This document shows positions 1 through 64,000 of a stretch of DNA of 64,000 nt, one piece after another. Within the stretch, counting starts at the first letter, position 1; each line of letters opens with the position of its first letter. The notes under the pieces are model-generated. The model made no database searches and had not been told where the DNA came from. It saw nothing but the letters and a program-made list of their open reading frames with translations. Position numbers and translations under genes: made by a program. The stretch is from Sulfurimonas aquatica (lineage in GTDB: Bacteria > Campylobacterota > Campylobacteria > Campylobacterales > Sulfurimonadaceae). Where the stretch lies: NCBI RefSeq assembly GCF_017357825.1, contig NZ_CP046072.1, positions 1,488,001-1,552,000 of the forward strand. Reading direction: 5' to 3'.

Positions 1-100
1 TCCACAAAGTGTTCAAAAAGTAAAAATTCATAGTACCAAAATGTTTGAAACAAAAAGCACATTTTTTTATTTATTGGGGTAATTCTACTATACGAAAGTC

Positions 101-505
101 TTAGCTTTCTAATACTTTCGCATCTTTTATGATTCCGACTATACAAAGTACCCAGCCTATTATCATGATAGAACCTCCAATAGGCGTGATGGCTCCTAAT
201 AATTTGATATCCGTAAGTGCAAGAGTGTAAAGTGAGCAAGAAAATATAAGTGTACCTGTAAGTACAAAATAAAATCCTTTTACTATTTTTGATGAAGCAG
301 GTACTAAGTGTGCCATTAACGCTATGCCAAATAGACCTAAAGAGTTATAGAACCAGTAGTCAACTCCCTTATTGTAGATAGTGTTTCCATACTCACTAAG
401 GTAAGGCTGTAAGCCATGAGCACCAAAGGCTCCTATACTTATGCCTAAAGCCATCATAAAAGATGCAATTATCAAAAAAGATTTTGTGTTTGCTGTAATG
501 TTCAA
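101..505 (-). CDS. DUF423 family small membrane protein
   Basis: Integral membrane protein of the DUF423 (YgdD-like) family; its biochemical role is unknown. The diagnostic 'GAFGAHGL' signature follows the first hydrophobic helix, and three further hydrophobic segments fill the rest, giving about four membrane spans. I place the start at a TTG (505), which has AAGGA seven bases upstream and gives 134 residues, close to the family's usual size. A GTG at 541 in the same frame would add 12 polar residues, but it has no spaced ribosome site and would overlap the preceding gene by 13 bases. It is probably co-transcribed with the 79-residue protein upstream. Family assignment is confident; function is not known. 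Confidence 0.85.
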   Translation of the reverse strand: MNITANTKSFLIIASFMMALGISIGAFGAHGLQPYLSEYGNTIYNKGVDYWFYNSLGLFGIALMAHLVPASSKIVKGFYFVLTGTLIFSCSLYTLALTDIKLLGAITPIGGSIMIIGWVLCIVGIIKDAKVLES

Positions 506-528
506 GTTAATATCCTTAATTATATTTT

Positions 529-768
529 TTAAAGTTGACACCCTGCGTTGTTTGTTCCAAAATAATAACCTTTCTCATTCATACAACTCATTGCGACTTC
601 ATACTTCAATGTATGATCTGTATTACTATTAAATTCAAAAGTTTCAACAAAGCCTTTTATTGAATAGCCATCTTGCAATTTTACACTATTAATATCAGTT
701 CCATGTTTTACTATAACCCACAGGGGTATGCCCGATTGTGCCAAAACATCATATTTATCTACTTTCAT
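529..768 (-). CDS. Hypothetical 79-residue protein
   Basis: Small soluble protein with no signal peptide or membrane span; I do not recognise the family. It is mostly beta-prone, with two cysteines near the C-terminus ('SCMNEKG' and a terminal 'NAGCQL'). The ATG is preceded by AAGGTG at good spacing, which supports it as a real gene. It lies directly upstream of the DUF423 gene in the same orientation, and a perfect 13-bp inverted repeat (790-823) sits about 20 bases before its start, so expression may be controlled there. No function is proposed. Confidence 0.6.
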   Translation of the reverse strand: MKVDKYDVLAQSGIPLWVIVKHGTDINSVKLQDGYSIKGFVETFEFNSNTDHTLKYEVAMSCMNEKGYYFGTNNAGCQL

Positions 769-789
769 TTTTCACCTTTTTTATTTATA

Positions 790-823
790 ATAATCACTTA
801 GGGGTCTAATCCTAAGTGATTAT
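790..823. repeat. Perfect 13-bp inverted repeat (hairpin)
   Basis: Arms 790-802 and 811-823 are exact reverse complements (ATAATCACTTAGG) around an 8-base loop. Neither side has a clear T-tract, so a simple Rho-independent terminator is not obvious. On the minus strand the hairpin ends about 10 bases before the AAGGTG site of the 529-768 gene. It could therefore be a leader hairpin, an operator or a weak terminator. Confidence 0.6.
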
Positions 824-1090
824 TATATCTTTGTTTCTATCATCTTTTCTTTCATACTCAAAAAAATGTTCTTTTAATTGTTTTGTCCTACTCTTTTGTC
901 TCTCAAACACGGAGTTAAAATAGGCACTATCTACTCCTGTTATTAAGAAGTTTCCAAAACCTACAACTTATTAAACTTTTTATAAAACTAAGCTATCATA
1001 TTCATCACATGACCCACTAAGTATATGTTAGGACATGTAGATGACTTTTAAAATATTTTAAACTTTATGTTTTGCTTAAAAAATGAGAAG

Positions 1091-1099
1091 TGATATAAT
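1091..1099 (+). promoter_or_regulatory. Extended -10 promoter element (TGaTATAAT)
   Basis: Consensus extended -10, with no clear -35. Transcription would begin near 1106, leaving at most about 9 bases before the ATG at 1115. The AGGA at 1101-1104 would then lie at or before the start point, so this transcript would be nearly leaderless. Confidence 0.5.
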
Positions 1100-1114
1100 C
1101 AGGACTTGAATACT

Positions 1115-2881
1115 ATGCTTAAGAAATACTTTAACAATAAGAGTATATTAACACTTAACTATCATGATGCCCTAGAAGAAATTGCATATAGAGGGTATAT
1201 AAACAATTTTAAATTTCAACAGATGCGATATACAGCATTAATGACAGCTTTTTTTTATGCAACCTTTGTCGTGTTTGACCCTTACCTAACTGATAATGTG
1301 GATTTTTCATTTACAGCACGGATATACAACTTCTCCATGGTCATAATATTTCTTTTAGCTTTTGGAGCTTCTTGGATCAAGAGGTATGACAAAGTGTTCT
1401 ATACCTTATTGCTCTATGCACCGATTCACGCTGCTGCTGGAGATCTTTATTTAATATATCATGGTTATGATATATATATGGCCGCATACTATTTTTTTAT
1501 GATATGGGCCTTTGTGGTTGCCGGTATCTATTTTTTTCAAGCACTGCTGATCAATCTCTTGCTAGTCCTTTTTTCTTTTTTCTTTTTTGCATTGATTCCG
1601 ATACCTATAATTAGTTTACCTGAAATTATTGTGCATCAACTTTTGGTCTTATGCGCTATCTTGATGAGTGGCTTTGCAGCCTATTTGATTGAGTTTAACA
1701 GTCGCCAAAGTTATGAGATGAGACAAGAACTACTTGAAGCAAATATACTAGCGCAAAGTTCTCTTAAAGCAAAATCTGAGTTTTTAGCCAATATGAGTCA
1801 TGAGATACGTACTCCTATGAATGTTATTCTTGGCTTTGTTGAACAGCTTTCAAAAGAGAAAAAAGATTCTAAACATGTTGAATTATTTAATATCATTAAA
1901 AAATCAGGTGCTACCTTATTAAGTATAATAAATGATATTTTGGATTTTTCTAAAATAGAAAGTGGAAAGTTAGAATTTGATAAACAGCCGTGTTCACCTA
2001 AGGTTTTTATCAATGAAACCTCAATGCTTATGAGTGATACTTTATTAGAAAAAGATATTACATTAGAGGTTGAAATAAAAAATCCTCTTCCTAAATGCAT
2101 AGAAATTGATGAAGTGCGAACTAAACAAGTCTTAATTAATTTATTGGGTAATGCCAAAAAGTTTACAGACAATGGTGGAAGAGTGATAATTACTGTTGTA
2201 TATAATAACGAAACGCTAATAATCGGCGTTAAAGATACTGGAATAGGTATAGCAGAAGATCGTTTAGATGCCATTTTTAAACCCTTTGAGCAAGAAGATA
2301 GCTCTGTAACTCGTCGGTTTGAGGGTACAGGATTGGGCCTTGCCATTAGTGCTAAACTGGTTAACATGATGGGTGGAAGCATTAAAGTAGATAGTCGAGT
2401 GGGCATTGGAAGTCATTTTACATTTAGTATTAAGGCTCCGGTATGTGAATCAACTGCGAAGGTGCTACAAGAGAGTTCTTATGAAGTTAATATACCTAAA
2501 ACTTATTCTAATTGTCATGTATTAATCGTTGAAGACAATAAAACAAATCAGATGCTACTAAGTATGATTTTAGATCAATACAATGTAAGTTATGACATAG
2601 CCAATAATGGCCAAGAAGCGATAGAACAATTTCAAAAAAACAGTTATCAGATGATTTTTATGGATGAAAATATGCCAGTTATGAGTGGGATTGAAGCAAC
2701 AAAGGAGATACGAGAATTAGAGAAAATTTCGAAAACTAAGATTCCTGTCATTGCACTAACAGCTAATGCATTAGTCTCAGATAAACAACGCTTTCTCAAT
2801 GCTGGACTCACAGATTACATCAGCAAACCATATGAAGAGAAGCATATAGCAGAAGCTTTAAATAAATATGCTCAAAGCTAA
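1115..2881 (+). CDS. Hybrid sensor histidine kinase with N-terminal membrane sensor
   Basis: Inner-membrane hybrid kinase of 588 residues. Residues 40-200 contain about six hydrophobic helices with no large periplasmic loop, a MASE-like sensor that I cannot name. HisKA follows with 'NMSHEIRTPMN' (phospho-His about H229), then HATPase_c with 'DTGIGI' and 'GTGLGL', then a C-terminal REC domain with phospho-acceptor about D517 in 'MDENMPVMSG'. There is no Hpt domain, so phosphate must pass to a separate protein or the receiver is itself the output. A TTG nine bases upstream (1106) is possible, but the ATG has AGGA at normal spacing. It is closely similar in kinase and receiver to the kinases at 6110 and 9452. 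The signal is unknown. Confidence 0.92.
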   Translation: MLKKYFNNKSILTLNYHDALEEIAYRGYINNFKFQQMRYTALMTAFFYATFVVFDPYLTDNVDFSFTARIYNFSMVIIFLLAFGASWIKRYDKVFYTLLLYAPIHAAAGDLYLIYHGYDIYMAAYYFFMIWAFVVAGIYFFQALLINLLLVLFSFFFFALIPIPIISLPEIIVHQLLVLCAILMSGFAAYLIEFNSRQSYEMRQELLEANILAQSSLKAKSEFLANMSHEIRTPMNVILGFVEQLSKEKKDSKHVELFNIIKKSGATLLSIINDILDFSKIESGKLEFDKQPCSPKVFINETSMLMSDTLLEKDITLEVEIKNPLPKCIEIDEVRTKQVLINLLGNAKKFTDNGGRVIITVVYNNETLIIGVKDTGIGIAEDRLDAIFKPFEQEDSSVTRRFEGTGLGLAISAKLVNMMGGSIKVDSRVGIGSHFTFSIKAPVCESTAKVLQESSYEVNIPKTYSNCHVLIVEDNKTNQMLLSMILDQYNVSYDIANNGQEAIEQFQKNSYQMIFMDENMPVMSGIEATKEIRELEKISKTKIPVIALTANALVSDKQRFLNAGLTDYISKPYEEKHIAEALNKYAQS

Positions 2882-2906
2882 TCTATTGCTATAGATTTTT
2901 TATCTT
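2880..2906 (+). terminator. Rho-independent terminator after the hybrid kinase
   Basis: Arms AATCTAT (2880-2886) and ATAGATT (2891-2897) enclose a TGCT loop and are followed by a T-rich run. The stem is AT-only and weak, but its position between two convergent genes fits termination of the kinase transcript. Confidence 0.5.
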
Positions 2907-2935
2907 TTTACTTAAGATTTATTAAATGAAAAACA

Positions 2936-4051
2936 CTATTTTATAATATTTCCATTTAGGTAAATATTCGATACAATCTCTGTCTCATTTTTAAAGGCCT
3001 CTCCTGCAAAACACATTTGTAAAGATGTATTGAAAAAAGTTTTTAAATCTTCTTTTGAAGCCTTGCTATTAACCACAATTTTCGTAATAACTTTGTCGAC
3101 AAAACCAGTTGTTTTGAGTGAAGCTATCTCTTCTTGTCTATAATTAATCTGTTGTTCTACGCGATAATCATCAATATCAAATTTTTCAAACCTACGGTTT
3201 ATAAATCTGAAAAACTCCTGATTTATATCAAGTTGTGACATCAAACAAAGAGCCGTTCCTGCAGTTACATAATCTAGCGATGTAGGTGCTTTATCTAAAC
3301 CTTCATATCCATAACTGTCATCGGCATAAAGAGTCCATGCGGCATAATTATCCTGAATAGCTCTGACTTTTATTTTCTGAAGATAAGGTCTTTGTGTATC
3401 TCTAGCCGATTGAGCTATCGCAACTACAGCAAACTCAATTTTATTACTAAACAGTATCCTAGGAGTAATACCCACATCCTCACCAACTTCAAAAGTTGTT
3501 GGTTTTGGCACAGAGGTTTTAGATGTTATCGTCATATTGTTATCTACTGAAATAGGATTGGGCACACTACCACCACTTGAAGCTATTCCATCCCAGTGCT
3601 CTGCGTTTACTACCAACTCAGTTTCTATATCAGTCTTATTAGCCAAACCTTCTCCTACACTCCAAGCTTTTAAAGCAACTTGCTTTAGTTGAGATATTTT
3701 CCCAGGAGATTCTTTACTTTGAATTAAAATATTAGCTATTACTTTGTCAGTATATCCAGCCCATGTATTTGACATAAGATCATTAAATCTAAAGAGCACT
3801 TTGGCTTCTATTTTTATATTCTCAAGCTCTAAGTTCATTATTTTTGCACTATGTTGTACCTGCGTTAGCAGACTTGAGTCGATACCCGTTGTTAGATAAC
3901 TCAAAGGATTGGGTGATGACTGTTCATAATACATGCCACCTTCATCACAGAGTAGTTGCCATGTACTAAATCCATCATCTCCTACTGGCTTTACAAGCGC
4001 CTTTTTTAACATGAAAGAGTCTTTATTGAAGACTCTTTGTGTGACAACCAC
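2936..4051 (-). CDS. Tandem OsmC-like domain protein (detached from its lipoprotein leader)
   Basis: 371-residue ORF with two OsmC-like (OsmC/Ohr superfamily) repeats, roughly residues 25-150 and 225-350. Each has 'W.L..D(E/D)' followed by 'P.(S/L)(L/D)Y(L/V)T(A/T)G' and a long helix. The two redox cysteines of OsmC proteins appear only in repeat 2 (C269, C347); repeat 1 has Ser and no Cys at the matching places. OsmC proteins reduce organic peroxides in the cytoplasm, whereas this one seems to have had a lipoprotein leader. The GTG start has no good ribosome site. The same frame continues upstream past a TAA at 4091-4093 into a lipobox sequence, so the ORF is probably the 3' part of a broken gene. 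Internal ATG (residue 14) also lacks a ribosome site. Confidence 0.6.
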   Translation of the reverse strand: MVVTQRVFNKDSFMLKKALVKPVGDDGFSTWQLLCDEGGMYYEQSSPNPLSYLTTGIDSSLLTQVQHSAKIMNLELENIKIEAKVLFRFNDLMSNTWAGYTDKVIANILIQSKESPGKISQLKQVALKAWSVGEGLANKTDIETELVVNAEHWDGIASSGGSVPNPISVDNNMTITSKTSVPKPTTFEVGEDVGITPRILFSNKIEFAVVAIAQSARDTQRPYLQKIKVRAIQDNYAAWTLYADDSYGYEGLDKAPTSLDYVTAGTALCLMSQLDINQEFFRFINRRFEKFDIDDYRVEQQINYRQEEIASLKTTGFVDKVITKIVVNSKASKEDLKTFFNTSLQMCFAGEAFKNETEIVSNIYLNGNIIK

Positions 4052-4090
4052 GACATTCTCGCTGAATGATCCTTCTGCATAGCGTGCTTT

Positions 4091-4253
4091 TTAAGGTAAA
4101 AACGAACTTGGATTTGGATTTTTGTCAATTCTGCTTTGTACCTTATACTCAATCAAAGGCAATTTCTGCTCATTTGTATTTGTACTACATCCTGTCGCCA
4201 TAAAGCTTATTAGTGCAATCACAGCACCCTTATTAGCATTTATTTTTTTTCAT
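4091..4253 (-). pseudogene. Severed lipoprotein leader of the OsmC-like gene (frameshift plus nonsense)
   Basis: ATG at 4253 has AAGGAG just upstream but enters an A8 run and stops after six codons. Dropping one A (or adding two) restores a classic lipoprotein signal, 'ALISFMATGC', with Cys at the lipobox, then a short linker ending 'NPNPSSFLP'. The in-frame TAA at 4091-4093 follows. Immediately beyond it the frame reads 'KARYAEGSFSENVVVV' straight into the 371-residue OsmC-like ORF. A GAA-to-TAA change would explain the stop. So the original gene ran 4253 to 2936 and carries two lesions here. The A8 tract could also be a slippage (phase-variable) site, but the TAA would still block translation. 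Sequencing error at both sites is possible but less likely. Confidence 0.7.
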
Positions 4254-4273
4254 ACTTAACTCCTTGTTCATTT

Positions 4274-4609
4274 TCAACTCTCCATAGTACTTAATATTTT
4301 TTCTATCTGCTGTACTTTCTCTTTATCTATGGGTTTAGCCATTCCCACAGCATACAAAGTAATCATTAGAAATGTCATAACCATAGCAAAAAGCATCATT
4401 TTTCTTTTACTAAGATACTTTCTTATTGCACTAAAGTTATAGTAAAGATGATATGCTCCTGAAAGTGTGAGTAAAACACCAAATATTTTATGCACAGGAT
4501 GCATCTGCAGTTGAAACTCAAAGCTACCTAAGACTATCATCAATATACCCGAGCTACTTAATGCTACTAGAGAAACGAGTAGTGTTAATGAAACAAATTG
4601 TCTAAACAT
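4274..4609 (-). CDS. DUF4405-like small membrane protein
   Basis: 111-residue inner-membrane protein with three hydrophobic helices. The middle section 'MHPVHKIFGVLLTLSGAYHL' has the spaced histidines typical of DUF4405-type b-cytochrome-like membrane proteins, so haem binding is possible but not shown. It stops 20 bases before the start of the broken OsmC lipoprotein gene, so the two were probably one operon. A membrane redox protein with an exported OsmC-like partner is an inference from this pairing. Confidence 0.6.
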   Translation of the reverse strand: MFRQFVSLTLLVSLVALSSSGILMIVLGSFEFQLQMHPVHKIFGVLLTLSGAYHLYYNFSAIRKYLSKRKMMLFAMVMTFLMITLYAVGMAKPIDKEKVQQIEKILSTMES

Positions 4610-4862
4610 TTTAAAGTCCTTCTTTTTTTATCTTATCTTATAAAAAGATAACTAGTCTAAAAACTAGGTAGAAAAGATAGTATTTATGGTAAATAATGGA
4701 AATCTATTGATATTTGATTGAATATTTAAACTCTAAAGGAGTCATCTGTTCAGGGCATTAAAAAGCCCTCTATCATAAAATGTCACAAAAATATCCCCTA
4801 AAATTTTGAAATTTAAAGTGATTAATTAATTTATATTTTTGCGTATTTTACAGAAGTTAATT

Positions 4863-5465
4863 CTATTTTATCTCATCCGCAGGATCAACATAGTTAATAG
4901 TTGGCAAAAAGTATGCTGTTACTAAAAGTACAGTGCTTAATACAAGTACTATTATAAGGTCGTAGCCTCCAAATAGGTCACTTAGTCTTATCTTTCCTAA
5001 ATCTGGGCCTATTAGCTTCTCTATAAATGGGTAAGCTATAGTAAAAACTGCCCCGCCTACCATACCACCAAGAACACCTACTAAAGCATCTACTCTGCCT
5101 TCTGATACAGAGACAAAAAATGCAGATGGACATTTTCCAAGTATAACTAATCCTATGCCAAACAAAACACCACCGACAATTAGACCACCTAAAATAGTAG
5201 GCTTAACACTGTAACTTGCATAACCAGCATCAACTAAGAAGTAAAACCCAAGACTAGATAGTGCAACCGTTGTCATTGCCATTCTAGGTACTAGTGTGTC
5301 TTCAAAAATCATAAAACCAGCCATCTTTTCAAACTTATCTAAACGCGAATAGAGAATAATAGCTCCAAAACAAAAGCCTATGAAAAGCACAAGCCATACT
5401 GAACCATTGTTAGCATTTGAAACTGTTGTAAACATTTTTATAATACTTTCCATTATACTTTGCAC
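4863..5465 (-). CDS. YeeE/YedE family sulfur transporter, second half-protein
   Basis: 200-residue multi-spanning membrane protein of the YeeE/YedE (DUF395) family. Characterised members such as TsuA import thiosulfate. The conserved cysteine motif is present as 'GLVILGKCPSAFF' (C112), inside one of about five hydrophobic helices. Its start overlaps the stop of the companion gene by 13 bases, so they are translationally coupled. Together the two form the equivalent of one full-length transporter. In a sulfur-oxidising Campylobacterota this would supply sulfur compounds to the cytoplasm. The exact substrate cannot be read from sequence. Confidence 0.82.
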   Translation of the reverse strand: MQSIMESIIKMFTTVSNANNGSVWLVLFIGFCFGAIILYSRLDKFEKMAGFMIFEDTLVPRMAMTTVALSSLGFYFLVDAGYASYSVKPTILGGLIVGGVLFGIGLVILGKCPSAFFVSVSEGRVDALVGVLGGMVGGAVFTIAYPFIEKLIGPDLGKIRLSDLFGGYDLIIVLVLSTVLLVTAYFLPTINYVDPADEIK

Positions 5466-5965
5466 CCTTTTTTCTTGTAGAAGAACCTACCAGTTATTAC
5501 CCCTGTTCCTAATGCAACTACGGCAAATATAATGCCACTTACCGCAACCTGAGAACCACCGGACAAGATATGTCCTGCATTACAGCCACCAGCCAAACGT
5601 GCACCAAAAACAAGTAAAAAACCTGCTATAAAACTCCAAATCATACGAGATTTTATAGATTTGTTTTTTCTCTCTTTCCAGAGTGTAGGTATGTAGCTTA
5701 TGTGAAATGATTTTGTTACAAAAAGAGACATAAAAAGCCCACCAAAGAAAACACCAATAAGCATCACACCTTCCCAAGCACCACTATTCTCGACCATTGC
5801 AGCATATTTATACTCCTCTGGTGAAAGCCCAAAGAGCATATTTGATAAGTAGCTCATTCCTGTAGATGCACCTATGGGACGGTCTGCTCCCCAAACTGAA
5901 AACGAAAGGTAAAAGAGTAAACTCATTCCTATTCCACCAACCCACCACGGTATACTTTTTGGCAT
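5453..5965 (-). CDS. YeeE/YedE family sulfur transporter, first half-protein
   Basis: 170-residue membrane protein with about four hydrophobic helices and the family signature 'GARLAGGCNAGHILSGGSQ' (C128). The cysteine is the kind used for thiosulfate relay in TsuA-type channels. The start has a strong AAAGGAG at good spacing. It is the first gene of a two-gene operon with the 4863-5465 partner. An imperfect dyad (5984-6006) lies 19 bases upstream of its ATG and could be an operator. Confidence 0.82.
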   Translation of the reverse strand: MPKSIPWWVGGIGMSLLFYLSFSVWGADRPIGASTGMSYLSNMLFGLSPEEYKYAAMVENSGAWEGVMLIGVFFGGLFMSLFVTKSFHISYIPTLWKERKNKSIKSRMIWSFIAGFLLVFGARLAGGCNAGHILSGGSQVAVSGIIFAVVALGTGVITGRFFYKKKGCKV

Positions 5966-5983
5966 AAAAACTCCTTTGCTAAA

Positions 5984-6006
5984 AACGTTAAGTACGACTT
6001 GTCGTT
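5984..6006. promoter_or_regulatory. Imperfect 10-bp dyad upstream of the YeeE/YedE operon
   Basis: AACGTTAAGT and ACTTGTCGTT flank a 3-base centre and match at 8 of 10 positions; within it ACGACttGTCGT is perfect. Its position just upstream of the operon start suits a repressor or activator site. No regulator gene is adjacent. Confidence 0.35.
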
Positions 6007-6109
6007 TTGAAAGTATAGAGGCTAAAGCTTATGTAGAGATTAACAAAAAAATGAATAGACTCGAATTTTATTCCTATAGCCCTTTAAATATGAACTTTTG
6101 AAAATTCGC

Positions 6110-9100
6110 CTAAGACAAATACTGTGTCAATATTTTTACGATATCATCTTCACTGTAAGGTTTAGAGATATAGCCATTCATACCTGCGTTTAAAAACTTC
6201 TCTTTATCTCCCATCAATGCATTTGCCGTTACAGCTATTATAGGGGTGCTTACATAATGCTCGAGTTTTCTAATAAGTTTCGTTGCTCCAATGCCATTTA
6301 AAACTGGCATATTTTCATCCATTAAAACCATATCGTATTTTTGACTCTTGCACTTAAGTACAGCTTCTTCTCCATCATTAGCAATATCATAAGAAATATC
6401 AAAATCGTCAAGTATCATTCCCATTAGCAGTTGATTTGTTTTATTATCTTCAACAACTAAAACATGCCCTTTAAAAGAGATATCTTCACCTATATCTTTT
6501 GTTGAATGATCTTCAATTTCACCAGAAGAAATTTCAATAGGAATTTCAAAATAAAACTTACTGCCATTATTTTGTTCACTTTCTAGCTTAAGTTCTCCAC
6601 CCATAAGTTCTATTAGTCTAGAGGATATTGTCAAGCCTAAACCAGTACCACCAAATTTTCTAGTAGTAGAGACGTCTTCTTGAGAAAAGGCATCAAATAC
6701 TTTTATTTGATTCTCTTTTGCTATACCAATACCAGTATCGAGAACAGATACATATAAAAGTCTATCTTTCTCATTAAAGGAAACTTCCAAGATCACGTTT
6801 CCTCCAGAACTTGTAAACTTAATAGCATTGCTAATTAAGTTAAAAAGAATTTGTTTGAGTCTATTTTTATCCCCTAAAATATACTCAGGTAAGTTTTTGC
6901 TAATGTTGTTTAATAAATTTATATTTTTCTCACTTGCTAACTCTTTAAAAATACTTGGTAAATCATTAAAAAAACTATAAAGCGATATAGGGGCTTTTTC
7001 AATTTCCATCTTTCCAGACTCTATCTTAGAAAAATCTAAAATGTCATTAATGAGATTAAGCAGGGTCTCTCCAGAATTTTGAACAATTTGAAACTGTTCT
7101 ATTCTCTGAGTATCTTTTTCTTCTTTTTGCAACCTTTGAATAAAACCTAACAGACCAGTCATTGGCGTTCTAATTTCATGTGACATATTTGCTAAGAATC
7201 TAGATTTTGCCTCACTAGCCGACTCTGCTTCATCTTTTGCACGAGACAATTCTAAAGCTTTTTGCATCTCCACAGTTATATCTCTTACAGAGGCATAAAC
7301 ATACTCGTTACCCTCCATTTTTATCTTTACAACAACAATAGAAGCATCGTAGATAGAGCCATCTTTTCTTTTATGTTTAGTTTGGAACTTAAATGGTTTA
7401 TAGGGTGTATTTTTCACATGTTCGAGTGATTCTTCTTTTGAATGAAGCACATCCCAATCATATATATGAAGCTCTTTCATCTCTTCAATGGAGTATCCTA
7501 ACAGCTCAGAGGCAATATTACTGCACTCTATTATCTTACCGTTCATATCCAATATAAAAATGCCATCAGATGCATACTTCATTAAAGCTTTATAGCGTTG
7601 CTTCTCCTCACGAAGCGAAGTTTGATACTCTTTTAATTTAGTGATATCTGAAAAGATACCTAACACTCCATAAACTATTCCGTCTTCACTCCTTAGTGGA
7701 ACTTTTGAAATGGAAACCCATCGTTTTTCACCATTTTTTAAAAGAATTGGCTTTTCTACTTCTATCGCAGAGACACCTGTTTTTAACATACGGATGTCGT
7801 TTTCCCTATATTTATCAGCTGAAGCACTCCATGGCATCTCATAATCACTTTTACCGACGATATCATTTTCATCTTCTAAATTTGCATAATTAGCAAAGAG
7901 TTTATTGCATCCTAAATAGTTTAAGTTTTTATCTTTCCAAAAAATTCTAACTGGAGCCGTGTTTATAATGTTTTGTATCGTAGCTGTTTGTTTGGCGACC
8001 TCTCTCTCAAGGTTTTCGTTGAGCCCGTTAAGTTCTTTTATACCTTTTAAAAGCTCTTTAGTCATAATCTCAAGGGCTTTTTGTAAGTCATCGTACTCCT
8101 GAATTGGAGATGAAAAAAACTCAACATTTTCACTTTCAAAAATACTTTTAGAAATTTTTTGACTCTTATGCGCGATTTCATGAATAGAACGAGACATCCA
8201 TCTACTAACAAAAAATGAAAATATAATTCCAAAGAACATCATGATGTTCAATGAGATAAAAGGCTTCAATCTACCAGACTCAAGATCTTTTACCAACTCT
8301 TTAGAAGGGTATTCAAGCGTAAGAACATACTCTTTGTCATCAAGTATTGATACGGTAGAAATATAATAAATTCCACTTTTCCAAAGCTTCATTATCTGCA
8401 GGTCGCTATCTGGCAACCAAATATAAAGTCCCTCCACATCTGTCGACAAACTTTTTCCTGTTTTTACATCGCTTGCCATATTGCCATTCATATAGACTAT
8501 ATTTTCATCTTTTCTTTCTAGTTTAAAGTTTCTTTTCTTAAAATGAAAATAATCAAATTCAGGTTTTTTTTGAAGATTAGAATATTGTTCTAAATATTTA
8601 AAATACTCCATTGCTTCATTGTGTAGTAGTTTATATAATGCTTCTTCTTTTTCAGATTTCTGGCTGTACCCTTCATATATTATAGGCGCACCTGCAGTAA
8701 CTGTTATAACTGAGAAAAACACATAAAAAAGTATATTTTTTATACTGACTTTTTTCTCTATTCTATTAATCAATAGTTTAGAATTTAGTTGGAGCAATAA
8801 GATTGTTATACCGGCTATTAAAGTATTAAAAACCCCATTGAGAGTTTGCTTTAATGCTATGAAACTAGCTGTGTCAAAATTCATACCTAATTGTTGAGTA
8901 TAAAAAAACAGTACTAAAGGAGCACCAATGAAGAGCCAATACGCAAAATCAATTAAAACTAGGTTACTTGATACTTTTCGATACAAATAACCTACAAAAA
9001 TAGCTTCAGCCGTAAAGACTATAAGGGCATATGAGTGCCCCCACAAAAAGGTAGTATACAGCCCACCGATAATTGCTACTATCACACCAGGAACAAAACC

Positions 9101-9253
9101 AAAAAAAGCAATGCTAAGCATTACAAAAATAGAACCAAATATAAAGTCTACTCCAAAAAAGAAAGGTAGACTAAAATAATTTCCAAAATAAGCGAGAAAT
9201 GAAAATAAAATAATAAAAGAAATCCTAGGCAAGTATTTAGAATATGGAAACAT
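6110..9253 (-). CDS. Hybrid sensor histidine kinase, membrane sensor + 2 PAS + HisKA/HATPase + REC
   Basis: 1047-residue inner-membrane hybrid kinase. The first 165 residues form a multi-helix integral sensor. Two further helices (about 170-195 and 335-357) flank a periplasmic region of roughly 140 residues. Two PAS domains follow (about 425-550 and 560-680), then HisKA with H692 in 'NMSHEIRTPMT', HATPase_c with 'DTGIGI' and 'GTGLGL', and a REC domain with D979 in 'MDENMPVLNG'. There is no Hpt domain. It is divergent from the CHASE kinase at 9452. Its kinase and receiver parts are paralogous to the other two hybrids in the window. A TATAAT at 9293-9298 and AAGGA before the ATG support the start. 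Ligand unknown. Confidence 0.93.
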   Translation of the reverse strand: MFPYSKYLPRISFIILFSFLAYFGNYFSLPFFFGVDFIFGSIFVMLSIAFFGFVPGVIVAIIGGLYTTFLWGHSYALIVFTAEAIFVGYLYRKVSSNLVLIDFAYWLFIGAPLVLFFYTQQLGMNFDTASFIALKQTLNGVFNTLIAGITILLLQLNSKLLINRIEKKVSIKNILFYVFFSVITVTAGAPIIYEGYSQKSEKEEALYKLLHNEAMEYFKYLEQYSNLQKKPEFDYFHFKKRNFKLERKDENIVYMNGNMASDVKTGKSLSTDVEGLYIWLPDSDLQIMKLWKSGIYYISTVSILDDKEYVLTLEYPSKELVKDLESGRLKPFISLNIMMFFGIIFSFFVSRWMSRSIHEIAHKSQKISKSIFESENVEFFSSPIQEYDDLQKALEIMTKELLKGIKELNGLNENLEREVAKQTATIQNIINTAPVRIFWKDKNLNYLGCNKLFANYANLEDENDIVGKSDYEMPWSASADKYRENDIRMLKTGVSAIEVEKPILLKNGEKRWVSISKVPLRSEDGIVYGVLGIFSDITKLKEYQTSLREEKQRYKALMKYASDGIFILDMNGKIIECSNIASELLGYSIEEMKELHIYDWDVLHSKEESLEHVKNTPYKPFKFQTKHKRKDGSIYDASIVVVKIKMEGNEYVYASVRDITVEMQKALELSRAKDEAESASEAKSRFLANMSHEIRTPMTGLLGFIQRLQKEEKDTQRIEQFQIVQNSGETLLNLINDILDFSKIESGKMEIEKAPISLYSFFNDLPSIFKELASEKNINLLNNISKNLPEYILGDKNRLKQILFNLISNAIKFTSSGGNVILEVSFNEKDRLLYVSVLDTGIGIAKENQIKVFDAFSQEDVSTTRKFGGTGLGLTISSRLIELMGGELKLESEQNNGSKFYFEIPIEISSGEIEDHSTKDIGEDISFKGHVLVVEDNKTNQLLMGMILDDFDISYDIANDGEEAVLKCKSQKYDMVLMDENMPVLNGIGATKLIRKLEHYVSTPIIAVTANALMGDKEKFLNAGMNGYISKPYSEDDIVKILTQYLS

Positions 9254-9292
9254 TAATATCCTTTTTTATTTAGAAGATAATAATTTTGATTT

Positions 9293-9298
9293 ATTATA
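9293..9298 (-). promoter_or_regulatory. -10 element (TATAAT) of the 6110-9253 kinase
   Basis: Perfect TATAAT on the minus strand 40 bases before the ATG, in the divergent gap between two hybrid kinases. No clear -35 is visible. Confidence 0.45.
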
Positions 9299-9451
9299 CT
9301 CTAAAAAATTAATTTGCTTCAAATATATTTAAACCTCAATATTAATCTTCCAACAACTCTTCTTTGATAATATGTATTTTATTTAGAATAAAATAAATCA
9401 TGTTACAATAAATAAGTATTTATATTTTTAAGTTTTAAAGGTTTTTTGTAT

Positions 9452-11668
9452 ATGAAACACAATATTACCGTATCAATATACATTGCCATAGTAATTGGCC
9501 TAATGCTTTCTTTTACAACCTTTTACTTTATATCTAATGCTGAACAAGTAAAAATTCAAAACCAACTTGAGTTCAAAGCAAAAAATCGTTTAAATGCGCT
9601 TGCAATGAATGTAGAACGCCATATTGACACTCTTAACTCACTTGCTTCATTTTTTAATAGTTCTGAGTTTATATCTAGAGAAGAATTTAAAAACTTCACA
9701 CAATTAACCTTAGAGCGAAATCCTTCAATCTCTGCACTTTCATGGAATCCTTTAGTTTTAGATTCTAAAAAGCAAAACTATATTGATAGGGCACTTAAAG
9801 ATGATATTGATGATTTTAAAATAACTGGATTAAGCGAGTATGGAAAAAGAGTTTCAAGTCTTAAAAAAGATAGTTATACGCCTATATATTATATAGAACC
9901 ACATACTCAGAACAAACTAGCGATGGGATTTGACATATCTTCGCATAAAGATCTAACAGAGGCAATCACTCTCGCGCGTGAAAGTAAAAAAACAGTACTT
10001 ACTCACAAAGTAAAGCTTGATCAAAAAAAAGAAAATTCTTATTCTTACTTGATACTTAAGGCTGTTTATGAACAAGGCGCACCAACTCAAACCATCACAC
10101 AAAGAAATAAGTACTATAAAGGCTTAGTTATAGGTGTCTTTGATTTTGATCTATTAATGAAAATGAGTATATCAAATATAGAACCTGCAGGAATACATGT
10201 TTTACTGTCAGAACTAAATTCTGATTCTGATAAGCAGCTTTTAGATTACCATATCTCTAGAACTGCTGATGCATCCAAGGAGTTCATTCCAAAAAATAGA
10301 GAAGGGATGCTCAAAGGCTTATTTTGGGAGAGAACGATAGATATACTTGAACATCAATGGACTATTACAGTTGTTCCATCTAATTTTTTTATACAAAAAT
10401 ACAAATCATTAGACTCAATTATATTTTTAATAATAGGTCTAGCCATGACTTTGTTATTTGTTTTATATCTCTTAAGTATCAAAAAAAATTACTCCATAAT
10501 TGAAGATTATAATAGTAACCTTGAAGAAAAAGTGAGAGTAAGAACAGGTGAACTTGAAATTGCCTCTCGTGCAAAATCAGACTTTTTAGCAAATATGTCT
10601 CATGAGATACGCACGCCTTTAAACGCTATAGTTGGATTTATAGACATGCTATATAAAAGTGAAACAGATATTTCAAAACAAAAAAAATTCCAAACTATTA
10701 AAGAGTCTAGTAATACACTACTTGGAATCATTAACGACATACTCGACTTTTCAAAAATAGAGATCCATAAACTTGTGATTGAAAGTGTTTCATTCAATAT
10801 TAAAAACATTCTCAATCAAACAGTAGAACTCTATTTTGATGTTGCTAAGAATAAAAACATTTCCATACATTTTGAACTCGATGAAAACTTACCGACTTAT
10901 ATATTGGGAGATGCGACACGTATAAAACAAGTTTTATCTAACCTTTTAAGCAATGCCATAAAATTTGCAAATGAAGATACTATTGTAATTGTTAATGTAA
11001 GCTATTTAGAGGCTTCTAAAGAACTTTATTGCGAAATTATTGATGAAGGCATAGGTATCGAAGAGGAGTTGCTAAAAAATATATTTAATTCATTTGAACA
11101 GGCTGATAGTAGCACAACAAGAAAATATGGTGGTACCGGATTGGGACTTTCAATAAGTAAAGCGTTGATAGAATTAATGGGCGGTAAAATTAATGTTGAA
11201 AGTAGGATTAATATTGGTAGTAAATTTTATTTTGCAATTCCACTGGTTGCCTCGGCTGAAATATGTAATGAAGTAGATGTAAGCACTCATGAGCCTCTTC
11301 AATTAAAGGGACGAATCCTCATCGCAGAAGATAATAAAACAAATCAATTGCTTTTATCAGTGATACTTGATGATTTAAACCTTCAATACGATATCGTAGA
11401 AGATGGCTTACAAGCTGTAGAAGCCATTAAACATCAAGTATATGATCTAATACTTATGGATGAAAATATGCCTGTACTCAATGGAACTGATGCTACTAAA
11501 ATAATAAGAAACCAAGAAACTCAAAATGATATACCAATTATTGCCGTTACTGCAAATGCGCTAAAAGGTGATAAAGAGAAATTTTTATCTGTTGGCATGA
11601 ATGCATATCTTTCAAAACCTATTGATATTACAAAACTAGAATTACTACTAAGAAAATATTTAAGTTAG
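9452..11668 (+). CDS. CHASE-domain hybrid sensor histidine kinase
   Basis: 738-residue hybrid kinase. A helix at about 5-27 and another at about 322-347 bracket a periplasmic CHASE domain (about 60-280, with 'ISALSWNPLV' and 'GFDISSH', typical of the family). The cytoplasmic part has HisKA with H384 in 'NMSHEIRTPLN', HATPase_c ('DEGIGI', 'GTGLGL') and REC with D670 in 'MDENMPVLNG'. CHASE domains sense small extracellular ligands; the ligand here is unknown. I chose the ATG at 9452, because the AAAGG at 9437-9441 is ten bases away; a TTG at 9446 would add two residues. No Hpt domain is present. Confidence 0.92.
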   Translation: MKHNITVSIYIAIVIGLMLSFTTFYFISNAEQVKIQNQLEFKAKNRLNALAMNVERHIDTLNSLASFFNSSEFISREEFKNFTQLTLERNPSISALSWNPLVLDSKKQNYIDRALKDDIDDFKITGLSEYGKRVSSLKKDSYTPIYYIEPHTQNKLAMGFDISSHKDLTEAITLARESKKTVLTHKVKLDQKKENSYSYLILKAVYEQGAPTQTITQRNKYYKGLVIGVFDFDLLMKMSISNIEPAGIHVLLSELNSDSDKQLLDYHISRTADASKEFIPKNREGMLKGLFWERTIDILEHQWTITVVPSNFFIQKYKSLDSIIFLIIGLAMTLLFVLYLLSIKKNYSIIEDYNSNLEEKVRVRTGELEIASRAKSDFLANMSHEIRTPLNAIVGFIDMLYKSETDISKQKKFQTIKESSNTLLGIINDILDFSKIEIHKLVIESVSFNIKNILNQTVELYFDVAKNKNISIHFELDENLPTYILGDATRIKQVLSNLLSNAIKFANEDTIVIVNVSYLEASKELYCEIIDEGIGIEEELLKNIFNSFEQADSSTTRKYGGTGLGLSISKALIELMGGKINVESRINIGSKFYFAIPLVASAEICNEVDVSTHEPLQLKGRILIAEDNKTNQLLLSVILDDLNLQYDIVEDGLQAVEAIKHQVYDLILMDENMPVLNGTDATKIIRNQETQNDIPIIAVTANALKGDKEKFLSVGMNAYLSKPIDITKLELLLRKYLS

Positions 11669-11698
11669 TTTTTCTAAGTAATGCTCACTCCAAAAAAT

Positions 11699-11736
11699 TT
11701 GAGATTTAAAGCAACTGACTTATTTGTAAATCTCAA
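11699..11736. repeat. Inverted repeat downstream of the CHASE kinase
   Basis: Arms TTGAGATTTA (11699-11708) and TAAATCTCAA (11727-11736) with an 18-base loop. It could help terminate the kinase transcript, but it lacks a T-tract. Confidence 0.4.
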
Positions 11737-12000
11737 TTATATATCCTTCTTTAGTAAGTTATATAGGCATAGCTATATATCTAATACTTCAAAATTACTT
11801 CTAATATTAAATTAATCTTAAATATAGACTATTAATTATAATTCTTAAAGCAGAATAAAGATATCTAGAATGCTTTAAAGAATTCTAAGAGAAACTAGAT
11901 TTATAACATTGTTATTCTGCTATACACTCCTAGTAGTAAGCTTGACATACTTTCAGAATTTGTATTTATTCATTTAAGCGGATTATACATTCATATTATT

Positions 12001-12015
12001 TACGTTTTAAACGTA
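12001..12015. promoter_or_regulatory. Palindrome TACGTTT-T-AAACGTA, candidate operator
   Basis: Exact 7-bp arms around one central base, ending 17 bases before the GTG start of the DUF3494 lipoprotein and downstream of the candidate TTGACA promoter. This is a good position for a repressor site. Confidence 0.4.
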
Positions 12016-12032
12016 CTAAAAGGACAAATCAA

Positions 12033-13151
12033 GTGAAAACATTCAAACAATATTCAAGTTTAACGATTTTTTCTATGCTCTTTATTCTAAGTATCTTTGC
12101 AGTGGGGTGTAGTGAAGACACTACTGATACTGAAACTACTATAGACTCTGTACCTGCAACAGTAAGTTCCATATATCCAAGTGCTAATACAACCGATGTG
12201 CCGATTGATAGAAGTATTAGTGTTCTATTTAATGAAGCTCTTGAGCCTTTATCCGTGAGTGATGCTACATTTACATTGGCTACGACTGGTCCTACATCTG
12301 TTGCTGGTGTAGTAACTTATTCTGGTAAAAGTATAGTTTTTAGTCCAGATGCCAATCTTTCTCCAAATACTCAATATATTGTCACAATTACTACTGGTGT
12401 GAAGGACTTAGCTGGTAATGCTATGGCAAATGAATATGTATGGCGTTTTACAACAGGAGCGGGTTTAGCATCAGTTTTAGTACCAGTAAATCTCGGTACT
12501 TCAGTAAATTATGTGATTCTAGCTAAAACGGCGGTATCCACTACCGGCACTACAGCAATTACAGGGGATGTAGGAGTAAGTCCGGCTGCAAGGTCTTACA
12601 TAACTGGATTTTCTGATACACTCTTTAGCGATGGAACATATGCAACATCACCTTTAGTTACAGGAAAGATTTATGCATCTAATATGACAGTACCCACTCC
12701 AACCAACCTCACAACAGCAATAAGCGATATGGAAACTGCATATACAGATGCAGCTGGACGTACGTTACCTGATTATACTGAGCTCCATGCTGGTAATATA
12801 AGTGGTAAAATTCTTTCTCCAGGCCTTTATAAATGGGGAACAGGTGTTTTAATAACAGATGTAGGCGTAACTATTTCAGGTAGCGCGACTGATGTCTGGA
12901 TTTTTCAGATATCAGAGAATCTTACCGTGAACAATGGTGCCATCCTGACTCTCGCCGGTGGCGCATTGGCGAAAAATATTTTCTGGCAAGTTGCAGGAGG
13001 AGTAGGCGTTTCTCTTGGAACAACGGCAGATTTTAAAGGTATAGTGTTAGCACAAAAAGGCATAGTAGTAAAAACTGGAGCAAAAGTTAATGGTAGACTT
13101 TTAGCACAGACAGCAGTTACTCTTGATGCAAACACTCTCACACAGCCTTAA
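12033..13151 (+). CDS. Lipoprotein with Ig-like (Big_5) and DUF3494 ice-binding-like domains
   Basis: 372-residue exported lipoprotein: signal peptide ending 'FAVGC' with lipid-anchored C26, an SbsA-type Ig-like domain (about 48-145), then a DUF3494 domain (about 150-370). That fold is known from ice-binding proteins and from adhesion or surface proteins of non-polar bacteria. Family signatures are visible: 'GDVGVSPA', 'ITGF', 'SPGLYKWG' and 'DVWIFQIS'. The GTG start has AAAGGA at good spacing. It is the first gene of an apparent operon with the PA2779 and PA2778 homologues. Without knowing the habitat, a surface or matrix role is at least as likely as ice binding. Confidence 0.85.
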   Translation: MKTFKQYSSLTIFSMLFILSIFAVGCSEDTTDTETTIDSVPATVSSIYPSANTTDVPIDRSISVLFNEALEPLSVSDATFTLATTGPTSVAGVVTYSGKSIVFSPDANLSPNTQYIVTITTGVKDLAGNAMANEYVWRFTTGAGLASVLVPVNLGTSVNYVILAKTAVSTTGTTAITGDVGVSPAARSYITGFSDTLFSDGTYATSPLVTGKIYASNMTVPTPTNLTTAISDMETAYTDAAGRTLPDYTELHAGNISGKILSPGLYKWGTGVLITDVGVTISGSATDVWIFQISENLTVNNGAILTLAGGALAKNIFWQVAGGVGVSLGTTADFKGIVLAQKGIVVKTGAKVNGRLLAQTAVTLDANTLTQP

Positions 13152-13190
13152 TAAAGCTGCACACTCTATAAAAAAATTAAAGGAAAGTAT

Positions 13191-13586
13191 ATGAAAATTT
13201 CTAAACTTATTTTATCATTTATTTTAAGTATATCTCTATTTGCTGGTGTTTTATCAGCACAAATGGCTTCGACTGAAGCAGTTGTTGCAAACACCGTCTC
13301 TGTATCTTCAAAAGAGAAACTAGCGCAGATTATCTCTCGTGAGGATGTTACAAAAAGATTTGAGGAGTTAGGTGTAGATCCACAAATGATTGAAGCTAGA
13401 GTTGCTTCGATGACTAATGAAGAAGCGTCAAAAGTAGCATTTCAAATAGATACGTTACCAGCTGGTGCAGATGCAGGTATGTCTCTAGTAGGTGCCGTAG
13501 TTTTTATTTTTATAGTTTTACTGGTTACTGATATTCTTGGAGTAACAAAAGTTTTTAACTTTACTAAACCTATAACAAATAACTAA
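13191..13586 (+). CDS. PA2779 family protein
   Basis: 131-residue small exported or membrane protein. It has an N-terminal signal helix with an Ala-Gln-Met cleavage region, a helical middle containing 'R.DV...(F/L)..(L)GVDP', and a C-terminal hydrophobic helix ('LVGAVVFIFIVLLVTDILGVT'). This matches the PA2779 family, whose members nearly always precede a PA2778-type cysteine peptidase, as here (8 bases separate them). The molecular role is unknown; an anchor or substrate for the peptidase is an inference from the pairing. Confidence 0.8.
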   Translation: MKISKLILSFILSISLFAGVLSAQMASTEAVVANTVSVSSKEKLAQIISREDVTKRFEELGVDPQMIEARVASMTNEEASKVAFQIDTLPAGADAGMSLVGAVVFIFIVLLVTDILGVTKVFNFTKPITNN

Positions 13587-13594
13587 GTACTAAA

Positions 13595-14554
13595 GTGAGT
13601 ATCAACAAGAAGCTCTCTTTATTTTTTACACTAGTCACCTTGATTTTTTCAAGTGGCTGTGTACCTAAGAATCCTCTACCTTTAGAGAGCAACTACACAT
13701 CCTCAAATATCAATGTCCCCTATATTTCACCGCGATCAGAGCTTTGTGCTTCAACATCAATTGAAATGGTTTCTTCTTACTGGCAATCAATTATTTCTTA
13801 TGAACCACATCTAACACTCAAAGAATTGGATAAGAGAACATTAATACCTAGTAAAGGTGGCACTTTACAAATAGAACTAATCTCTGCAGCAAGAGCTAAT
13901 GGCTTCATTGTTTATCCTTTAGAGCCAACATTTGACGCGCTTCTCAGTGAACTTTTAGCATATCATCCTGTGATTGTATTGGTAAACCGTAGTTACTCAT
14001 GGTATCCACTTTGGCATTATGCCCCAATTACGGGATATGATTCCAAGACAGAGACTATATTGACGCATTTTGCGGATAAACCAAATGAAGCAGTGAGTAT
14101 TGGTACTTTTGCAGCCTTATGGCAAAGAAGTGAAAATTGGGGAGTTGTTCTTTTACCTCCAGGAGAACTACCTGCAACTGCTTCAGCAAAAAAGTTTCTG
14201 CATGCTACTTACGATCTTGAAAAAATGGGAATGATGGATGAAGCTATTATGTCTTATAAAAGTGCCCTTGTTCGTTGGCCAGAAGATACAGATATATTAT
14301 TTGCACTGGGAAATGCTTATTATAGCTCTAATCAGATAAGTAATGCAGAAGAGATATATCGTAGAATTTTATCAATAGATTTTACATATTCTCTTGCCAT
14401 TAATAATTTGGCAGACCTACTATGCCACACTGATAGACCTGCTGAGGCATTAAAATTAATCAACATGGCTGTGACAGATGACTTAGAAATAGATTCAATT
14501 ATACAAAGCACTCGTAAAGAGATAAGCAGAGGCTGTATTTATACTAGACCCTAG
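13595..14554 (+). CDS. PA2778 family C39-like cysteine peptidase lipoprotein with TPR repeats
   Basis: 319-residue predicted lipoprotein ('LIFSSGC', C22). A papain-like C39 domain has the nucleophile C51 in 'ELCASTSIEM' and the histidine H141 in 'WHYAPITGYD'. The C-terminal third (about 205-310) contains TPR-like helices ('ALGNAYYSSNQISNAEEIYR'). C39 peptidases often process double-glycine leaders, but this exported form is not fused to a transporter, so its substrate is unknown. GTG start at 13595 is 8 bases after the PA2779 stop. Operon context suggests it acts on, or together with, the upstream DUF3494 lipoprotein or PA2779 protein. Confidence 0.82.
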   Translation: MSINKKLSLFFTLVTLIFSSGCVPKNPLPLESNYTSSNINVPYISPRSELCASTSIEMVSSYWQSIISYEPHLTLKELDKRTLIPSKGGTLQIELISAARANGFIVYPLEPTFDALLSELLAYHPVIVLVNRSYSWYPLWHYAPITGYDSKTETILTHFADKPNEAVSIGTFAALWQRSENWGVVLLPPGELPATASAKKFLHATYDLEKMGMMDEAIMSYKSALVRWPEDTDILFALGNAYYSSNQISNAEEIYRRILSIDFTYSLAINNLADLLCHTDRPAEALKLINMAVTDDLEIDSIIQSTRKEISRGCIYTRP

Positions 14555-14601
14555 CTCTCATATTAAAGTACTTTTTATTATTTTCTTCACACTTCTTGCC
14601 A

Positions 14602-15180
14602 CTATCGACGTTTTCCCGAGAGCATAAATAGACTACCTAGAAAACTTCGTCTTGGCAGTAAATCGGGACCTTCATAAACACTCTTTAGATCAGATATAGA
14701 ATAGACTGCACTCTTATCAAGCTCTTTAATCAACTCAATAAGAGCAGGAACGTTACGTCTCTTTTCAATAATAAGTAATAATTCCACAGGATGGGTCTCT
14801 CCCATATCACCATCAAAAGCAACAACTTTGAAATTGCGCTTTCGTAATTCGTCTGCAAGTACGTCACGGTTAAATGATATGCAACGAATAAGTTCATCAC
14901 CAATAGCGAAACTACTTTCAATCAATATGCCCACATAATTACCCACGGCAAAACCACTAGCATACGCTAATGCGAGATACCACTGATCAAGATTAGTCAA
15001 AACTTGAGATGCCGCAAGCAACCAAATCATAATTTCAAAAAAACCAATAAACGAGGCTAAGATTTTTTGACCACGAAACACAACTATCGTTCGAAAGGTT
15101 CCTAGTGAAACGTCGGCAACTCTTGCAAGAAAGATAAGTGGCGCTAATAAATAGGGATATTCAATTAATAATTCTGACAT
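14602..15180 (-). CDS. UPF0316 (DUF2179/DUF5698) membrane protein
   Basis: 192-residue protein. Three hydrophobic helices in the first 90 residues include the signature 'RVADVSLGTFRTI', followed by a DUF2179-type cytoplasmic domain ('FKVVAFDGDMGETHPVELLLII'). This is the UPF0316 architecture; its role is unknown, though the DUF2179 part resembles PII-like ligand-binding folds. A good AAGGA lies before the ATG. It stands alone, convergent with the PA2778 gene. Confidence 0.85.
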   Translation of the reverse strand: MSELLIEYPYLLAPLIFLARVADVSLGTFRTIVVFRGQKILASFIGFFEIMIWLLAASQVLTNLDQWYLALAYASGFAVGNYVGILIESSFAIGDELIRCISFNRDVLADELRKRNFKVVAFDGDMGETHPVELLLIIEKRRNVPALIELIKELDKSAVYSISDLKSVYEGPDLLPRRSFLGSLFMLSGKRR

Positions 15181-15294
15181 TAAAATTCCTTGTATATAAA
15201 GAGTGTACCATAACTACTTAATATCTTACATTCAGGTAATTAAATCAACTTTAGCAATAAAACTTCACCATATATAGAATGTAAAAAACAATGC

Positions 15295-15300
15295 TATATT
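15295..15300 (+). promoter_or_regulatory. Extended -10 element (TGcTATATT) before selO
   Basis: TG at 15292-15293 with TATATT 67 bases before the ATG. One mismatch to consensus; no clear -35. Confidence 0.35.
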
Positions 15301-15366
15301 TAAAAATTTATCTATTATAAAGCTAGTTGAGATATAAGTTATTATATTTCTAAATAAGGCAGATAT

Positions 15367-17076
15367 ATGCAAGAAGTTAAACAAAATTCTCAGACAATAA
15401 ACAGACTTGAAGATTTAGCAGAGTTAGCTGACTACTCCCTAATGGAGACCCTAAGCTCTGATCCAGAATCTACAGAAGATGGAGTTGATCATTCACCAAG
15501 GCAAGTATTTAGTGGGCACTATGTCCCAGTAAACCCAACACCGATTGAAGCTCCTATCTATATTGCACATAGTAAGACATTTTTTAAAGAGCTTGGTTTT
15601 TCTGATAGTTTGGCAACATCAGATGACTTTATACGAATGTTTTCTGGTGATTCCTCACAATTACCTAGTCCACTTCGTCGCAGTGGTTGGGCGACAGGAT
15701 ATGCACTCTCAATCTATGGAACAGAGTACTATGATCAATGTCCTTTTAAAACAGGAAATGGCTATGGTGACGGTCGTGCCGTATCTATCCTTGAGGCTTC
15801 TATAAATGGTAAACGCTGGGAGATGCAGTTAAAAGGTGGTGGAAGAACTCCATATTGTCGTGGAGCTGATGGCCGGGCAGTACTGCGTTCAAGTATAAGA
15901 GAGTTTTTAGCGCAGGAGCACATGCATGCTCTTGGAGTTCCAACATCACGTTCATTGAGTCTGTATGTATCTCAAACAGAAAAAGTTAGACGTCCATGGT
16001 TTCGAAATGGTTCATACTCTAGAGACCCTGAAGTGATGATAGAAGAGCCTGCTGCTATAACAACACGGGTTGCACCCTCATTTCTTCGCGTGGGTCAACT
16101 AGAACTCTTCGGTCGTCGTGCTCGTAAAAATGAACATCCAAAGGCAATGCAAGAGCTTGAGATGATAGTACTACACTTAATTGAACGCGAGTATAGTGAC
16201 GAAATAGATTCAAATCTGACTATGCAAGAAAAAATAGTCTTATTAGCTCGTGAATTTCGTTCGCGTTTAACTTCACTCGTAGCAAACTGGATTCGCGTTG
16301 GCTACTGCCAAGGTAACTTTAACGGTGACAACTGTGCGGCAGGTGGTTTTACCCTAGACTATGGTCCATTTGGTTTTATGGATAACTTTGACCCTAAGTA
16401 CCAGCCATGGACGGGTGGTGGCGTTCACTTCTCATTTTTGAACCAACCACAAGCGGCTGAACGTAACTTTAAAATGTTTTGTAAAGCACTCCAGCCCTTA
16501 CTTGGAGATAATGAAAACAAACTAAAAGAACTTGCAGAGATAAAAGATGATTTTTCAAATGTAATGCAAGTTGAGATGATACAGATGTGGACGTCTAAAC
16601 TAGGACTACAAAACTTTAACCCTACTCTGTTTAATCAACTCATAAAACTAATGATAGAAACTTCTGTTGATTACACTATCTTTTTTCGTGAGCTCTCAAA
16701 TATACCTGATGATATTGGTTTGCTTGCAAAAAGCTTTTATGGTGACTCAGTATATGATAAGAAGATTATTAAAAGTTGGACTGAGTGGTTTGAAACATGG
16801 AAAACGCTTATAGATGCATCTACTCTTGAGTCTAAAGAGAAACTCTCTAAGAAGATGAAACGAGTAAACCCTAAATACACTCTACGAGAGTGGTTCCTTG
16901 TTCCTGCTTATAAAGAGGCTCAAAAAGGTGACTACACGCTCATACATGAGTTACAAGAAGTTATGATAAACCCATATGCAGAGCAATCTTCTGAGATGCA
17001 AGAGAAGTACTATAGGGAAAAACCTTCTGAGTTCTTTGAAATCGCTGGTATATCACATATTACCTGCTCATCATAA
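15367..17076 (+). CDS. selO: SelO (YdiU) family protein adenylyltransferase
   Basis: 569-residue pseudokinase-fold enzyme of the SelO/YdiU family, which transfers AMP from ATP to protein hydroxyls, mainly in redox-related proteins. Visible signatures include '[11 protein letters not shown]', '[10 protein letters not shown]', '[11 protein letters not shown]', the catalytic loop '[11 protein letters not shown]' (D321), and the metal-site '[14 protein letters not shown]' (D331). It ends 'TCSS': Cys sits where eukaryotic SelO has selenocysteine. It is longer than the roughly 480-residue E. coli protein, mainly through about 45 extra N-terminal residues and extra C-terminal helices. It is monocistronic, with a hairpin after the stop. 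Confidence 0.92.
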
Positions 17077-17082
17077 ACAAAA

Positions 17083-17122
17083 TACAAACTTATCTTTGTT
17101 TAAAACAAGAGATGAGTTTGTA
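17083..17122. terminator. Hairpin between convergent genes (bidirectional terminator)
   Basis: Outer arms TACAAACT (17083-17090) and AGTTTGTA (17115-17122) pair perfectly. The interior can extend the stem (ATCTTTGT against ACAAGAGAT with one bulge). It lies just after selO and just after the convergent 17132-17587 gene, so it may serve both strands. Confidence 0.55.
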
Positions 17123-17131
17123 CTCCTTCGC

Positions 17132-17587
17132 TTAAAACTCCATTTGCACTTCTTTGGATTTTTGGATATAAAGCAGAACGTTTGTAACGCAAAATTGATC
17201 CATAACGTCCATGCCTTCGCTTTCATACTCCATTAAATACTCAAACCCGTCTAACTCAATTTCTTTAACTTTGTTTAAGTGAACAACGTATAACAATAAA
17301 TCTGCTAAATCACTAACTGGAATTATTTTTCTAAAATCTTTATCAAATTCACGTATATATTTCCAACATACCATTTCATTCGACATAAGAAGTATCCAAA
17401 GAATTATGTTGTCTACTTTTTGAGGTGCTTTAACTTGCTTTAACAGAGCGTTATATATCTCCGTGTTTTGAGATATTTCATCAATCTGCTCATTTGCTTG
17501 CGTTATTAAAAAGTTGATTCTCTCTTCACTGATTCTATCATTTTTGTAGTTCTCTAGTACTGCGTTTGCGATTTGAAATGTATCCAT
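17132..17587 (-). CDS. Hypothetical 151-residue helical protein
   Basis: No family recognised. The sequence is acidic and predicted almost wholly helical, without signal peptide or membrane span. It has three cysteines or histidines of no obvious pattern. The ATG has a plausible AGAGAG upstream. It is isolated between selO (convergent) and the HD-GYP regulator. Amino-acid composition is normal for the window, so it is probably a genuine cytosolic protein of unknown function. Confidence 0.55.
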   Translation of the reverse strand: MDTFQIANAVLENYKNDRISEERINFLITQANEQIDEISQNTEIYNALLKQVKAPQKVDNIILWILLMSNEMVCWKYIREFDKDFRKIIPVSDLADLLLYVVHLNKVKEIELDGFEYLMEYESEGMDVMDQFCVTNVLLYIQKSKEVQMEF

Positions 17588-17724
17588 TAATTCTCTCTTT
17601 ATTTGATATGTAATTATGACAAAATATTCTGAAGTCTCTATTAGTGAAACTAAACATAGGAAGTTTACTCTATTATCTTTAAAGGTATATTTTTGGCTGT
17701 TTTTCTAAGTAAATCTTGAATCAC

Positions 17725-19239
17725 TCAAGCATTTTCCATCAAATCCATATAGCTATTTGGAGATATATCTCTCAGATCAAAGTGTCTAAATTCACAATAT
17801 AAATTATTAGATACTAATAGTTCATTGGAGTTAATTTTATCAATATCAATCTCTTTATGTTCACTCTTTAAAAGAACAAAATCATCACCAAATATACGAA
17901 AAACTTGACTGTCTGGAAATTCAGACCGAAGATAAGTGGCAAAAGATTTTAATAATAAATCTCCTTTCCCCCATCCATGTTCTTTATTGTAAGCGGTAAA
18001 ATTTCTAAGATATATTACGTTCATACAGATAAGGTTTTTATCCTCTTTATTTTTATAAAAAATAAAATCAAGATAGTAATGGTTGTAGGCATCCGTTAAT
18101 GAATCTTTATAAAAATAAGCAAAACGTTCGTCATCTACATGTGTACATGGATCCTGATTAATATTACTGTCAATATTTACAGATTTTAAAATATCTTCTG
18201 CAAATTTGATTACCGTTGGGTCATACCAAGAACCACTAAAATGCTTAAGTTCTTCAACTGCTTCGTTGACACTTTTCCTCGATTTATAAATTCGACTGGT
18301 TGTCATAGCATCAAATGCATCTGAAACGGCCATAATACGTCCAGCCATAGGAATCTCTTCGCCTTTAATAGCTCGAGGATAACCGCTTCCATCATAATGT
18401 TCATGGTGTGTATAGACGATATCTGCCAACTCATGATACATAGGAACTTCGCAGAGGATTTCATATCCACTGGTTACATGTTCTTTGATGAGGGCATACT
18501 CTTGATCTGTTAGTTTTCCGGGTTTGAGTAAAATAGCATCGGGAGTGATAAGCTTTCCAATATCATGCAATATTCCAGCTTCATAAATCAATGCACACTG
18601 CTCTTTCGTAAACCCCATTGCTTTAGCAATCTCTTTTGAGTAGTTTGCTACCCGTTCACTGTGTCCAGCAGTATAGGTGTCTCGTCCATCTATCATACTA
18701 ATCATAGAATGAATCATATGCTGATAGTTGTCGATAGATTGATTTTGAAGGGCTAATATTTTTTCAGTTCGCTCCTCCACCATCTCTTCAAGTTTGCTTT
18801 TATACATTGCATTTTCACGAAAAGCCGACAGTTTAAGAGTAGATCGTTTAATAACTTTTAAAGCTTGTATGATGTCTACAGGTTTAATCATGTATCCTGT
18901 GACACCTAGTTCAATGGAGTCAAGTAGGTATGAAGCATCAGTATAAGCTGAGAGTATAATAATCTCTTGATTATCGTTAATCTCTCGAAGTTTTCCTATC
19001 AACTCTAGACCATCCATTTTTGGCATCTGGATATCAGTTATTACTATGTCGTGCAGATTATTGAGATATAACTGAAGTCCCTCTTCTCCATTTGAAGCAC
19101 TATCTACATGATCAAAAATCTTTTTTAAAAAAGTTACAAATTTTTCGCGTAACCCATCTTCATCCTCTATGTAAAGAATTGAGAATGTTTTTGCTTTTTC
19201 TTTAAGGAAAGCTATTTCACTTTTTAATTCATTGCTCAT
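17725..19239 (-). CDS. Response regulator with REC, HD-GYP and degenerate GGDEF domains
   Basis: 504-residue cytoplasmic regulator. REC (about 18-135) has phospho-acceptor D69 in 'TDIQMPKMDG'. A coiled linker leads to an HD-GYP domain (about 165-350) with 'LHDIGK' and 'HHEHYDGSGYP', intact for cyclic-di-GMP hydrolysis. The C-terminal 150 residues look like a GGDEF domain ('KDSLTDAYNHYYLDFI') whose active loop reads 'FGDDF', so it is probably not a cyclase and may be a regulatory remnant. It follows the PAS kinase by 47 bases and is its likely partner. It probably lowers cyclic-di-GMP in response to that kinase. Confidence 0.9.
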   Translation of the reverse strand: MSNELKSEIAFLKEKAKTFSILYIEDEDGLREKFVTFLKKIFDHVDSASNGEEGLQLYLNNLHDIVITDIQMPKMDGLELIGKLREINDNQEIIILSAYTDASYLLDSIELGVTGYMIKPVDIIQALKVIKRSTLKLSAFRENAMYKSKLEEMVEERTEKILALQNQSIDNYQHMIHSMISMIDGRDTYTAGHSERVANYSKEIAKAMGFTKEQCALIYEAGILHDIGKLITPDAILLKPGKLTDQEYALIKEHVTSGYEILCEVPMYHELADIVYTHHEHYDGSGYPRAIKGEEIPMAGRIMAVSDAFDAMTTSRIYKSRKSVNEAVEELKHFSGSWYDPTVIKFAEDILKSVNIDSNINQDPCTHVDDERFAYFYKDSLTDAYNHYYLDFIFYKNKEDKNLICMNVIYLRNFTAYNKEHGWGKGDLLLKSFATYLRSEFPDSQVFRIFGDDFVLLKSEHKEIDIDKINSNELLVSNNLYCEFRHFDLRDISPNSYMDLMENA

Positions 19240-19286
19240 TGACCTAGCTCCTTATAAGAATATCTATTCACTAAATATATCATAAT

Positions 19287-22196
19287 TTACTTATTTTTCA
19301 ACAACCTTACTCTAAAACAGGCACCTTCTTCTTTATTGTGAGCATCGATCATACCTTCAAGATGATCCTCAATAATCATCTTACTCATATACAAACCTAA
19401 ACCTGTTCCGTTCTTTTCATCCTTGGTTGTAAAATAGGGATCAAATATTTTTGATAAAATCTTCATATCAATGCCATTACCATTATCACAAATGTCAATA
19501 TTGACATAGGTTTCATCATCATAAATTTTTACTTCTATATAGCCATCTTTGATATTATTTTCGACTAAAGCATCTTTGGCATTGTTGATAATATTAACAA
19601 AAACCTGCATTAACTCTCTTGGATAGACATTAACTTCGGATGTAGATTCAGAAATTATTTTAAACTCTATGTTGTTATTTTTTAGGCTCTCTTTGACGAT
19701 TCTAAATGTTTCACTCATAACCTCTTGTATACTCACGTCTGAGGTTACTTTATCAGGTTTAAAAAAGTTTCTAAAGTCATCTATTGTTTTTGAGAGATGC
19801 TGACTTAGTTCAAGAATATCATTTGCGTATTTTTCCGCATCATCGTTCTTAAAGTTATCTAGAGCAATATCCACCAGTATATTGTTTGCATCCATAGAAA
19901 TACCTGCAATGGGTTGGCGCCACTGATGGGCAATCATGCCTATCATCTCTCCCATCGCTGCAAAACGCGACTGAGACATTAGCATCTTGTCTTTGTTCTT
20001 TAACTCCGTTATATCCATTGCCGATGAGATAACTGTACGTTTATCATCCATAACTCCTAATGGTGCGGAGCTAAATTGCCAAATGATAGAATTGCCATCT
20101 TTTGTAAAAATAGAGTACTCACCCTCATCCACCCTATGTTTTATAGAGTAGAGATTGTCAATATATTTTTTGATATCTGACATTTTTTCACGATAAGCTT
20201 TTTGTGTCCATTTCTCAATTGTATTAATCTCGCTATGAGAATAGCCTGTAAGGTTTTCCCAGACTTTGTTAACCATAAGTACTTCACCTGCTTCATTATG
20301 TAGCATAATAGGGTTTGGTGCTTCTTGAATAATAGTGTATAACTCTTGTGATTTCTTCTCTAATGCAGCATGTGAATTTTGAAGACTCTGCTTTATATCT
20401 ATCTCCTCAGTAATATCTCTGCTTTGAGGGATAAGGTACTGTGACTTTCCATTTTCATCAAGAACGGGTTTAAGTGAAAAATCAAAATAATGTAGCCTTC
20501 GAGTTTTAGAGTAGTGCGTTACCTCTTTTTTAATAATTTCACCTTGAGCTGCTTTAGAGATGCTTTCTTGTAGCCATATTTGTAACTCTTGGCTATGCTG
20601 CCACCATGGTGTTTCCCAAAACAGCTTTCCAATAACATCAATCTCTTTAACACCGATAAACTCAAGTGATGTTGGGTTTACAGAGAGTACTCTACCTTCA
20701 AGAGTAAGAACACCCGCAAATTGAAATGTCTGGTTAAAGATGCTTCGAAATAACACCTCACTTTCTCTTAACATCTTTTGTGCTTCTCTTTGGTGTGTAA
20801 CATCTTGAATAAACCCTATAACTCTTTGAGCAGTACCCTCGGTATTGAACTCTACTTCAGCTATGGATGTGATTATTTTTGAGGAGCTACCATCTGCAGG
20901 GTTTATCCTAAACTCTAGTTTATACTCGCTCCCTTTTTCTATAAGGTCAATTAATGCTTGATGGACATATTCCCTCTCTGGAATACATGCTTCTACACTC
21001 TGCTCACTAAAAAGTATAGAATCAGATTTAAGCCCATACATTCGATGTGACTCAGCTGAACCCCAAAACTCTTTTGTATCTATTTTATACTCCCAGCTTC
21101 CTACTTTACCAATCATCTCTGCTACTTCATAACGCTTTTTACTCAGTACTAAAGCATCTTCAGTGCTTTTTTGCTCGGTTATATCAACCGAATTTCCCAC
21201 AAGACCTATCAAGGTTCCATCTGAGCTCAGTAGAGGAGACTTTACTGTAAGTAGGTAGACCTTTTTGCCATCAGGATAGCTAACCCACTCGAAGTTTGTT
21301 TTTGATTCTCTTAAATTAATCATTATCTCATCATGCTGTCTAAATTGGTCTGCAAGCTCTTTTGAAAAAAGATCGTAATCATTTTTTCCAACTATCTCTT
21401 CCTTAGGTCTTCCCACGAACTTTTCAAAAGCTTCATTACAAGCTATGTAGATGAACTCGGTGTCTTTAACAAAGATAAGGTTTTCTACACTATTTATAGT
21501 GTTATCATAGAGCTCTTTTAAGTGGTCTATATTATCAATGTATTTTGAGATTCTTTTAATAATGTAGTAAGTAATTAAGATGTAAAAAATTAGTAGAAAA
21601 ATAGATAAGAGTGTGTTTGCGGTTTCTAACTTTTCAAACCATTGATGAGACTCTTTTTTAATGCTCTGCGATGCTTCTTGAGTGTAATTGTAGAGATTCG
21701 ACGCGTTACCTTTCAACATTGACATATGCTTTAGAACTTGAGATTCTATAAGAAAAGTTGCTTCAGACAACTCTCCCTTTTGCACAAGCGATATTATATT
21801 ACGATGCATCTCCACAAGCTGATTAAAAAGAGTTTTAGTTTCTTCTTGTAACGCCAAGCCCTCTTTTTCAAAGAGATTTTCTTTAATGATTCTCAGGTTA
21901 TTATATATCTGTTTCTCGTCTATATAAATCTCTTCAATAAGTCTCTTTTGCTCTATTTTAGATTCTGAGGAGATAATCATTTTCATATCTTTATCAATTT
22001 TATAAAGCCCTAGTTTCAATCTCAGAGCGGTGCGAGATACTTTCAAGGGGTGCTTGTGTATATTCATAGTTAAGGTATGCATAACATCGACATGGTATGA
22101 GGAGAAAAGTTTAGAGGCTGTGGCTAATAGTGCAAGAGTTATTAACGCTAAAATTAGAAGACGAATCTCCTTTTTTCTTTGTAGGGTGTTTTTCAT
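19287..22196 (-). CDS. Multi-PAS sensor histidine kinase
   Basis: 969-residue kinase. Helices at about 12-30 and 195-215 enclose a helical periplasmic sensor (four-helix-bundle type). About four PAS domains follow (roughly 230-350, 355-475, 485-605 and 615-735), then a HisKA box 'MIAHQWRQP' (H757), then HATPase_c with 'DNGNGID' and 'GTGLGL'. No receiver domain is present; the output partner is the HD-GYP regulator encoded next. The 'AHQWRQP' type of phosphoacceptor box differs from the 'SHEIRTP' hybrids nearby. The signal is unknown; PAS domains may bind haem, flavin or small molecules. Confidence 0.92.
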   Translation of the reverse strand: MKNTLQRKKEIRLLILALITLALLATASKLFSSYHVDVMHTLTMNIHKHPLKVSRTALRLKLGLYKIDKDMKMIISSESKIEQKRLIEEIYIDEKQIYNNLRIIKENLFEKEGLALQEETKTLFNQLVEMHRNIISLVQKGELSEATFLIESQVLKHMSMLKGNASNLYNYTQEASQSIKKESHQWFEKLETANTLLSIFLLIFYILITYYIIKRISKYIDNIDHLKELYDNTINSVENLIFVKDTEFIYIACNEAFEKFVGRPKEEIVGKNDYDLFSKELADQFRQHDEIMINLRESKTNFEWVSYPDGKKVYLLTVKSPLLSSDGTLIGLVGNSVDITEQKSTEDALVLSKKRYEVAEMIGKVGSWEYKIDTKEFWGSAESHRMYGLKSDSILFSEQSVEACIPEREYVHQALIDLIEKGSEYKLEFRINPADGSSSKIITSIAEVEFNTEGTAQRVIGFIQDVTHQREAQKMLRESEVLFRSIFNQTFQFAGVLTLEGRVLSVNPTSLEFIGVKEIDVIGKLFWETPWWQHSQELQIWLQESISKAAQGEIIKKEVTHYSKTRRLHYFDFSLKPVLDENGKSQYLIPQSRDITEEIDIKQSLQNSHAALEKKSQELYTIIQEAPNPIMLHNEAGEVLMVNKVWENLTGYSHSEINTIEKWTQKAYREKMSDIKKYIDNLYSIKHRVDEGEYSIFTKDGNSIIWQFSSAPLGVMDDKRTVISSAMDITELKNKDKMLMSQSRFAAMGEMIGMIAHQWRQPIAGISMDANNILVDIALDNFKNDDAEKYANDILELSQHLSKTIDDFRNFFKPDKVTSDVSIQEVMSETFRIVKESLKNNNIEFKIISESTSEVNVYPRELMQVFVNIINNAKDALVENNIKDGYIEVKIYDDETYVNIDICDNGNGIDMKILSKIFDPYFTTKDEKNGTGLGLYMSKMIIEDHLEGMIDAHNKEEGACFRVRLLKNK

Positions 22197-22396
22197 AAAA
22201 CATACTCCTTTACAAATAGTAAGGTCAGTCTATAGTAGAAAATATAATTAACAGCTGAAATATATAGCAACAAAATATAATTTTTTATTTTATAGGAGAG
22301 TATTCCAGTTTAAACTTAATAATTAACTTTTTAATGAATCGACTTATTTAATTGAAAGTGTGTAGGATTTGAAAAAAATATAAAGGGTCTCTCTGT

Positions 22397-23590
22397 ATGG
22401 AACAATTTAATGTCGCTCAAGCTATAGAAGAGTTCATGCATCCAACCGTATATACAGGTGTTAAACCCATTTTTATTGTTGCTGAAGCATTACCAACAGA
22501 ACTAAGTGTTGGTCAAGTTGTTGAAGCAGTTTGGATTAGTGTCAACTCCAACAAAGAGTTTAGCTATATATCCAAGTTCGCAGTTTCGGGAAAAATAACT
22601 TTGGGAAAGTACTATAAACAGGATGAAATGGAGCCATTTCATGGAAGAGTCGCACTTATAAATAATGAGAACTTAGAAAATGTAGCGTTACATCGAAATA
22701 GTATAAAACAGATAGAAGAGTTAGAGAATAAAAGATTTAAATTACTCGGTGAAATAAACAAAGAGTTTGATAATCTCTTAAACCTGCATTTACAAAACGA
22801 AGAGTTATATCTCTTTGAAAAAAAAGATGCGAAATGGTTAGACTTAGATTTACAAGACAAAGAGCTTAACCTCTTTGAGAGTAAGAATGTAAAATGGGAT
22901 GAGGAACTCTTTAGCGATTTAGATATTAACACTCCCTACAGAGTTATAAGTGTTCAAAAAATCTCTACAGAGCTTCATCTATCTCTTGAAAATTTAAAAA
23001 CAGGAAAAATAAAAGAGTACTCAAACCCAGATAAATTTTACGGATACTTTATTGGGTCTCAAGCCGACATAGCAGGTCTTAAACTAAAGAGTCAAAGTTA
23101 TTTAGCCAGTATCGTATCCTTACAAAACGATGCCAGAGCTCTTATGAAAAAAATACAGTGGTTGGACTTAGATGATTTGCAGGTAAAAGAGATTACTCAA
23201 AATCTACCTAAATATCCATTTGAGGATTATTTTCTTTATGTCAAAAAAGAGAATGTTCGAAAATTAGATGTATCGGATGAGCTAGTTAAAACTCTTAAAG
23301 AAATCATACTAAAACATATGCCCGAAAATGACACACCTTTAGGCATGGTTTACATTCCTATAGATAAACTTATTTATCTATTTCATATGATAATTTCTAG
23401 AGATGAGGCACTCTCAGCTTTAGAGATGTGTGATATAGTTTATGAGCCTCCCGGAGTATTACTAGGATATAGTGGTGAACGTAAAACGCCACCTAAGTAT
23501 TTAGTGCCTATTGCTCATGTGGCGTATGCATATAAAAGTCTTCCTAGCTTTATGAGTGTATGTAGGAGTTTTAAAGATGAAAACAAATAA
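22397..23590 (+). CDS. Hypothetical 397-residue protein with an internal 20-residue tandem repeat
   Basis: No family recognised. It is soluble, with no signal peptide. The first 90 residues are beta-rich, followed by a coiled-coil-prone stretch (about 110-150) and a mixed C-terminal half. Residues about 130-169 are two 20-residue copies, starting 'LHLQNEELYLFEKKDAKW' and 'LDLQDKELNLFESKNVKW'. The first of three same-strand genes (23577 and 23800 follow closely), it is probably an operon leader. The 14-base overlap with the next gene suggests translational coupling. No function is proposed. Confidence 0.65.
   Translation: MEQFNVAQAIEEFMHPTVYTGVKPIFIVAEALPTELSVGQVVEAVWISVNSNKEFSYISKFAVSGKITLGKYYKQDEMEPFHGRVALINNENLENVALHRNSIKQIEELENKRFKLLGEINKEFDNLLNLHLQNEELYLFEKKDAKWLDLDLQDKELNLFESKNVKWDEELFSDLDINTPYRVISVQKISTELHLSLENLKTGKIKEYSNPDKFYGYFIGSQADIAGLKLKSQSYLASIVSLQNDARALMKKIQWLDLDDLQVKEITQNLPKYPFEDYFLYVKKENVRKLDVSDELVKTLKEIILKHMPENDTPLGMVYIPIDKLIYLFHMIISRDEALSALEMCDIVYEPPGVLLGYSGERKTPPKYLVPIAHVAYAYKSLPSFMSVCRSFKDENK
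22784..22903 (+). repeat. 60-base tandem duplication inside the 397-residue gene
   Basis: Two adjacent 60-base units (22784-22843 and 22844-22903) encode clearly similar but diverged 20-residue segments with conserved L.LQ..EL.LFE...KW. The unit keeps the frame, and the divergence indicates an old duplication. Confidence 0.7.
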
Positions 23591-23786
23591 TACAAAAACA
23601 GAAGTTCAAAATAAAAAGTTAAAAAACTATCAAGAGTTTGTAGAGACTATCAAAAGAACTCCAGAAGATGAGAGACAACTGGGCATAAAGGCAGCTGCTA
23701 AATATATAGAGTATATAAAACTGCATGATAAAGAAGCATACAAAAACTATTTGAGCTATTCTACATATCTAAAGACATGCATTTAA
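23577..23786 (+). CDS. Hypothetical 69-residue basic protein
   Basis: Small, lysine-rich helical protein of no recognised family. I use the ATG at 23577, which has AGGAG eight bases upstream; a GTG at 23556 in frame is less likely. It overlaps the end of the 397-residue gene by 14 bases and is followed 13 bases after its stop by the membrane-protein gene. The coupling suggests the three products act together. Confidence 0.6.
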   Translation: MKTNNTKTEVQNKKLKNYQEFVETIKRTPEDERQLGIKAAAKYIEYIKLHDKEAYKNYLSYSTYLKTCI

Positions 23787-23799
23787 AACAAGGACATTG

Positions 23800-24408
23800 A
23801 TGATCGAAACATATTTTTTAGGCCTTATAGCGCAGTTGATTCTCGCTATATCTATACTTCCATATACTATAAGTATTTTTCGTGGCACTGTAAAACCAAA
23901 CCGAATCTCTTGGTTTATCTGGAGTATTATCGGTTTTGCTTTTTGGTTGATTACTCCCTCAACAGCAGACGAAGTCACAAAAATGCTAACGGTGATTTTC
24001 ATGGTAAACCCAAGTATAATTTTTATATTGACAATTTTTAAAGGAGAAAATATAAAGCCAGATAATCTGGAAAAATTCTCCTTAATCATAGGTATAACGG
24101 CAATCTTAATTTGGTATATTTTTAAGGATGATTCAGGATTACTTCCAATCATCATTGCAATAATTGCCGACTTTTGCGCGCTTATACCTACATTGCGTTT
24201 TGTATTTAACTCTCCTCATGAAGAGAGACCACTTGCATGGATACTCTTTTTTCTAGGTTCTTTAATCGCTCTTTTTGCGATAGAGGCTCATACTCTTGAG
24301 AGTATGATGTTACCTGCATATATGACAGTCGGTTCATTTTTCGTTGTATTTCCATTAGTACTTTACAGGGTGAAAATGAAGATTCCTCTTAAAAACTGGA
24401 TTATTTGA
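23800..24408 (+). CDS. Hypothetical membrane protein with PQ-loop-like internal repeat
   Basis: 202-residue protein with about seven hydrophobic helices. Two related segments stand out: 'LPYTISIFRGTVKPNRISWFI' near residue 20-45 and 'IPTLRFVFNSPHEERPLAWIL' near residue 130-150. Each has a Pro-containing helix, a short polar loop and S/A-W, which resembles the repeat plan of SWEET/PQ-loop transporters. This is an architectural inference; I do not recognise the family. ATG at 23800 follows AAGGA; the TTG one codon before is an alternative. Third gene of the cluster starting at 22397. Confidence 0.6.
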   Translation: MIETYFLGLIAQLILAISILPYTISIFRGTVKPNRISWFIWSIIGFAFWLITPSTADEVTKMLTVIFMVNPSIIFILTIFKGENIKPDNLEKFSLIIGITAILIWYIFKDDSGLLPIIIAIIADFCALIPTLRFVFNSPHEERPLAWILFFLGSLIALFAIEAHTLESMMLPAYMTVGSFFVVFPLVLYRVKMKIPLKNWII

Positions 24409-24440
24409 GCTAAGTCAATAGATTTATAACAAATCTACAA

Positions 24441-24446
24441 TATAAT
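24441..24446 (+). promoter_or_regulatory. -10 element (TATAAT) of the hemerythrin gene
   Basis: Perfect TATAAT 39 bases before the ATG, with an AAAGGA ribosome site between. No clear -35. Confidence 0.45.
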
Positions 24447-24484
24447 GTCTGCACATTTAAATATACTTTTTATAAAGGATTACT

Positions 24485-24916
24485 ATGGGTATGATTTATG
24501 CCGAACAAGTTGAATATATGAGTGTTGAGACTATGCAGCAGACACACGAAAGTGAGATTAAAATTCTTAATGACATCGATAAGTTGGCTATAGGTCTAGA
24601 TAGAGGAACTGTCGAGCTAAGCGAATTAGAAGCGAAAATCGATGAATACATTGAACATGTAACTGAGCATTTTGCAAGTGAAGAGCGATTGATGCTAGAG
24701 TATAACTTTCCATCTTATGACATGCATAAAACGGCACATGATATGTTTTTAGCTGACCTACAGTATGCTACGGTACAGTGGAAAGAGTATGGACAGATTA
24801 AAAAAATCATCAACTTCGTACGTAAAACTCCAGAATGGATAGTCATGCACGTCAACTCAGTCGACGCACCAACTGCAGACTATATTGCGAGAAAACTGCA
24901 GCAGAGTGAAGCTTAG
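24485..24916 (+). CDS. Bacteriohemerythrin
   Basis: 143-residue non-haem diiron oxygen-binding protein. Iron ligands are visible in order: an early His ('QQTHESEIKIL'), 'HVTEHFASEE', 'HKTAH', then a late His ('VMHVNSVDAP') with an Asp. That is the H-H-H-E-H-H-D set of single-domain hemerythrins. It is soluble and likely stores or carries oxygen, or shuttles it to enzymes, as expected in a microaerobic bacterium. It is a single gene with its own promoter; its end overlaps the convergent reductase gene by 4 bases. Confidence 0.9.
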   Translation: MGMIYAEQVEYMSVETMQQTHESEIKILNDIDKLAIGLDRGTVELSELEAKIDEYIEHVTEHFASEERLMLEYNFPSYDMHKTAHDMFLADLQYATVQWKEYGQIKKIINFVRKTPEWIVMHVNSVDAPTADYIARKLQQSEA

Positions 24917-26292
24917 GTACTACTCTTTAGATTATACTTTTTAACAGCGCTTATAACTTTAATAGCTGCAGGAAGTAAAGACTCGCTCAACGCGGGATGT
25001 ATATAAATCATATCTTTTAGATGGCGAATGTCATTATCTATATGCATCACGGCAAGAACTTGATGCATCATCGTAGCAGACTCTGGTCCTATCATATGAC
25101 ATCCCAATATCTCATATGTGTCGGGATTGATTAAAAACTTTGTTCTTGGATACTTAAGTCTTGTCGACTGTGCTTTTGCACTAGCTAACCAATCTGTCGT
25201 ATTGGCTACATACTTTATATTTGCTTCTTGAAGTTTTTTCTCACTCATACCCACACTGGCAATTTCTGGATCGGTAAATACTCCGTGAGGCATATACTTA
25301 AAACGAACCTTACTCTTTTCTCCTTCTAAAAGCACCTTAGAGAGATGATTTACCTCATATGCCGCAGCATGCTGTAGCATATATTTTCCGTTAGCATCTC
25401 CAACCACATAAACGCCATCTACCGTTGTTTGTAGGTCTTCATCACTTACTATGTAGCCTCTCTCGTTTACTTTTATATCTGTATTTTCAAGTTTTAAACT
25501 TCCCGCATTAGACTCTCTTCCCGTAGCGTAGAGTAGTCTGTGCGTTAGATGCTCTTGTTTTTGCCCATTTGAATTTAGCAAAGTGAGTTTAAAGCTATCC
25601 TCTTGATAGTCTATATCTTCTATTGTCGTGTTAAATGCCACATCAACATTTTTTGTAAACTCTTCTTTAAATATATTAGAGATATCTTCATCTTCGTTAC
25701 CCAGAAGCGTTTCATTTCTCACTAACATTTTCGTCTCTATGTCTATAGCATCAAAAAAGTTTGCCAACTCACAGGCGATAAAGCCTGAACCTACTATAGT
25801 TATAGACTTAGGGATATCTCCAAGTAAAGGAAAAACATTGTCACTAGTCCATGCTTTTTCATGTGCAGGTGCAATTGGTTTTGTACCAGTTGCTATGACT
25901 ATTTTATCTGCTTGGAGTTTTCTACCGTTTACTTCAACTACATAGTTTGAGAGAAAACTTCCCTCTCCATATATCACTTCTACATTTTCATTGAGCCTTC
26001 GTGCATATGCCCCATCTATAGAGTCTATATATCTGTTTGTTTTTTCAAATATCTTTTTTTTATCTATATTTTCTATTTTTGAGTCTATAAAGTGTCTAGC
26101 AGACTCTTTAATCCCTCGAGCGACATTGGCATAACCAATGAGTAGTTTTGAAGGAACACAGCCTCTACTTGGACAAGTTCCACCTAATGTAGACTTCTCT
26201 ATCAATGCAACTTTTCTACCTGCCTTACCAGCATTTACAGCGAGTCCACTCGCTCTACCTGCCCCAATAATTATTAAATCAAATTTTTCCAT
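24913..26292 (-). CDS. FAD-dependent pyridine nucleotide-disulfide oxidoreductase
   Basis: 459-residue flavoprotein of the dihydrolipoyl dehydrogenase / mercuric and mycothione reductase family. It has an N-terminal FAD motif 'IIGAGRASGLA', the redox pair in 'GGTCPSRGCVPSK', an NAD(P) motif 'IVGSGFIACELA', a second FAD motif 'GVYVVGDANG', and the C-terminal 'HPALSESL' with the base His-Glu. The first Gly motif has an inserted Ser compared with the usual GAGxAG. No lipoyl-enzyme complex genes are adjacent, so the disulfide substrate is undetermined. It is monocistronic, divergent from the ATP-grasp operon. Confidence 0.85.
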   Translation of the reverse strand: MEKFDLIIIGAGRASGLAVNAGKAGRKVALIEKSTLGGTCPSRGCVPSKLLIGYANVARGIKESARHFIDSKIENIDKKKIFEKTNRYIDSIDGAYARRLNENVEVIYGEGSFLSNYVVEVNGRKLQADKIVIATGTKPIAPAHEKAWTSDNVFPLLGDIPKSITIVGSGFIACELANFFDAIDIETKMLVRNETLLGNEDEDISNIFKEEFTKNVDVAFNTTIEDIDYQEDSFKLTLLNSNGQKQEHLTHRLLYATGRESNAGSLKLENTDIKVNERGYIVSDEDLQTTVDGVYVVGDANGKYMLQHAAAYEVNHLSKVLLEGEKSKVRFKYMPHGVFTDPEIASVGMSEKKLQEANIKYVANTTDWLASAKAQSTRLKYPRTKFLINPDTYEILGCHMIGPESATMMHQVLAVMHIDNDIRHLKDMIYIHPALSESLLPAAIKVISAVKKYNLKSST

Positions 26293-26435
26293 TTTATTTC
26301 CTATCTTGTAGTGAATACTATTTTTATTATAACACTTTTACTTACTTTGCATCAAAAAATATAAAAAAGATACTTAAGCACTATTTTGATTATTAAATAA
26401 ACAACTATTTTATTTAAATAAGCTAATATATAGCT

Positions 26436-26441
26436 ATAATA
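26436..26441 (+). promoter_or_regulatory. -10 element (TATAAT) of the ATP-grasp/alpha-E operon
   Basis: Perfect TATAAT 35 bases before the ATG of the 26477 gene, with GGAG at good distance from the start. No clear -35. Confidence 0.45.
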
Positions 26442-26476
26442 GTATTGAAAGAAATATATTAGATTGGAGTCATTAA

Positions 26477-27841
26477 ATGTTAGAAAAGTCAACTGAGCTT
26501 CACACAGAGTTTTGGAAAATTTTCGATGAGCAAGATAGAGGAAAAATAAATGAATTCAAAGAGTATATGGATAAGTTTGCAGTAAATTACAATCTTTACA
26601 AAGATGGTAATTTTATAGAGCAATCTCTACCTTTTGATATCGTACCTCGCATTATTTCCAAGAAAGAGTTTGCAAAAATAGAAAAAGGGCTTATTCAAAG
26701 AGTTACAGCACTTAACCTTTTTTTAGAAGATTTATACACAGATTCCAGGATAGTAAAAGATGGTGTAATTCCTCAAGCCTTTATAGATAGCGCTAGTGGT
26801 TACTTAAAAGAGTTTGTTGGTTTTTCACCATCTAAAAAGTTAAGAACGCATATCAGTGGAATAGATCTTGTAAAAGATTCAAAAAGTGATGAATGGATAA
26901 TTCTAGAAGATAACTTGAGAGTGCCTAGTGGTTCTAGTTACCCTCTTTCCATTAGAAACACTTACAGAAAGATTTACCCAGACTTTTTTGAAAAACTAAA
27001 AATTCAACCAATTAAAGACTTTCCTAAAATTATTGGAAGTGCAATGGACTACTCAAACACTGGTGGCATAAATGTTTTACTAACGCCAGGTAGATTTAAT
27101 TCTGCTTACTATGAGCACAGTTATCTTGCAGAAAAAAGTGGTGCGTTACTTGCACGTCCACATGAACTTGTAGTGATTGATAAAAAAGTATATTTTAAAA
27201 ACTATAACGGTAAAAAGATATTGGTTGGCGCAATATACAGAAGACTTGATGACGATTTTTTAGATCCTAAGTTTTTCAATCCTGAGAGTCTCATAGGTGT
27301 TCCTGGTCTTATTGATGCATACTTAGCTGGAAATGTTGCACTTATGAATGCAATAGGAAATGGTGTTGCCGATGATAAAGGAATCTATTATTTTGTACCT
27401 AAAATGATAAAGTACTATTTAAATGAAGAGCCTATATTACAAAACGCACCAACATACCTTCCATACTTCAAAGAAGATATGGATTATGTCATGAACAATA
27501 TGAATAAACTAGTTATCAAAGATGTAGCTGAAGCTGGAGGTTACGGCGTTTTATTTGGACACTCTATGACAGAACTTCAAATAGAAGATCTAAAGGTTAC
27601 TATAAAAAACAACCCTAGAAGATTTATAGCGCAAGAACTTGTAGAATTTTATGATGAGAAATGCTTTATCAACAATGAACTAGTAGATAGAAAAGCGGAC
27701 TTTAGAGCTTACGTGGTCATGGGTGAGGATGTAAAAGTTTGGCAATGTGGACTTACTAGATATGCACTTGAAGAAGGAAACTATCTTGTTAACTCTTCTC
27801 AAGGTGGCGGTTTTAAAGATACTTGGGTAATGGAGTTATAA
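26477..27841 (+). CDS. Circularly permuted ATP-grasp protein (DUF404/DUF407)
   Basis: 454-residue predicted ligase of the circularly permuted ATP-grasp family, whose members are predicted to form amide or peptide bonds with ATP. Signatures: 'ILEDNLRVPSGSSYPL', 'LLTPGRFNSAYYEHSYLA', 'YRRLDDDFLDP', 'NAIGNGVADDKGIYYFVP' and a late glycine-rich 'GGYGVLFG'. The second ATP-grasp (inside the 29452 gene) is related but diverged. The next gene (alpha-E) starts one base after its stop. It belongs to the region 26477-37109, a predicted peptide-modification locus. Substrates are unknown. Confidence 0.88.
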   Translation: MLEKSTELHTEFWKIFDEQDRGKINEFKEYMDKFAVNYNLYKDGNFIEQSLPFDIVPRIISKKEFAKIEKGLIQRVTALNLFLEDLYTDSRIVKDGVIPQAFIDSASGYLKEFVGFSPSKKLRTHISGIDLVKDSKSDEWIILEDNLRVPSGSSYPLSIRNTYRKIYPDFFEKLKIQPIKDFPKIIGSAMDYSNTGGINVLLTPGRFNSAYYEHSYLAEKSGALLARPHELVVIDKKVYFKNYNGKKILVGAIYRRLDDDFLDPKFFNPESLIGVPGLIDAYLAGNVALMNAIGNGVADDKGIYYFVPKMIKYYLNEEPILQNAPTYLPYFKEDMDYVMNNMNKLVIKDVAEAGGYGVLFGHSMTELQIEDLKVTIKNNPRRFIAQELVEFYDEKCFINNELVDRKADFRAYVVMGEDVKVWQCGLTRYALEEGNYLVNSSQGGGFKDTWVMEL

Positions 27842-27842
27842 T

Positions 27843-28502
27843 ATGAATCACTTAATAACGGCAAACGTAGCTACAAACTTATACTGGTTAGGCAGATACT
27901 TAGAGAGAATGGTTGTAACGCTAGATGAAATTTTAGTTGCATATGACAAAATTATAGATGTTGATAAAAATGCGGGAAAAGAGCTTTATAAGAAATTTGA
28001 TATTGAGCTTGAATATACAGACGCAATCGACTTCTTACAAAAAGCAATATTTGGAGAGCATAGTGCGAACTTACTCTCTGCAGTTCAAAATGCGAGAGAG
28101 AGTGCTATCATCAGTCGTAATCATCTTCATAACAATGCTTTTGGCGAGACAATAGAACTCCATGCACTATTTCAAAGTGCATCTAATTCTCCCGTACTTG
28201 TCGATTATAAACTACTCGATACCGCACACTCGCTTATTCGCGAGATTTGGGGTAGTGTATCAAAAAGAGAGTATAGATCAGGACGTCTTCTGTTTTTTAG
28301 ATTAGGTAAACTCGTTGAAGAGGCAGATTATCGCATAAGATTTAATTTACCAGATGACATGACGGTTAGTGTAATCAAAGATATTGATCATATTCTTAAA
28401 AGTTTAAATGAAGATTATATACCTGAAGAAATTGACACTACGGATATGGTTAAACTTTTAAATCAAGTTAATGAAAGAATAGACAAAGTAATTGTCGATT
28501 AA
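27843..28502 (+). CDS. Stand-alone alpha-E domain protein (DUF403)
   Basis: 219-residue all-helical protein that begins with the family signature 'NVATNLYWLGRYLERMV'. Alpha-E proteins are obligate partners of circularly permuted ATP-grasp enzymes, but their reaction is unknown. Typical members are about 310 residues, so this one is short; it lacks roughly 90 residues of the usual helical bundle, with no sign of frame disruption. ATG lies one base after the ATP-grasp stop, so translation is coupled. Confidence 0.85.
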   Translation: MNHLITANVATNLYWLGRYLERMVVTLDEILVAYDKIIDVDKNAGKELYKKFDIELEYTDAIDFLQKAIFGEHSANLLSAVQNARESAIISRNHLHNNAFGETIELHALFQSASNSPVLVDYKLLDTAHSLIREIWGSVSKREYRSGRLLFFRLGKLVEEADYRIRFNLPDDMTVSVIKDIDHILKSLNEDYIPEEIDTTDMVKLLNQVNERIDKVIVD

Positions 28503-28508
28503 AAATAG

Positions 28509-28526
28509 TAGTACAGCTATGTACTA
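28509..28526. terminator. Hairpin between convergent genes
   Basis: TAGTACA (28509-28515) and TGTACTA (28520-28526) pair around GCTA, seven bases after the alpha-E stop and just after the end of the convergent transglutaminase gene. It has no long T-tract, so it is a weak bidirectional terminator at best. Confidence 0.4.
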
Positions 28527-28537
28527 TTACTATACTT

Positions 28538-29449
28538 CTAAGTAGAGGCCTGTGTTATAGTCTCTACTTTTCTAACATCTACCATAACTGAAAGCTTACT
28601 GTTACCACTACTAAATACAACGCCCTTTAGAGGTGAAATATCATTATAGTCTCTACCTGAACCAAGAACAATATGTTGCTCTTTTGGAATAATATTGTTT
28701 GTTGGATCAAACTCAGCCCACCCTGCATTTGGAATATAAAGTGCAAACCATGCATGTGAAGCGTCCGCTCCAAAAAGTTTTTCTTCTCCCTCTTTAGGAA
28801 GTGTCTCTATATACCCACTCATATATTTAGCAGGTAGGCCTATGCTTCTAAGTGCAGAAATTGCAAATTGTGCAAAATCTTGACATACACCTTTTTTTGC
28901 TTCAAAAATTGTTTCTACATTTGTAGTTATATTACTAAAGCCAGAGACAAACTTAAAATCATTAAAAATTCTCTGCATAAACTCATTTGCAGCCTCAAAC
29001 ATATCTCTATCTTTTCTAAAAGACTCAAGTACATAATCTTTGATTGCTTGTGAGGCATATGGAATTAGGTCAGATTCAAATAAATACTGCTTAGCCAATA
29101 CATCGTCAACATGAAATTTAGAGAGCCTCTTAAGTGCTTCTTCATAAGTGATACTATGTATCTTTAAACTTGCTAGATGCTCTTCTACTAAAGATGTAGA
29201 TATCTCTACTGTTGATTTTCCAATAACACTAAATGATTTATGAGGTTTACGTATGAGCATATGAATATTTGTATTCTCATACATATCTATAAACTCTGAA
29301 GATTCATATGCGGGGGGAGAAACTTCCATCTCAAAAGATAAAAGTTTTTGAGCATAAGTATCTTTTGGTTTGAGTCTTGTTAAATTATGACTAAAGGTTA
29401 CATCATTTTGGTATGAAAATTCTGTTTTATGGTAAATGTTATATATCAT
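28538..29449 (-). CDS. Transglutaminase-like cysteine protein (Bact_transglu_N type)
   Basis: 303-residue protein. The N-terminal beta domain resembles Bact_transglu_N ('YHKTEFSYQNDV'). The transglutaminase core has the full catalytic triad: Cys in 'GVCQDFAQFA' (about 187), His in 'SHAWFALYIP' (about 233) and Asp in 'AEFDPTNN'. Family members are peptidases or amidases, or transglutaminases, on peptide substrates. It is the last gene of a leftward run (36.3 to 28.5 kb), with two bases between it and the ATP-grasp/alpha-E fusion. No signal peptide. Confidence 0.88.
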   Translation of the reverse strand: MIYNIYHKTEFSYQNDVTFSHNLTRLKPKDTYAQKLLSFEMEVSPPAYESSEFIDMYENTNIHMLIRKPHKSFSVIGKSTVEISTSLVEEHLASLKIHSITYEEALKRLSKFHVDDVLAKQYLFESDLIPYASQAIKDYVLESFRKDRDMFEAANEFMQRIFNDFKFVSGFSNITTNVETIFEAKKGVCQDFAQFAISALRSIGLPAKYMSGYIETLPKEGEEKLFGADASHAWFALYIPNAGWAEFDPTNNIIPKEQHIVLGSGRDYNDISPLKGVVFSSGNSKLSVMVDVRKVETITQAST

Positions 29450-29451
29450 AG

Positions 29452-31947
29452 TTACTCATCATTGTGTGAAAAATAGGTATTTGAAAACTCATCGGAGCAC
29501 TTAAGTGTAAGGTCGGACAGTTCAGATAAAATATCATCCAATTCCGTATATACACCATCTTCTTCTTTTATATTAATCAGGGCTTGTAGGTTTATCGTAT
29601 TGAGTATTTTTTGTACTTTAATGATAGTATTTTCGTATGAAGTTAAACTCTCTTTTGCTTTTGGCAATAGCTTAAAGTCATCTAAGAGTGCTTGCATAAT
29701 GTATGAGAGTGATTTTGGAAACTGTGGATTTAAAATTAAAAAATCTAAAACATTTTCTAGAGTTAAAGAGCTTTTATAGTGTGCTCTATATGCATTAAAC
29801 CCTTCTACGGAGTTAAGCATTCCTGTAAGTACATCACTGCTTATTGATTTGTCAACTTTTATACAGAGTATTGATTTAGCTTTGGAGATAAGTAGAAGTG
29901 CATCTTCTATTTTAAAACCTATTTCAAATAAGATAAGACCTTGTTCTTTAAAAATACTCTCATATACAAGCTGTTTGTAGGCCATTTGATAGATAAGAAA
30001 CTTATCTAATTCTCCAGCAATAACTAAGGTAGAATCATTTTTTCTGTTGGCAAAGGCATACCACTCTTTATTTGCTTTGTCAAATAATTTCCAAGACTCT
30101 AATGTTAAAAGATCCTTGAGATTTATATTTGCATTTGAGAGCATTGATATCGTCATAGACAAAGAACCTGAACGATTTATATCTTTAATTACAGAGCTTA
30201 TCTCTACCATAGGAAAAATCTCTAAGTTCTCTTTGTTTTCTAAATCAAAAAAGCCTGGATATGTCATTGTCATATGTGTAAGTGCATTTTGTAAAATCAC
30301 TTGTGACTCCTTAGATGTCACAATTTCATATCTATAAAAGTTTGTAATTTTTTTGATTACATGAAGTATTAGCCTAGTCGTAGCTATAGATCTTGAGAGA
30401 TATCGTCCAAGCCAGAAGAGATTTTCCGCTTTTTGCGTAGAGATATTTTCAATGGATGTTTCAACAAAAGGCACATATTTGATTGGTGCCATTGGAATAT
30501 TTTCTTCTTCCTCTTCACCTAGTATCCATAAATCTTTACTTATACCACTATTTTTTGATGAAACTAAGAGACTATCTTTATGTGCAGCAATTCGGACCAG
30601 TCCACCATTCATTACAGTGTAGTCATCACCTTTTTTTATTGAGAATGCTCTAATTACGGCGTTTCTAGGTTCGATTTTATTTTTATTAAAATATGGAACG
30701 GTAGAGAAGCCAATCTCTTCTTGTGCAACATATTGATGAGGATTTTGAATTAACTTAGAGATAAGTTGCTCTTTTTGTTCCACTGAGAGGTTTTTACCAA
30801 AGTAAATCTGTATCTCTTCTGTCCTATCAATTTTTTTAACGATAAGAGTATCTAAGTTTTTTATAACGAAATCAAGCTCTTTTTTTTGCCCACACCACCA
30901 TGTAGCAATTTGAGGAAGAATCAAATCCTCTTTTAGAAAAAATTGAGATATTTTTTTCATAAAAGGGTTTAGTCCAATGTTCTCTAATATCGCACTACCT
31001 ATTGGATTAATCATATTTAGATTATTATTTCGCATTGCGTCTAAAAGTCCAGCAACACCTAGCTGAGATTCACTTTTAAGCTCAAGAGGATCACAAAACC
31101 TGTCATCTACTCGTCGCAGTAATGTATTGATTTTTTTAAGGCCACCAAGACTTTTTGCCCAAATAAACCCATCTTTAGCGAGTAAATCAGCTCCTTGTAC
31201 CATATTTATCTCTAGATAAGAGCTAAGATATGCTTGTTCAAAGTAAGTCTCATTATAAGCACCTGGAGTAAGTAAAGCGGCTGTTGATGTATCTCCACCA
31301 GTCAATTCTCTAAGAAGTGCTTTGTAGTCTTGAATAAATGAGTAGAGTTTTTTGGTTGAGATATTAGGATAAAGCTCGTTTGCAACAGAGTTCATTGTAA
31401 GTCTATTCTCTATAGCATATCCAAGACCGGAAGGTGCCTGAGCCTTATCGCTAACAACCCACATTTTTCCATCTGGACCACGTGCTATATCTGTCGCATA
31501 AAAGTAGAGATTAAAATCTTCCTTCTTACCAAAGTTGAAAACTTCTGTAAGAAAACCTTTATGAGCAAAGATAACTTCAGCGGGAACGATATTCTCTTTT
31601 ATAAGCTTTTGCTCTGAATACAAATCTTTGAGGATGAGATTAAATAATTTTGCTCTTTGTTTGAGACCTTTTTTTATCTCGCTCCACTCCTCTTCTTTAA
31701 CAACAAAAGGGATAGGATCAAGACTCCAAGATCTACTTGTAGGTTTTTCGTTACTATCAAAAACATTATATGCTACGCCATTATCTTCAAGGTGCCAATC
31801 TATTTCGTCTTGCTTCTCTTTTAAAAGTTCTAGTCCTGACTCTTCTATCCCTTTTACTACTTCACTCCAAGACTCTTTAACGTTTCCCTCACTATCAAAT
31901 ACTTCATCTAGTGAAGACTCTCTAGAATAACCCTCAAATATACTCAT
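29452..31947 (-). CDS. Circularly permuted ATP-grasp fused to alpha-E
   Basis: 831-residue fusion. The ATP-grasp part (about 1-480) has 'LLTPGAYNETYFEQAYL', 'LLRRVDDRFCDP' and 'NPIGSAILEN'. The C-terminal alpha-E part (about 505-831) begins 'KAENLFWLGRYLSRS'. The fused arrangement duplicates, in one chain, the two separate proteins coded at 26477-28502, though the sequences are well diverged. Stop and start of neighbours abut (next gene starts at 29449, previous ends at 31948), so it is in one operon with the DUF2126 protein and the 303-residue transglutaminase. Predicted ATP-dependent amide ligase; substrate unknown. Confidence 0.88.
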   Translation of the reverse strand: MSIFEGYSRESSLDEVFDSEGNVKESWSEVVKGIEESGLELLKEKQDEIDWHLEDNGVAYNVFDSNEKPTSRSWSLDPIPFVVKEEEWSEIKKGLKQRAKLFNLILKDLYSEQKLIKENIVPAEVIFAHKGFLTEVFNFGKKEDFNLYFYATDIARGPDGKMWVVSDKAQAPSGLGYAIENRLTMNSVANELYPNISTKKLYSFIQDYKALLRELTGGDTSTAALLTPGAYNETYFEQAYLSSYLEINMVQGADLLAKDGFIWAKSLGGLKKINTLLRRVDDRFCDPLELKSESQLGVAGLLDAMRNNNLNMINPIGSAILENIGLNPFMKKISQFFLKEDLILPQIATWWCGQKKELDFVIKNLDTLIVKKIDRTEEIQIYFGKNLSVEQKEQLISKLIQNPHQYVAQEEIGFSTVPYFNKNKIEPRNAVIRAFSIKKGDDYTVMNGGLVRIAAHKDSLLVSSKNSGISKDLWILGEEEEENIPMAPIKYVPFVETSIENISTQKAENLFWLGRYLSRSIATTRLILHVIKKITNFYRYEIVTSKESQVILQNALTHMTMTYPGFFDLENKENLEIFPMVEISSVIKDINRSGSLSMTISMLSNANINLKDLLTLESWKLFDKANKEWYAFANRKNDSTLVIAGELDKFLIYQMAYKQLVYESIFKEQGLILFEIGFKIEDALLLISKAKSILCIKVDKSISSDVLTGMLNSVEGFNAYRAHYKSSLTLENVLDFLILNPQFPKSLSYIMQALLDDFKLLPKAKESLTSYENTIIKVQKILNTINLQALINIKEEDGVYTELDDILSELSDLTLKCSDEFSNTYFSHNDE

Positions 31948-34900
31948 TTACTGTTTGGCCCACTTTCTTCTTAAGTCTAATGTATGAGGGTACTCTATAC
32001 TCTGAGTAACCTCTTGGAAAAGAAATACTTCACTATCTGGTTTATCTTTTAGAAGTACGGCTCTTTTTGTGCCACTCAAATCAGTCATGTTTTGTTTGAC
32101 TACTGTTGAACTTACATATTCAACAGGACCTTGGGTATGGTTAAACTCAAAAAATCTATTACCTCTGCGAGATTCGGCTTCATTTGAATTTACAGGAAAT
32201 GTCTCATACGTTCTACCACCAGGATGAGAAACGTGATAAGTCATCCCTCCAATAGATCTTTGGTTCCATTTGTCCACAATATCAAAAGTTAATGGAGTAT
32301 CGACTCCAATAGTAGGATGAAGTGCAGACCATGGTTGCCATGCTTTATACTTAATGCCAGCCACAAATTCACCTTCAATGCCACTAGGACTCAGTGGAAT
32401 AACGACTGAATTACAAGTCAGCACATAGCGTTCAGGTATAAAGTTATTTACTTTTACTTGCACTCTCTCAAGTGAAGAATCAACATATCTTGATGTACCT
32501 TGAGAGCTACTCTCTTCGCCTAAAACATTCCATGGCTCAATTGCTCCACGAAGTTCCATATGGACATTTTCAACTGTCGCCATTCCATAAAGAGGAAATC
32601 TAAACTCAAAGAATGGATCAAACCAGTCTAGTTTAAAATCATAACCTTCATTATTTAAATACTCAACAATGTCTTTCATATCTTCTTTAACATAATGCTC
32701 AAGTAAAAACTGATCGTGTAGTTGAGTACCCCAACGAACAAGTTTATGCTTGTATGGTTTTCTCCAAAAGAGTGATACTAAAGTTCTAATCAAAAGATTT
32801 TGCAAGAGTGCCATTCTAGGATGTGGTGGCATATCAAAACCACGAAGTTCTAAAATACCAAGTCGACCAGAACTAGAGTCGGGCGAGTAAAGTTTGTCTA
32901 TACAAAACTCTGAACGGTGAGTGTTTCCAGTTATATCTGTTAGCATATGACGGAAGAGTCTATCTGTCAACCAAAATGGAACTTCTTCATCTTGTGGAAT
33001 CTGAGAAAATGCAATCTCAAGTTCATACAAGTTATCAAGTCTTCCCTCATCCACACGAGGTGCCTGAGAAGTTGGACCAATAAAAGCACCTGAAAATAGA
33101 TACGAAAGACCTGGATGGTGTTGCCAAAAAGTTATAAAACTTCTAAGAACTTCAGGACGACGAAGAAGTGGACTGTCTTCTGGTTTCATACCACCAATAG
33201 TGACATGGTTACCTCCACCCGTTCCGGTGTGTTTTCCATCAAGCATGAACTTTTCAGTTCCTAAACGCGACTCTTTAGCGTCTTTATAAAGCGTAAATAG
33301 ATTATCGCTTAGATCTTTCCAAGAAGTAGTCGGATGAATATTCACCTCAATAACGCCAGGATCCGGGGTTACTTTAATAGTCTCTAGTCTTAAGTCGTGA
33401 GCTGGTTCATACCCTTCTATTACTACTTTGATATTAAGTGATTTTGCAACCGCTTCAATAGAAGCGATAAGTTCTAAGAAGGCTTCAGTATGATTTAATG
33501 GTGGTAAAAATATATAGAGTTTTCCCTTACGGATTTCAATATTTAGTGCCGTTCTTACAAAAACTGCATCTGGGTCATTTTCTATAGTAATAGTGTCAGC
33601 TTTTTTACATCTTTTTTTTGCATCTTTTCTAAACTTATCTAACTTACCGACTTCTGCAAATAGATCAGGCTCTGGATGTGTTGCTAATTCATTTTCTGGG
33701 TTTTCTATAAGGGAAGACATAGGTAGTCTTAAACCTAAAGGAGAATCTCCTGGAATTAAAAACAGGTGAGCTCTTCTAAAGGCCCATCCAGAACTCATCC
33801 ACTCTTTCTCACCATAATTTAAAGGCAGAACAAACCCTACTGGTTTACTCAGTCCCTGTGAGAGAACTCTCGCTATGTTTTTTCTCTCTATAGAATCATC
33901 TATGTCACATTTTAAAGGGTCTACGTCTAAAGGAAATTCAGCCTCTTTCATTATATAGTGCATTGGGTCTTCATAAGCGCTAATTACGTTTTCTTTACTT
34001 ACTTTAAGAGTGAGTGCTAATTTTTCTATGAAATTTTGAGCATCTTCATTTGTATACTCATAACTCTCATTCATATTTGCAAAAAGAGATGGGTCTTTCC
34101 ATATTTTTTTCTTATCTTTTCTCCAGATTATGGAAGTTTGCCATCTTGGAATAGGCTCACCAGGATACCACTTTCCTTGAGCATAATGAAGCATTCCTCC
34201 CTTACCAAACGAATCTAAAAGTTTTCTAGAGAGTGTGTCGGCAAGTGCTCTTTTTTCTGGGCCATCAGCTCCAGTATTCCACTGTTCTGACTCCATATCA
34301 TCAATAGAAACAAACGTAGGCTCTCCACCCATAGACAATCTAACGTCATTTTCTTCGAGTTCTTTGTCTACGTCAAATCCAAGTTGATAAATTGCGTCCC
34401 ATTGATCATCTCTATAAGGTTTTGTAACGCGAGGCGACTCAAAGATTCTAGTTACTGTGTTTGAAAATTCAAACTCTGTTTCACATTTGTCACTTAAGCC
34501 TTCTATGGCATGAGCAGCATCATAGTGTGCAGTACAAGCTAGAGGAATATGACCCTCCCCAGCAAAAAGTCCACTTGTTGAATCAAGTCCAACCCAACCA
34601 GCACCTGGAAGATAAACTTCCGTCCAAGCGTGAAGGTCGGTAAAGTCTTCTTCAGGACCACTAGGACCATCAAGAGATTTCTCATCCGCTTTAAGTTGCA
34701 CTAGATATCCTGAAACAAAACGTGCTGCAAGACCTAAAGAACGTAGTACTTGAACAAATAACCATGCATAGTCTCTACAGCTACCTAGTTTTTTATCAAG
34801 CGTGACTTCACAAGCTTGAACGCCAGCTTCAAGACGTACAGTATATTTTAAAAATTTATAAATTTCTATGTTCAAGTAAACCAACATATCATTTATTTTT

Positions 34901-35316
34901 CTTTTTTTAAGATCAAGTTTTTTGAGAAACTTTTTAAGTAATTTTCCTTTTTCTGTTATCTCGAAATAAGGCTCTAACTCTTTTTTGAGCTCTTTTTTAT
35001 AAGTAAAAGGAAACTCTTCAGCATACTCTTCAACAAAAAAATCAAAAGGATTGATAGAGACTAAATCAGCGATTACCTCTACATCTATGCCAAACTCTTT
35101 TACTTTTTCTGGAAAAACTATTCTCGCGAGATAGTTACCATAAGGATCTTGCTGCCAGTTTATAAAGTGATTTTCTGGAGTAATTTTTAAAGAATAAGCG
35201 TCAATTGGCGTTCTACTGTGTGGTGCAGGACGTAATCTTATTGTATGAGGAGAAAGTGATATGTACTTATCATACTTGTAGTGTGTTTTATGAGAGAGGA
35301 CAACTTTTAATGACAT
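31948..35316 (-). CDS. Transglutaminase-DUF2126 fusion protein
   Basis: 1122-residue protein. The N-terminal 290 residues are a transglutaminase domain with Bact_transglu_N ('SHKTHYKYDKYI'), Cys in 'LGSCRDYAW' (about 181), His in 'DLHAWTEVYLPGAGW' (about 226) and Asp in 'GLDSTSG'. The rest is DUF2126, a long circularly permuted amidoligase-related domain, with 'RLSMGGEPTFVSIDD', 'TGTGGGNHVTIGG' and 'RMALLQNLLIRTLVS'. It is the core gene of these loci in many bacteria. Its stop abuts the start of the ATP-grasp/alpha-E fusion. Likely cytoplasmic; no signal peptide. Confidence 0.9.
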   Translation of the reverse strand: MSLKVVLSHKTHYKYDKYISLSPHTIRLRPAPHSRTPIDAYSLKITPENHFINWQQDPYGNYLARIVFPEKVKEFGIDVEVIADLVSINPFDFFVEEYAEEFPFTYKKELKKELEPYFEITEKGKLLKKFLKKLDLKKRKINDMLVYLNIEIYKFLKYTVRLEAGVQACEVTLDKKLGSCRDYAWLFVQVLRSLGLAARFVSGYLVQLKADEKSLDGPSGPEEDFTDLHAWTEVYLPGAGWVGLDSTSGLFAGEGHIPLACTAHYDAAHAIEGLSDKCETEFEFSNTVTRIFESPRVTKPYRDDQWDAIYQLGFDVDKELEENDVRLSMGGEPTFVSIDDMESEQWNTGADGPEKRALADTLSRKLLDSFGKGGMLHYAQGKWYPGEPIPRWQTSIIWRKDKKKIWKDPSLFANMNESYEYTNEDAQNFIEKLALTLKVSKENVISAYEDPMHYIMKEAEFPLDVDPLKCDIDDSIERKNIARVLSQGLSKPVGFVLPLNYGEKEWMSSGWAFRRAHLFLIPGDSPLGLRLPMSSLIENPENELATHPEPDLFAEVGKLDKFRKDAKKRCKKADTITIENDPDAVFVRTALNIEIRKGKLYIFLPPLNHTEAFLELIASIEAVAKSLNIKVVIEGYEPAHDLRLETIKVTPDPGVIEVNIHPTTSWKDLSDNLFTLYKDAKESRLGTEKFMLDGKHTGTGGGNHVTIGGMKPEDSPLLRRPEVLRSFITFWQHHPGLSYLFSGAFIGPTSQAPRVDEGRLDNLYELEIAFSQIPQDEEVPFWLTDRLFRHMLTDITGNTHRSEFCIDKLYSPDSSSGRLGILELRGFDMPPHPRMALLQNLLIRTLVSLFWRKPYKHKLVRWGTQLHDQFLLEHYVKEDMKDIVEYLNNEGYDFKLDWFDPFFEFRFPLYGMATVENVHMELRGAIEPWNVLGEESSSQGTSRYVDSSLERVQVKVNNFIPERYVLTCNSVVIPLSPSGIEGEFVAGIKYKAWQPWSALHPTIGVDTPLTFDIVDKWNQRSIGGMTYHVSHPGGRTYETFPVNSNEAESRRGNRFFEFNHTQGPVEYVSSTVVKQNMTDLSGTKRAVLLKDKPDSEVFLFQEVTQSIEYPHTLDLRRKWAKQ

Positions 35317-35458
35317 GATATTTCCTTTGATATTTCAGATATTGTATCATTTAACATTTTGCATAATTATCATAAACTGCTTAAAAATTAAGAAATCCGT
35401 TTAATCATGAAATAATACTATATAAAGCTTATAAAATGCCACTAAACAATACTCTTTT

Positions 35459-36310
35459 TTAACACTTAGTTACCCAGACTCCTACGTCAAGAGTAGATTT
35501 GGCCACACCTGAGAATGAACCCGATATTGGGGGAACAGACTCGGCTAGTCTAGCTACCGCAACAGGAATATGGTCTTTACCAACGATATCCCCTATAGTA
35601 GGGTCAAATCCTTTCCATCCTCCGCCGGGTATATAGACTTCAGCCCAAGCATGAGTTGATCCTATCTGGTCTAACATTAGCGGTGCATGAAGATATCCAC
35701 TTACAAAACGCGATGCTAAACCTAAACACTTAACGCACTCCATAAAAAAGAGCGCAAAATCACGGCATGAACCTGAACCAAGAGAGAGAGTATCCTTAAC
35801 AGTTTGAACGCCGGGTTCTTCTCTGACCGTATAAGACATAGTATTATAGATATTAGCCGCTATTCTTTGTAATAATGAATAGGTCTCAATATTTTCGCCA
35901 TATTTATATAGACTAAAAATCCAGTTGTTTAGGAGTGTTCTATCTTCTATGTCTGGAAGAGTCATATAGGGTGAGAGTAAAAACTGCTCATCAGCTTTGT
36001 ACTCAAAAGGATAATTAATGGCATAATCCGCGACAATAAAATTTAGAGGTGATTCATTATACTGCTGAATAATCACCTCACTCTCGATTATGCACTGTTG
36101 AGTAGACTCTTTAAAGTTAGCTATAGCTACGGAATTATCTTCAACATCTCTATGCCACAATATTTCTGCTTTGGGTACGCAGTTCAAACTAAATGACTCT
36201 ATACGAAGCTCGTGACCTTCTCTTGGACGTAAGAGTAAATTATGCAAGCCAAGAGTTACGTTAGCAGAGTAGTTGTAGTAAGTACGGTGAATAATTTTAT
36301 AACGCTGCAT
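35459..36310 (-). CDS. Transglutaminase-like cysteine protein
   Basis: 283-residue protein with Bact_transglu_N ('IHRTYYNYSANVTLG'), then the transglutaminase core: Cys in 'GSGSCRDFALFF' (about 181), His in 'THAWAEVYIPGGGW' (about 219) and Asp in 'KGFDPTIGD'. It is paralogous to the 303-residue protein and to the head of the DUF2126 fusion. It is 10 bases after the 262-residue transglutaminase and 142 bases before the DUF2126 fusion. Substrate unknown, triad intact. Confidence 0.88.
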   Translation of the reverse strand: MQRYKIIHRTYYNYSANVTLGLHNLLLRPREGHELRIESFSLNCVPKAEILWHRDVEDNSVAIANFKESTQQCIIESEVIIQQYNESPLNFIVADYAINYPFEYKADEQFLLSPYMTLPDIEDRTLLNNWIFSLYKYGENIETYSLLQRIAANIYNTMSYTVREEPGVQTVKDTLSLGSGSCRDFALFFMECVKCLGLASRFVSGYLHAPLMLDQIGSTHAWAEVYIPGGGWKGFDPTIGDIVGKDHIPVAVARLAESVPPISGSFSGVAKSTLDVGVWVTKC

Positions 36311-36320
36311 ATTTTATCCT

Positions 36321-37109
36321 CTATGCTTTAATTTCTTCTACGTGAACATGTTGCGTTGCAGGATGTAAGCTAGGCCCAAACTGATTATAAATAGCTACAT
36401 CCGCTGCGTCGCGACCATATCCTATAGCTACATATCCACCTTTCATTTGTGCTTGAGTGGCATCAAATGTGTACCAACGATTTCCTACATATGCTTCAAA
36501 CCAAGCATGTAAATCCATGGGTTCTAATCCATGCAGGTATCCAACTACCATACGAGTGGGTATACTAAGGCTACGACACATGGCAATTGCGAGATGAGAA
36601 AAATCTCTACATACTCCATATTTTCTCTCTTTAACTTCTATTGCTGAAACAAGAGTATCACTAATATTAGGCTCAAAACTAATTGTATTTCTCATCCAAT
36701 TTACTATTGCTAAGACTTGATTGTATCCCAAAAGTTCACCACTTGTAATTTCTGCAGCCATTTGAGAAAATCTATCAGATTCGCAGTATCTACTTGGCAG
36801 TAAATATATTAGTACCTCTTCTGGTAGATTTTGTATAGCAACAAATTCAGCGCCTGGATACTCATCTACATAATCAGACGTAATAACTTTTGTAGAGGTA
36901 TAAATTGCAAATTTACCTGGCGGGGCGACAAGTCTCTGACATAAGTTTCCATAAATATCAGTAAATTCAGTTACTGAAGTAGTTGGAAAGATCTCATAAG
37001 TTTGAGAAGATATCCATTGATTTGCGCCACTTTGTGGGCGTAACATTAATACAAAGGGAGTAGGTTCTGTGATATCAAATGTAAAATCACAACTTGTTTG
37101 TAATAGCAT
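36321..37109 (-). CDS. Transglutaminase-like cysteine protein, short form
   Basis: 262-residue protein with the core triad: Cys in 'YGVCRDFSHLA' (about 165), His in 'LHAWFEAYVG' (about 200) and Asp in 'YTFDATQ'. Its N-terminal region differs from the other three and opens 'LLQTSCDFTFDITEPTPFVL', a beta domain seen in another branch of bacterial transglutaminase-like proteins. It is the first gene of the leftward run and lies divergent from the SHOCT protein. The substrate is unknown. Confidence 0.86.
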   Translation of the reverse strand: MLLQTSCDFTFDITEPTPFVLMLRPQSGANQWISSQTYEIFPTTSVTEFTDIYGNLCQRLVAPPGKFAIYTSTKVITSDYVDEYPGAEFVAIQNLPEEVLIYLLPSRYCESDRFSQMAAEITSGELLGYNQVLAIVNWMRNTISFEPNISDTLVSAIEVKERKYGVCRDFSHLAIAMCRSLSIPTRMVVGYLHGLEPMDLHAWFEAYVGNRWYTFDATQAQMKGGYVAIGYGRDAADVAIYNQFGPSLHPATQHVHVEEIKA

Positions 37110-37248
37110 CTCTTTAATCCTTGAAAGATTGAGTCAAATTACTTTATCGATAGGAGTATATTTTATACCTATTAAGCTTAATATGTACTATGATATTACT
37201 CATTGTACTTTAATTAATAAGTTTAGTTAATATATAACTCCTAAAAAA

Positions 37249-37257
37249 TGCTATAAT
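37249..37257 (+). promoter_or_regulatory. Extended -10 promoter element (TGcTATAAT)
   Basis: Perfect TGN-TATAAT 30 bases before the SHOCT-protein ATG, in the divergent gap with the transglutaminase operon. Identical in form to the element before selD. Confidence 0.55.
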
Positions 37258-37286
37258 CACATTAATATAAAAGTGAGGTTCCCATC

Positions 37287-38087
37287 ATGCAAAAGCTTAC
37301 ATCAGAAGGTCAAAATTTAGTAAACGATCTCTCCAATAGATATAATTTAAGTCCAAACGCCATCATCTATATGATAGGTGCTGTAAATAATGGCGGTGGG
37401 ACTATGGCTCAGTTTAGTTCCCCTGAACTTGGTGGTTCGGGTCAGTGGATGAAAGGTGGTATGACTATGGTTGGCGATATGTTCAACAATGGCCTTAAAA
37501 ACACTGTAGATAACTTGTGTACTGAAATCTCAAATGCTCTGCTTAATATGCAAATTTTTCCACAAGCACCTGCAGGAACAAGAGAGAGTAATCAATGGTG
37601 GCCGACTAATCTAGGCCTAGGCTCTCCATTTAGTAGTGGTGGCCAAAATAACATACGCTATGCAGTATTTCCAAATAGACTCGCCGTTGAAGTAAATGGG
37701 AATGTTAGCGTTTATGATACACTAGATAATAATATAGGTGGAGTTTCACAACAACAAGGTGGAGACACATCCCTAACTTTCAGTAGTCAATATGGAACTA
37801 TATCAGTTTCCACACTGCCTATTATCTATGGTCAGGGTAATATTCCTCCAGTAGCTCAGAATAATTTTGCATCGCCTACTGAGAATAACTTTTCACAAAC
37901 TCCTCAAAACAATGCTACAAATCAAACGCCAATTACTACAAAACAGCCTGAGGCTAATATAAAACCAAATGTATCATCAGACACAATAATAGAACTAATA
38001 GAAAAATTATCTAGTCTGTATGATGCTGGTGCACTTACAAGTGATGAATTTAACACTAAAAAAACTGAACTTCTTAGTCGTCTTTAA
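37287..38087 (+). CDS. SHOCT-domain protein
   Basis: 266-residue protein. Residues 1-190 are glycine/asparagine-rich, with no signal peptide, including 'GGGTMAQFSSPELGGSGQW'. A low-complexity Asn/Gln/Pro linker (about 190-230) leads to a C-terminal SHOCT motif ('LIEKLSSLYDAGALTSDEF'), a short helical domain common in oligomeric or membrane-associated proteins. It has its own TGcTATAAT promoter and GAGG site. It lies between the transglutaminase locus and the glycogen run and belongs clearly to neither. No function is proposed. Confidence 0.75.
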   Translation: MQKLTSEGQNLVNDLSNRYNLSPNAIIYMIGAVNNGGGTMAQFSSPELGGSGQWMKGGMTMVGDMFNNGLKNTVDNLCTEISNALLNMQIFPQAPAGTRESNQWWPTNLGLGSPFSSGGQNNIRYAVFPNRLAVEVNGNVSVYDTLDNNIGGVSQQQGGDTSLTFSSQYGTISVSTLPIIYGQGNIPPVAQNNFASPTENNFSQTPQNNATNQTPITTKQPEANIKPNVSSDTIIELIEKLSSLYDAGALTSDEFNTKKTELLSRL

Positions 38088-38108
38088 ATTATCATTATGC
38101 GTTTAGGA

Positions 38109-39101
38109 TTAATTTTCTAGAAATCTATCCATCGCAAAATGAGCCGCACCTAGAAGTGCGGTTTCTTGATTTAAAGAGATTTTAATAGCCATGCTTCGTA
38201 ACATCTCTTCAAAACGCCCTTTACTAACAAAAGCATTTAAAAAACTCTCATGTTTAAGTATAGGTAATATCTTGGGTGCGATACCCCCACCAATATAGAC
38301 ACCTCCAAGAGACATACTTTTTAAAGCAAGGTTTCCAGCTTCAGCTCCATATATCTCACTAAAAAGAAGTAGTGTTTCTACACATAATGGATCATTATCT
38401 TCTAATGCACATTCACTTATCATCGCACTTTTATCTCTACCCTCTTCTATATTTAGCATTTTAGCTGGCTGCGGTGCATATCCACTCTCTAGTAAGAACT
38501 CATAAAGAGCAAAAATACCAGCTCCTGAGAGTATTCGCTCATAGCTCACATGTTTTGGATAATGATTTCTCAGCCATTTTAAAAGCTCATCTTGTTGCTC
38601 TGTTAAGGGAGCAAAGTCAGTATGTCCACCTTCAGATCCAATAGGGTGGTATTTATTACCATTAAAATAGAGTATCGCTTCTCCTAGTCCCGTTCCTGCT
38701 GCTATAACGCAACGATTAGCATTTACTACGCTACCCTCAGGGTTTAAATCAACAAACTCATCATCTTTAAGATACAACATACCATATGCTGTCGCTTCTA
38801 CATCATTAAGTAAGTTTACATTTTGCGTTTTAAGATGATTTTGAAGCTCTAAAGTTTTTATATCCCAGGGTAAATTAGTAGTTTTACAACGACCGTCTAT
38901 TACTGGACCAGCGACGCCAAAACAAGCTGATTTAATAAGAGGCATTGAATTTTCTTTCATAAAAACGCTAATTATTTCAATAAATGTCGAATAATCTTTG
39001 CTAGAGTATTGAGATTGAGCCTGTAATTCTAAAACGCCATCAATAACTTTATATATTCCCAGGTTAGTTTTTGTACCACCGATATCACCTGCTATTATCA
39101 T
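38109..39101 (-). CDS. glk: Glucokinase
   Basis: 330-residue glucokinase of the bacterial ROK-independent (Glk, E. coli type) family: ATP + glucose to glucose-6-phosphate. Phosphate-binding 'AGDIGGTKTNLGI' opens the protein, with 'FGVAGPV', 'LLNDVEATAYG', 'AAGTGLGEA' and 'GSEGGHTDFAP' following in order; length is normal. It is the last gene of the glycogen run. It would phosphorylate free glucose released by the GH57 enzymes or by debranching. The 38088-38108 gap to the convergent SHOCT gene has no clear terminator. Confidence 0.93.
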   Translation of the reverse strand: MIIAGDIGGTKTNLGIYKVIDGVLELQAQSQYSSKDYSTFIEIISVFMKENSMPLIKSACFGVAGPVIDGRCKTTNLPWDIKTLELQNHLKTQNVNLLNDVEATAYGMLYLKDDEFVDLNPEGSVVNANRCVIAAGTGLGEAILYFNGNKYHPIGSEGGHTDFAPLTEQQDELLKWLRNHYPKHVSYERILSGAGIFALYEFLLESGYAPQPAKMLNIEEGRDKSAMISECALEDNDPLCVETLLLFSEIYGAEAGNLALKSMSLGGVYIGGGIAPKILPILKHESFLNAFVSKGRFEEMLRSMAIKISLNQETALLGAAHFAMDRFLEN

Positions 39102-39121
39102 ATTTTGCCTTCTATATATTT

Positions 39122-42100
39122 TTATTGTATATGCTCATTTTCAAGCTTATCAGGTGTGAGTAGATGCATAAAAGCGTCGATAAACGCTTTATCTGTCTCT
39201 TGTGGAGAGTACATATACATTGCTTCCCAAGCTTGTCCTCTTTGTTCATCATAATTATCCGAGGTATTATATTTTTTCCAAGATATTCTCACAGCATGAC
39301 CAATTAATACATCCAATACTAAGTCATCTTCTACAAATAGTTGTGGACTTTGACTAAAAAGTCTTGCAAGACTCTCTATTGCTTCTATATTTAATTGACG
39401 ATAGTCTGGAGCAGGAATACTTTGAAGTAGTCCATCTATTCTTAATTCAAAACTACGTTCACCAATAGTTGATTCAAGAGTCAACTCTGAGCCTATGCGA
39501 TTTTGAATACTATACTTATCACCAATTACTAATCCATTACATTTTTGAAGTAGGCTCCAGACATCTTCATAAAAGCTTGAGGGCAAACCACCTATAATGC
39601 CTTTATTTTGTCTCCAGTGTGCCCAATCTTTTGTCGTAGAGTTCTCTTCAATAGAGGATGGTAGTTTAGTGGACTCTAAAGTTGATATTCCTGAGACATG
39701 TAAATTTTCAAGCTCATGCAACTCATTTATTTCTCGGCTAAATGATTGAATAATGGTACGAAGATTATCATAAATATCATGTGGAGCTAAACCTAGTAAA
39801 TATTCGTAAGCATCACCAAATGAGAGACTCTTTAAACGGCTAATTTGTCCAACTAAAAGTTGTACAAATGACCAAGTACGAAGTGTTATCATATTTTCAA
39901 AGAGTTTTGGCTCTGTACGTATTAAATGCCCTAGATGTAAAATAATTTCTTGTGTTAAAACACTCTCAGCAGGATTGTTACCACAGAACTCTTTAATTAT
40001 TTTCAGGATTGCTAGACTCTCATGTGGTTTGCTAAAAGTCGCTTTTTCACTATAAGCGCGTCCAACGGCAAGGCGTTTATGTCGTATGATAATATCAAGT
40101 AGTACATCTTCAAGTCTATCATCATATATTTGTGTTATTTCTGCTATTCGCCTTACAACTGCCCAATTGTGATGTAGAGTAGCAGATTCGTATAACTCTT
40201 GCGCTACGACTGATAATTGTCTCTCTTGGTTATCAAATATAAATTTAAAATCTTTTCCATGTCTTTTATTTAAAATAGAAAGTGCATATACTTGTATACG
40301 ACAATCCTCTTTATCAAGCAAAGATATTATTAAAGAGGAGTCATCTTCACTATTAAGTTTTTTAAACACTTCCATAATGGATGAATCGTAAGTTTTACTT
40401 AGGGGTGATAGCATCTCATTTGATTGGCTATTTGCTACAAGTTCAAGAGTATTTAATTTAAAATCATGAATATAATCAATTCTTTCAATAGCTGCTTTAT
40501 CTAATAATTCTCTTAATGGTTTTATTTCTACTTCTCCTACTCTACATCTATTATTTCGAATATTATCCAAGAGTTCAAATAGAACTTTTTTTCCACTACC
40601 AAGAAGCATATCTTCTCGAACTAAAAATGGAATGATAGGTTTTTTTGTCTGATCCCATTGATCAAGAAGAAACTTTAATGATGATCTAAAGTGCTCAACA
40701 AGTAGTTTATTGTCATAACTAAAATAAAATCCCTTTGGATTAAAATAGTAAGGTAAAAAGAGAACTTGCTCTCCTCCAAGTAGGTGTATTTGAGATGTTG
40801 TAATCGTTCGCGTTACTAGATTTGGTCTCCCGCTTAATCCTAGTTTTTTATTTTTACCTAAAAATGTATGTACCTCAGAGAGTTCAGAGGCATAAAGCAC
40901 CTTTACTGGTTGAATCTCTTGAAGTGTTTCAGATTTAAAGCCCTCTTCTTCTAGTTGCTTTTTGATAATCTCATTTTCTGCAAGTATAAATACCAATGGC
41001 TCTGCACCTAGTTCATGTCCTATGCGTTTACGACGGTTTAAAGGATCAATATCTTCAGGCGATAAAACGCCATCCATTATCATTTCACTAAGCATATAGA
41101 GACTTTGCGCCCAGACTAAGGGTAGGTTCTCATTCGGAACGCGCAGTTGACTTTTTGGCTCTTGCTTCTCAGCCTCAATACTCTCTTTTGGCACAATATA
41201 TAGCTCAGGGAGCAGCATTTGCCCCTCTTCTTCGACAAAAAGTGGTTCTAGTTTTTGTTGCCATTTTTGAATCTCATCACTATCATTATGCATTAAAGCA
41301 TCAAGAAGAAGGTAGGTAAAAAATAGTGGCCATTCAGACTCTATATCTTCAAACTCACGTAGTTCTGAGGGCTCATAATGTAGTCTTGAAGCATCCTCTA
41401 TACTACTTTGATGCCCATCAAGTAAGAAACGCTTACACCCATAATTACCAGCTAGTTTTGTGATAATCTTTTCACGGGTGAGTTCCACTAACTCTTTATC
41501 TTCTATCGCATATCCAGGATAACCGATAATACTAAGCAGAGCGGCATCAGTCTCTTTTGAATTTGACTCGCGTGGTAAGAGTCCATAAAGAGTAGAACGC
41601 GACCGTGCGATATCACTTGCTATTACATGTATAACCGCTTCATTGCTATTAACATCACCAAATAGATTAAATCCATTTATCGCTTCTAATGCCGCTTTTG
41701 CCATACCTACTGAGCTTCCATTTATCTCAGTAGTTCCATGGTTAATCTTGTTTCCTCTTTCCCAAATACCATAATCTGGCGTACAGTATGTACGACTAAT
41801 ATAATGCACCATATTTTGTATAAAATTCACTTCATCAATAGTATAGATAATCTGAAGTCCTGAAGCTGTCATCTGGGAGAGCATAAGTAAGTATAAAGAG
41901 CTCGCATCAAGTTGTAAGTGTCCCCACTCATCATCTCCTACTACAGCTAAACCTGTAGTAGTTCCATACTTTGCATGTAGAGCATCTGTAGGATTAAGGG
42001 TATGTTTAAACTTTTCAATACGATCAGATTGTCGCATCATGGCACTAAGGAGTCCTCTCATTAACTTAACCACACTTTGGCTTAGAGTGTAACTCCTCTC

Positions 42101-42319
42101 ATGCTTAGCGTCATATTTTTTATAAGAAAGAGCAAGTCCCCATACACTCAAAATACTATAAACATTATCTCTCACCCATGCATCAGTATAATCTCCATGT
42201 GCGTTAACCGCTGTACTAGCAGGAAGAAGTCCGGTAATGGGATCTTGACGTAACAGTATTATCTTCTCTATAGAGCAGAAATGTTTATCAAGGATAGAAA
42301 GTTGTTTATCTGAGTTCAT
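39122..42319 (-). CDS. Phosphorylase kinase alpha/beta subunit-like protein (GH15-like)
   Basis: 1065-residue protein. Residues 1-420 are a GH15-like (alpha/alpha)6 domain, and the remainder matches the eukaryotic phosphorylase kinase regulatory subunits almost to the end. Shared blocks include 'AWVRDNVYSI', 'VVGDDEWGHLQLDASSLYLL', 'QMTASGLQII', 'NGSSVGMAKAALEAI', 'LVWAQSLYML', 'DPLNRR', 'LSGRP' and the C-terminal 'IPAPDYRQL'. The GH15 general-acid position is Glu (E187 in 'YGIWERG'). PHK alpha/beta subunits regulate glycogen phosphorylase kinase in animals. No catalytic protein kinase or calmodulin is coded nearby. In this operon (pgk upstream, glk downstream) it could be a glucan hydrolase or a regulator of the phosphorylase-like protein. 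Soluble. Confidence 0.88.
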   Translation of the reverse strand: MNSDKQLSILDKHFCSIEKIILLRQDPITGLLPASTAVNAHGDYTDAWVRDNVYSILSVWGLALSYKKYDAKHERSYTLSQSVVKLMRGLLSAMMRQSDRIEKFKHTLNPTDALHAKYGTTTGLAVVGDDEWGHLQLDASSLYLLMLSQMTASGLQIIYTIDEVNFIQNMVHYISRTYCTPDYGIWERGNKINHGTTEINGSSVGMAKAALEAINGFNLFGDVNSNEAVIHVIASDIARSRSTLYGLLPRESNSKETDAALLSIIGYPGYAIEDKELVELTREKIITKLAGNYGCKRFLLDGHQSSIEDASRLHYEPSELREFEDIESEWPLFFTYLLLDALMHNDSDEIQKWQQKLEPLFVEEEGQMLLPELYIVPKESIEAEKQEPKSQLRVPNENLPLVWAQSLYMLSEMIMDGVLSPEDIDPLNRRKRIGHELGAEPLVFILAENEIIKKQLEEEGFKSETLQEIQPVKVLYASELSEVHTFLGKNKKLGLSGRPNLVTRTITTSQIHLLGGEQVLFLPYYFNPKGFYFSYDNKLLVEHFRSSLKFLLDQWDQTKKPIIPFLVREDMLLGSGKKVLFELLDNIRNNRCRVGEVEIKPLRELLDKAAIERIDYIHDFKLNTLELVANSQSNEMLSPLSKTYDSSIMEVFKKLNSEDDSSLIISLLDKEDCRIQVYALSILNKRHGKDFKFIFDNQERQLSVVAQELYESATLHHNWAVVRRIAEITQIYDDRLEDVLLDIIIRHKRLAVGRAYSEKATFSKPHESLAILKIIKEFCGNNPAESVLTQEIILHLGHLIRTEPKLFENMITLRTWSFVQLLVGQISRLKSLSFGDAYEYLLGLAPHDIYDNLRTIIQSFSREINELHELENLHVSGISTLESTKLPSSIEENSTTKDWAHWRQNKGIIGGLPSSFYEDVWSLLQKCNGLVIGDKYSIQNRIGSELTLESTIGERSFELRIDGLLQSIPAPDYRQLNIEAIESLARLFSQSPQLFVEDDLVLDVLIGHAVRISWKKYNTSDNYDEQRGQAWEAMYMYSPQETDKAFIDAFMHLLTPDKLENEHIQ

Positions 42320-42335
42320 ATTTCAACACTTTACT

Positions 42336-43544
42336 CTAGCGTCTCTGGAGACATTCAAATCCAGGTAAAATCTTACCTTCTAAGAGTTCTAAGCTTGCTC
42401 CTCCACCAGTAGATATAAAGCTAAAGTTATCTTTTTCACCTGCCTTTTCTACAGCATCAGCAGTGTCTCCACCCCCAACAATAGTATAAGCATAGCAGTC
42501 ACCTATGGCGCTTGCAAGCTTATAAGTTCCTTTTGAAAATCTTTCTATTTCATAAATTCCCATTGGGCCGTTCCATATTATTGTGTTAGAAAGCTCTATA
42601 GCTTCAGAAAAAAGCTTCAGTGTAGCAGGTCCAATATCAACTGCATGAAAACCCTCTAAAACATCTTGAGATGGCACAACTCTTACATCCACAGGATGCT
42701 CAATTGAGTCTGTTATTACAGCATCAACAGGGAGGTAGACCTTAACGCCATTTACTTTTGCATCTTCTAGCACTTTTTTTGCAGTTTTAACAAACTCCTC
42801 TTCAAAGAGTGAAGCTTGCATATCATAACCTTGTGCACTAAGAAAAGTATTACTCATAGCGCCACCTATGATTAACTTATCTATTTTTGGCATTACAGAG
42901 CTTAAAAGGGTAATCTTCGATGATATCTTCGCACCTCCAACAACTAAAGCGATGGGTCGTATAGGTTTTTCAAGTGCCTTATTAAAAGCGGCTATCTCTT
43001 TCATCATTAAAAAACCTGCAACGCTATTCTCAACATATTTAGCTATTCCATATGTAGATGCATGCTTTCTATGCGACGTTCCAAAAGCATCATTTACATA
43101 AACGTCACATATATCAGCAAGTTTTTTTGAGAGTTCAGCATCATTCTTCTTCTCTCCATCGTGAAAACGTATATTTTCAAGTAAAAAGACGCGTTCAAGC
43201 GAACAAGTAGATATCTCTGCTTTAGAAGCTTCAAAGTCATCAATAAACTCTACTTTTTTTTCTAATAAACGCTCGAGTCTTTTTTGAATGTGTCTTAGTG
43301 TAAAAGAGTCTTCGTATCCATTTTTTGGATTACCAAGGTGTGATACAAGAGTAATAGAGCATGCGTTATGGTCTATACAATAATTAATCGTTGGTAAGGC
43401 TTCTTTAATACGACGATCATCTGAAATATTAAAATGATTATCCATAGGAACATTAAAATCCACACGAATCAATACCCTTTTACCTGTAACATCTATCTCT
43501 TTAAGACTTTTAACGCCACTCATATATGCAATATTACTTGTCAT
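42336..43544 (-). CDS. pgk: Phosphoglycerate kinase
   Basis: 402-residue glycolytic kinase: 1,3-bisphosphoglycerate + ADP to 3-phosphoglycerate + ATP, reversible. 'LIRVDFNVPMD', 'LVSHLGNPKNG', 'FLLENIRFHDGEK', 'VNDAFGTSHR' and 'TIVGGGDTADAVEK' are all present; length is normal. It is split from gap in this operon by pgi and the phosphorylase-like gene, an unusual order. It follows the phosphorylase-like gene by 12 bases. Confidence 0.95.
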   Translation of the reverse strand: MTSNIAYMSGVKSLKEIDVTGKRVLIRVDFNVPMDNHFNISDDRRIKEALPTINYCIDHNACSITLVSHLGNPKNGYEDSFTLRHIQKRLERLLEKKVEFIDDFEASKAEISTCSLERVFLLENIRFHDGEKKNDAELSKKLADICDVYVNDAFGTSHRKHASTYGIAKYVENSVAGFLMMKEIAAFNKALEKPIRPIALVVGGAKISSKITLLSSVMPKIDKLIIGGAMSNTFLSAQGYDMQASLFEEEFVKTAKKVLEDAKVNGVKVYLPVDAVITDSIEHPVDVRVVPSQDVLEGFHAVDIGPATLKLFSEAIELSNTIIWNGPMGIYEIERFSKGTYKLASAIGDCYAYTIVGGGDTADAVEKAGEKDNFSFISTGGGASLELLEGKILPGFECLQRR

Positions 43545-43556
43545 TTTATATCCTAT

Positions 43557-45200
43557 TTAGATGTCATACATTTTGACATAATACTCATGAGCCATACGCC
43601 CTGAGTCAAAGGCAGGAATAACGTCTTCCATAGCTTTTTTCATCATCTGCGTCCACTGCTCGGGTCTTTGATAATATCTAGGAATTATCTCATTTTCAAG
43701 CATATCCATTAAATTCTTATTATCTTCATAGTCTTGCTCTTCGGGTGGTTTGTTGTGATCAATCGGCGGAATGGTAAAAGAGTTACAACCATCTTTAGAA
43801 AACTCAGGGTGCCAACCATCATTTGTAGAGAGATGAATAGAGCCATTCATACTTGCTGTCATTCCACTTGTACCGCTTGCTTCTCTAGATACGCGAGGAG
43901 TATTTAACCATAAATCACTCCCTTTTTTCAAAACGCCAGAGAGCTCAAGCTCATAACCAATCAAAACAGCCATATTTTTCATATCTTTACTGATATGAAT
44001 CAACTCGTTAAAAGTATTAACTGCATTTGTATCAAAAGGGTAAGGTTTACCTGCCCAAATAATCTGAACAGGATATTTTTCACTCTCTAACATCGCTTTA
44101 AAACGCAGTAAATCTTGCTTGATAAGCCCTGGTCGTTTATACTCTGCAAAACGTCTTGCCCAGACTATAGTAAGTATGTCTGGATTAAACATTTTTCCAG
44201 TCTGATCAGCTACCTCATCAAATAAGATGCGTTTGAGATGTTTTTTACGTGATATGAGAGCATAGTCTTCATGTTCATCCAAGGCTCCAAGCATTCCCTT
44301 ATCTGTCCAAAAACGTCTATTTTGTGCATTTGTTATATAAGTGATTTCTGAACGCCCCTCACACTCTTTCCACATACGGTTAGCCACTTCTCCATGAAAC
44401 TTAGAAACGGCATTTGTCATTTTAACCGCTCTTAAAGCACCTACAGTAAGATTAAAAGTGTCTGTCTTTTTCATCAAACTTATTTCACGAACTTTTTCAA
44501 GACTCAGACCATTAAAAAAACCAAACTTATGTAGTAAGTTAATGTTATGCTCTTCATTTCCAGCCGCTTCAGGAGTGTGTGTTGTAAAGACAACCTTTTT
44601 TTTAACTTCTTGCATATCTTTTAGCTCAGAGTATAACTCATATACTAAAGGTACAGCATGCCCTTCATTCATATGATATATATCCACTTGGTGTTGTAAG
44701 GATTTTAAAACTTTTACTCCACCAATCCCTAAAACAATCTCTTGTGATATACGTGTCTCTGTATTCATGTCATAAAGTTTATGGGTAATGGTTCTTGCAA
44801 GAAAGTCATTTTCAGGTATATCCGTAGTAAGCAGTATCAAAGGTGCAGAATTAAAAACGCCAGCAGCTAAATAGAAGGCCTTTACATGTACGTCTTGGGA
44901 GTGAATGTTAACAGTAGCCTGTATACCAAGATCTTCAAGAAAATAGTAATGTTTTCTTATAAAGTCAGCTTGTAGGCTACCATTCTCATTACGTCCTTGA
45001 TCATAGTATCCATAACTCCATAAGATACCAATTCCTACTACATTTTGTTTAAGGTCATAAGCACTACGCATATGTGAGCCTGAGAGAAACCCAAGTCCAC
45101 CTGAATATATTTTCAGTGCTTGATGTATAGCAAATTCCATGGAGAAGTAAGCAACACTTGTCTTATACTTTGAATCGAATTGATAATCATGTAATACCAT
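43557..45200 (-). CDS. Alpha-glucan phosphorylase-like protein (GT35) with PLP-lysine position Thr
   Basis: 547-residue member of the short GT35 / alpha-glucan family phosphorylase group (classic enzymes are about 800-850). Signatures: 'AYFSMEFAIHQALKIYSGGL', 'FTTHTPEAAGN', 'YHMNEGHAVP' and 'WARRFAEYKRPGL'. The PLP-site motif normally reads EASGTSGMK; here it is 'EASGTSGMTAS', with T448 where the Schiff-base Lys should be. So either the protein does not use PLP in the usual way or is inactive; I think a whole subfamily may share this change. Canonical role would be phosphorolysis of glycogen to glucose-1-phosphate. Upstream of pgk, downstream of pgi. Confidence 0.8.
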   Translation of the reverse strand: MVLHDYQFDSKYKTSVAYFSMEFAIHQALKIYSGGLGFLSGSHMRSAYDLKQNVVGIGILWSYGYYDQGRNENGSLQADFIRKHYYFLEDLGIQATVNIHSQDVHVKAFYLAAGVFNSAPLILLTTDIPENDFLARTITHKLYDMNTETRISQEIVLGIGGVKVLKSLQHQVDIYHMNEGHAVPLVYELYSELKDMQEVKKKVVFTTHTPEAAGNEEHNINLLHKFGFFNGLSLEKVREISLMKKTDTFNLTVGALRAVKMTNAVSKFHGEVANRMWKECEGRSEITYITNAQNRRFWTDKGMLGALDEHEDYALISRKKHLKRILFDEVADQTGKMFNPDILTIVWARRFAEYKRPGLIKQDLLRFKAMLESEKYPVQIIWAGKPYPFDTNAVNTFNELIHISKDMKNMAVLIGYELELSGVLKKGSDLWLNTPRVSREASGTSGMTASMNGSIHLSTNDGWHPEFSKDGCNSFTIPPIDHNKPPEEQDYEDNKNLMDMLENEIIPRYYQRPEQWTQMMKKAMEDVIPAFDSGRMAHEYYVKMYDI

Positions 45201-45218
45201 TAGTAACCTTTAATTGGT

Positions 45219-46481
45219 TTATTTTCCAAATTTTTTATATAAAATATCTTTACCTAACTCAACTCCAGGTTGATCGTACGTATTTACATGTAACATAGCT
45301 CCAACCAAAGAAGTTAGTAGTTCATAATATATTATCATTGTACCAATATTACCCTCACATATTCTTTGAAAAACGATACTATCTACGGATACACCACTTT
45401 GAATGAGACTTTCGCGCGTTGCGTCACACTGTGCATTTATAAGAGTATTAAAACTATTACTATTTACAAAATTAGTTTTTTCTATATGTTTTAGTGTCAC
45501 ATCGGGTATGCTCAAGTCATTTTCAAAATCTTCTATACTTACAAAAGTAACTGTCTTATCTTTTGGACCTTCTATTAAGAGTTGTAAAAATGAGTGTTGA
45601 TCTATGGAGCCAATTAATCCAATTGGCGTCAATCCAACATTTTTCTCCTGTGTATTTATCTTACCTAAGGATTCTCCCCATAGCTGTACATACCACTTAC
45701 AGAGATTTTCAAGGTCATTTGCATAAGCAAAGAGTACGTTTATACTCTGCATAGGACTATGTTCATAAAAGTGACAAGCCTTCTCTAAAATATGATCCTC
45801 TTCATGATTAAAAAAGCGGGTTAAAAAGCCTTCAGCACTATCTAAAAGTGTTTTTGTATCATAACCTGCTAGAGTTAAGGGAACTATACCTACAGCACTT
45901 AAAACTGAAAAGCGTCCACCTACGTTATCAGAGATATTAAACTGTTTTACTCCATAGTGCTTAGCAAACAGTGATAAGGATGAACCCTTATCCGTTATGA
46001 CGATAACTCTTTGAGAATCAACAGATTCAAGTTCCAAGTCAAAGTAAGAGATTATGGTCTTAAAGATAGATGTAGTCTCTATGGTTGAGCCGGACTTGGA
46101 TATAACTATAAATAGCGTATTTTCCTTTCTAAGCTTTGCCATAGTTCTTGAGATATCAATAGGGTCTGAATTTTCAAAAAAATGTAATCTACGCGTATTT
46201 AGATTTTTTGATAGCATAAGAGAGTTAACTGCTTTAATACCTAGTGATGAACCACCAATACCAATGACAGCAATATCTTTTATCTGCCCTGAATTTAACA
46301 GTATGTTTCCCTGTATTAACTCTTGTACCTCATCTAAAAGAGCATGTGAGTCATGAGGAAGGTTATAGTAACCAACCTCCCCACTCTTATACTCCTCTGA
46401 TATACTTGCAAAAGCATCATCCATCATATTTTGATGTGCAGCAGTGTTCTCAAAACTAAAGTCACGACTGAAATGTAGCAT
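45219..46481 (-). CDS. pgi: Glucose-6-phosphate isomerase
   Basis: 420-residue isomerase, fructose-6-phosphate to/from glucose-6-phosphate. Family motifs 'VIGIGGSSLGIKA', 'VISKSGSTIET', 'NVGGRFSVLSAVG' and 'YDQPGVELGK' are present. It is shorter than the E. coli enzyme (549) but similar to other Campylobacterota forms. Its ATG overlaps the gap stop codon by one base (TAATG), so the two are translationally coupled. It links glycogen-derived glucose phosphates to fructose-6-phosphate. Confidence 0.93.
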   Translation of the reverse strand: MLHFSRDFSFENTAAHQNMMDDAFASISEEYKSGEVGYYNLPHDSHALLDEVQELIQGNILLNSGQIKDIAVIGIGGSSLGIKAVNSLMLSKNLNTRRLHFFENSDPIDISRTMAKLRKENTLFIVISKSGSTIETTSIFKTIISYFDLELESVDSQRVIVITDKGSSLSLFAKHYGVKQFNISDNVGGRFSVLSAVGIVPLTLAGYDTKTLLDSAEGFLTRFFNHEEDHILEKACHFYEHSPMQSINVLFAYANDLENLCKWYVQLWGESLGKINTQEKNVGLTPIGLIGSIDQHSFLQLLIEGPKDKTVTFVSIEDFENDLSIPDVTLKHIEKTNFVNSNSFNTLINAQCDATRESLIQSGVSVDSIVFQRICEGNIGTMIIYYELLTSLVGAMLHVNTYDQPGVELGKDILYKKFGK

Positions 46482-47476
46482 TACTTGTTACCTATAAAAG
46501 CACACATATCAACTAAACGCGAGCTATATCCCCATTCATTATCATACCAAGCTAAAACCTTAACTGTTTTACCATCTACGACGCTAGTCATATCTGGAAT
46601 GTAAGTTGAACTGTAAGTTGAGCCTATGAAGTCACTCGATACGCGTTTATCGGTATCAACTTCTATTAGACCTTTAAACTCACCCTCTGAAGCCTCGACA
46701 AATGCAGCGTTAATCTCTTCAACACTAACGTTTTTTTTCAGGTTAACAGTCAAATCAACTACAGAGACATCTGGTGTGGGAACACGCATAGCATATCCGT
46801 TTAGTTTTCCTTTTAAAGAGGGCATAACAAGGGCAATAGCTTTTGCCGCACCTGTGGTTGTAGGTATCATATTTACTGCTGCCGCACGAGCACGGCGTTT
46901 ATCAGAGCTATGTTTAACGTCTAGTATATTTTGATCATTTGTATAGGAGTGAATAGTAGTCATCAGACCATTTTCAATTCCAAAACTATCATCGAGAACC
47001 TTACAAATTGGAGCAAGACAATTTGTAGTACAGCTTGCATTAGAGATTATTGCTTCGCCTTTATACTCATCTGTATTAATGTTTAACACATAAGTCGGCG
47101 TATCGTCTTTTGCCGGAGCCGACATTACAACTTTTTTAACGCCATTTTTCAAGTATGCTTGTGCTTTTTCCGTTGTTAAAAAAACACCTGTACACTCAAT
47201 AACTAACTCTGCACCAGCTGAACCAAAGTCAAGTTCATTGAGATCACGAGTGCTAAACATCTTTACTGTTTTTCCACCGAGTAAAATAGTGCTATCATCT
47301 ATAACCTTAGCATCTATTCCACGATGTATGCTATCATATTTGAATAGATACTCGAGCATATCAGGCTTAGCGGTTGTATTAATCGCCACTAACTCTACAT
47401 CATCGCGTTGCATAATAATCTTTGCGACTATCATTCCTATTCTACCAGTTCCGTTTATTGCTACTTTTAGAGACAT
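46481..47476 (-). CDS. gap: Type I glyceraldehyde-3-phosphate dehydrogenase
   Basis: 331-residue dehydrogenase: glyceraldehyde-3-phosphate + NAD(P)+ + phosphate to 1,3-bisphosphoglycerate. Catalytic Cys is C149 in 'SNASCTTNCLAP'; the His motif and 'VNMIPTTTGAA' are present. Residue 34, where NAD-specific enzymes have Asp (IND), is Thr in 'AINTTAKPD', so NADP+ use or dual cofactor use is possible; this is inferred from position only. The nucleotide motif reads 'NGTGRIG' instead of the usual NGFGRIG. One-base overlap with pgi. Confidence 0.94.
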   Translation of the reverse strand: MSLKVAINGTGRIGMIVAKIIMQRDDVELVAINTTAKPDMLEYLFKYDSIHRGIDAKVIDDSTILLGGKTVKMFSTRDLNELDFGSAGAELVIECTGVFLTTEKAQAYLKNGVKKVVMSAPAKDDTPTYVLNINTDEYKGEAIISNASCTTNCLAPICKVLDDSFGIENGLMTTIHSYTNDQNILDVKHSSDKRRARAAAVNMIPTTTGAAKAIALVMPSLKGKLNGYAMRVPTPDVSVVDLTVNLKKNVSVEEINAAFVEASEGEFKGLIEVDTDKRVSSDFIGSTYSSTYIPDMTSVVDGKTVKVLAWYDNEWGYSSRLVDMCAFIGNK

Positions 47477-47533
47477 ATGAATCCTTTAACACTATTATAT
47501 TAGAAAATGAAAATAAAATAATCAATTTTATGT

Positions 47534-49462
47534 TTATTTTTTAATCACTCGTTTGAGGTATATTACACCTAAAGGAGGAAGTGTTAAACTTAAAGAGTAC
47601 TCCCTTCCATGCATTTGCTCTTTTTTTGCAGTTATAGGGCCCGTGTTACCTATATTCCAACCCTCATAATAAGTTGACTGTGAGTTAAATATCTCTTCAT
47701 ACTCACCCTCAAATGGCACGCCAACCTTATAAGAGTCTCGCGTTTCATCTGCAAGGTTGCATAAGATATAGACTGTTTCATCTGCATCATCAGACTTGCG
47801 CATAAAACTGATACAGTTATGCTGGTAGTCCCCATCATCTATCCATTCAAAACCAATCTTTTTTTCATCATACAGATATAAGGCTCTCTCTCTACGATAT
47901 ATCATATTCAAATCACTTACCATCTTTTGTAGTTTAGAGTGTAGAGGATTTTCAAGCAAATGCCAATCAAGACTCTTCTCAAAGTTCCACTCTGAAAACT
48001 GAGCAATATCTCCACCCATAAAAAGTAGTTTTTTACCAGGGTGTGCCATCATATAAGCATACATTGCGCGTAAGTTTGCAAATTTTTGATTATTGTCTCC
48101 GGGCATTTTATTTATGAGTGAGCCTTTCATGTGCACAACCTCATCATGACTCAGAGGTAGCATAAAGTGCTCATCAAACGCATACCAAAGACTAAAGGTG
48201 AGTTGATGATGGTGGTGTTGTCTATGAATCGGATCATAACTCATATATTTTAATGAATCATGCATCCATCCCATATTCCATTTAAAGCCAAAACCTAAAC
48301 CGCCTATGCTTGTCGGCCTTGTTACCATTGGCCAAGCAGTAGACTCTTCTGCAATCATCATGATGTCTGAGAACTCTGAATATACGCTCTCATTTAACTT
48401 TCTCAAAAACGACACTGCTTCTAAGTTTTCATTTCCACCATGCTCATTTGGAATCCACTCCCCCTCTTCTCTAGCATAGTTAAGATAGAGCATAGAGGCA
48501 ACTGCATCTACACGAATGCCATCAATATGATACTTATCAAGCCAAAACATCGCTGATGAGATAAGAAAAGATTTGACTTCGTTACGGCCATAGTTAAATA
48601 TAATACTACCCCATTCAGGATGATATCCTTGTCTTGGGTCCTCATGCTCATATAGAGCCGTTCCATCAAAGTTAATCAGTCCATGCATATCAACGGCAAA
48701 GTGAGAAGGTACCCAATCCATAATTACTCCAATACCATTGTTATGGAGTGTATCGATTAAATACATAAGATCTTCAGGCTCTCCAAAGCGTGCAGTTGCA
48801 GAAAAGTAACCAACAACCTGATAGCCCCATGAACCAAAGTAAGGGTATTCAGTTAAAGGCATAAACTCAACATGAGTATAGTTCATCTGCTTCAAGTACT
48901 TCAATAGCTCCACACTAAGTTCTCTATAACTTAGATAACGATTTTCCTCTTCTACTTTACGCATCCATGAACCAAGGTGCATCTCATAGACTGATACTGG
49001 TGCGTCATGAGCATTATGCTTAAAACGCTCCTTCATCCAAGCCTTATCATTCCACTCATAACTCTCAAGGCTCCATACGCGAGAAGCTGATTTTGAAGGT
49101 TTTTCACTGTAAAAAGCAAATGGATCACTCTTCTCATGTACGATATTATGAAATTTTGAAACAATGTGGTACTTGTATGTTAAGCCCTCTTCAACACCTT
49201 CTATAAAGCCTTCCCAAATACCAGAGTCATCTTCACGAAGTTTAAGAGGGTGAGTATCTTCTACATAGTCATTAAAATCACCTCGAACACTAACATTTTG
49301 TGCATTTGGTGCCCATACACTAAAGTGTACACCACTTTTGCCATTATGCGTCATCATATGAGAGCCAAATTTCTCATAAAGTTTTGTATGGCTACCCTGT
49401 TTAAAAAGATAAATATCTAACTCAGTTAAAGTAGATAAGTCATAGTGGATAGAGTGTTTCAT
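47534..49462 (-). CDS. glgB: 1,4-alpha-glucan branching enzyme
   Basis: 642-residue GH13 enzyme that makes alpha-1,6 branches in glycogen. N-terminal CBM48-type domain ('VHFSVWAPNAQNVSVRGDFN'), then the GH13 core with nucleophile D319 in 'GIRVDAVASML' and acid/base E372 in 'MMIAEESTAWP', and 'LPLSHDEVVHMKGSL'. Length is that of the shorter bacterial form. It comes directly after glgA (49471-50958) with eight bases between. Central to glycogen synthesis here. Confidence 0.95.
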   Translation of the reverse strand: MKHSIHYDLSTLTELDIYLFKQGSHTKLYEKFGSHMMTHNGKSGVHFSVWAPNAQNVSVRGDFNDYVEDTHPLKLREDDSGIWEGFIEGVEEGLTYKYHIVSKFHNIVHEKSDPFAFYSEKPSKSASRVWSLESYEWNDKAWMKERFKHNAHDAPVSVYEMHLGSWMRKVEEENRYLSYRELSVELLKYLKQMNYTHVEFMPLTEYPYFGSWGYQVVGYFSATARFGEPEDLMYLIDTLHNNGIGVIMDWVPSHFAVDMHGLINFDGTALYEHEDPRQGYHPEWGSIIFNYGRNEVKSFLISSAMFWLDKYHIDGIRVDAVASMLYLNYAREEGEWIPNEHGGNENLEAVSFLRKLNESVYSEFSDIMMIAEESTAWPMVTRPTSIGGLGFGFKWNMGWMHDSLKYMSYDPIHRQHHHHQLTFSLWYAFDEHFMLPLSHDEVVHMKGSLINKMPGDNNQKFANLRAMYAYMMAHPGKKLLFMGGDIAQFSEWNFEKSLDWHLLENPLHSKLQKMVSDLNMIYRRERALYLYDEKKIGFEWIDDGDYQHNCISFMRKSDDADETVYILCNLADETRDSYKVGVPFEGEYEEIFNSQSTYYEGWNIGNTGPITAKKEQMHGREYSLSLTLPPLGVIYLKRVIKK

Positions 49463-49470
49463 TATTTTTC

Positions 49471-50958
49471 CTATTGGGCAGCGCTATTGAGGCGGCCCTT
49501 TATTATATGAGAGTAAAGTTCTTCATAACCTTTAGCCGCTTCACTCCAGTCAAAACGTTTCTTCATAGCGTTACGTCTTAACTGATCAAAGCCTATCTCA
49601 TCATTGTACCAGACATCTACCGCCCATTTCACTGTGCCATTTAAAGCCTCGGGTGTTGCATCATAAAACTTAAAACCCGTACCGCTCTTACTTTTGCTTT
49701 CATAGTTTTCAATAGTGTCATCTAACCCACCTGTTGCGCGTACTATTGGTAGGGTTCCATAACGCAGACTATATATCTGGTTGAGGCCACATGGCTCAAA
49801 CAGTGAAGGCATTAAAAAGAGATCACTTCCAGCTTCTATTTTGTGTGCCAAATCATTTTGATACCCTATATAGCAAGCAAATTTCTGAGGATATTTCAAA
49901 GCAACATCAGCAAAGAAATGCTCAGCCCACTTCTCACCGGCACCTAAAAGTACTATTTGAATATCAAGCTCCATCAAGTTTGAAATTGCTCCAGCGAGTA
50001 GATCTATACCTTTTTGTTCTGCCAAACGTCCAACTAAACCGATTACTGGGACATCACTTCGAACAGGAAGCTTAAACTCTTTTTGCAAAGTTTTTTTACA
50101 TTTAGCCTTGCCGGAAAGATCATCGATATCAAAGTTTGCTGGTATGAGTTTATCTACCGCCGGGCTCCACTCTTCATAATCAACACCATTTAAAATGCCA
50201 TAAAGCTTATACGCTTTGTCATTTATCAAACCTTCTAGTCCCCATCCAAACTCAGATGTACGAATCTCCTCCGCATATTTTTTACTTACCGCGTTTATAG
50301 CGTCTGCATGAACTATTCCACCTTTAAGGAGGTTAATGCCATCATACTCTTCAAGCTCATTGGCGTTAAAATGCTCCCATCCTACCCCTAAGACATCCAT
50401 TGCGCCTTTGTAAAACTTACCTTGATGCTGAAGGTTGTGAATGCTCAGTAGCGTCCCCGTATGTTCAAAGTCTGAATCATTTGAATAAGTTGTATTAAGC
50501 AAAATGGGAATAGCCGCAGTATGCCAATCATTTGCATGGATGACGTCAGGTTTAAAGCGGAGTTTTTTTGCTAGTTGCATCACTGCTTTTGAGAAGAAAA
50601 TAAAACGATTATCATTATCTCCATACCCTTGTCCATCTTCATCATATAAACCTTTACGACCAAAGAACTCTTCATGCTCAATAAAATAGATAGGAATATC
50701 ACTTCCTGGAAGAACTCCTTCAAAAACACCAGCCCAAACTTCACCCATACTTCCCATCGGCACGCCTAATGAGCCATCAAGTGTCTTAAGATTATATTTC
50801 TCTTTATCGACAATGTAATAACGCGGCATTACAATGCGTACGTCGTGTCCTAATTTACGAAGAGCTTTAGGTAGAGCACCAACAACGTCAGCTAGGCCAC
50901 CACTCTTAGCAAAGGGAACAACTTCAGAAGCTGCAATTAATATATTTAGTTTATTCAT
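49471..50958 (-). CDS. glgA: Glycogen synthase (first copy in this list, GT5)
   Basis: 495-residue GT5 glycogen synthase: adds glucose from ADP-glucose to the growing glucan. The substrate motif 'KSGGLADVVGALPKAL' (typical K(S/T)GGL) is at residues 18-33. C-terminal GT-B signature 'SLFEPCGLNQIYSLRYGTLP' and 'ATGGLDDT' are complete. Its ATG overlaps the stop of the second synthase gene by four bases, so the two are translationally coupled. It is followed by glgB. Having two synthases in tandem suggests different roles or different donor preference. Confidence 0.93.
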   Translation of the reverse strand: MNKLNILIAASEVVPFAKSGGLADVVGALPKALRKLGHDVRIVMPRYYIVDKEKYNLKTLDGSLGVPMGSMGEVWAGVFEGVLPGSDIPIYFIEHEEFFGRKGLYDEDGQGYGDNDNRFIFFSKAVMQLAKKLRFKPDVIHANDWHTAAIPILLNTTYSNDSDFEHTGTLLSIHNLQHQGKFYKGAMDVLGVGWEHFNANELEEYDGINLLKGGIVHADAINAVSKKYAEEIRTSEFGWGLEGLINDKAYKLYGILNGVDYEEWSPAVDKLIPANFDIDDLSGKAKCKKTLQKEFKLPVRSDVPVIGLVGRLAEQKGIDLLAGAISNLMELDIQIVLLGAGEKWAEHFFADVALKYPQKFACYIGYQNDLAHKIEAGSDLFLMPSLFEPCGLNQIYSLRYGTLPIVRATGGLDDTIENYESKSKSGTGFKFYDATPEALNGTVKWAVDVWYNDEIGFDQLRRNAMKKRFDWSEAAKGYEELYSHIIKGRLNSAAQ

Positions 50959-52391
50959 AAGTTCTCTTTTTTAGATATTTTTTCATACAAGTTAAGATAT
51001 GACATAGCACTCTCTTGCCAAGAAAAATCACAAGCCATATTATGCTTTGCTATTTTATTATAGATACTTTTATTTTCATATAGTTTCATAGCTTCATCGA
51101 TGGCTTTAAGAAATGCGTCTACGCTAGGTTTATCAAAAGTTATACCAAATCCCTTGGCTTTTTTTGCATCAAAATCATTATAATCCTTAACGGTATCAGA
51201 CAAACCACCAACACGATGTACTATAGGTACTTCGCCATATGCCATAGCAATAATTTGACTTAATCCACACGGTTCAAAGAGTGAAGGCATAAGTAAAAAG
51301 TCTGCACTAGCATACATACGGTGAGAGAGAGACTCATCATAAGCAAAACTCAAGTGTACATTAGAGTTCTCCTTTGCTATCTCTCTAAGAGCCATATGAT
51401 ACTTCTCTTCTCCATCACCTAAAATTGCGATATTACACTCATATGAAGCGATTATAGGGAGAGCTTCAATGAGTAAGTCCATTCCTTTTTGCCAAGCAAA
51501 ACGGCCAATAAAAACAAATAGGGGTTTTCTTACGCCTTTAAGCTTCGTCGCCTTAATATAAGCACTCTTATTTGTCGCTTTGGCTTTTAAATCACTATAT
51601 GGTTTTTCAAGTCTTTTATCTTTTGAGGGAGAAAAATGTTCTGTATCTATGCCATTAATAATACCGACAAGTTTTTCTTGATGATGGCTCAAAAAACCCT
51701 CTAATCCGCACCCAAACTCTGGAGTAAGTATCTCTTTTGCATAGGATGGACTCACAGTAGTAACCATATCTGCATCTGCAATTGCCGCTTTGATGAAGTT
51801 TACTCGTCCATAAAACTCTAAGCACTCCATAGTGAAGTATTTTGAATCAATGCCTAGAGTTTGTAAAACTTCATAATCAAACACGCCTTGGTAAGAGAGG
51901 TTATGAATGGTAAAAAGCGTCTTTGTATTTATACTCTTATCTTCTTTTATCAGCAAAGGCACTAATCCACACTGCCAATCATTCAAATGGACAACATCAT
52001 AGGAGTTTTCTTTTAATACTCTAATTATTACACGACTAAAAAGCGCAAAACGCAGAGCATTGTCTTCATAACCACTATCAGGAGGACCGTATAAAAAATC
52101 TCTATCGCACAAAAGCGATGAGTATATAAACCGATAGCTCATACCTTCAAAGAGGCACTTGTATAACTCTACAGGGTAGACTATGCCATTCATTGATATA
52201 TTAAAACTTTCATTAGCAGGTACAATATTGTATGTTTTTCTATTAACAAAGCTATACAGAGGCATAATAACTTCAATATTACAATCTTTACTTAAAGCTC
52301 TAGGAAGGCTATGCGCTATATCTGCCAAACCACCGCTTTTTGCAAAAGGGTAGACCTCACTTGAGACAAAAAGTACAGAAGGCTTAAGCAT
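50955..52391 (-). CDS. Second glycogen synthase-like protein (GT5)
   Basis: 478-residue GT5 protein, related to the 495-residue synthase but diverged. It has 'KSGGLADIAHSLPRAL', 'LHLNDWQCGLVP'-like and 'LFEPCGLSQIIAMAYGE' plus 'VGGLSDTVKDY'. Family motifs for ADP-glucose binding and catalysis appear intact. It overlaps galT by 8 bases and the next glgA by 4. It may be a true synthase of different specificity or a helper; sequence alone does not decide. Confidence 0.88.
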   Translation of the reverse strand: MLKPSVLFVSSEVYPFAKSGGLADIAHSLPRALSKDCNIEVIMPLYSFVNRKTYNIVPANESFNISMNGIVYPVELYKCLFEGMSYRFIYSSLLCDRDFLYGPPDSGYEDNALRFALFSRVIIRVLKENSYDVVHLNDWQCGLVPLLIKEDKSINTKTLFTIHNLSYQGVFDYEVLQTLGIDSKYFTMECLEFYGRVNFIKAAIADADMVTTVSPSYAKEILTPEFGCGLEGFLSHHQEKLVGIINGIDTEHFSPSKDKRLEKPYSDLKAKATNKSAYIKATKLKGVRKPLFVFIGRFAWQKGMDLLIEALPIIASYECNIAILGDGEEKYHMALREIAKENSNVHLSFAYDESLSHRMYASADFLLMPSLFEPCGLSQIIAMAYGEVPIVHRVGGLSDTVKDYNDFDAKKAKGFGITFDKPSVDAFLKAIDEAMKLYENKSIYNKIAKHNMACDFSWQESAMSYLNLYEKISKKENL

Positions 52392-53415
52392 CTTTTTCCT
52401 CTCTTAATAGTTTTGCGGCTAGTTCTGGCGTTACGGGATTTATAACTACTCCCGTACTCTGCTCAAAGCCGCCATATTTATATATCCGAGGCATGATACG
52501 AATGGAGAATCTGCAAGCCTCGTCCACAGATGAGAGTAACTCATGTTCTATGCTTCCTTCTTGTAAAGGTGGAGTTGATATGCAAAGGTTAAAATCAAAG
52601 GAGTCTAACTGAATCTTCATCTTTTTAAGTACCCCTAAGAGTAAAGGTGCCAACTCTTTGATACTCTCATCACTAATAGTATCTATCTGACCCAGAGCAG
52701 CTTTAGAACTAATCATTACCTCAAAAGGATAAGTACTAGCGTAAGGACAGTAAGCTGTAAAATCGCTAGAGTTAGCAATGATGCGCCGAGAATCCTCTTC
52801 TTCATGCATCAAGACCGACTCTACTAAAGAGTGCTCATTACTTTTATAGTACTCATAACTTCTAGCATAAGCCTCTTTTTGTATCTTAGGAATGATGGGT
52901 AATCCAATAACTTGAGTGTGCGAATGAGCTTGTGTTGATCCAGCTTGTGTTCCCTCATTTTTAAACAGAGATATGTACGCTATACGATGATCACGACGTA
53001 GGTCAGAAACGCGTTGACGCAAAGTTTGTAACCACTCCTCAACATTTTCTTGGCTCCACTGTACCATCGAAGTGTGATGCTTAGGGGTGTCGATGACAAT
53101 TTCATGAGCACCAAAACCCTCCAAGTATTCAAACGGACCATAGTGGTGTTTGTATGGCATTTCAATCTGTACAGCCTTAAAAAGGTTAGGTACAACGCGA
53201 GTATGCCACCCCTCTTCATTGGCAAAAGTACCTTTGCCACGTATTGCAAATATTTCTGGCGGAGTCAACTTTTCATTTCCTTCGCAAAAAGGACAGTTTT
53301 TGTGTTCAATATTCACTTCATCACGCTTAACGCTATAGTCAGTTCTATGTAAGCGTTCTGGTGCAATAATGACATGAGTATCATGCAGTCTGTCGTATCT
53401 AATCTCAGACATCAA
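52384..53415 (-). CDS. galT: Galactose-1-phosphate uridylyltransferase-like protein
   Basis: 343-residue GalT/HIT-superfamily enzyme. Zinc-site 'CPFCEGNEKLTPPE' and the catalytic motif 'AHSHTQVIG' (H164, H166, the same numbers as in E. coli GalT) are present; the motif reads H-S-H-T-Q where HPHGQ is common. Canonical reaction: UDP-glucose + galactose-1-phosphate to UDP-galactose + glucose-1-phosphate. No galactose genes are near, and no glgC lies in the run. It might move nucleotidyl groups between sugar phosphates for glucan synthesis; that is inference. It overlaps GH57 by 11 bases. Confidence 0.85.
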   Translation of the reverse strand: MMSEIRYDRLHDTHVIIAPERLHRTDYSVKRDEVNIEHKNCPFCEGNEKLTPPEIFAIRGKGTFANEEGWHTRVVPNLFKAVQIEMPYKHHYGPFEYLEGFGAHEIVIDTPKHHTSMVQWSQENVEEWLQTLRQRVSDLRRDHRIAYISLFKNEGTQAGSTQAHSHTQVIGLPIIPKIQKEAYARSYEYYKSNEHSLVESVLMHEEEDSRRIIANSSDFTAYCPYASTYPFEVMISSKAALGQIDTISDESIKELAPLLLGVLKKMKIQLDSFDFNLCISTPPLQEGSIEHELLSSVDEACRFSIRIMPRIYKYGGFEQSTGVVINPVTPELAAKLLREEKDA

Positions 53416-55447
53416 AAACCTCCAAAGAGCCCTTTAGGTCTAAAGAGTCACTAAATGGAATCACCATCGCAAAGCTAATACCCTGCACGCTTAAGTCAAA
53501 ACCATGTTCACTCTGTGAAAGTGTCTTCAATTGAAAATAGTAAATATCGCAAATCTGCTCAAGCTTAATATAAATAGTTTGTTGAAGCAGAGCGTCATAT
53601 ATCTTAAGTTCATTTACGCCAGAAAGCTTTCCTTCATCTTCTAAAGCGACGTCGTTTATCATTATCGTTTCATAGCCTGCAAAGTGAAGATTATGCTCAA
53701 GTACGTACTTGAAACTCCCTTTAGCTTCAGTGGAGAGTTTTATCTCAAAGTCAAAGCCATTCTTTTTAGGAGTATATGTTTTTTCTAACGACGTCTTGTA
53801 GCTCTCGGGAAAGAACATTCCTCCGTCTCTAAAAAACTTGGCGCTTGTTTTTGTATATGAAACTTCAAAGGGCTGATTTGAGAAGTCTCCAAACTCACGA
53901 AAGTCGCAATAACGAAAGTTGTCGCCATTGAAGTTAGCATCACTTATATGGTCCACAAAAGAGTTTTTAAGATACCAGTCGTAAATTATTGCGTCTTTGA
54001 GTGTATCATTCACTTCCACATTGGCATGATGAATGGTATCGATTCCATCTTGAACTATAGGAGTCTCTTCATTTTGATTAGGTTCAAATATTTTCTGATG
54101 ATACGCCTCTTTTCTACGAGTCAGAGTATTTTGCCAATTAAAACAGCCCTTACGCATATCAAACTCTACCAACTGGCCACCATGAGCCCCATCAAAACGG
54201 AAGATATAACTTGGAGTAACCATCTTTATCTTATCATGTCCATCAAGCTCATTTTGATCACATGCTAAAAGAGTTTTTTTACCATAACGCACATTTTCAG
54301 CTTCGATTATATAACGGTAGGCGTTATCTCTTAGATTTGGTAGATAGAGTCCGCCAAATACGCCATGCCAAAGTGAGTCGTTTGTCTGGGCCTTATATAA
54401 CGCCATATCAAAAGAGGATTTTTTAACGCTCTTTCTAGCCTTTGAGAGTTCAAGAGTGCGTTTATGTATTCTGTTACTCTCTTCATACTTTACAAGAAAG
54501 TTTTTCCAGATGCCACCTTTTAAAAACTTAACACCCTCTCTCTCATAGCGCTTGCTACCCATCTCTTTTTTAAACGTCTCAAGTTTAAGAGTATCGTCGG
54601 CGCGAAGACTCCACTCTCCCATCTCATAATATGAAACATTAGGAAGATAAGCGATTCCTCGCGTTTTCTCCTGCTCGTAGTACTCGCTATAGAGCATAGT
54701 TTCTATACTATCATCCGCTATAACAGCTTTTACAAAACTCTCTAGCCAACCTTTTTCATATACCCATTCATGAGTTCCAGGCCACATACCGAACTTCTCC
54801 GCGTCGTCAAAAATAATAGCGGCAGAATTCTCTTCTCTTTTATAGGACTTTATAGCTTTAATCGCAGAATCAACACTTAAAAAAGGAATGGCGTAACGCA
54901 GCTTTTTACTGATTGGAAAAAGAGCTATCTCCTCTCCTCCCTCTTCACTCATATAGTAACCATCGAGTATCTCTTCATCAAATCCCGCACACTGAAAATG
55001 GTAATCATCCATCACCGTATACTTTATCCCCGCTTTTTTCAAATCGGGAATCAAAGAGGATTCCCAAACACGTTCTGTCAGCCAAAGTCCTTGTGGAGTC
55101 TGTTTAAACTCCGATTTTATACTTTTGTTGAGCATCTCTATCTGTGTTACACGATCTTTTGAAGGAATAACACTGAGTATTGGCTCATAATAACCCGCAC
55201 TAAAAAACTCTATACTTCCTCTTTTAGCTAACGTCATAATCTGTTTATAGAGTTTTGGGTGTAACTCTTTTATCTGCTCCATTAGCCAGCCACTACAATG
55301 CACTGAAAAACGAAACTCTGGATACTTACTCATCACTTCAAAAAATGGACCGTAGCAAACTTCAACGCCATGCTTTATAACCCAGTCAAAATTATCAACT
55401 GGCTGATGCATATGAATTCCAAAAAGCAATTTTGTGTTATTAGACAT
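53405..55447 (-). CDS. GH57 4-alpha-glucanotransferase-like enzyme
   Basis: 680-residue GH57 protein with an N-terminal catalytic barrel and C-terminal DUF1925/DUF1926-type beta domains ('GDNFRYCDFREFGDFSNQPF'). It opens 'FGIHMHQPVDNF'. The nucleophile is E125 in 'WLTERVWE' and the acid/base D214 in 'FDDAEKFG'; these match E123 and D214 of the Thermococcus litoralis enzyme. That enzyme rearranges alpha-1,4-glucans, releasing glucose. Here it would trim or remodel glycogen, feeding glk. It starts 52 bases after the second GH57 stop. Confidence 0.9.
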   Translation of the reverse strand: MSNNTKLLFGIHMHQPVDNFDWVIKHGVEVCYGPFFEVMSKYPEFRFSVHCSGWLMEQIKELHPKLYKQIMTLAKRGSIEFFSAGYYEPILSVIPSKDRVTQIEMLNKSIKSEFKQTPQGLWLTERVWESSLIPDLKKAGIKYTVMDDYHFQCAGFDEEILDGYYMSEEGGEEIALFPISKKLRYAIPFLSVDSAIKAIKSYKREENSAAIIFDDAEKFGMWPGTHEWVYEKGWLESFVKAVIADDSIETMLYSEYYEQEKTRGIAYLPNVSYYEMGEWSLRADDTLKLETFKKEMGSKRYEREGVKFLKGGIWKNFLVKYEESNRIHKRTLELSKARKSVKKSSFDMALYKAQTNDSLWHGVFGGLYLPNLRDNAYRYIIEAENVRYGKKTLLACDQNELDGHDKIKMVTPSYIFRFDGAHGGQLVEFDMRKGCFNWQNTLTRRKEAYHQKIFEPNQNEETPIVQDGIDTIHHANVEVNDTLKDAIIYDWYLKNSFVDHISDANFNGDNFRYCDFREFGDFSNQPFEVSYTKTSAKFFRDGGMFFPESYKTSLEKTYTPKKNGFDFEIKLSTEAKGSFKYVLEHNLHFAGYETIMINDVALEDEGKLSGVNELKIYDALLQQTIYIKLEQICDIYYFQLKTLSQSEHGFDLSVQGISFAMVIPFSDSLDLKGSLEVFDV

Positions 55448-55499
55448 ATAAATTTCCTCTAAATATTTCTATAGATAATTTTTTAAATACTCTTCTCAT

Positions 55500-57533
55500 C
55501 TAAACAAACCAATTCTCAGCATAAGACTCATCCAAGTCGATAAAAAGTGCTCCATAACCGGGCATAGTCTGTATGATATTATTTTCATTTAAAATCTCAA
55601 AACGCAGATGCACACTGCTCTGGTTTTTAAAGTGTTTTCGTGAAATTGCTAACTCTATACGTTCATCTATCGCCAACTTCACTTCCTTATCTTCATATAC
55701 CCTATCCATATTAAAAAGAAGATGCTCACTCGTCTCTTCAAAAATAATCTCTAGCTGTAAGTGTGACATCTCTAGAGAAGACATATCACCTTCAAAAGCT
55801 AAGAATAGTGTCTCTTCATTATGTCCATAGTGTATCTTCTCTATTGGTCCGCGTACCCTATCCATAGTTGAGTAGAGTTTACTCTCGTTAACACATCCAC
55901 TTCCAAGCCATTCAAAAAAAGAGCTATATTTCCCATCAATGAGAGGAGAGATAGACTTCTGTGGTTTTAGTAAAAAAGACTCACTGCTCTTATGCGATAT
56001 AATTGGCTCAAAAAGATCCCTAGGAGCTTCTATTTTAAGTAAGCTGTAAATACTAATAAGATGGTTTCTAAAAAGGGTATCAAACTCTAGAGCAAACTCT
56101 GTAACATGGTCATCTCCATACCACCAGAACCAATCACTACACTCTGAAGCTAAGAAGTGAAACTGAATCTTTTGCGCAACTTCTGAAGATATATCTTTAG
56201 TATAATTATTTACGTCCCTTCGAGTCTGATAGATTAATTCCCAGGCACGATTTTTTTCACTATGTCCCGACCAAGTGTCAAAGTTACCGTGTATCCAACT
56301 TCCTGGAGAAAGTTTTTCAAGAGTAGCTTGATTTTTAAGTTTTGAGACTTCATCCATAGTAACCGTATTACACCATGGTGTAATTGAAAAACGATGGTAG
56401 AGTTCATTAAAAAAATCATATGCATTATTTTCAAAGAACTCCCAAGCATTTTCTCCATCTAAAATTACAAATAGTGTAGCGTTATCATTCTCTTTGGCAA
56501 TTGGTTCAACCACTTGCATAAAATGCTCACTCGCATCATCTCCTGATTTAAAACGGTAGTTGAAACCTATAAGGTCACTAAGACCATGGTCTCTAAAACC
56601 TATTGTAACGCCATTGTAACTGTATGGTTTATAGAGACTCTTTCTATTTTCATCCTCTAAGGAACGAAATAGTATCGCCTCATCCGTAGCAATCCAACTA
56701 ATTCCTCTCTCTTTGTATATCGCTACACTCTCTTCATCTACAGCACCCTCAGCAGGCCAAAAACCTGTTGGTTTTTTTCCAAAAGTCTCTTTATATAAAG
56801 CGATTGAACGTTCCACTTGCTCAATTGCATCTACTCTCATTGACATAGGGTTGTCTGGAAGAGTAGTATGCTCATTTGCCCTCTTTGCATTGTTCATATC
56901 AAGTAAAAGAGGCAAAATGGGGTGGTTATAAGGTGTAGTTGAGAGTGATATAACACCCTCCTCTTGTAGCTGTGCATAAAAGGGAAGGATAGTCTGCACA
57001 AAAGAAGATAAAATTTTTAGTAGATTAGTTTTATCTTCTTGTGTAAACCCTTTTTCTTTTGCAAAAAGCTCTTTAACTAGGGTATTTTCCTGACGCAGGT
57101 AGTTACCACACCATGCTAACATAAAAACCACTTCAAAATCGATAAGTTCCGCATCACTAAGTATCTCTTGATGATAAAGCATACTAAAGTGAGCAATGGG
57201 CCTGACCATAGTCTCATACTGAGTAGATTTACATGTCTTTATGAGCCAAGTTCTAGCGTTATCGTCAAGCTCTGATGGGTGCATATGCCACAGAGATAAA
57301 AAATAATCATTTTTCAAAGGCTCTTTGTAAAGATTTAACTGCTCAATAAGTGGAGCTGTTATGTTAAACGTTGCTTTTAATCCCTTGTGCCTACTAAGTA
57401 GCCAGGGCATCTCATAATAGTCTTTTATGGCATGTAGAAAAACCCAAGGCATACTCATCACTCCATCACTACCCCTATAGTCAGGCTGATGCATGTGCCA
57501 AAAAAAGCAGAGGTTAAGTGATGATTGTGACAT
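55500..57533 (-). CDS. GH57 amylopullulanase-like glucan hydrolase
   Basis: 677-residue GH57 protein of the amylopullulanase / alpha-amylase branch, distinct from its neighbour. It has 'FFWHMHQPDYRG', the nucleophile E262 in 'GFWPAEGAVDEE' and the acid/base D359 in 'VILDGENAWEFF'. The C-terminal half is an accessory beta region without a recognised name. Its job may be debranching or endo-cleavage of glycogen, which would explain the absence of glgX in this run. It abuts the nucleotidyltransferase/mutase gene (2 bases). Confidence 0.88.
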   Translation of the reverse strand: MSQSSLNLCFFWHMHQPDYRGSDGVMSMPWVFLHAIKDYYEMPWLLSRHKGLKATFNITAPLIEQLNLYKEPLKNDYFLSLWHMHPSELDDNARTWLIKTCKSTQYETMVRPIAHFSMLYHQEILSDAELIDFEVVFMLAWCGNYLRQENTLVKELFAKEKGFTQEDKTNLLKILSSFVQTILPFYAQLQEEGVISLSTTPYNHPILPLLLDMNNAKRANEHTTLPDNPMSMRVDAIEQVERSIALYKETFGKKPTGFWPAEGAVDEESVAIYKERGISWIATDEAILFRSLEDENRKSLYKPYSYNGVTIGFRDHGLSDLIGFNYRFKSGDDASEHFMQVVEPIAKENDNATLFVILDGENAWEFFENNAYDFFNELYHRFSITPWCNTVTMDEVSKLKNQATLEKLSPGSWIHGNFDTWSGHSEKNRAWELIYQTRRDVNNYTKDISSEVAQKIQFHFLASECSDWFWWYGDDHVTEFALEFDTLFRNHLISIYSLLKIEAPRDLFEPIISHKSSESFLLKPQKSISPLIDGKYSSFFEWLGSGCVNESKLYSTMDRVRGPIEKIHYGHNEETLFLAFEGDMSSLEMSHLQLEIIFEETSEHLLFNMDRVYEDKEVKLAIDERIELAISRKHFKNQSSVHLRFEILNENNIIQTMPGYGALFIDLDESYAENWFV

Positions 57534-57535
57534 AA

Positions 57536-60040
57536 TTACTTAGACCATTGCTCTATTTTAGCCATGTACGTCGCTAAAATCTCTTGCCCTTTTGTATCGT
57601 TCTTAGCTTGAATGTACAGGTTAAGATAATTATTATACTGATCAGGAATCATTAAGATCCAGTCATGTTTATCTAACCATATTTTCACTCCATCAAGAGT
57701 TGAAGACTCTTTTCCTTTAGCATCTTCTAAGAACATACGCATCATTTTCCCTTTAAGAGCTTGAGAGCATTCTGCCTTAGATATGTTGTAATAAAAACTT
57801 GGTAAAGTAGCTATCAAATCAGAAAGTTTTACTTCTAGGGTTAACATCATCTCAAGAATCTTTAAAGATGCATACATAGAGTCTCTATGCGTTGCAAACT
57901 CTGTAAACGCGAAGTTACCCTCACCTGTCGCTACAAGGTCGTATTTTTTCATCTGTGCTATTGTAAAGTTTGAATATTGACCGCGTTCAATTTCTAAGTG
58001 CTCAAAATAGACTATATCTGCTGCCCATGTTGGTAAAAATACACGTTTTTTGACACCTTCAGCTTTAGCTTGCATATTTAACAATAAAAGCACTACATAA
58101 AGTGTTGTCTGCTTAGTGAGTTTTGTCCCCTCATCACAAATAATATCAAGTCGCTGTCCATAAGGATATATTACAAAACCAACATCAAGTTTAAGCGCTT
58201 TAATAACAGCACTCATATCTGCAGTTGATTGTTTTTTCAAGGCATTGATGTTGGCTAAACGGTGCTCGTCTGGATGGGCGTTAAACATGATATTTTCTAC
58301 ACCCAAATCATTTAAAATATCAGGAAAAACCTCCGCAGCCATACCATGCATCATATCTACAGCAATACGACAATCTACACACTTAAACATATGAGACTTC
58401 AAGAGAGTCTTTATTCCATCTTTGTAGACTTCATACTCTTTTTCATGGTCTGACTCATGAATTTCACCGATTTTAGAGTAATCAACGCGGCGGAAAGTCT
58501 CTTTAAAAAATGCTTTTTCTACCTTTTTTGATACATCATTGTTAAGACGTAGTGCTTCATGATTGTAAAAAGTAATAACGGTAGATGTTGGATCGTCTAT
58601 TTTTTGGCGAAAATGCACACCTGCAGTGTACTCTTCATGAGATGAGAGATTACATCTCAAAACTGCCGAAGGTATACCACTGTAATCAATTACATTGATA
58701 CCAGCTGAGAGCATTCCCCCAAGAAAGGCACGTTTTAGCATACGAGAGTTTTTATGATAATCACGTGAGACAAGAATAGTTGAACCAACTGGGAGTTGCG
58801 CACCAAAGGCTTCAGCTAACTTAGTTGCCATCTCACATGAGAGCTCAACATTTGACTGACCAACAACCATACCATGCTCAAAAATAGAGTTTTTATACTT
58901 ACTTCCAAGAATAAGACTATGACTGATAATAGAAGCATCTTCAATTACCTTATCAGACCAGATTGTTACATCTTGCTCTACACTAACTAGTTGGCCTATT
59001 TCACACCCTTCTGCTAGTATCATCCCTGCTTTTGCTGTAACATTTTTACCTATTTCGTTGTTGTTACAGATAACACAGCCATCAAGCATTGCCTTTGCAC
59101 CTATGTTTACATCATTCCAAATAACAGTGTTGCGTATTTTACTATCTCTACCTATATTAACGTTATCACCTATAACGACATTGTTGAGCTTTACACCCTT
59201 TGCAAGTGTTACATTCTTACCTAAAACAACCTTACCAATAAACTCTATGCTTTTATCAAAAACATACTCTTCATCACTATATAGCACTCCATCGGGAAAG
59301 CTTGTTTGTTGCCCACTAATTTTAAGCTTCACTTTATCTGTCAAAATATCATCATACACATCACGATAACTCTCAGGGTTACCTACATCGCGCCAATAAC
59401 CTTCAGCATAACCCGCCATAAGTTCTATTCCCTCTCTCATTAAACGCGGAAAAAGGTCCTTCGCAAAATCAAAATTCTCACCTCTAGGAATATACTCTAA
59501 AATCTCTGGTTCAATAATATAAATACCAGTGTTTATAGTATCACTAAAGACCTCACCCCAGCTTGGCTTTTCAAGGAACTTTTCTATTTTTCCTTCATCA
59601 TTTGCAATCACTACGCCAAACTCAAGAGGGTTGTCAACTGAAGTTAAAGTAATAGTTAGTTTTGAATCTTTTTGTGCATGGTAATCAAATATCTTCTTAA
59701 AATCAAAGTCAGTTACTAAGTCACCGCTGATAATAATAAAGTTATCATTCCCAATATACTCCTGTGCTAATTTAACAGCACCTGCAGTACCATAGTCATC
59801 ATCAGGAACTACATAAGTAATTTTAATACCAAAATCACTTCCATCTTTAAAGTAATTTTTAATAATCTCAGGTTTGAAATAAAGTAAGACTATAAATTCT
59901 GTAATCCCTAAATCTTTTAGGGTCATCATAGTGTGTTCCATCATTGGCTTGTTTACAATTGGCAACATTGGTTTAGGGCGAGAGTTAGTAAGTGGTTGGA
60001 TTCGAGTTCCAAAACCACCTGCCATTACAACTGCTTTCAT
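57536..60040 (-). CDS. Sugar nucleotidyltransferase fused to a degenerate phosphohexomutase domain
   Basis: 834-residue protein. The N-terminal nucleotidyltransferase (about 1-235) has 'MAGGFGTRIQPLTNSRPKPM' and 'NTGIYIIEPEIL', followed by hexapeptide repeats (about 250-370). The C-terminal 450 residues have the PGM/PMM fold, but the phosphoserine motif TASHNP is replaced by 'HFRQKIDDP' and the metal loop DGDxDR by 'YPYGQRLD', so mutase activity is unlikely. Such fusions are called mannose-1-phosphate guanylyltransferase; here it may make a nucleoside-diphosphate sugar for glucan synthesis. Start ATG follows AGGAG. It is 84 bases after the CBM48 gene. Confidence 0.87.
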   Translation of the reverse strand: MKAVVMAGGFGTRIQPLTNSRPKPMLPIVNKPMMEHTMMTLKDLGITEFIVLLYFKPEIIKNYFKDGSDFGIKITYVVPDDDYGTAGAVKLAQEYIGNDNFIIISGDLVTDFDFKKIFDYHAQKDSKLTITLTSVDNPLEFGVVIANDEGKIEKFLEKPSWGEVFSDTINTGIYIIEPEILEYIPRGENFDFAKDLFPRLMREGIELMAGYAEGYWRDVGNPESYRDVYDDILTDKVKLKISGQQTSFPDGVLYSDEEYVFDKSIEFIGKVVLGKNVTLAKGVKLNNVVIGDNVNIGRDSKIRNTVIWNDVNIGAKAMLDGCVICNNNEIGKNVTAKAGMILAEGCEIGQLVSVEQDVTIWSDKVIEDASIISHSLILGSKYKNSIFEHGMVVGQSNVELSCEMATKLAEAFGAQLPVGSTILVSRDYHKNSRMLKRAFLGGMLSAGINVIDYSGIPSAVLRCNLSSHEEYTAGVHFRQKIDDPTSTVITFYNHEALRLNNDVSKKVEKAFFKETFRRVDYSKIGEIHESDHEKEYEVYKDGIKTLLKSHMFKCVDCRIAVDMMHGMAAEVFPDILNDLGVENIMFNAHPDEHRLANINALKKQSTADMSAVIKALKLDVGFVIYPYGQRLDIICDEGTKLTKQTTLYVVLLLLNMQAKAEGVKKRVFLPTWAADIVYFEHLEIERGQYSNFTIAQMKKYDLVATGEGNFAFTEFATHRDSMYASLKILEMMLTLEVKLSDLIATLPSFYYNISKAECSQALKGKMMRMFLEDAKGKESSTLDGVKIWLDKHDWILMIPDQYNNYLNLYIQAKNDTKGQEILATYMAKIEQWSK

Positions 60041-60123
60041 TCATTCTCCTCTGGATTATAATATGTATAAATAGTTATAAACAGTTCTATACTGTCTAAG
60101 GATACTCTTTTTTTCATAAAAAA

Positions 60124-60405
60124 CTATAGTTTGAGTAAAGAGTTTTGACTCAAAAAAGGCGAATCTATACTATCGCACTCTTCATCAATTATCCAGTTAT
60201 TACCATTGACTTTATAACCAAATTGAAAAGATTCGCCAGACCTAAGAACTTTAGTGACATAAAAATCACCACTCTTTTTACGTTTCATCGGCTCATCCTT
60301 CCATCCGTTCCATTCACCAGAAATAACAACATCATTTATATCCTCTATTGAAGAGAGTGTAAATGTAACCCAAGCCTTTTGTCCATTTTTTTTAATCTTA
60401 AGCAT
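60124..60405 (-). CDS. Stand-alone CBM48 (AMPK-type glycogen-binding) protein
   Basis: 93 residues, nearly all a single CBM48/AMPK1_CBM beta-sandwich: 'VVISGEWNGWKDEPMKR', aromatic pair W34/W37-type, then 'FQFGYKVNG' and an acidic tail with 'DSPFLSQNSLL'. No catalytic domain is present. CBM48 domains bind glycogen or branched glucan; this could localise enzymes to granules or sense glycogen. A TATAAT (60426-60431) and AAGGAT precede its ATG. It heads the glycogen run. No counterpart in the classic E. coli operon. Confidence 0.85.
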   Translation of the reverse strand: MLKIKKNGQKAWVTFTLSSIEDINDVVISGEWNGWKDEPMKRKKSGDFYVTKVLRSGESFQFGYKVNGNNWIIDEECDSIDSPFLSQNSLLKL

Positions 60406-60425
60406 GTTTTATCCTTATATGAAAA

Positions 60426-60431
60426 ATTATA
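60426..60431 (-). promoter_or_regulatory. -10 element (TATAAT) upstream of the CBM48/glycogen run
   Basis: Perfect TATAAT on the minus strand, 20 bases before the CBM48 ATG. It is a candidate promoter for the run from 60405 to 38109. No -35 is clear. Confidence 0.4.
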
Positions 60432-60512
60432 CAATGTAATAGAAATATTATTTACAATAAATTGATTGTTAATTAATCAATTTATAATATTTACTCATAA
60501 AAATAGAATATT

Positions 60513-60977
60513 TTATCTTCTTAGCGTTGCTACTAATCTTTTTGTATGTAAGAGTAAGTTAAGAGCCTCACTAATAGACTTACAACTAAGGTCTGAGTTT
60601 ATTAGTGCATCTTTAGCACATCCCTCATCACCTAAGATAGAGATACCAATAGCAGCTTCTAAAAGCATCTCTTTATCGTTATTACCATTACCTAATGCAA
60701 CACAGCTATCTGCGTTTAGACTCTTTATGTATTGTGCTTTTTCTTTTGTGTGATTATCGCTTGAGAGTACTTTAATCTCTGTATTATACTTTTGCAGTTG
60801 AGAGTGAACACTGCCAAAGGTATCTGCAGTGATTACATGTAGTGTGTAAACTTTTGACAACTCTTCAAAAAGCTTTTTTATCTCAGGTAAGACTACCCCA
60901 TCCTTGGCAATAGTCCCGTTATAATCACAGACAATATGAGTAATGTGAAGCGTTTTAAAATTTGGTATCTCTATCAT
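60513..60977 (-). CDS. Soluble P-type-ATPase-like HAD phosphatase
   Basis: 154-residue HAD-fold protein, with the nucleophile motif 'VCDYNGTIAKDG' (DxNGT: the second Asp is Asn), 'HVITADTFG', a Lys in 'HTKEKAQYI' and 'ALGNGNNDKEML'. It resembles the P-domain of P-type ATPases, in which DxTGT is phosphorylated; such free-standing proteins act as phosphatases or are of unknown role. The Asn substitution may alter phosphatase turnover. It lies 107 bases before the CBM48 gene in the same direction, and divergent from selD. Confidence 0.8.
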   Translation of the reverse strand: MIEIPNFKTLHITHIVCDYNGTIAKDGVVLPEIKKLFEELSKVYTLHVITADTFGSVHSQLQKYNTEIKVLSSDNHTKEKAQYIKSLNADSCVALGNGNNDKEMLLEAAIGISILGDEGCAKDALINSDLSCKSISEALNLLLHTKRLVATLRR

Positions 60978-60989
60978 TAACTACCTTAG

Positions 60990-60998
60990 TGCTATAAT
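60990..60998 (+). promoter_or_regulatory. Extended -10 promoter element (TGcTATAAT) of selD-mnmH
   Basis: Perfect TGN-TATAAT 32 bases before the selD ATG, with AAGG between; the form is the same as before the SHOCT gene. Confidence 0.55.
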
Positions 60999-61029
60999 TG
61001 ATTCAAAGTATAACCAAACAAGGTATAAA

Positions 61030-62061
61030 ATGAAATCAATTAAATTAACCGAATATAGTCACGGGGCGGGATGTGGATGTAAAATTTCTCCTATGCTGCT
61101 AGACGAGATTTTACAAACTTCCATGGAAATATCTCATTTTCCCAACCTCTTAGTTGGAAATTCAGACAAAGACGATGCCGCTGCGTTTGATCTTGGTAAT
61201 GGAACTTCAGTTCTCTCAACTACAGACTTTTTTATGCCTATAGTAGATGATGCGTTTATCTTTGGACAAATTGCAGCTACAAATGCATTAAGTGATATAT
61301 ATGCCATGGGTGGAAAACCTTTAATGGCTATCTCTATTTTTGGATGGCCAATTGAGAAGCTCTCAGCAGATGTAGCAAGAGAAGTTATTGATGGAGGACG
61401 ATCAATTTGTGAAGAAGCGGGTATTCCACTTGCAGGTGGTCACTCTATTGACTCGCCTGAGCCTATATTTGGCCTTGCTGTTACTGGACTTGTAGAGAAT
61501 GCACATCTTATGCAAAACTCAAACGCCAAAGAGGGTTGTCATATATTTTTAACAAAACCTCTTGGAATCGGGATTCTCTCAACTGCACAAAAACAGAAAA
61601 AAATTAAAGACGGAGATATCGACCCTGCCATTGATGCTATGACGACACTTAACAAAATCGGCACGGACTTAGCAAAACTCGATGGCATTTTATCTATGAC
61701 AGATGTAACAGGTTTTGGTCTTTTGGGACACCTAGTAGAGATCTGTGAAGCGAGTGATATAAGTGCAGAAATTCACTTTGATAAAGTACCCCTACTACCT
61801 AAAGTGGAAAAATACAGACAGCTAGGTTGCGTTCCTGGCGGAGCTAAAAAGAACTTTATAAGTTATGGCTCACAAATCAGCCAAATGACACAGCAGCAGA
61901 GGGAAATTCTTTGTGATGCACAAACTTCAGGTGGCCTACTCGTTATAGTGGAACCAAGTGGATTAGAGAGTTTTATGGAACTAACTAAGCAAAATGACTT
62001 AGATCTAAATCCCATAGGTAAAACAACTATAAAAGGCAAAAATGTAGTTGAGATATTATAA
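61030..62061 (+). CDS. selD: Selenide, water dikinase (selenophosphate synthase)
   Basis: 343-residue SelD: selenide + ATP to selenophosphate. N-terminal 'SHGAGCGCKISP' holds the active Cys (C15, equivalent to E. coli C17; not selenocysteine here) and K18. Metal/ATP motifs 'DDAAAFDLGNGTSVL' and 'TDFFMPIVDDAF' and 'NALSDIYAMGG' are complete. It is translationally coupled to mnmH, whose ATG follows its stop directly. Selenophosphate here serves at least tRNA selenouridine synthesis. No other Sec genes are in the window. Confidence 0.96.
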   Translation: MKSIKLTEYSHGAGCGCKISPMLLDEILQTSMEISHFPNLLVGNSDKDDAAAFDLGNGTSVLSTTDFFMPIVDDAFIFGQIAATNALSDIYAMGGKPLMAISIFGWPIEKLSADVAREVIDGGRSICEEAGIPLAGGHSIDSPEPIFGLAVTGLVENAHLMQNSNAKEGCHIFLTKPLGIGILSTAQKQKKIKDGDIDPAIDAMTTLNKIGTDLAKLDGILSMTDVTGFGLLGHLVEICEASDISAEIHFDKVPLLPKVEKYRQLGCVPGGAKKNFISYGSQISQMTQQQREILCDAQTSGGLLVIVEPSGLESFMELTKQNDLDLNPIGKTTIKGKNVVEIL

Positions 62062-63165
62062 ATGCAAGAGCTTCCTCAAAGTGATGATTTTAAATCCATA
62101 GTTTTAAATAATACACCGCTTATAGATGTGAGAGCACCTATTGAGTTTAATAAAGGTGCATTTAAAAACTGTGTTAATTTACCACTTATGAATGATGAAG
62201 AACGCCATCTTGTAGGTATAAAGTATAAAGAACACGGAAATGTTGAAGCTATAAAACTAGGTCACAAGCTAGTAAAAGATGAAATAAAAGAGAGTCGTGT
62301 AAAAGCCTGGTGTGATTATAAAATGCAACATCCTAATGCTCTACTTTACTGTTTTAGAGGTGGTCAGCGTTCTAAAATATCACAAGAGTGGATGAGAGAG
62401 TCTAAAATAGATATCACTCGATTAAGAGGTGGTTACAAAGCATTTAGAAGCTACTTGATGAGAGAGATAGAAGAGTCTCCAAAACATTTTAAACCTATCA
62501 TTATAGGTGGTCGTACGGGCTCTGGAAAAACTATACTCTTAAAAGATATAAAAAACTCTATAGATTTAGAGGGTTTAGCAAACCATAGAGGTTCCTCTTT
62601 TGGTAGAAAAATCACGCCCCAACCAACACAGATTAATTTTGAAAACGCTCTTGCATATGATTTAATTCAAAAGCTTGATTATGGTTTTAAAGAACTCTAT
62701 TTTGAAGATGAGGGAAAATACGTCGGTGGTGTTTGTATTCCCAAAGAGTTTGCCGAGTACCTCTCATCAGCTCCTCTCATCATACTTGAAACACCAGAGA
62801 GTCAACGCATAGAGATCACCTTTGATGAGTATGTCGTTCAAGCACAAACGAGCTATAAGTCACACTTTGAAAAAAACGCTTTACAAGAGTGGGCTAAAGA
62901 TATTGGGGAGGCTATGAAACGCATAAATAGAAGACTCGGACTTGAGAGATATAAGGTAGTTTGTGAACTGTTTGAAGATGCCCTCAATGAACAGATGAAA
63001 AACAACTCTCTAAATCTATATAAAACATGGGTTAAGTACCTTCTCAACGAATATTACGACCCAATGTACGATTATCAGATAGAAAAAAATGCTTCTAGAA
63101 TAGTTTTTCGAGGAAATAGTGAAGAGATTCTTTCTTATGTGAAAGAGAAAAGTAGTGGTATATAA
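62062..63165 (+). CDS. mnmH: tRNA 2-selenouridine synthase
   Basis: 367-residue MnmH (YbbB/SelU): replaces sulfur of tRNA 2-thiouridine at the wobble position with selenium, through a geranylated intermediate. Rhodanese domain with catalytic C97 in '[11 protein letters not shown]' (same number as E. coli), then a P-loop domain '[14 protein letters not shown]'. It directly follows selD with no gap and uses its selenophosphate. Confidence 0.95.
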
Positions 63166-63182
63166 AATTATGTTCTTCAAAC

Positions 63183-63205
63183 AATCCTAAGCAAAGCTTA
63201 GGATT
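63183..63205. terminator. Bidirectional hairpin terminator
   Basis: Arms AATCCTAAGC (63183-63192) and GCTTAGGATT (63196-63205) pair perfectly across an AAA loop. It stands between the convergent mnmH and the 59-residue gene, and can form on either strand. The T-tracts are short. Confidence 0.65.
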
Positions 63206-63221
63206 ATAAGGGACTAAGGAG

Positions 63222-63401
63222 TTAAGGTGCGATAGCAGCGTCAATTTTAGTTTTAGCAGCACCTTCGATAGCAGTCTTTTGAGTACCCATCCATGTGTCA
63301 ACGCCAGCAACTAAACCAACACCAACAACAACCAATAATAATGCTATAAGAACACCACTCATACCCTTTGTAGATTTAACGCGTTTAAGAAAATTTTTCA
63401 A
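63222..63401 (-). CDS. Small single-span membrane peptide (59 residues)
   Basis: Short leftward gene with a TTG start preceded by AGGGAG at good spacing. It has a basic N-terminus ('KNFLKRVKSTKG'), one hydrophobic helix ('VLIALLLVVVGVGLVAGV') and a polar Ala/Lys-rich tail ending 'DAAIAP'. The overall shape is reminiscent of Flp/type IV pilin-like or small membrane peptides, but a Glu at the +5 position after the helix start is missing, so pilin identity is not claimed. A hairpin lies after its stop. An ATG at the 14th codon would remove the basic leader. Confidence 0.55.
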   Translation of the reverse strand: MKNFLKRVKSTKGMSGVLIALLLVVVGVGLVAGVDTWMGTQKTAIEGAAKTKIDAAIAP

Positions 63402-63491
63402 TTCTTCTCCCTTTATAAATATTTGATTTATTATACCTTTTTATATACATCAAATCAAATAAGATTTACTATGTACAATTATATAAAAAAC

Positions 63492-64000
63492 TTATAACTC
63501 TTCCGTATACTTTTTAGAGATCCACAACTCTTCTTTAGCATCTCTACAGCCATCTTTACAATCTTGTTTAACCTTAACCCAAGTAAGACCATCTTGAGTC
63601 ACTTCTTGCTCTACAGTAAAGGGATGTCCCTGAGCCCAAACCTCTGCTGTATAGCCATCTGTAGGCTTTGATCGAACATAGATATTTTGGGCTGTGACCT
63701 TATACTGTTTGTCTATCTTTGGAGTAGTTTTCTTCTGAGTATTTACTTCTTCATTGATGATTAACTCTTCTTCATTAGATATAAATTCAGGAGCTAAAGC
63801 GGTCTCTATTTTTTCAACTTTTTTTGCTCTCTCAACAGTTGGAAATATAGTTTTTTTAGCTTCAACTTCTGCTGTGTTTAACACTAACTCTTCTTCTAAG
63901 TTTTCTTCTTCAACGAGAGTGCTTATTGCTTGTGGCGTTATATTTTGAGTAAGAGGTTTTTCTTGAACTTTCTTTTGTACTATTTTTTCTTTAGGACTAG
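63492..64000 (-). CDS. SH3-domain protein, partial (5' end beyond the window)
   Basis: At least 169 residues in this window; the reading frame stays open to the right edge. An acidic, lysine/glutamate-rich region ('TLVEEENLEEELVL') leads to a bacterial SH3-like C-terminal domain: 'YKVTAQNIYVRSKP', 'VWAQGHPFTVEQ' and 'TWVKVKQDC', with a CxxxC pair ('DCKDGC'). Such domains bind peptidoglycan or metal in exported proteins. The start and any signal peptide are outside the window, so location is not known. Confidence 0.75.
   Translation of the reverse strand, partial: SPKEKIVQKKVQEKPLTQNITPQAISTLVEEENLEEELVLNTAEVEAKKTIFPTVERAKKVEKIETALAPEFISNEEELIINEEVNTQKKTTPKIDKQYKVTAQNIYVRSKPTDGYTAEVWAQGHPFTVEQEVTQDGLTWVKVKQDCKDGCRDAKEELWISKKYTEEL

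Follow-up and report, generated by a model that had tools for sequence, protein, structure and literature searches.

The 64,000-nucleotide stretch of Sulfurimonas aquatica DNA analysed here (the window) encodes a full-length bacterial homologue of the alpha and beta regulatory subunits of animal phosphorylase kinase (PhK) with a complete GH15 active site. It probably acts as an intracellular inverting GH15 exo-glucohydrolase built on the PHK scaffold, possibly regulated by nucleotides, that feeds glucose to glucokinase (Glk). Nucleotide control is a further step and is less certain than the predicted hydrolase. Its architecture and fold place the protein in the PHK alpha/beta (GH15 plus KPBB_C) family. 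An earlier note had placed the open reading frame on this DNA, and its coordinates, strand and start codon were confirmed.

39122..42319, minus strand: PHK alpha/beta-like protein of 1065 amino acids (GH15 domain D1 followed by D2-D5/KPBB_C), ATG start, assigned by Pfam, phmmer and an AlphaFold2 model

Pfam identified a GH15-like domain at residues 14 to 815 (E = 9.3e-81), followed in the same chain by KPBB_C, the phosphorylase b kinase C-terminal domain, at residues 831 to 1057 (E = 1.4e-74), both exceeding the Pfam gathering score. A phmmer search of the whole PDB sequence set (E ≤ 1) matched human PHKA (5.8e-203) and PHKB (1.5e-167) only. The alignment to alpha spans residues 10 to 588, 659 to 857, and 882 to 987 of the window protein and that to beta residues 10 to 819 and 893 to 1011, and the 'IPAPDYRQL' block, which the earlier note had taken as the end of a full-length resemblance, falls inside the aligned regions. 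The C-terminal half used alone still found PHKA (E = 1.8e-29) and PHKB (E = 3.1e-28) in the PDB set, and a profile of 33 bacterial homologues found PHKA (E = 0), PHKB (4.5e-271), and otherwise noise. The AlphaFold2 model (pLDDT 82.9, pTM 0.79) matches PHKA over residues 1 to 1055 with a Z score of 50.3 (926 aligned residues, 38% identity over those residues) and PHKB with a Z score of 43; the whole-chain rmsd is high (∼10 Å), and the domains may be placed differently. A match restricted to the GH15 part is ruled out by the KPBB_C domain, the phmmer alignments, the C-terminal-half search, and the fold comparison, and the full-length homology proposed earlier stands in both profile and structure searches. 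An ordinary NCBIfam enzyme was also ruled out, as the only match, to a trehalase, was weak and far under the cut-off.

In the cryo-EM structure of human PhK, the catalytic pair of the alpha subunit is Glu185 and Glu371, and the beta subunit is without some catalytic residues (PMC10978961). Alignment of the 33 bacterial homologues puts the alpha pair at E187 and E372 of the window protein, matching the published numbering. The general acid E187 had been recognised before; the base is retained too.

42167..42193, minus strand: GH15 motif DYTDAWVRD, residues 43 to 51, with Tyr44, Trp48, Arg50, and Asp51 invariant in 33/33 homologues
41759..41761, minus strand: codon of E187, the GH15 general acid (PHKA E185), invariant in 33/33
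41204..41206, minus strand: codon of E372, the GH15 general base (PHKA E371; PHKB Lys408), invariant in 33/33

Eight active-site residues show no variation across the 33 bacterial homologues: R50, D51, W132, W186, E187, R297, E372, and W403. All are kept in human PHKA1 (8JFK and 8Z5R), which shares the domain order over its full length and both catalytic glutamates. In human PHKB (8JFL), likewise a homologue along the entire chain, three of the eight positions are occupied by Gln, Tyr, and Lys, and the equivalents of R50, W132, E372, and Tyr44 are lost; the bacterial protein retains all four residues. Among the 155 near-invariant bacterial columns within residues 1 to 560, PHKA keeps 135 and PHKB keeps 108, and alpha is overall nearer than beta to the bacterial consensus. 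Most of the PHKA changes fall into three clusters (T36/A37/H41/G42/Y44, K296/H303/Q304, and N396/N398/L401/V402/A404); the bacterial protein retains the T36-Y44 loop and K296, H303-Q304, N396, N398, and A404, whereas in alpha these residues are changed and the loop is deleted. Hydrolase activity is absent from the alpha-gamma-delta subcomplex and from the PhK holoenzyme (PMC10978961), and since human alpha has both glutamates yet no activity, the catalytic glutamates alone prove nothing.

The near-intact yet inactive site of human alpha, together with the ability of acarbose to bind and activate PhK (PMC10978961), favours a rival reading, in our view an unlikely one, in which the protein is a catalytically silent glycogen sensor: it would bind glucan ends through its GH15-like domain and, by physically contacting them, control the neighbouring phosphorylase or else the glycogen synthases. 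Its model would be the animal subunits controlling their kinase, and the PHK-like gene does share its operon with a phosphorylase and two synthases. Two residues needed for catalysis, the base E372 and Tyr44, are nevertheless invariant in 33/33 homologues, which argues against a sensor.

The best enzyme fold match of D1 (the first ∼420 residues) is GH15 5Z3x (Z score 28, residues 3 to 419), the Kribbella isomaltose glucohydrolase (PMC12446779). The (alpha/alpha)6 barrel scores 28 against 5Z3B, 26 against 1LF6, and 21 against fungal glucoamylases. The Kribbella flavida enzyme (5Z3A-F) and other GH15 hydrolases share with the window protein the same barrel, the acid/base pair, the Pro before the base, and the base-supporting Tyr; they have only D1 in common with it, whereas the bacterial protein has ∼630 more residues (D2-D5). 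Two features of the catalytic region count against the hydrolase. The residue after the general base is Leu, Val, or Ile in 33/33 homologues and never Gln; the window protein has Leu where Gln follows the base in AgGD, TtGA, and KfIG, a Gln that is reported for these three enzymes though not for every GH15-like one (PMC12446779). In addition, model residues 187 to 193, around the catalytic acid, have a pLDDT below 50.

An active GH15 enzyme serving mainly for alpha-1,6 cleavage (as a debranching or limit-dextrin glucosidase) or for transglucosylation, rather than for general glucoamylase action, seems somewhat less probable again than the sensor. The nearest enzyme fold is alpha-1,6 specific, although the fold ranking is uninformative on linkage specificity. 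The GDE_C debranching domain is absent from the seven Campylobacterota genomes searched, and the window's own genome has only GlgB and a sucrose-phosphorylase-like GH13 protein, with no GlgX; the two GH57 proteins of the operon could, however, debranch. Transglucosylation is opposed by the Pro-Glu pair at the base of the window protein, which is of the inverting type, as against the Gly-Glu of retaining dextran dextrinases.

In GH15 enzymes a tyrosine hydrogen-bonds the general base (TtGA Y337, AgGD Y326, and KfIG Y48) and, from the published residue numbers, stands seven residues before the subsite Asp (TtGA D344 and AgGD D333) (PMC12446779). Y44 of the window protein stands seven residues before D51. 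Without forcing, hhalign paired DYTDAWVRD with DYRYTWIRD of canonical bacterial GH15 (probability 94%, E = 1.3e-7); the partner alignment consisted of 20 GH15 proteins from myxobacteria that had been preselected by their Y...W.RD motif, so the sharing of the motif in that alignment is not independent evidence. Independent evidence comes from 22 GH15 loci examined in the myxobacterial phylum, 20 of which contain Y...W.RD. The motif is also found in the Aspergillus niger glucoamylase (sequence verified letter by letter against PDB 3EQA); direct hhalign of D1 to this enzyme alone paired E187 with E179 at a probability of 2%, which is too weak. Human alpha reads DQKDAWVRD, with Gln39 in place of the Tyr and a shortened loop before the motif, and its Tyr37, two residues from Gln39, is a possible substitute for the lost Tyr. 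From this comparison of sequences, Gln39 and the shortened loop may be a candidate reason for the inactivity of human alpha.

ADP activates PhK via the beta subunit, in which Arg211, Tyr213, Arg214, and Arg274 surround the diphosphate (PMC10978961). The corresponding positions of the window protein were located by alignment.

41783..41794, minus strand: R176-Y178-C179 segment, corresponding to the ADP-diphosphate pocket of PHKB (R211, Y213, and R214)
41603..41605, minus strand: codon of R239, corresponding to R274 of the PHKB ADP pocket

The pocket is Arg-Tyr-Arg-Arg in PHKB, in all 13 cyanobacterial homologues, and in one gammaproteobacterial homologue. The window protein has Arg-Tyr-Cys-Arg, three of the four, with Cys at the R214 position, which counts against the preferred reading; it holds most of the beta-type ADP residues, unlike human alpha, where the pocket is lost (Ala-Tyr-Lys-His). 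The bacterial family thereby appears to combine the catalytic site largely kept by alpha with the pocket kept by beta. The simplest reading of these unrooted data would be a division of two older functions following duplication.

The PHK-like gene is the 12th of 13 same-strand genes separated by gaps of at most 58 bp. The other members are given below in the order of the run; the PHK-like gene stands between Pgk and Glk.

57536..60040, minus strand: fused nucleotidyltransferase-phosphohexomutase, first gene in the run
55500..57533, minus strand: second GH57 protein
53405..55447, minus strand: GH57 4-alpha-glucanotransferase/amylase-like protein
52384..53415, minus strand: GalT-like nucleotidyltransferase
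50955..52391, minus strand: second GlgA-like glycogen synthase
49471..50958, minus strand: GlgA glycogen synthase
47534..49462, minus strand: GlgB branching enzyme
46481..47476, minus strand: type I GAPDH
45219..46481, minus strand: glucose-6-phosphate isomerase
43557..45200, minus strand: short alpha-glucan phosphorylase, 547 amino acids (TIGR02094, E = 5e-132)
42336..43544, minus strand: phosphoglycerate kinase (Pgk)
38109..39101, minus strand: glucokinase (Glk), directly downstream after a 20-bp gap (Pfam PF02685, E = 8e-100; solved Glk, E = 3e-43)

This is the glycogen operon described in the earlier note, with pgk at 42336 and the alpha-glucan phosphorylase at 43557 as neighbours. Given its phosphorylase and its pair of GH57 proteins, the operon has no evident need of another hydrolase, and this counts against the preferred reading.

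The full-length homology to PHKA and PHKB could also be taken to mean a true bacterial phosphorylase kinase, with the phosphorylase as the target of an as yet unrecognised protein-kinase complex and the protein as a regulatory subunit of that complex; we regard this as highly improbable. The absence of gamma kinase and calmodulin was borne out for the window, with no Pfam match to a eukaryotic-type protein-kinase or EF-hand family in the 35 window proteins scanned. The gamma-docking residues Tyr593 and Lys588 of alpha are replaced by Arg591 and Asn586 in the window protein (Tyr is found in 2/33 homologues and Lys in 1/33). The C-terminal CaaX farnesylation motif is present in 0/33 bacterial homologues, a difference from alpha with its CaaX end and from beta, whose C terminus is farnesylated. 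Further, the adjoining phosphorylase is of the 547-residue TIGR02094 type, and no animal phosphorylase is among its PDB matches. With no CaaX motif, no gamma-docking residues, and no kinase in the window, the protein is not a PhK subunit in the functional sense.

The nearest named proteins are found in Sulfurimonas metagenome-assembled genomes (64 to 67% identity). The window's genome comprises 2.85 Mb in two contigs. KPBB_C is present in 3 of 60 relatives and in 3 of the 249 Campylobacterota sampled, in 6/229 Gammaproteobacteria (seed counted), and above the cut-off in 28/117 cyanobacteria, about one quarter of those sampled, including the model Synechococcus elongatus. It is confined to the seed genomes in the Verrucomicrobia group (145 genomes), the Bacteroidia group (247 genomes), and the phylum of the Polyangiaceae group (140 genomes). 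The PHK-like gene is single copy in all 12 genomes checked. A phylogenetic tree joins human alpha and human beta in a single clade (100/98) and groups the window protein with whole-architecture PHK-like proteins, in support of the homology; the tree is unrooted, its eukaryotes are human sequences only, its deep branches are weak, and PHKB is long-branched. The Campylobacterota group that contains the window protein adjoins two gammaproteobacterial sequences, a placement that points to gene transfer between Campylobacterota and Gammaproteobacteria.

Glk lies directly downstream of the PHK-like gene in 8 of the 10 loci from Campylobacterota whose downstream DNA could be read (the window, L002, L003, L004, L008, L053, L054, and L055, with L005 and L006 lacking it). 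The same arrangement occurs at three gammaproteobacterial loci (L056, L057, and L059) whose other neighbours are unrelated to one another (an FMN oxidoreductase; a glutamine synthetase; GatB and Hsp33). No glycogen genes were recognised adjoining the gene at these three loci, a setting that fits glucose release and argues against the sensor. At a fourth gammaproteobacterial locus (L060) Glk is the divergent neighbour, and at L015 it lies ∼4 kb from the PHK-like gene. Glk was not found adjoining the gene in the 13 cyanobacterial loci or in the remaining loci, and this counts against the hydrolase. Conserved kinase or glycogen neighbours outside Campylobacterota were ruled out; the neighbours there include GatB, Hsp33, glutamine synthetase, LacI, and transglutaminase, and Glk is the sole common partner. 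The product of a phosphorylase is glucose-1-phosphate, which is not a substrate of glucokinase, while an exo-hydrolase gives glucose, which is. The coupling to Glk would thus be explained by an exo-hydrolase, whereas a phosphorylase leaves Glk idle, and the glucokinase pairing is the strongest context evidence that the PHK-like protein may be catalytic.

The earlier note had left the choice between an ancestral glucan hydrolase and a glycogen-sensing regulator. The hydrolase is now favoured over a regulator because of the complete GH15 site in 33/33 homologues, the Glk coupling, the non-animal-type phosphorylase, and the absence of any partner kinase from the window; an 'ancestral' status is no more than plausible, as the tree is unrooted and its eukaryotes are human only. 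From homology, fold, conservation, and gene order, we infer a stand-alone intracellular alpha-glucan exo-hydrolase on the five-domain scaffold common to animal PHK alpha and beta. Its N-terminal (alpha/alpha)6 barrel (approximately residues 1 to 430) would free glucose by the inverting GH15 mechanism, with E187 as the acid, E372 as the base, Y44 supporting the base, and R50, D51, W132, W186, R297, and W403 forming the sugar subsites. The substrate may be glycogen, glycogen limit dextrins, or short maltodextrins, and the linkage alpha-1,4, alpha-1,6, or both. The freed glucose would be phosphorylated by the adjoining glucokinase, and the glucose-6-phosphate would pass into glycolysis through enzymes that this operon also encodes, in parallel with the phosphorylase. 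A homo-oligomer is probably formed by the D2-D5 scaffold, and the beta-type Arg/Tyr/Arg/Arg pocket may allow tuning of the activity by ADP or AMP. After duplication in animals, alpha would have retained most of the catalytic site minus the Tyr and beta the ADP site, both becoming kinase regulators.

Phosphorylase kinase was among the earliest protein kinases studied. Both of its largest subunits carry inactive glucoamylase-like domains, and the reason for their presence is said to need further investigation (PMC10978961). We found no paper on bacterial PHK homologues among the open-access papers searched; an earlier mention is possible. The bacterial sequences are surely in databases, since the Pfam KPBB_C model matches them at once, and the novelty is the functional reading, not the existence of the sequences.

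With its complete active site, beta-type ADP pocket, single-gene form, and direct gene link to Glk, the bacterial protein allows ideas on where these domains came from to be tested on one soluble protein, and the cyanobacteria carrying the gene, including Synechococcus elongatus, offer a genetic system. The bacterial relative also predicts the cause of the inactivity of human alpha, namely Gln39 and the deleted loop. Collectively, these data suggest that a functional enzyme of glycogen breakdown was the forerunner of the animal PhK regulator. We tentatively put forward the bolder proposal, to which we give rather less than even weight, that the PHK-like proteins of bacteria hydrolyse glycogen to glucose under ADP control and unite two functions that were later split in animals, the ADP site going to beta and the catalytic site to alpha, where losing the base-supporting Tyr with its loop would have disabled it. 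If this is true, the regulation of PhK would have its origin in an enzyme that broke down glycogen and was already able to sense the energy state of the cell.

Two GlgA-type glycogen synthase genes lie side by side in a single operon (window positions 49471-52391). The glycogen operon that includes the phosphorylase kinase-like gene is adjoined by a gene cluster (28538-37109) encoding bacterial transglutaminase-like proteins, a circularly permuted ATP-grasp protein, an Alpha-E protein, and a DUF2126 putative amidoligase, and a further ATP-grasp/Alpha-E pair is found at 26477-28502. Elsewhere in the same genome (locus L064, C1, about 2350000), a glucosyl-3-phosphoglycerate synthase gene adjoins that of a sucrose-phosphorylase-like GH13 protein, a pairing that suggests glucosylglycerate metabolism.

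The window also encodes a SelO protein adenylyltransferase of the pseudokinase fold (15367-17076) and a protein combining Big_5 and ice-binding-like (PF11999) domains (12033-13151). At 61030-63165, an AIR-synthase-like gene is followed by one for a rhodanese/P-loop protein; judging from their domains, these are possibly SelD and tRNA 2-selenouridine synthase, respectively.

In the unrooted tree, the phosphorylase kinase-like proteins of two gammaproteobacterial loci (L058 and L060) adjoin the Campylobacterota group, a placement that suggests horizontal transfer of the gene.
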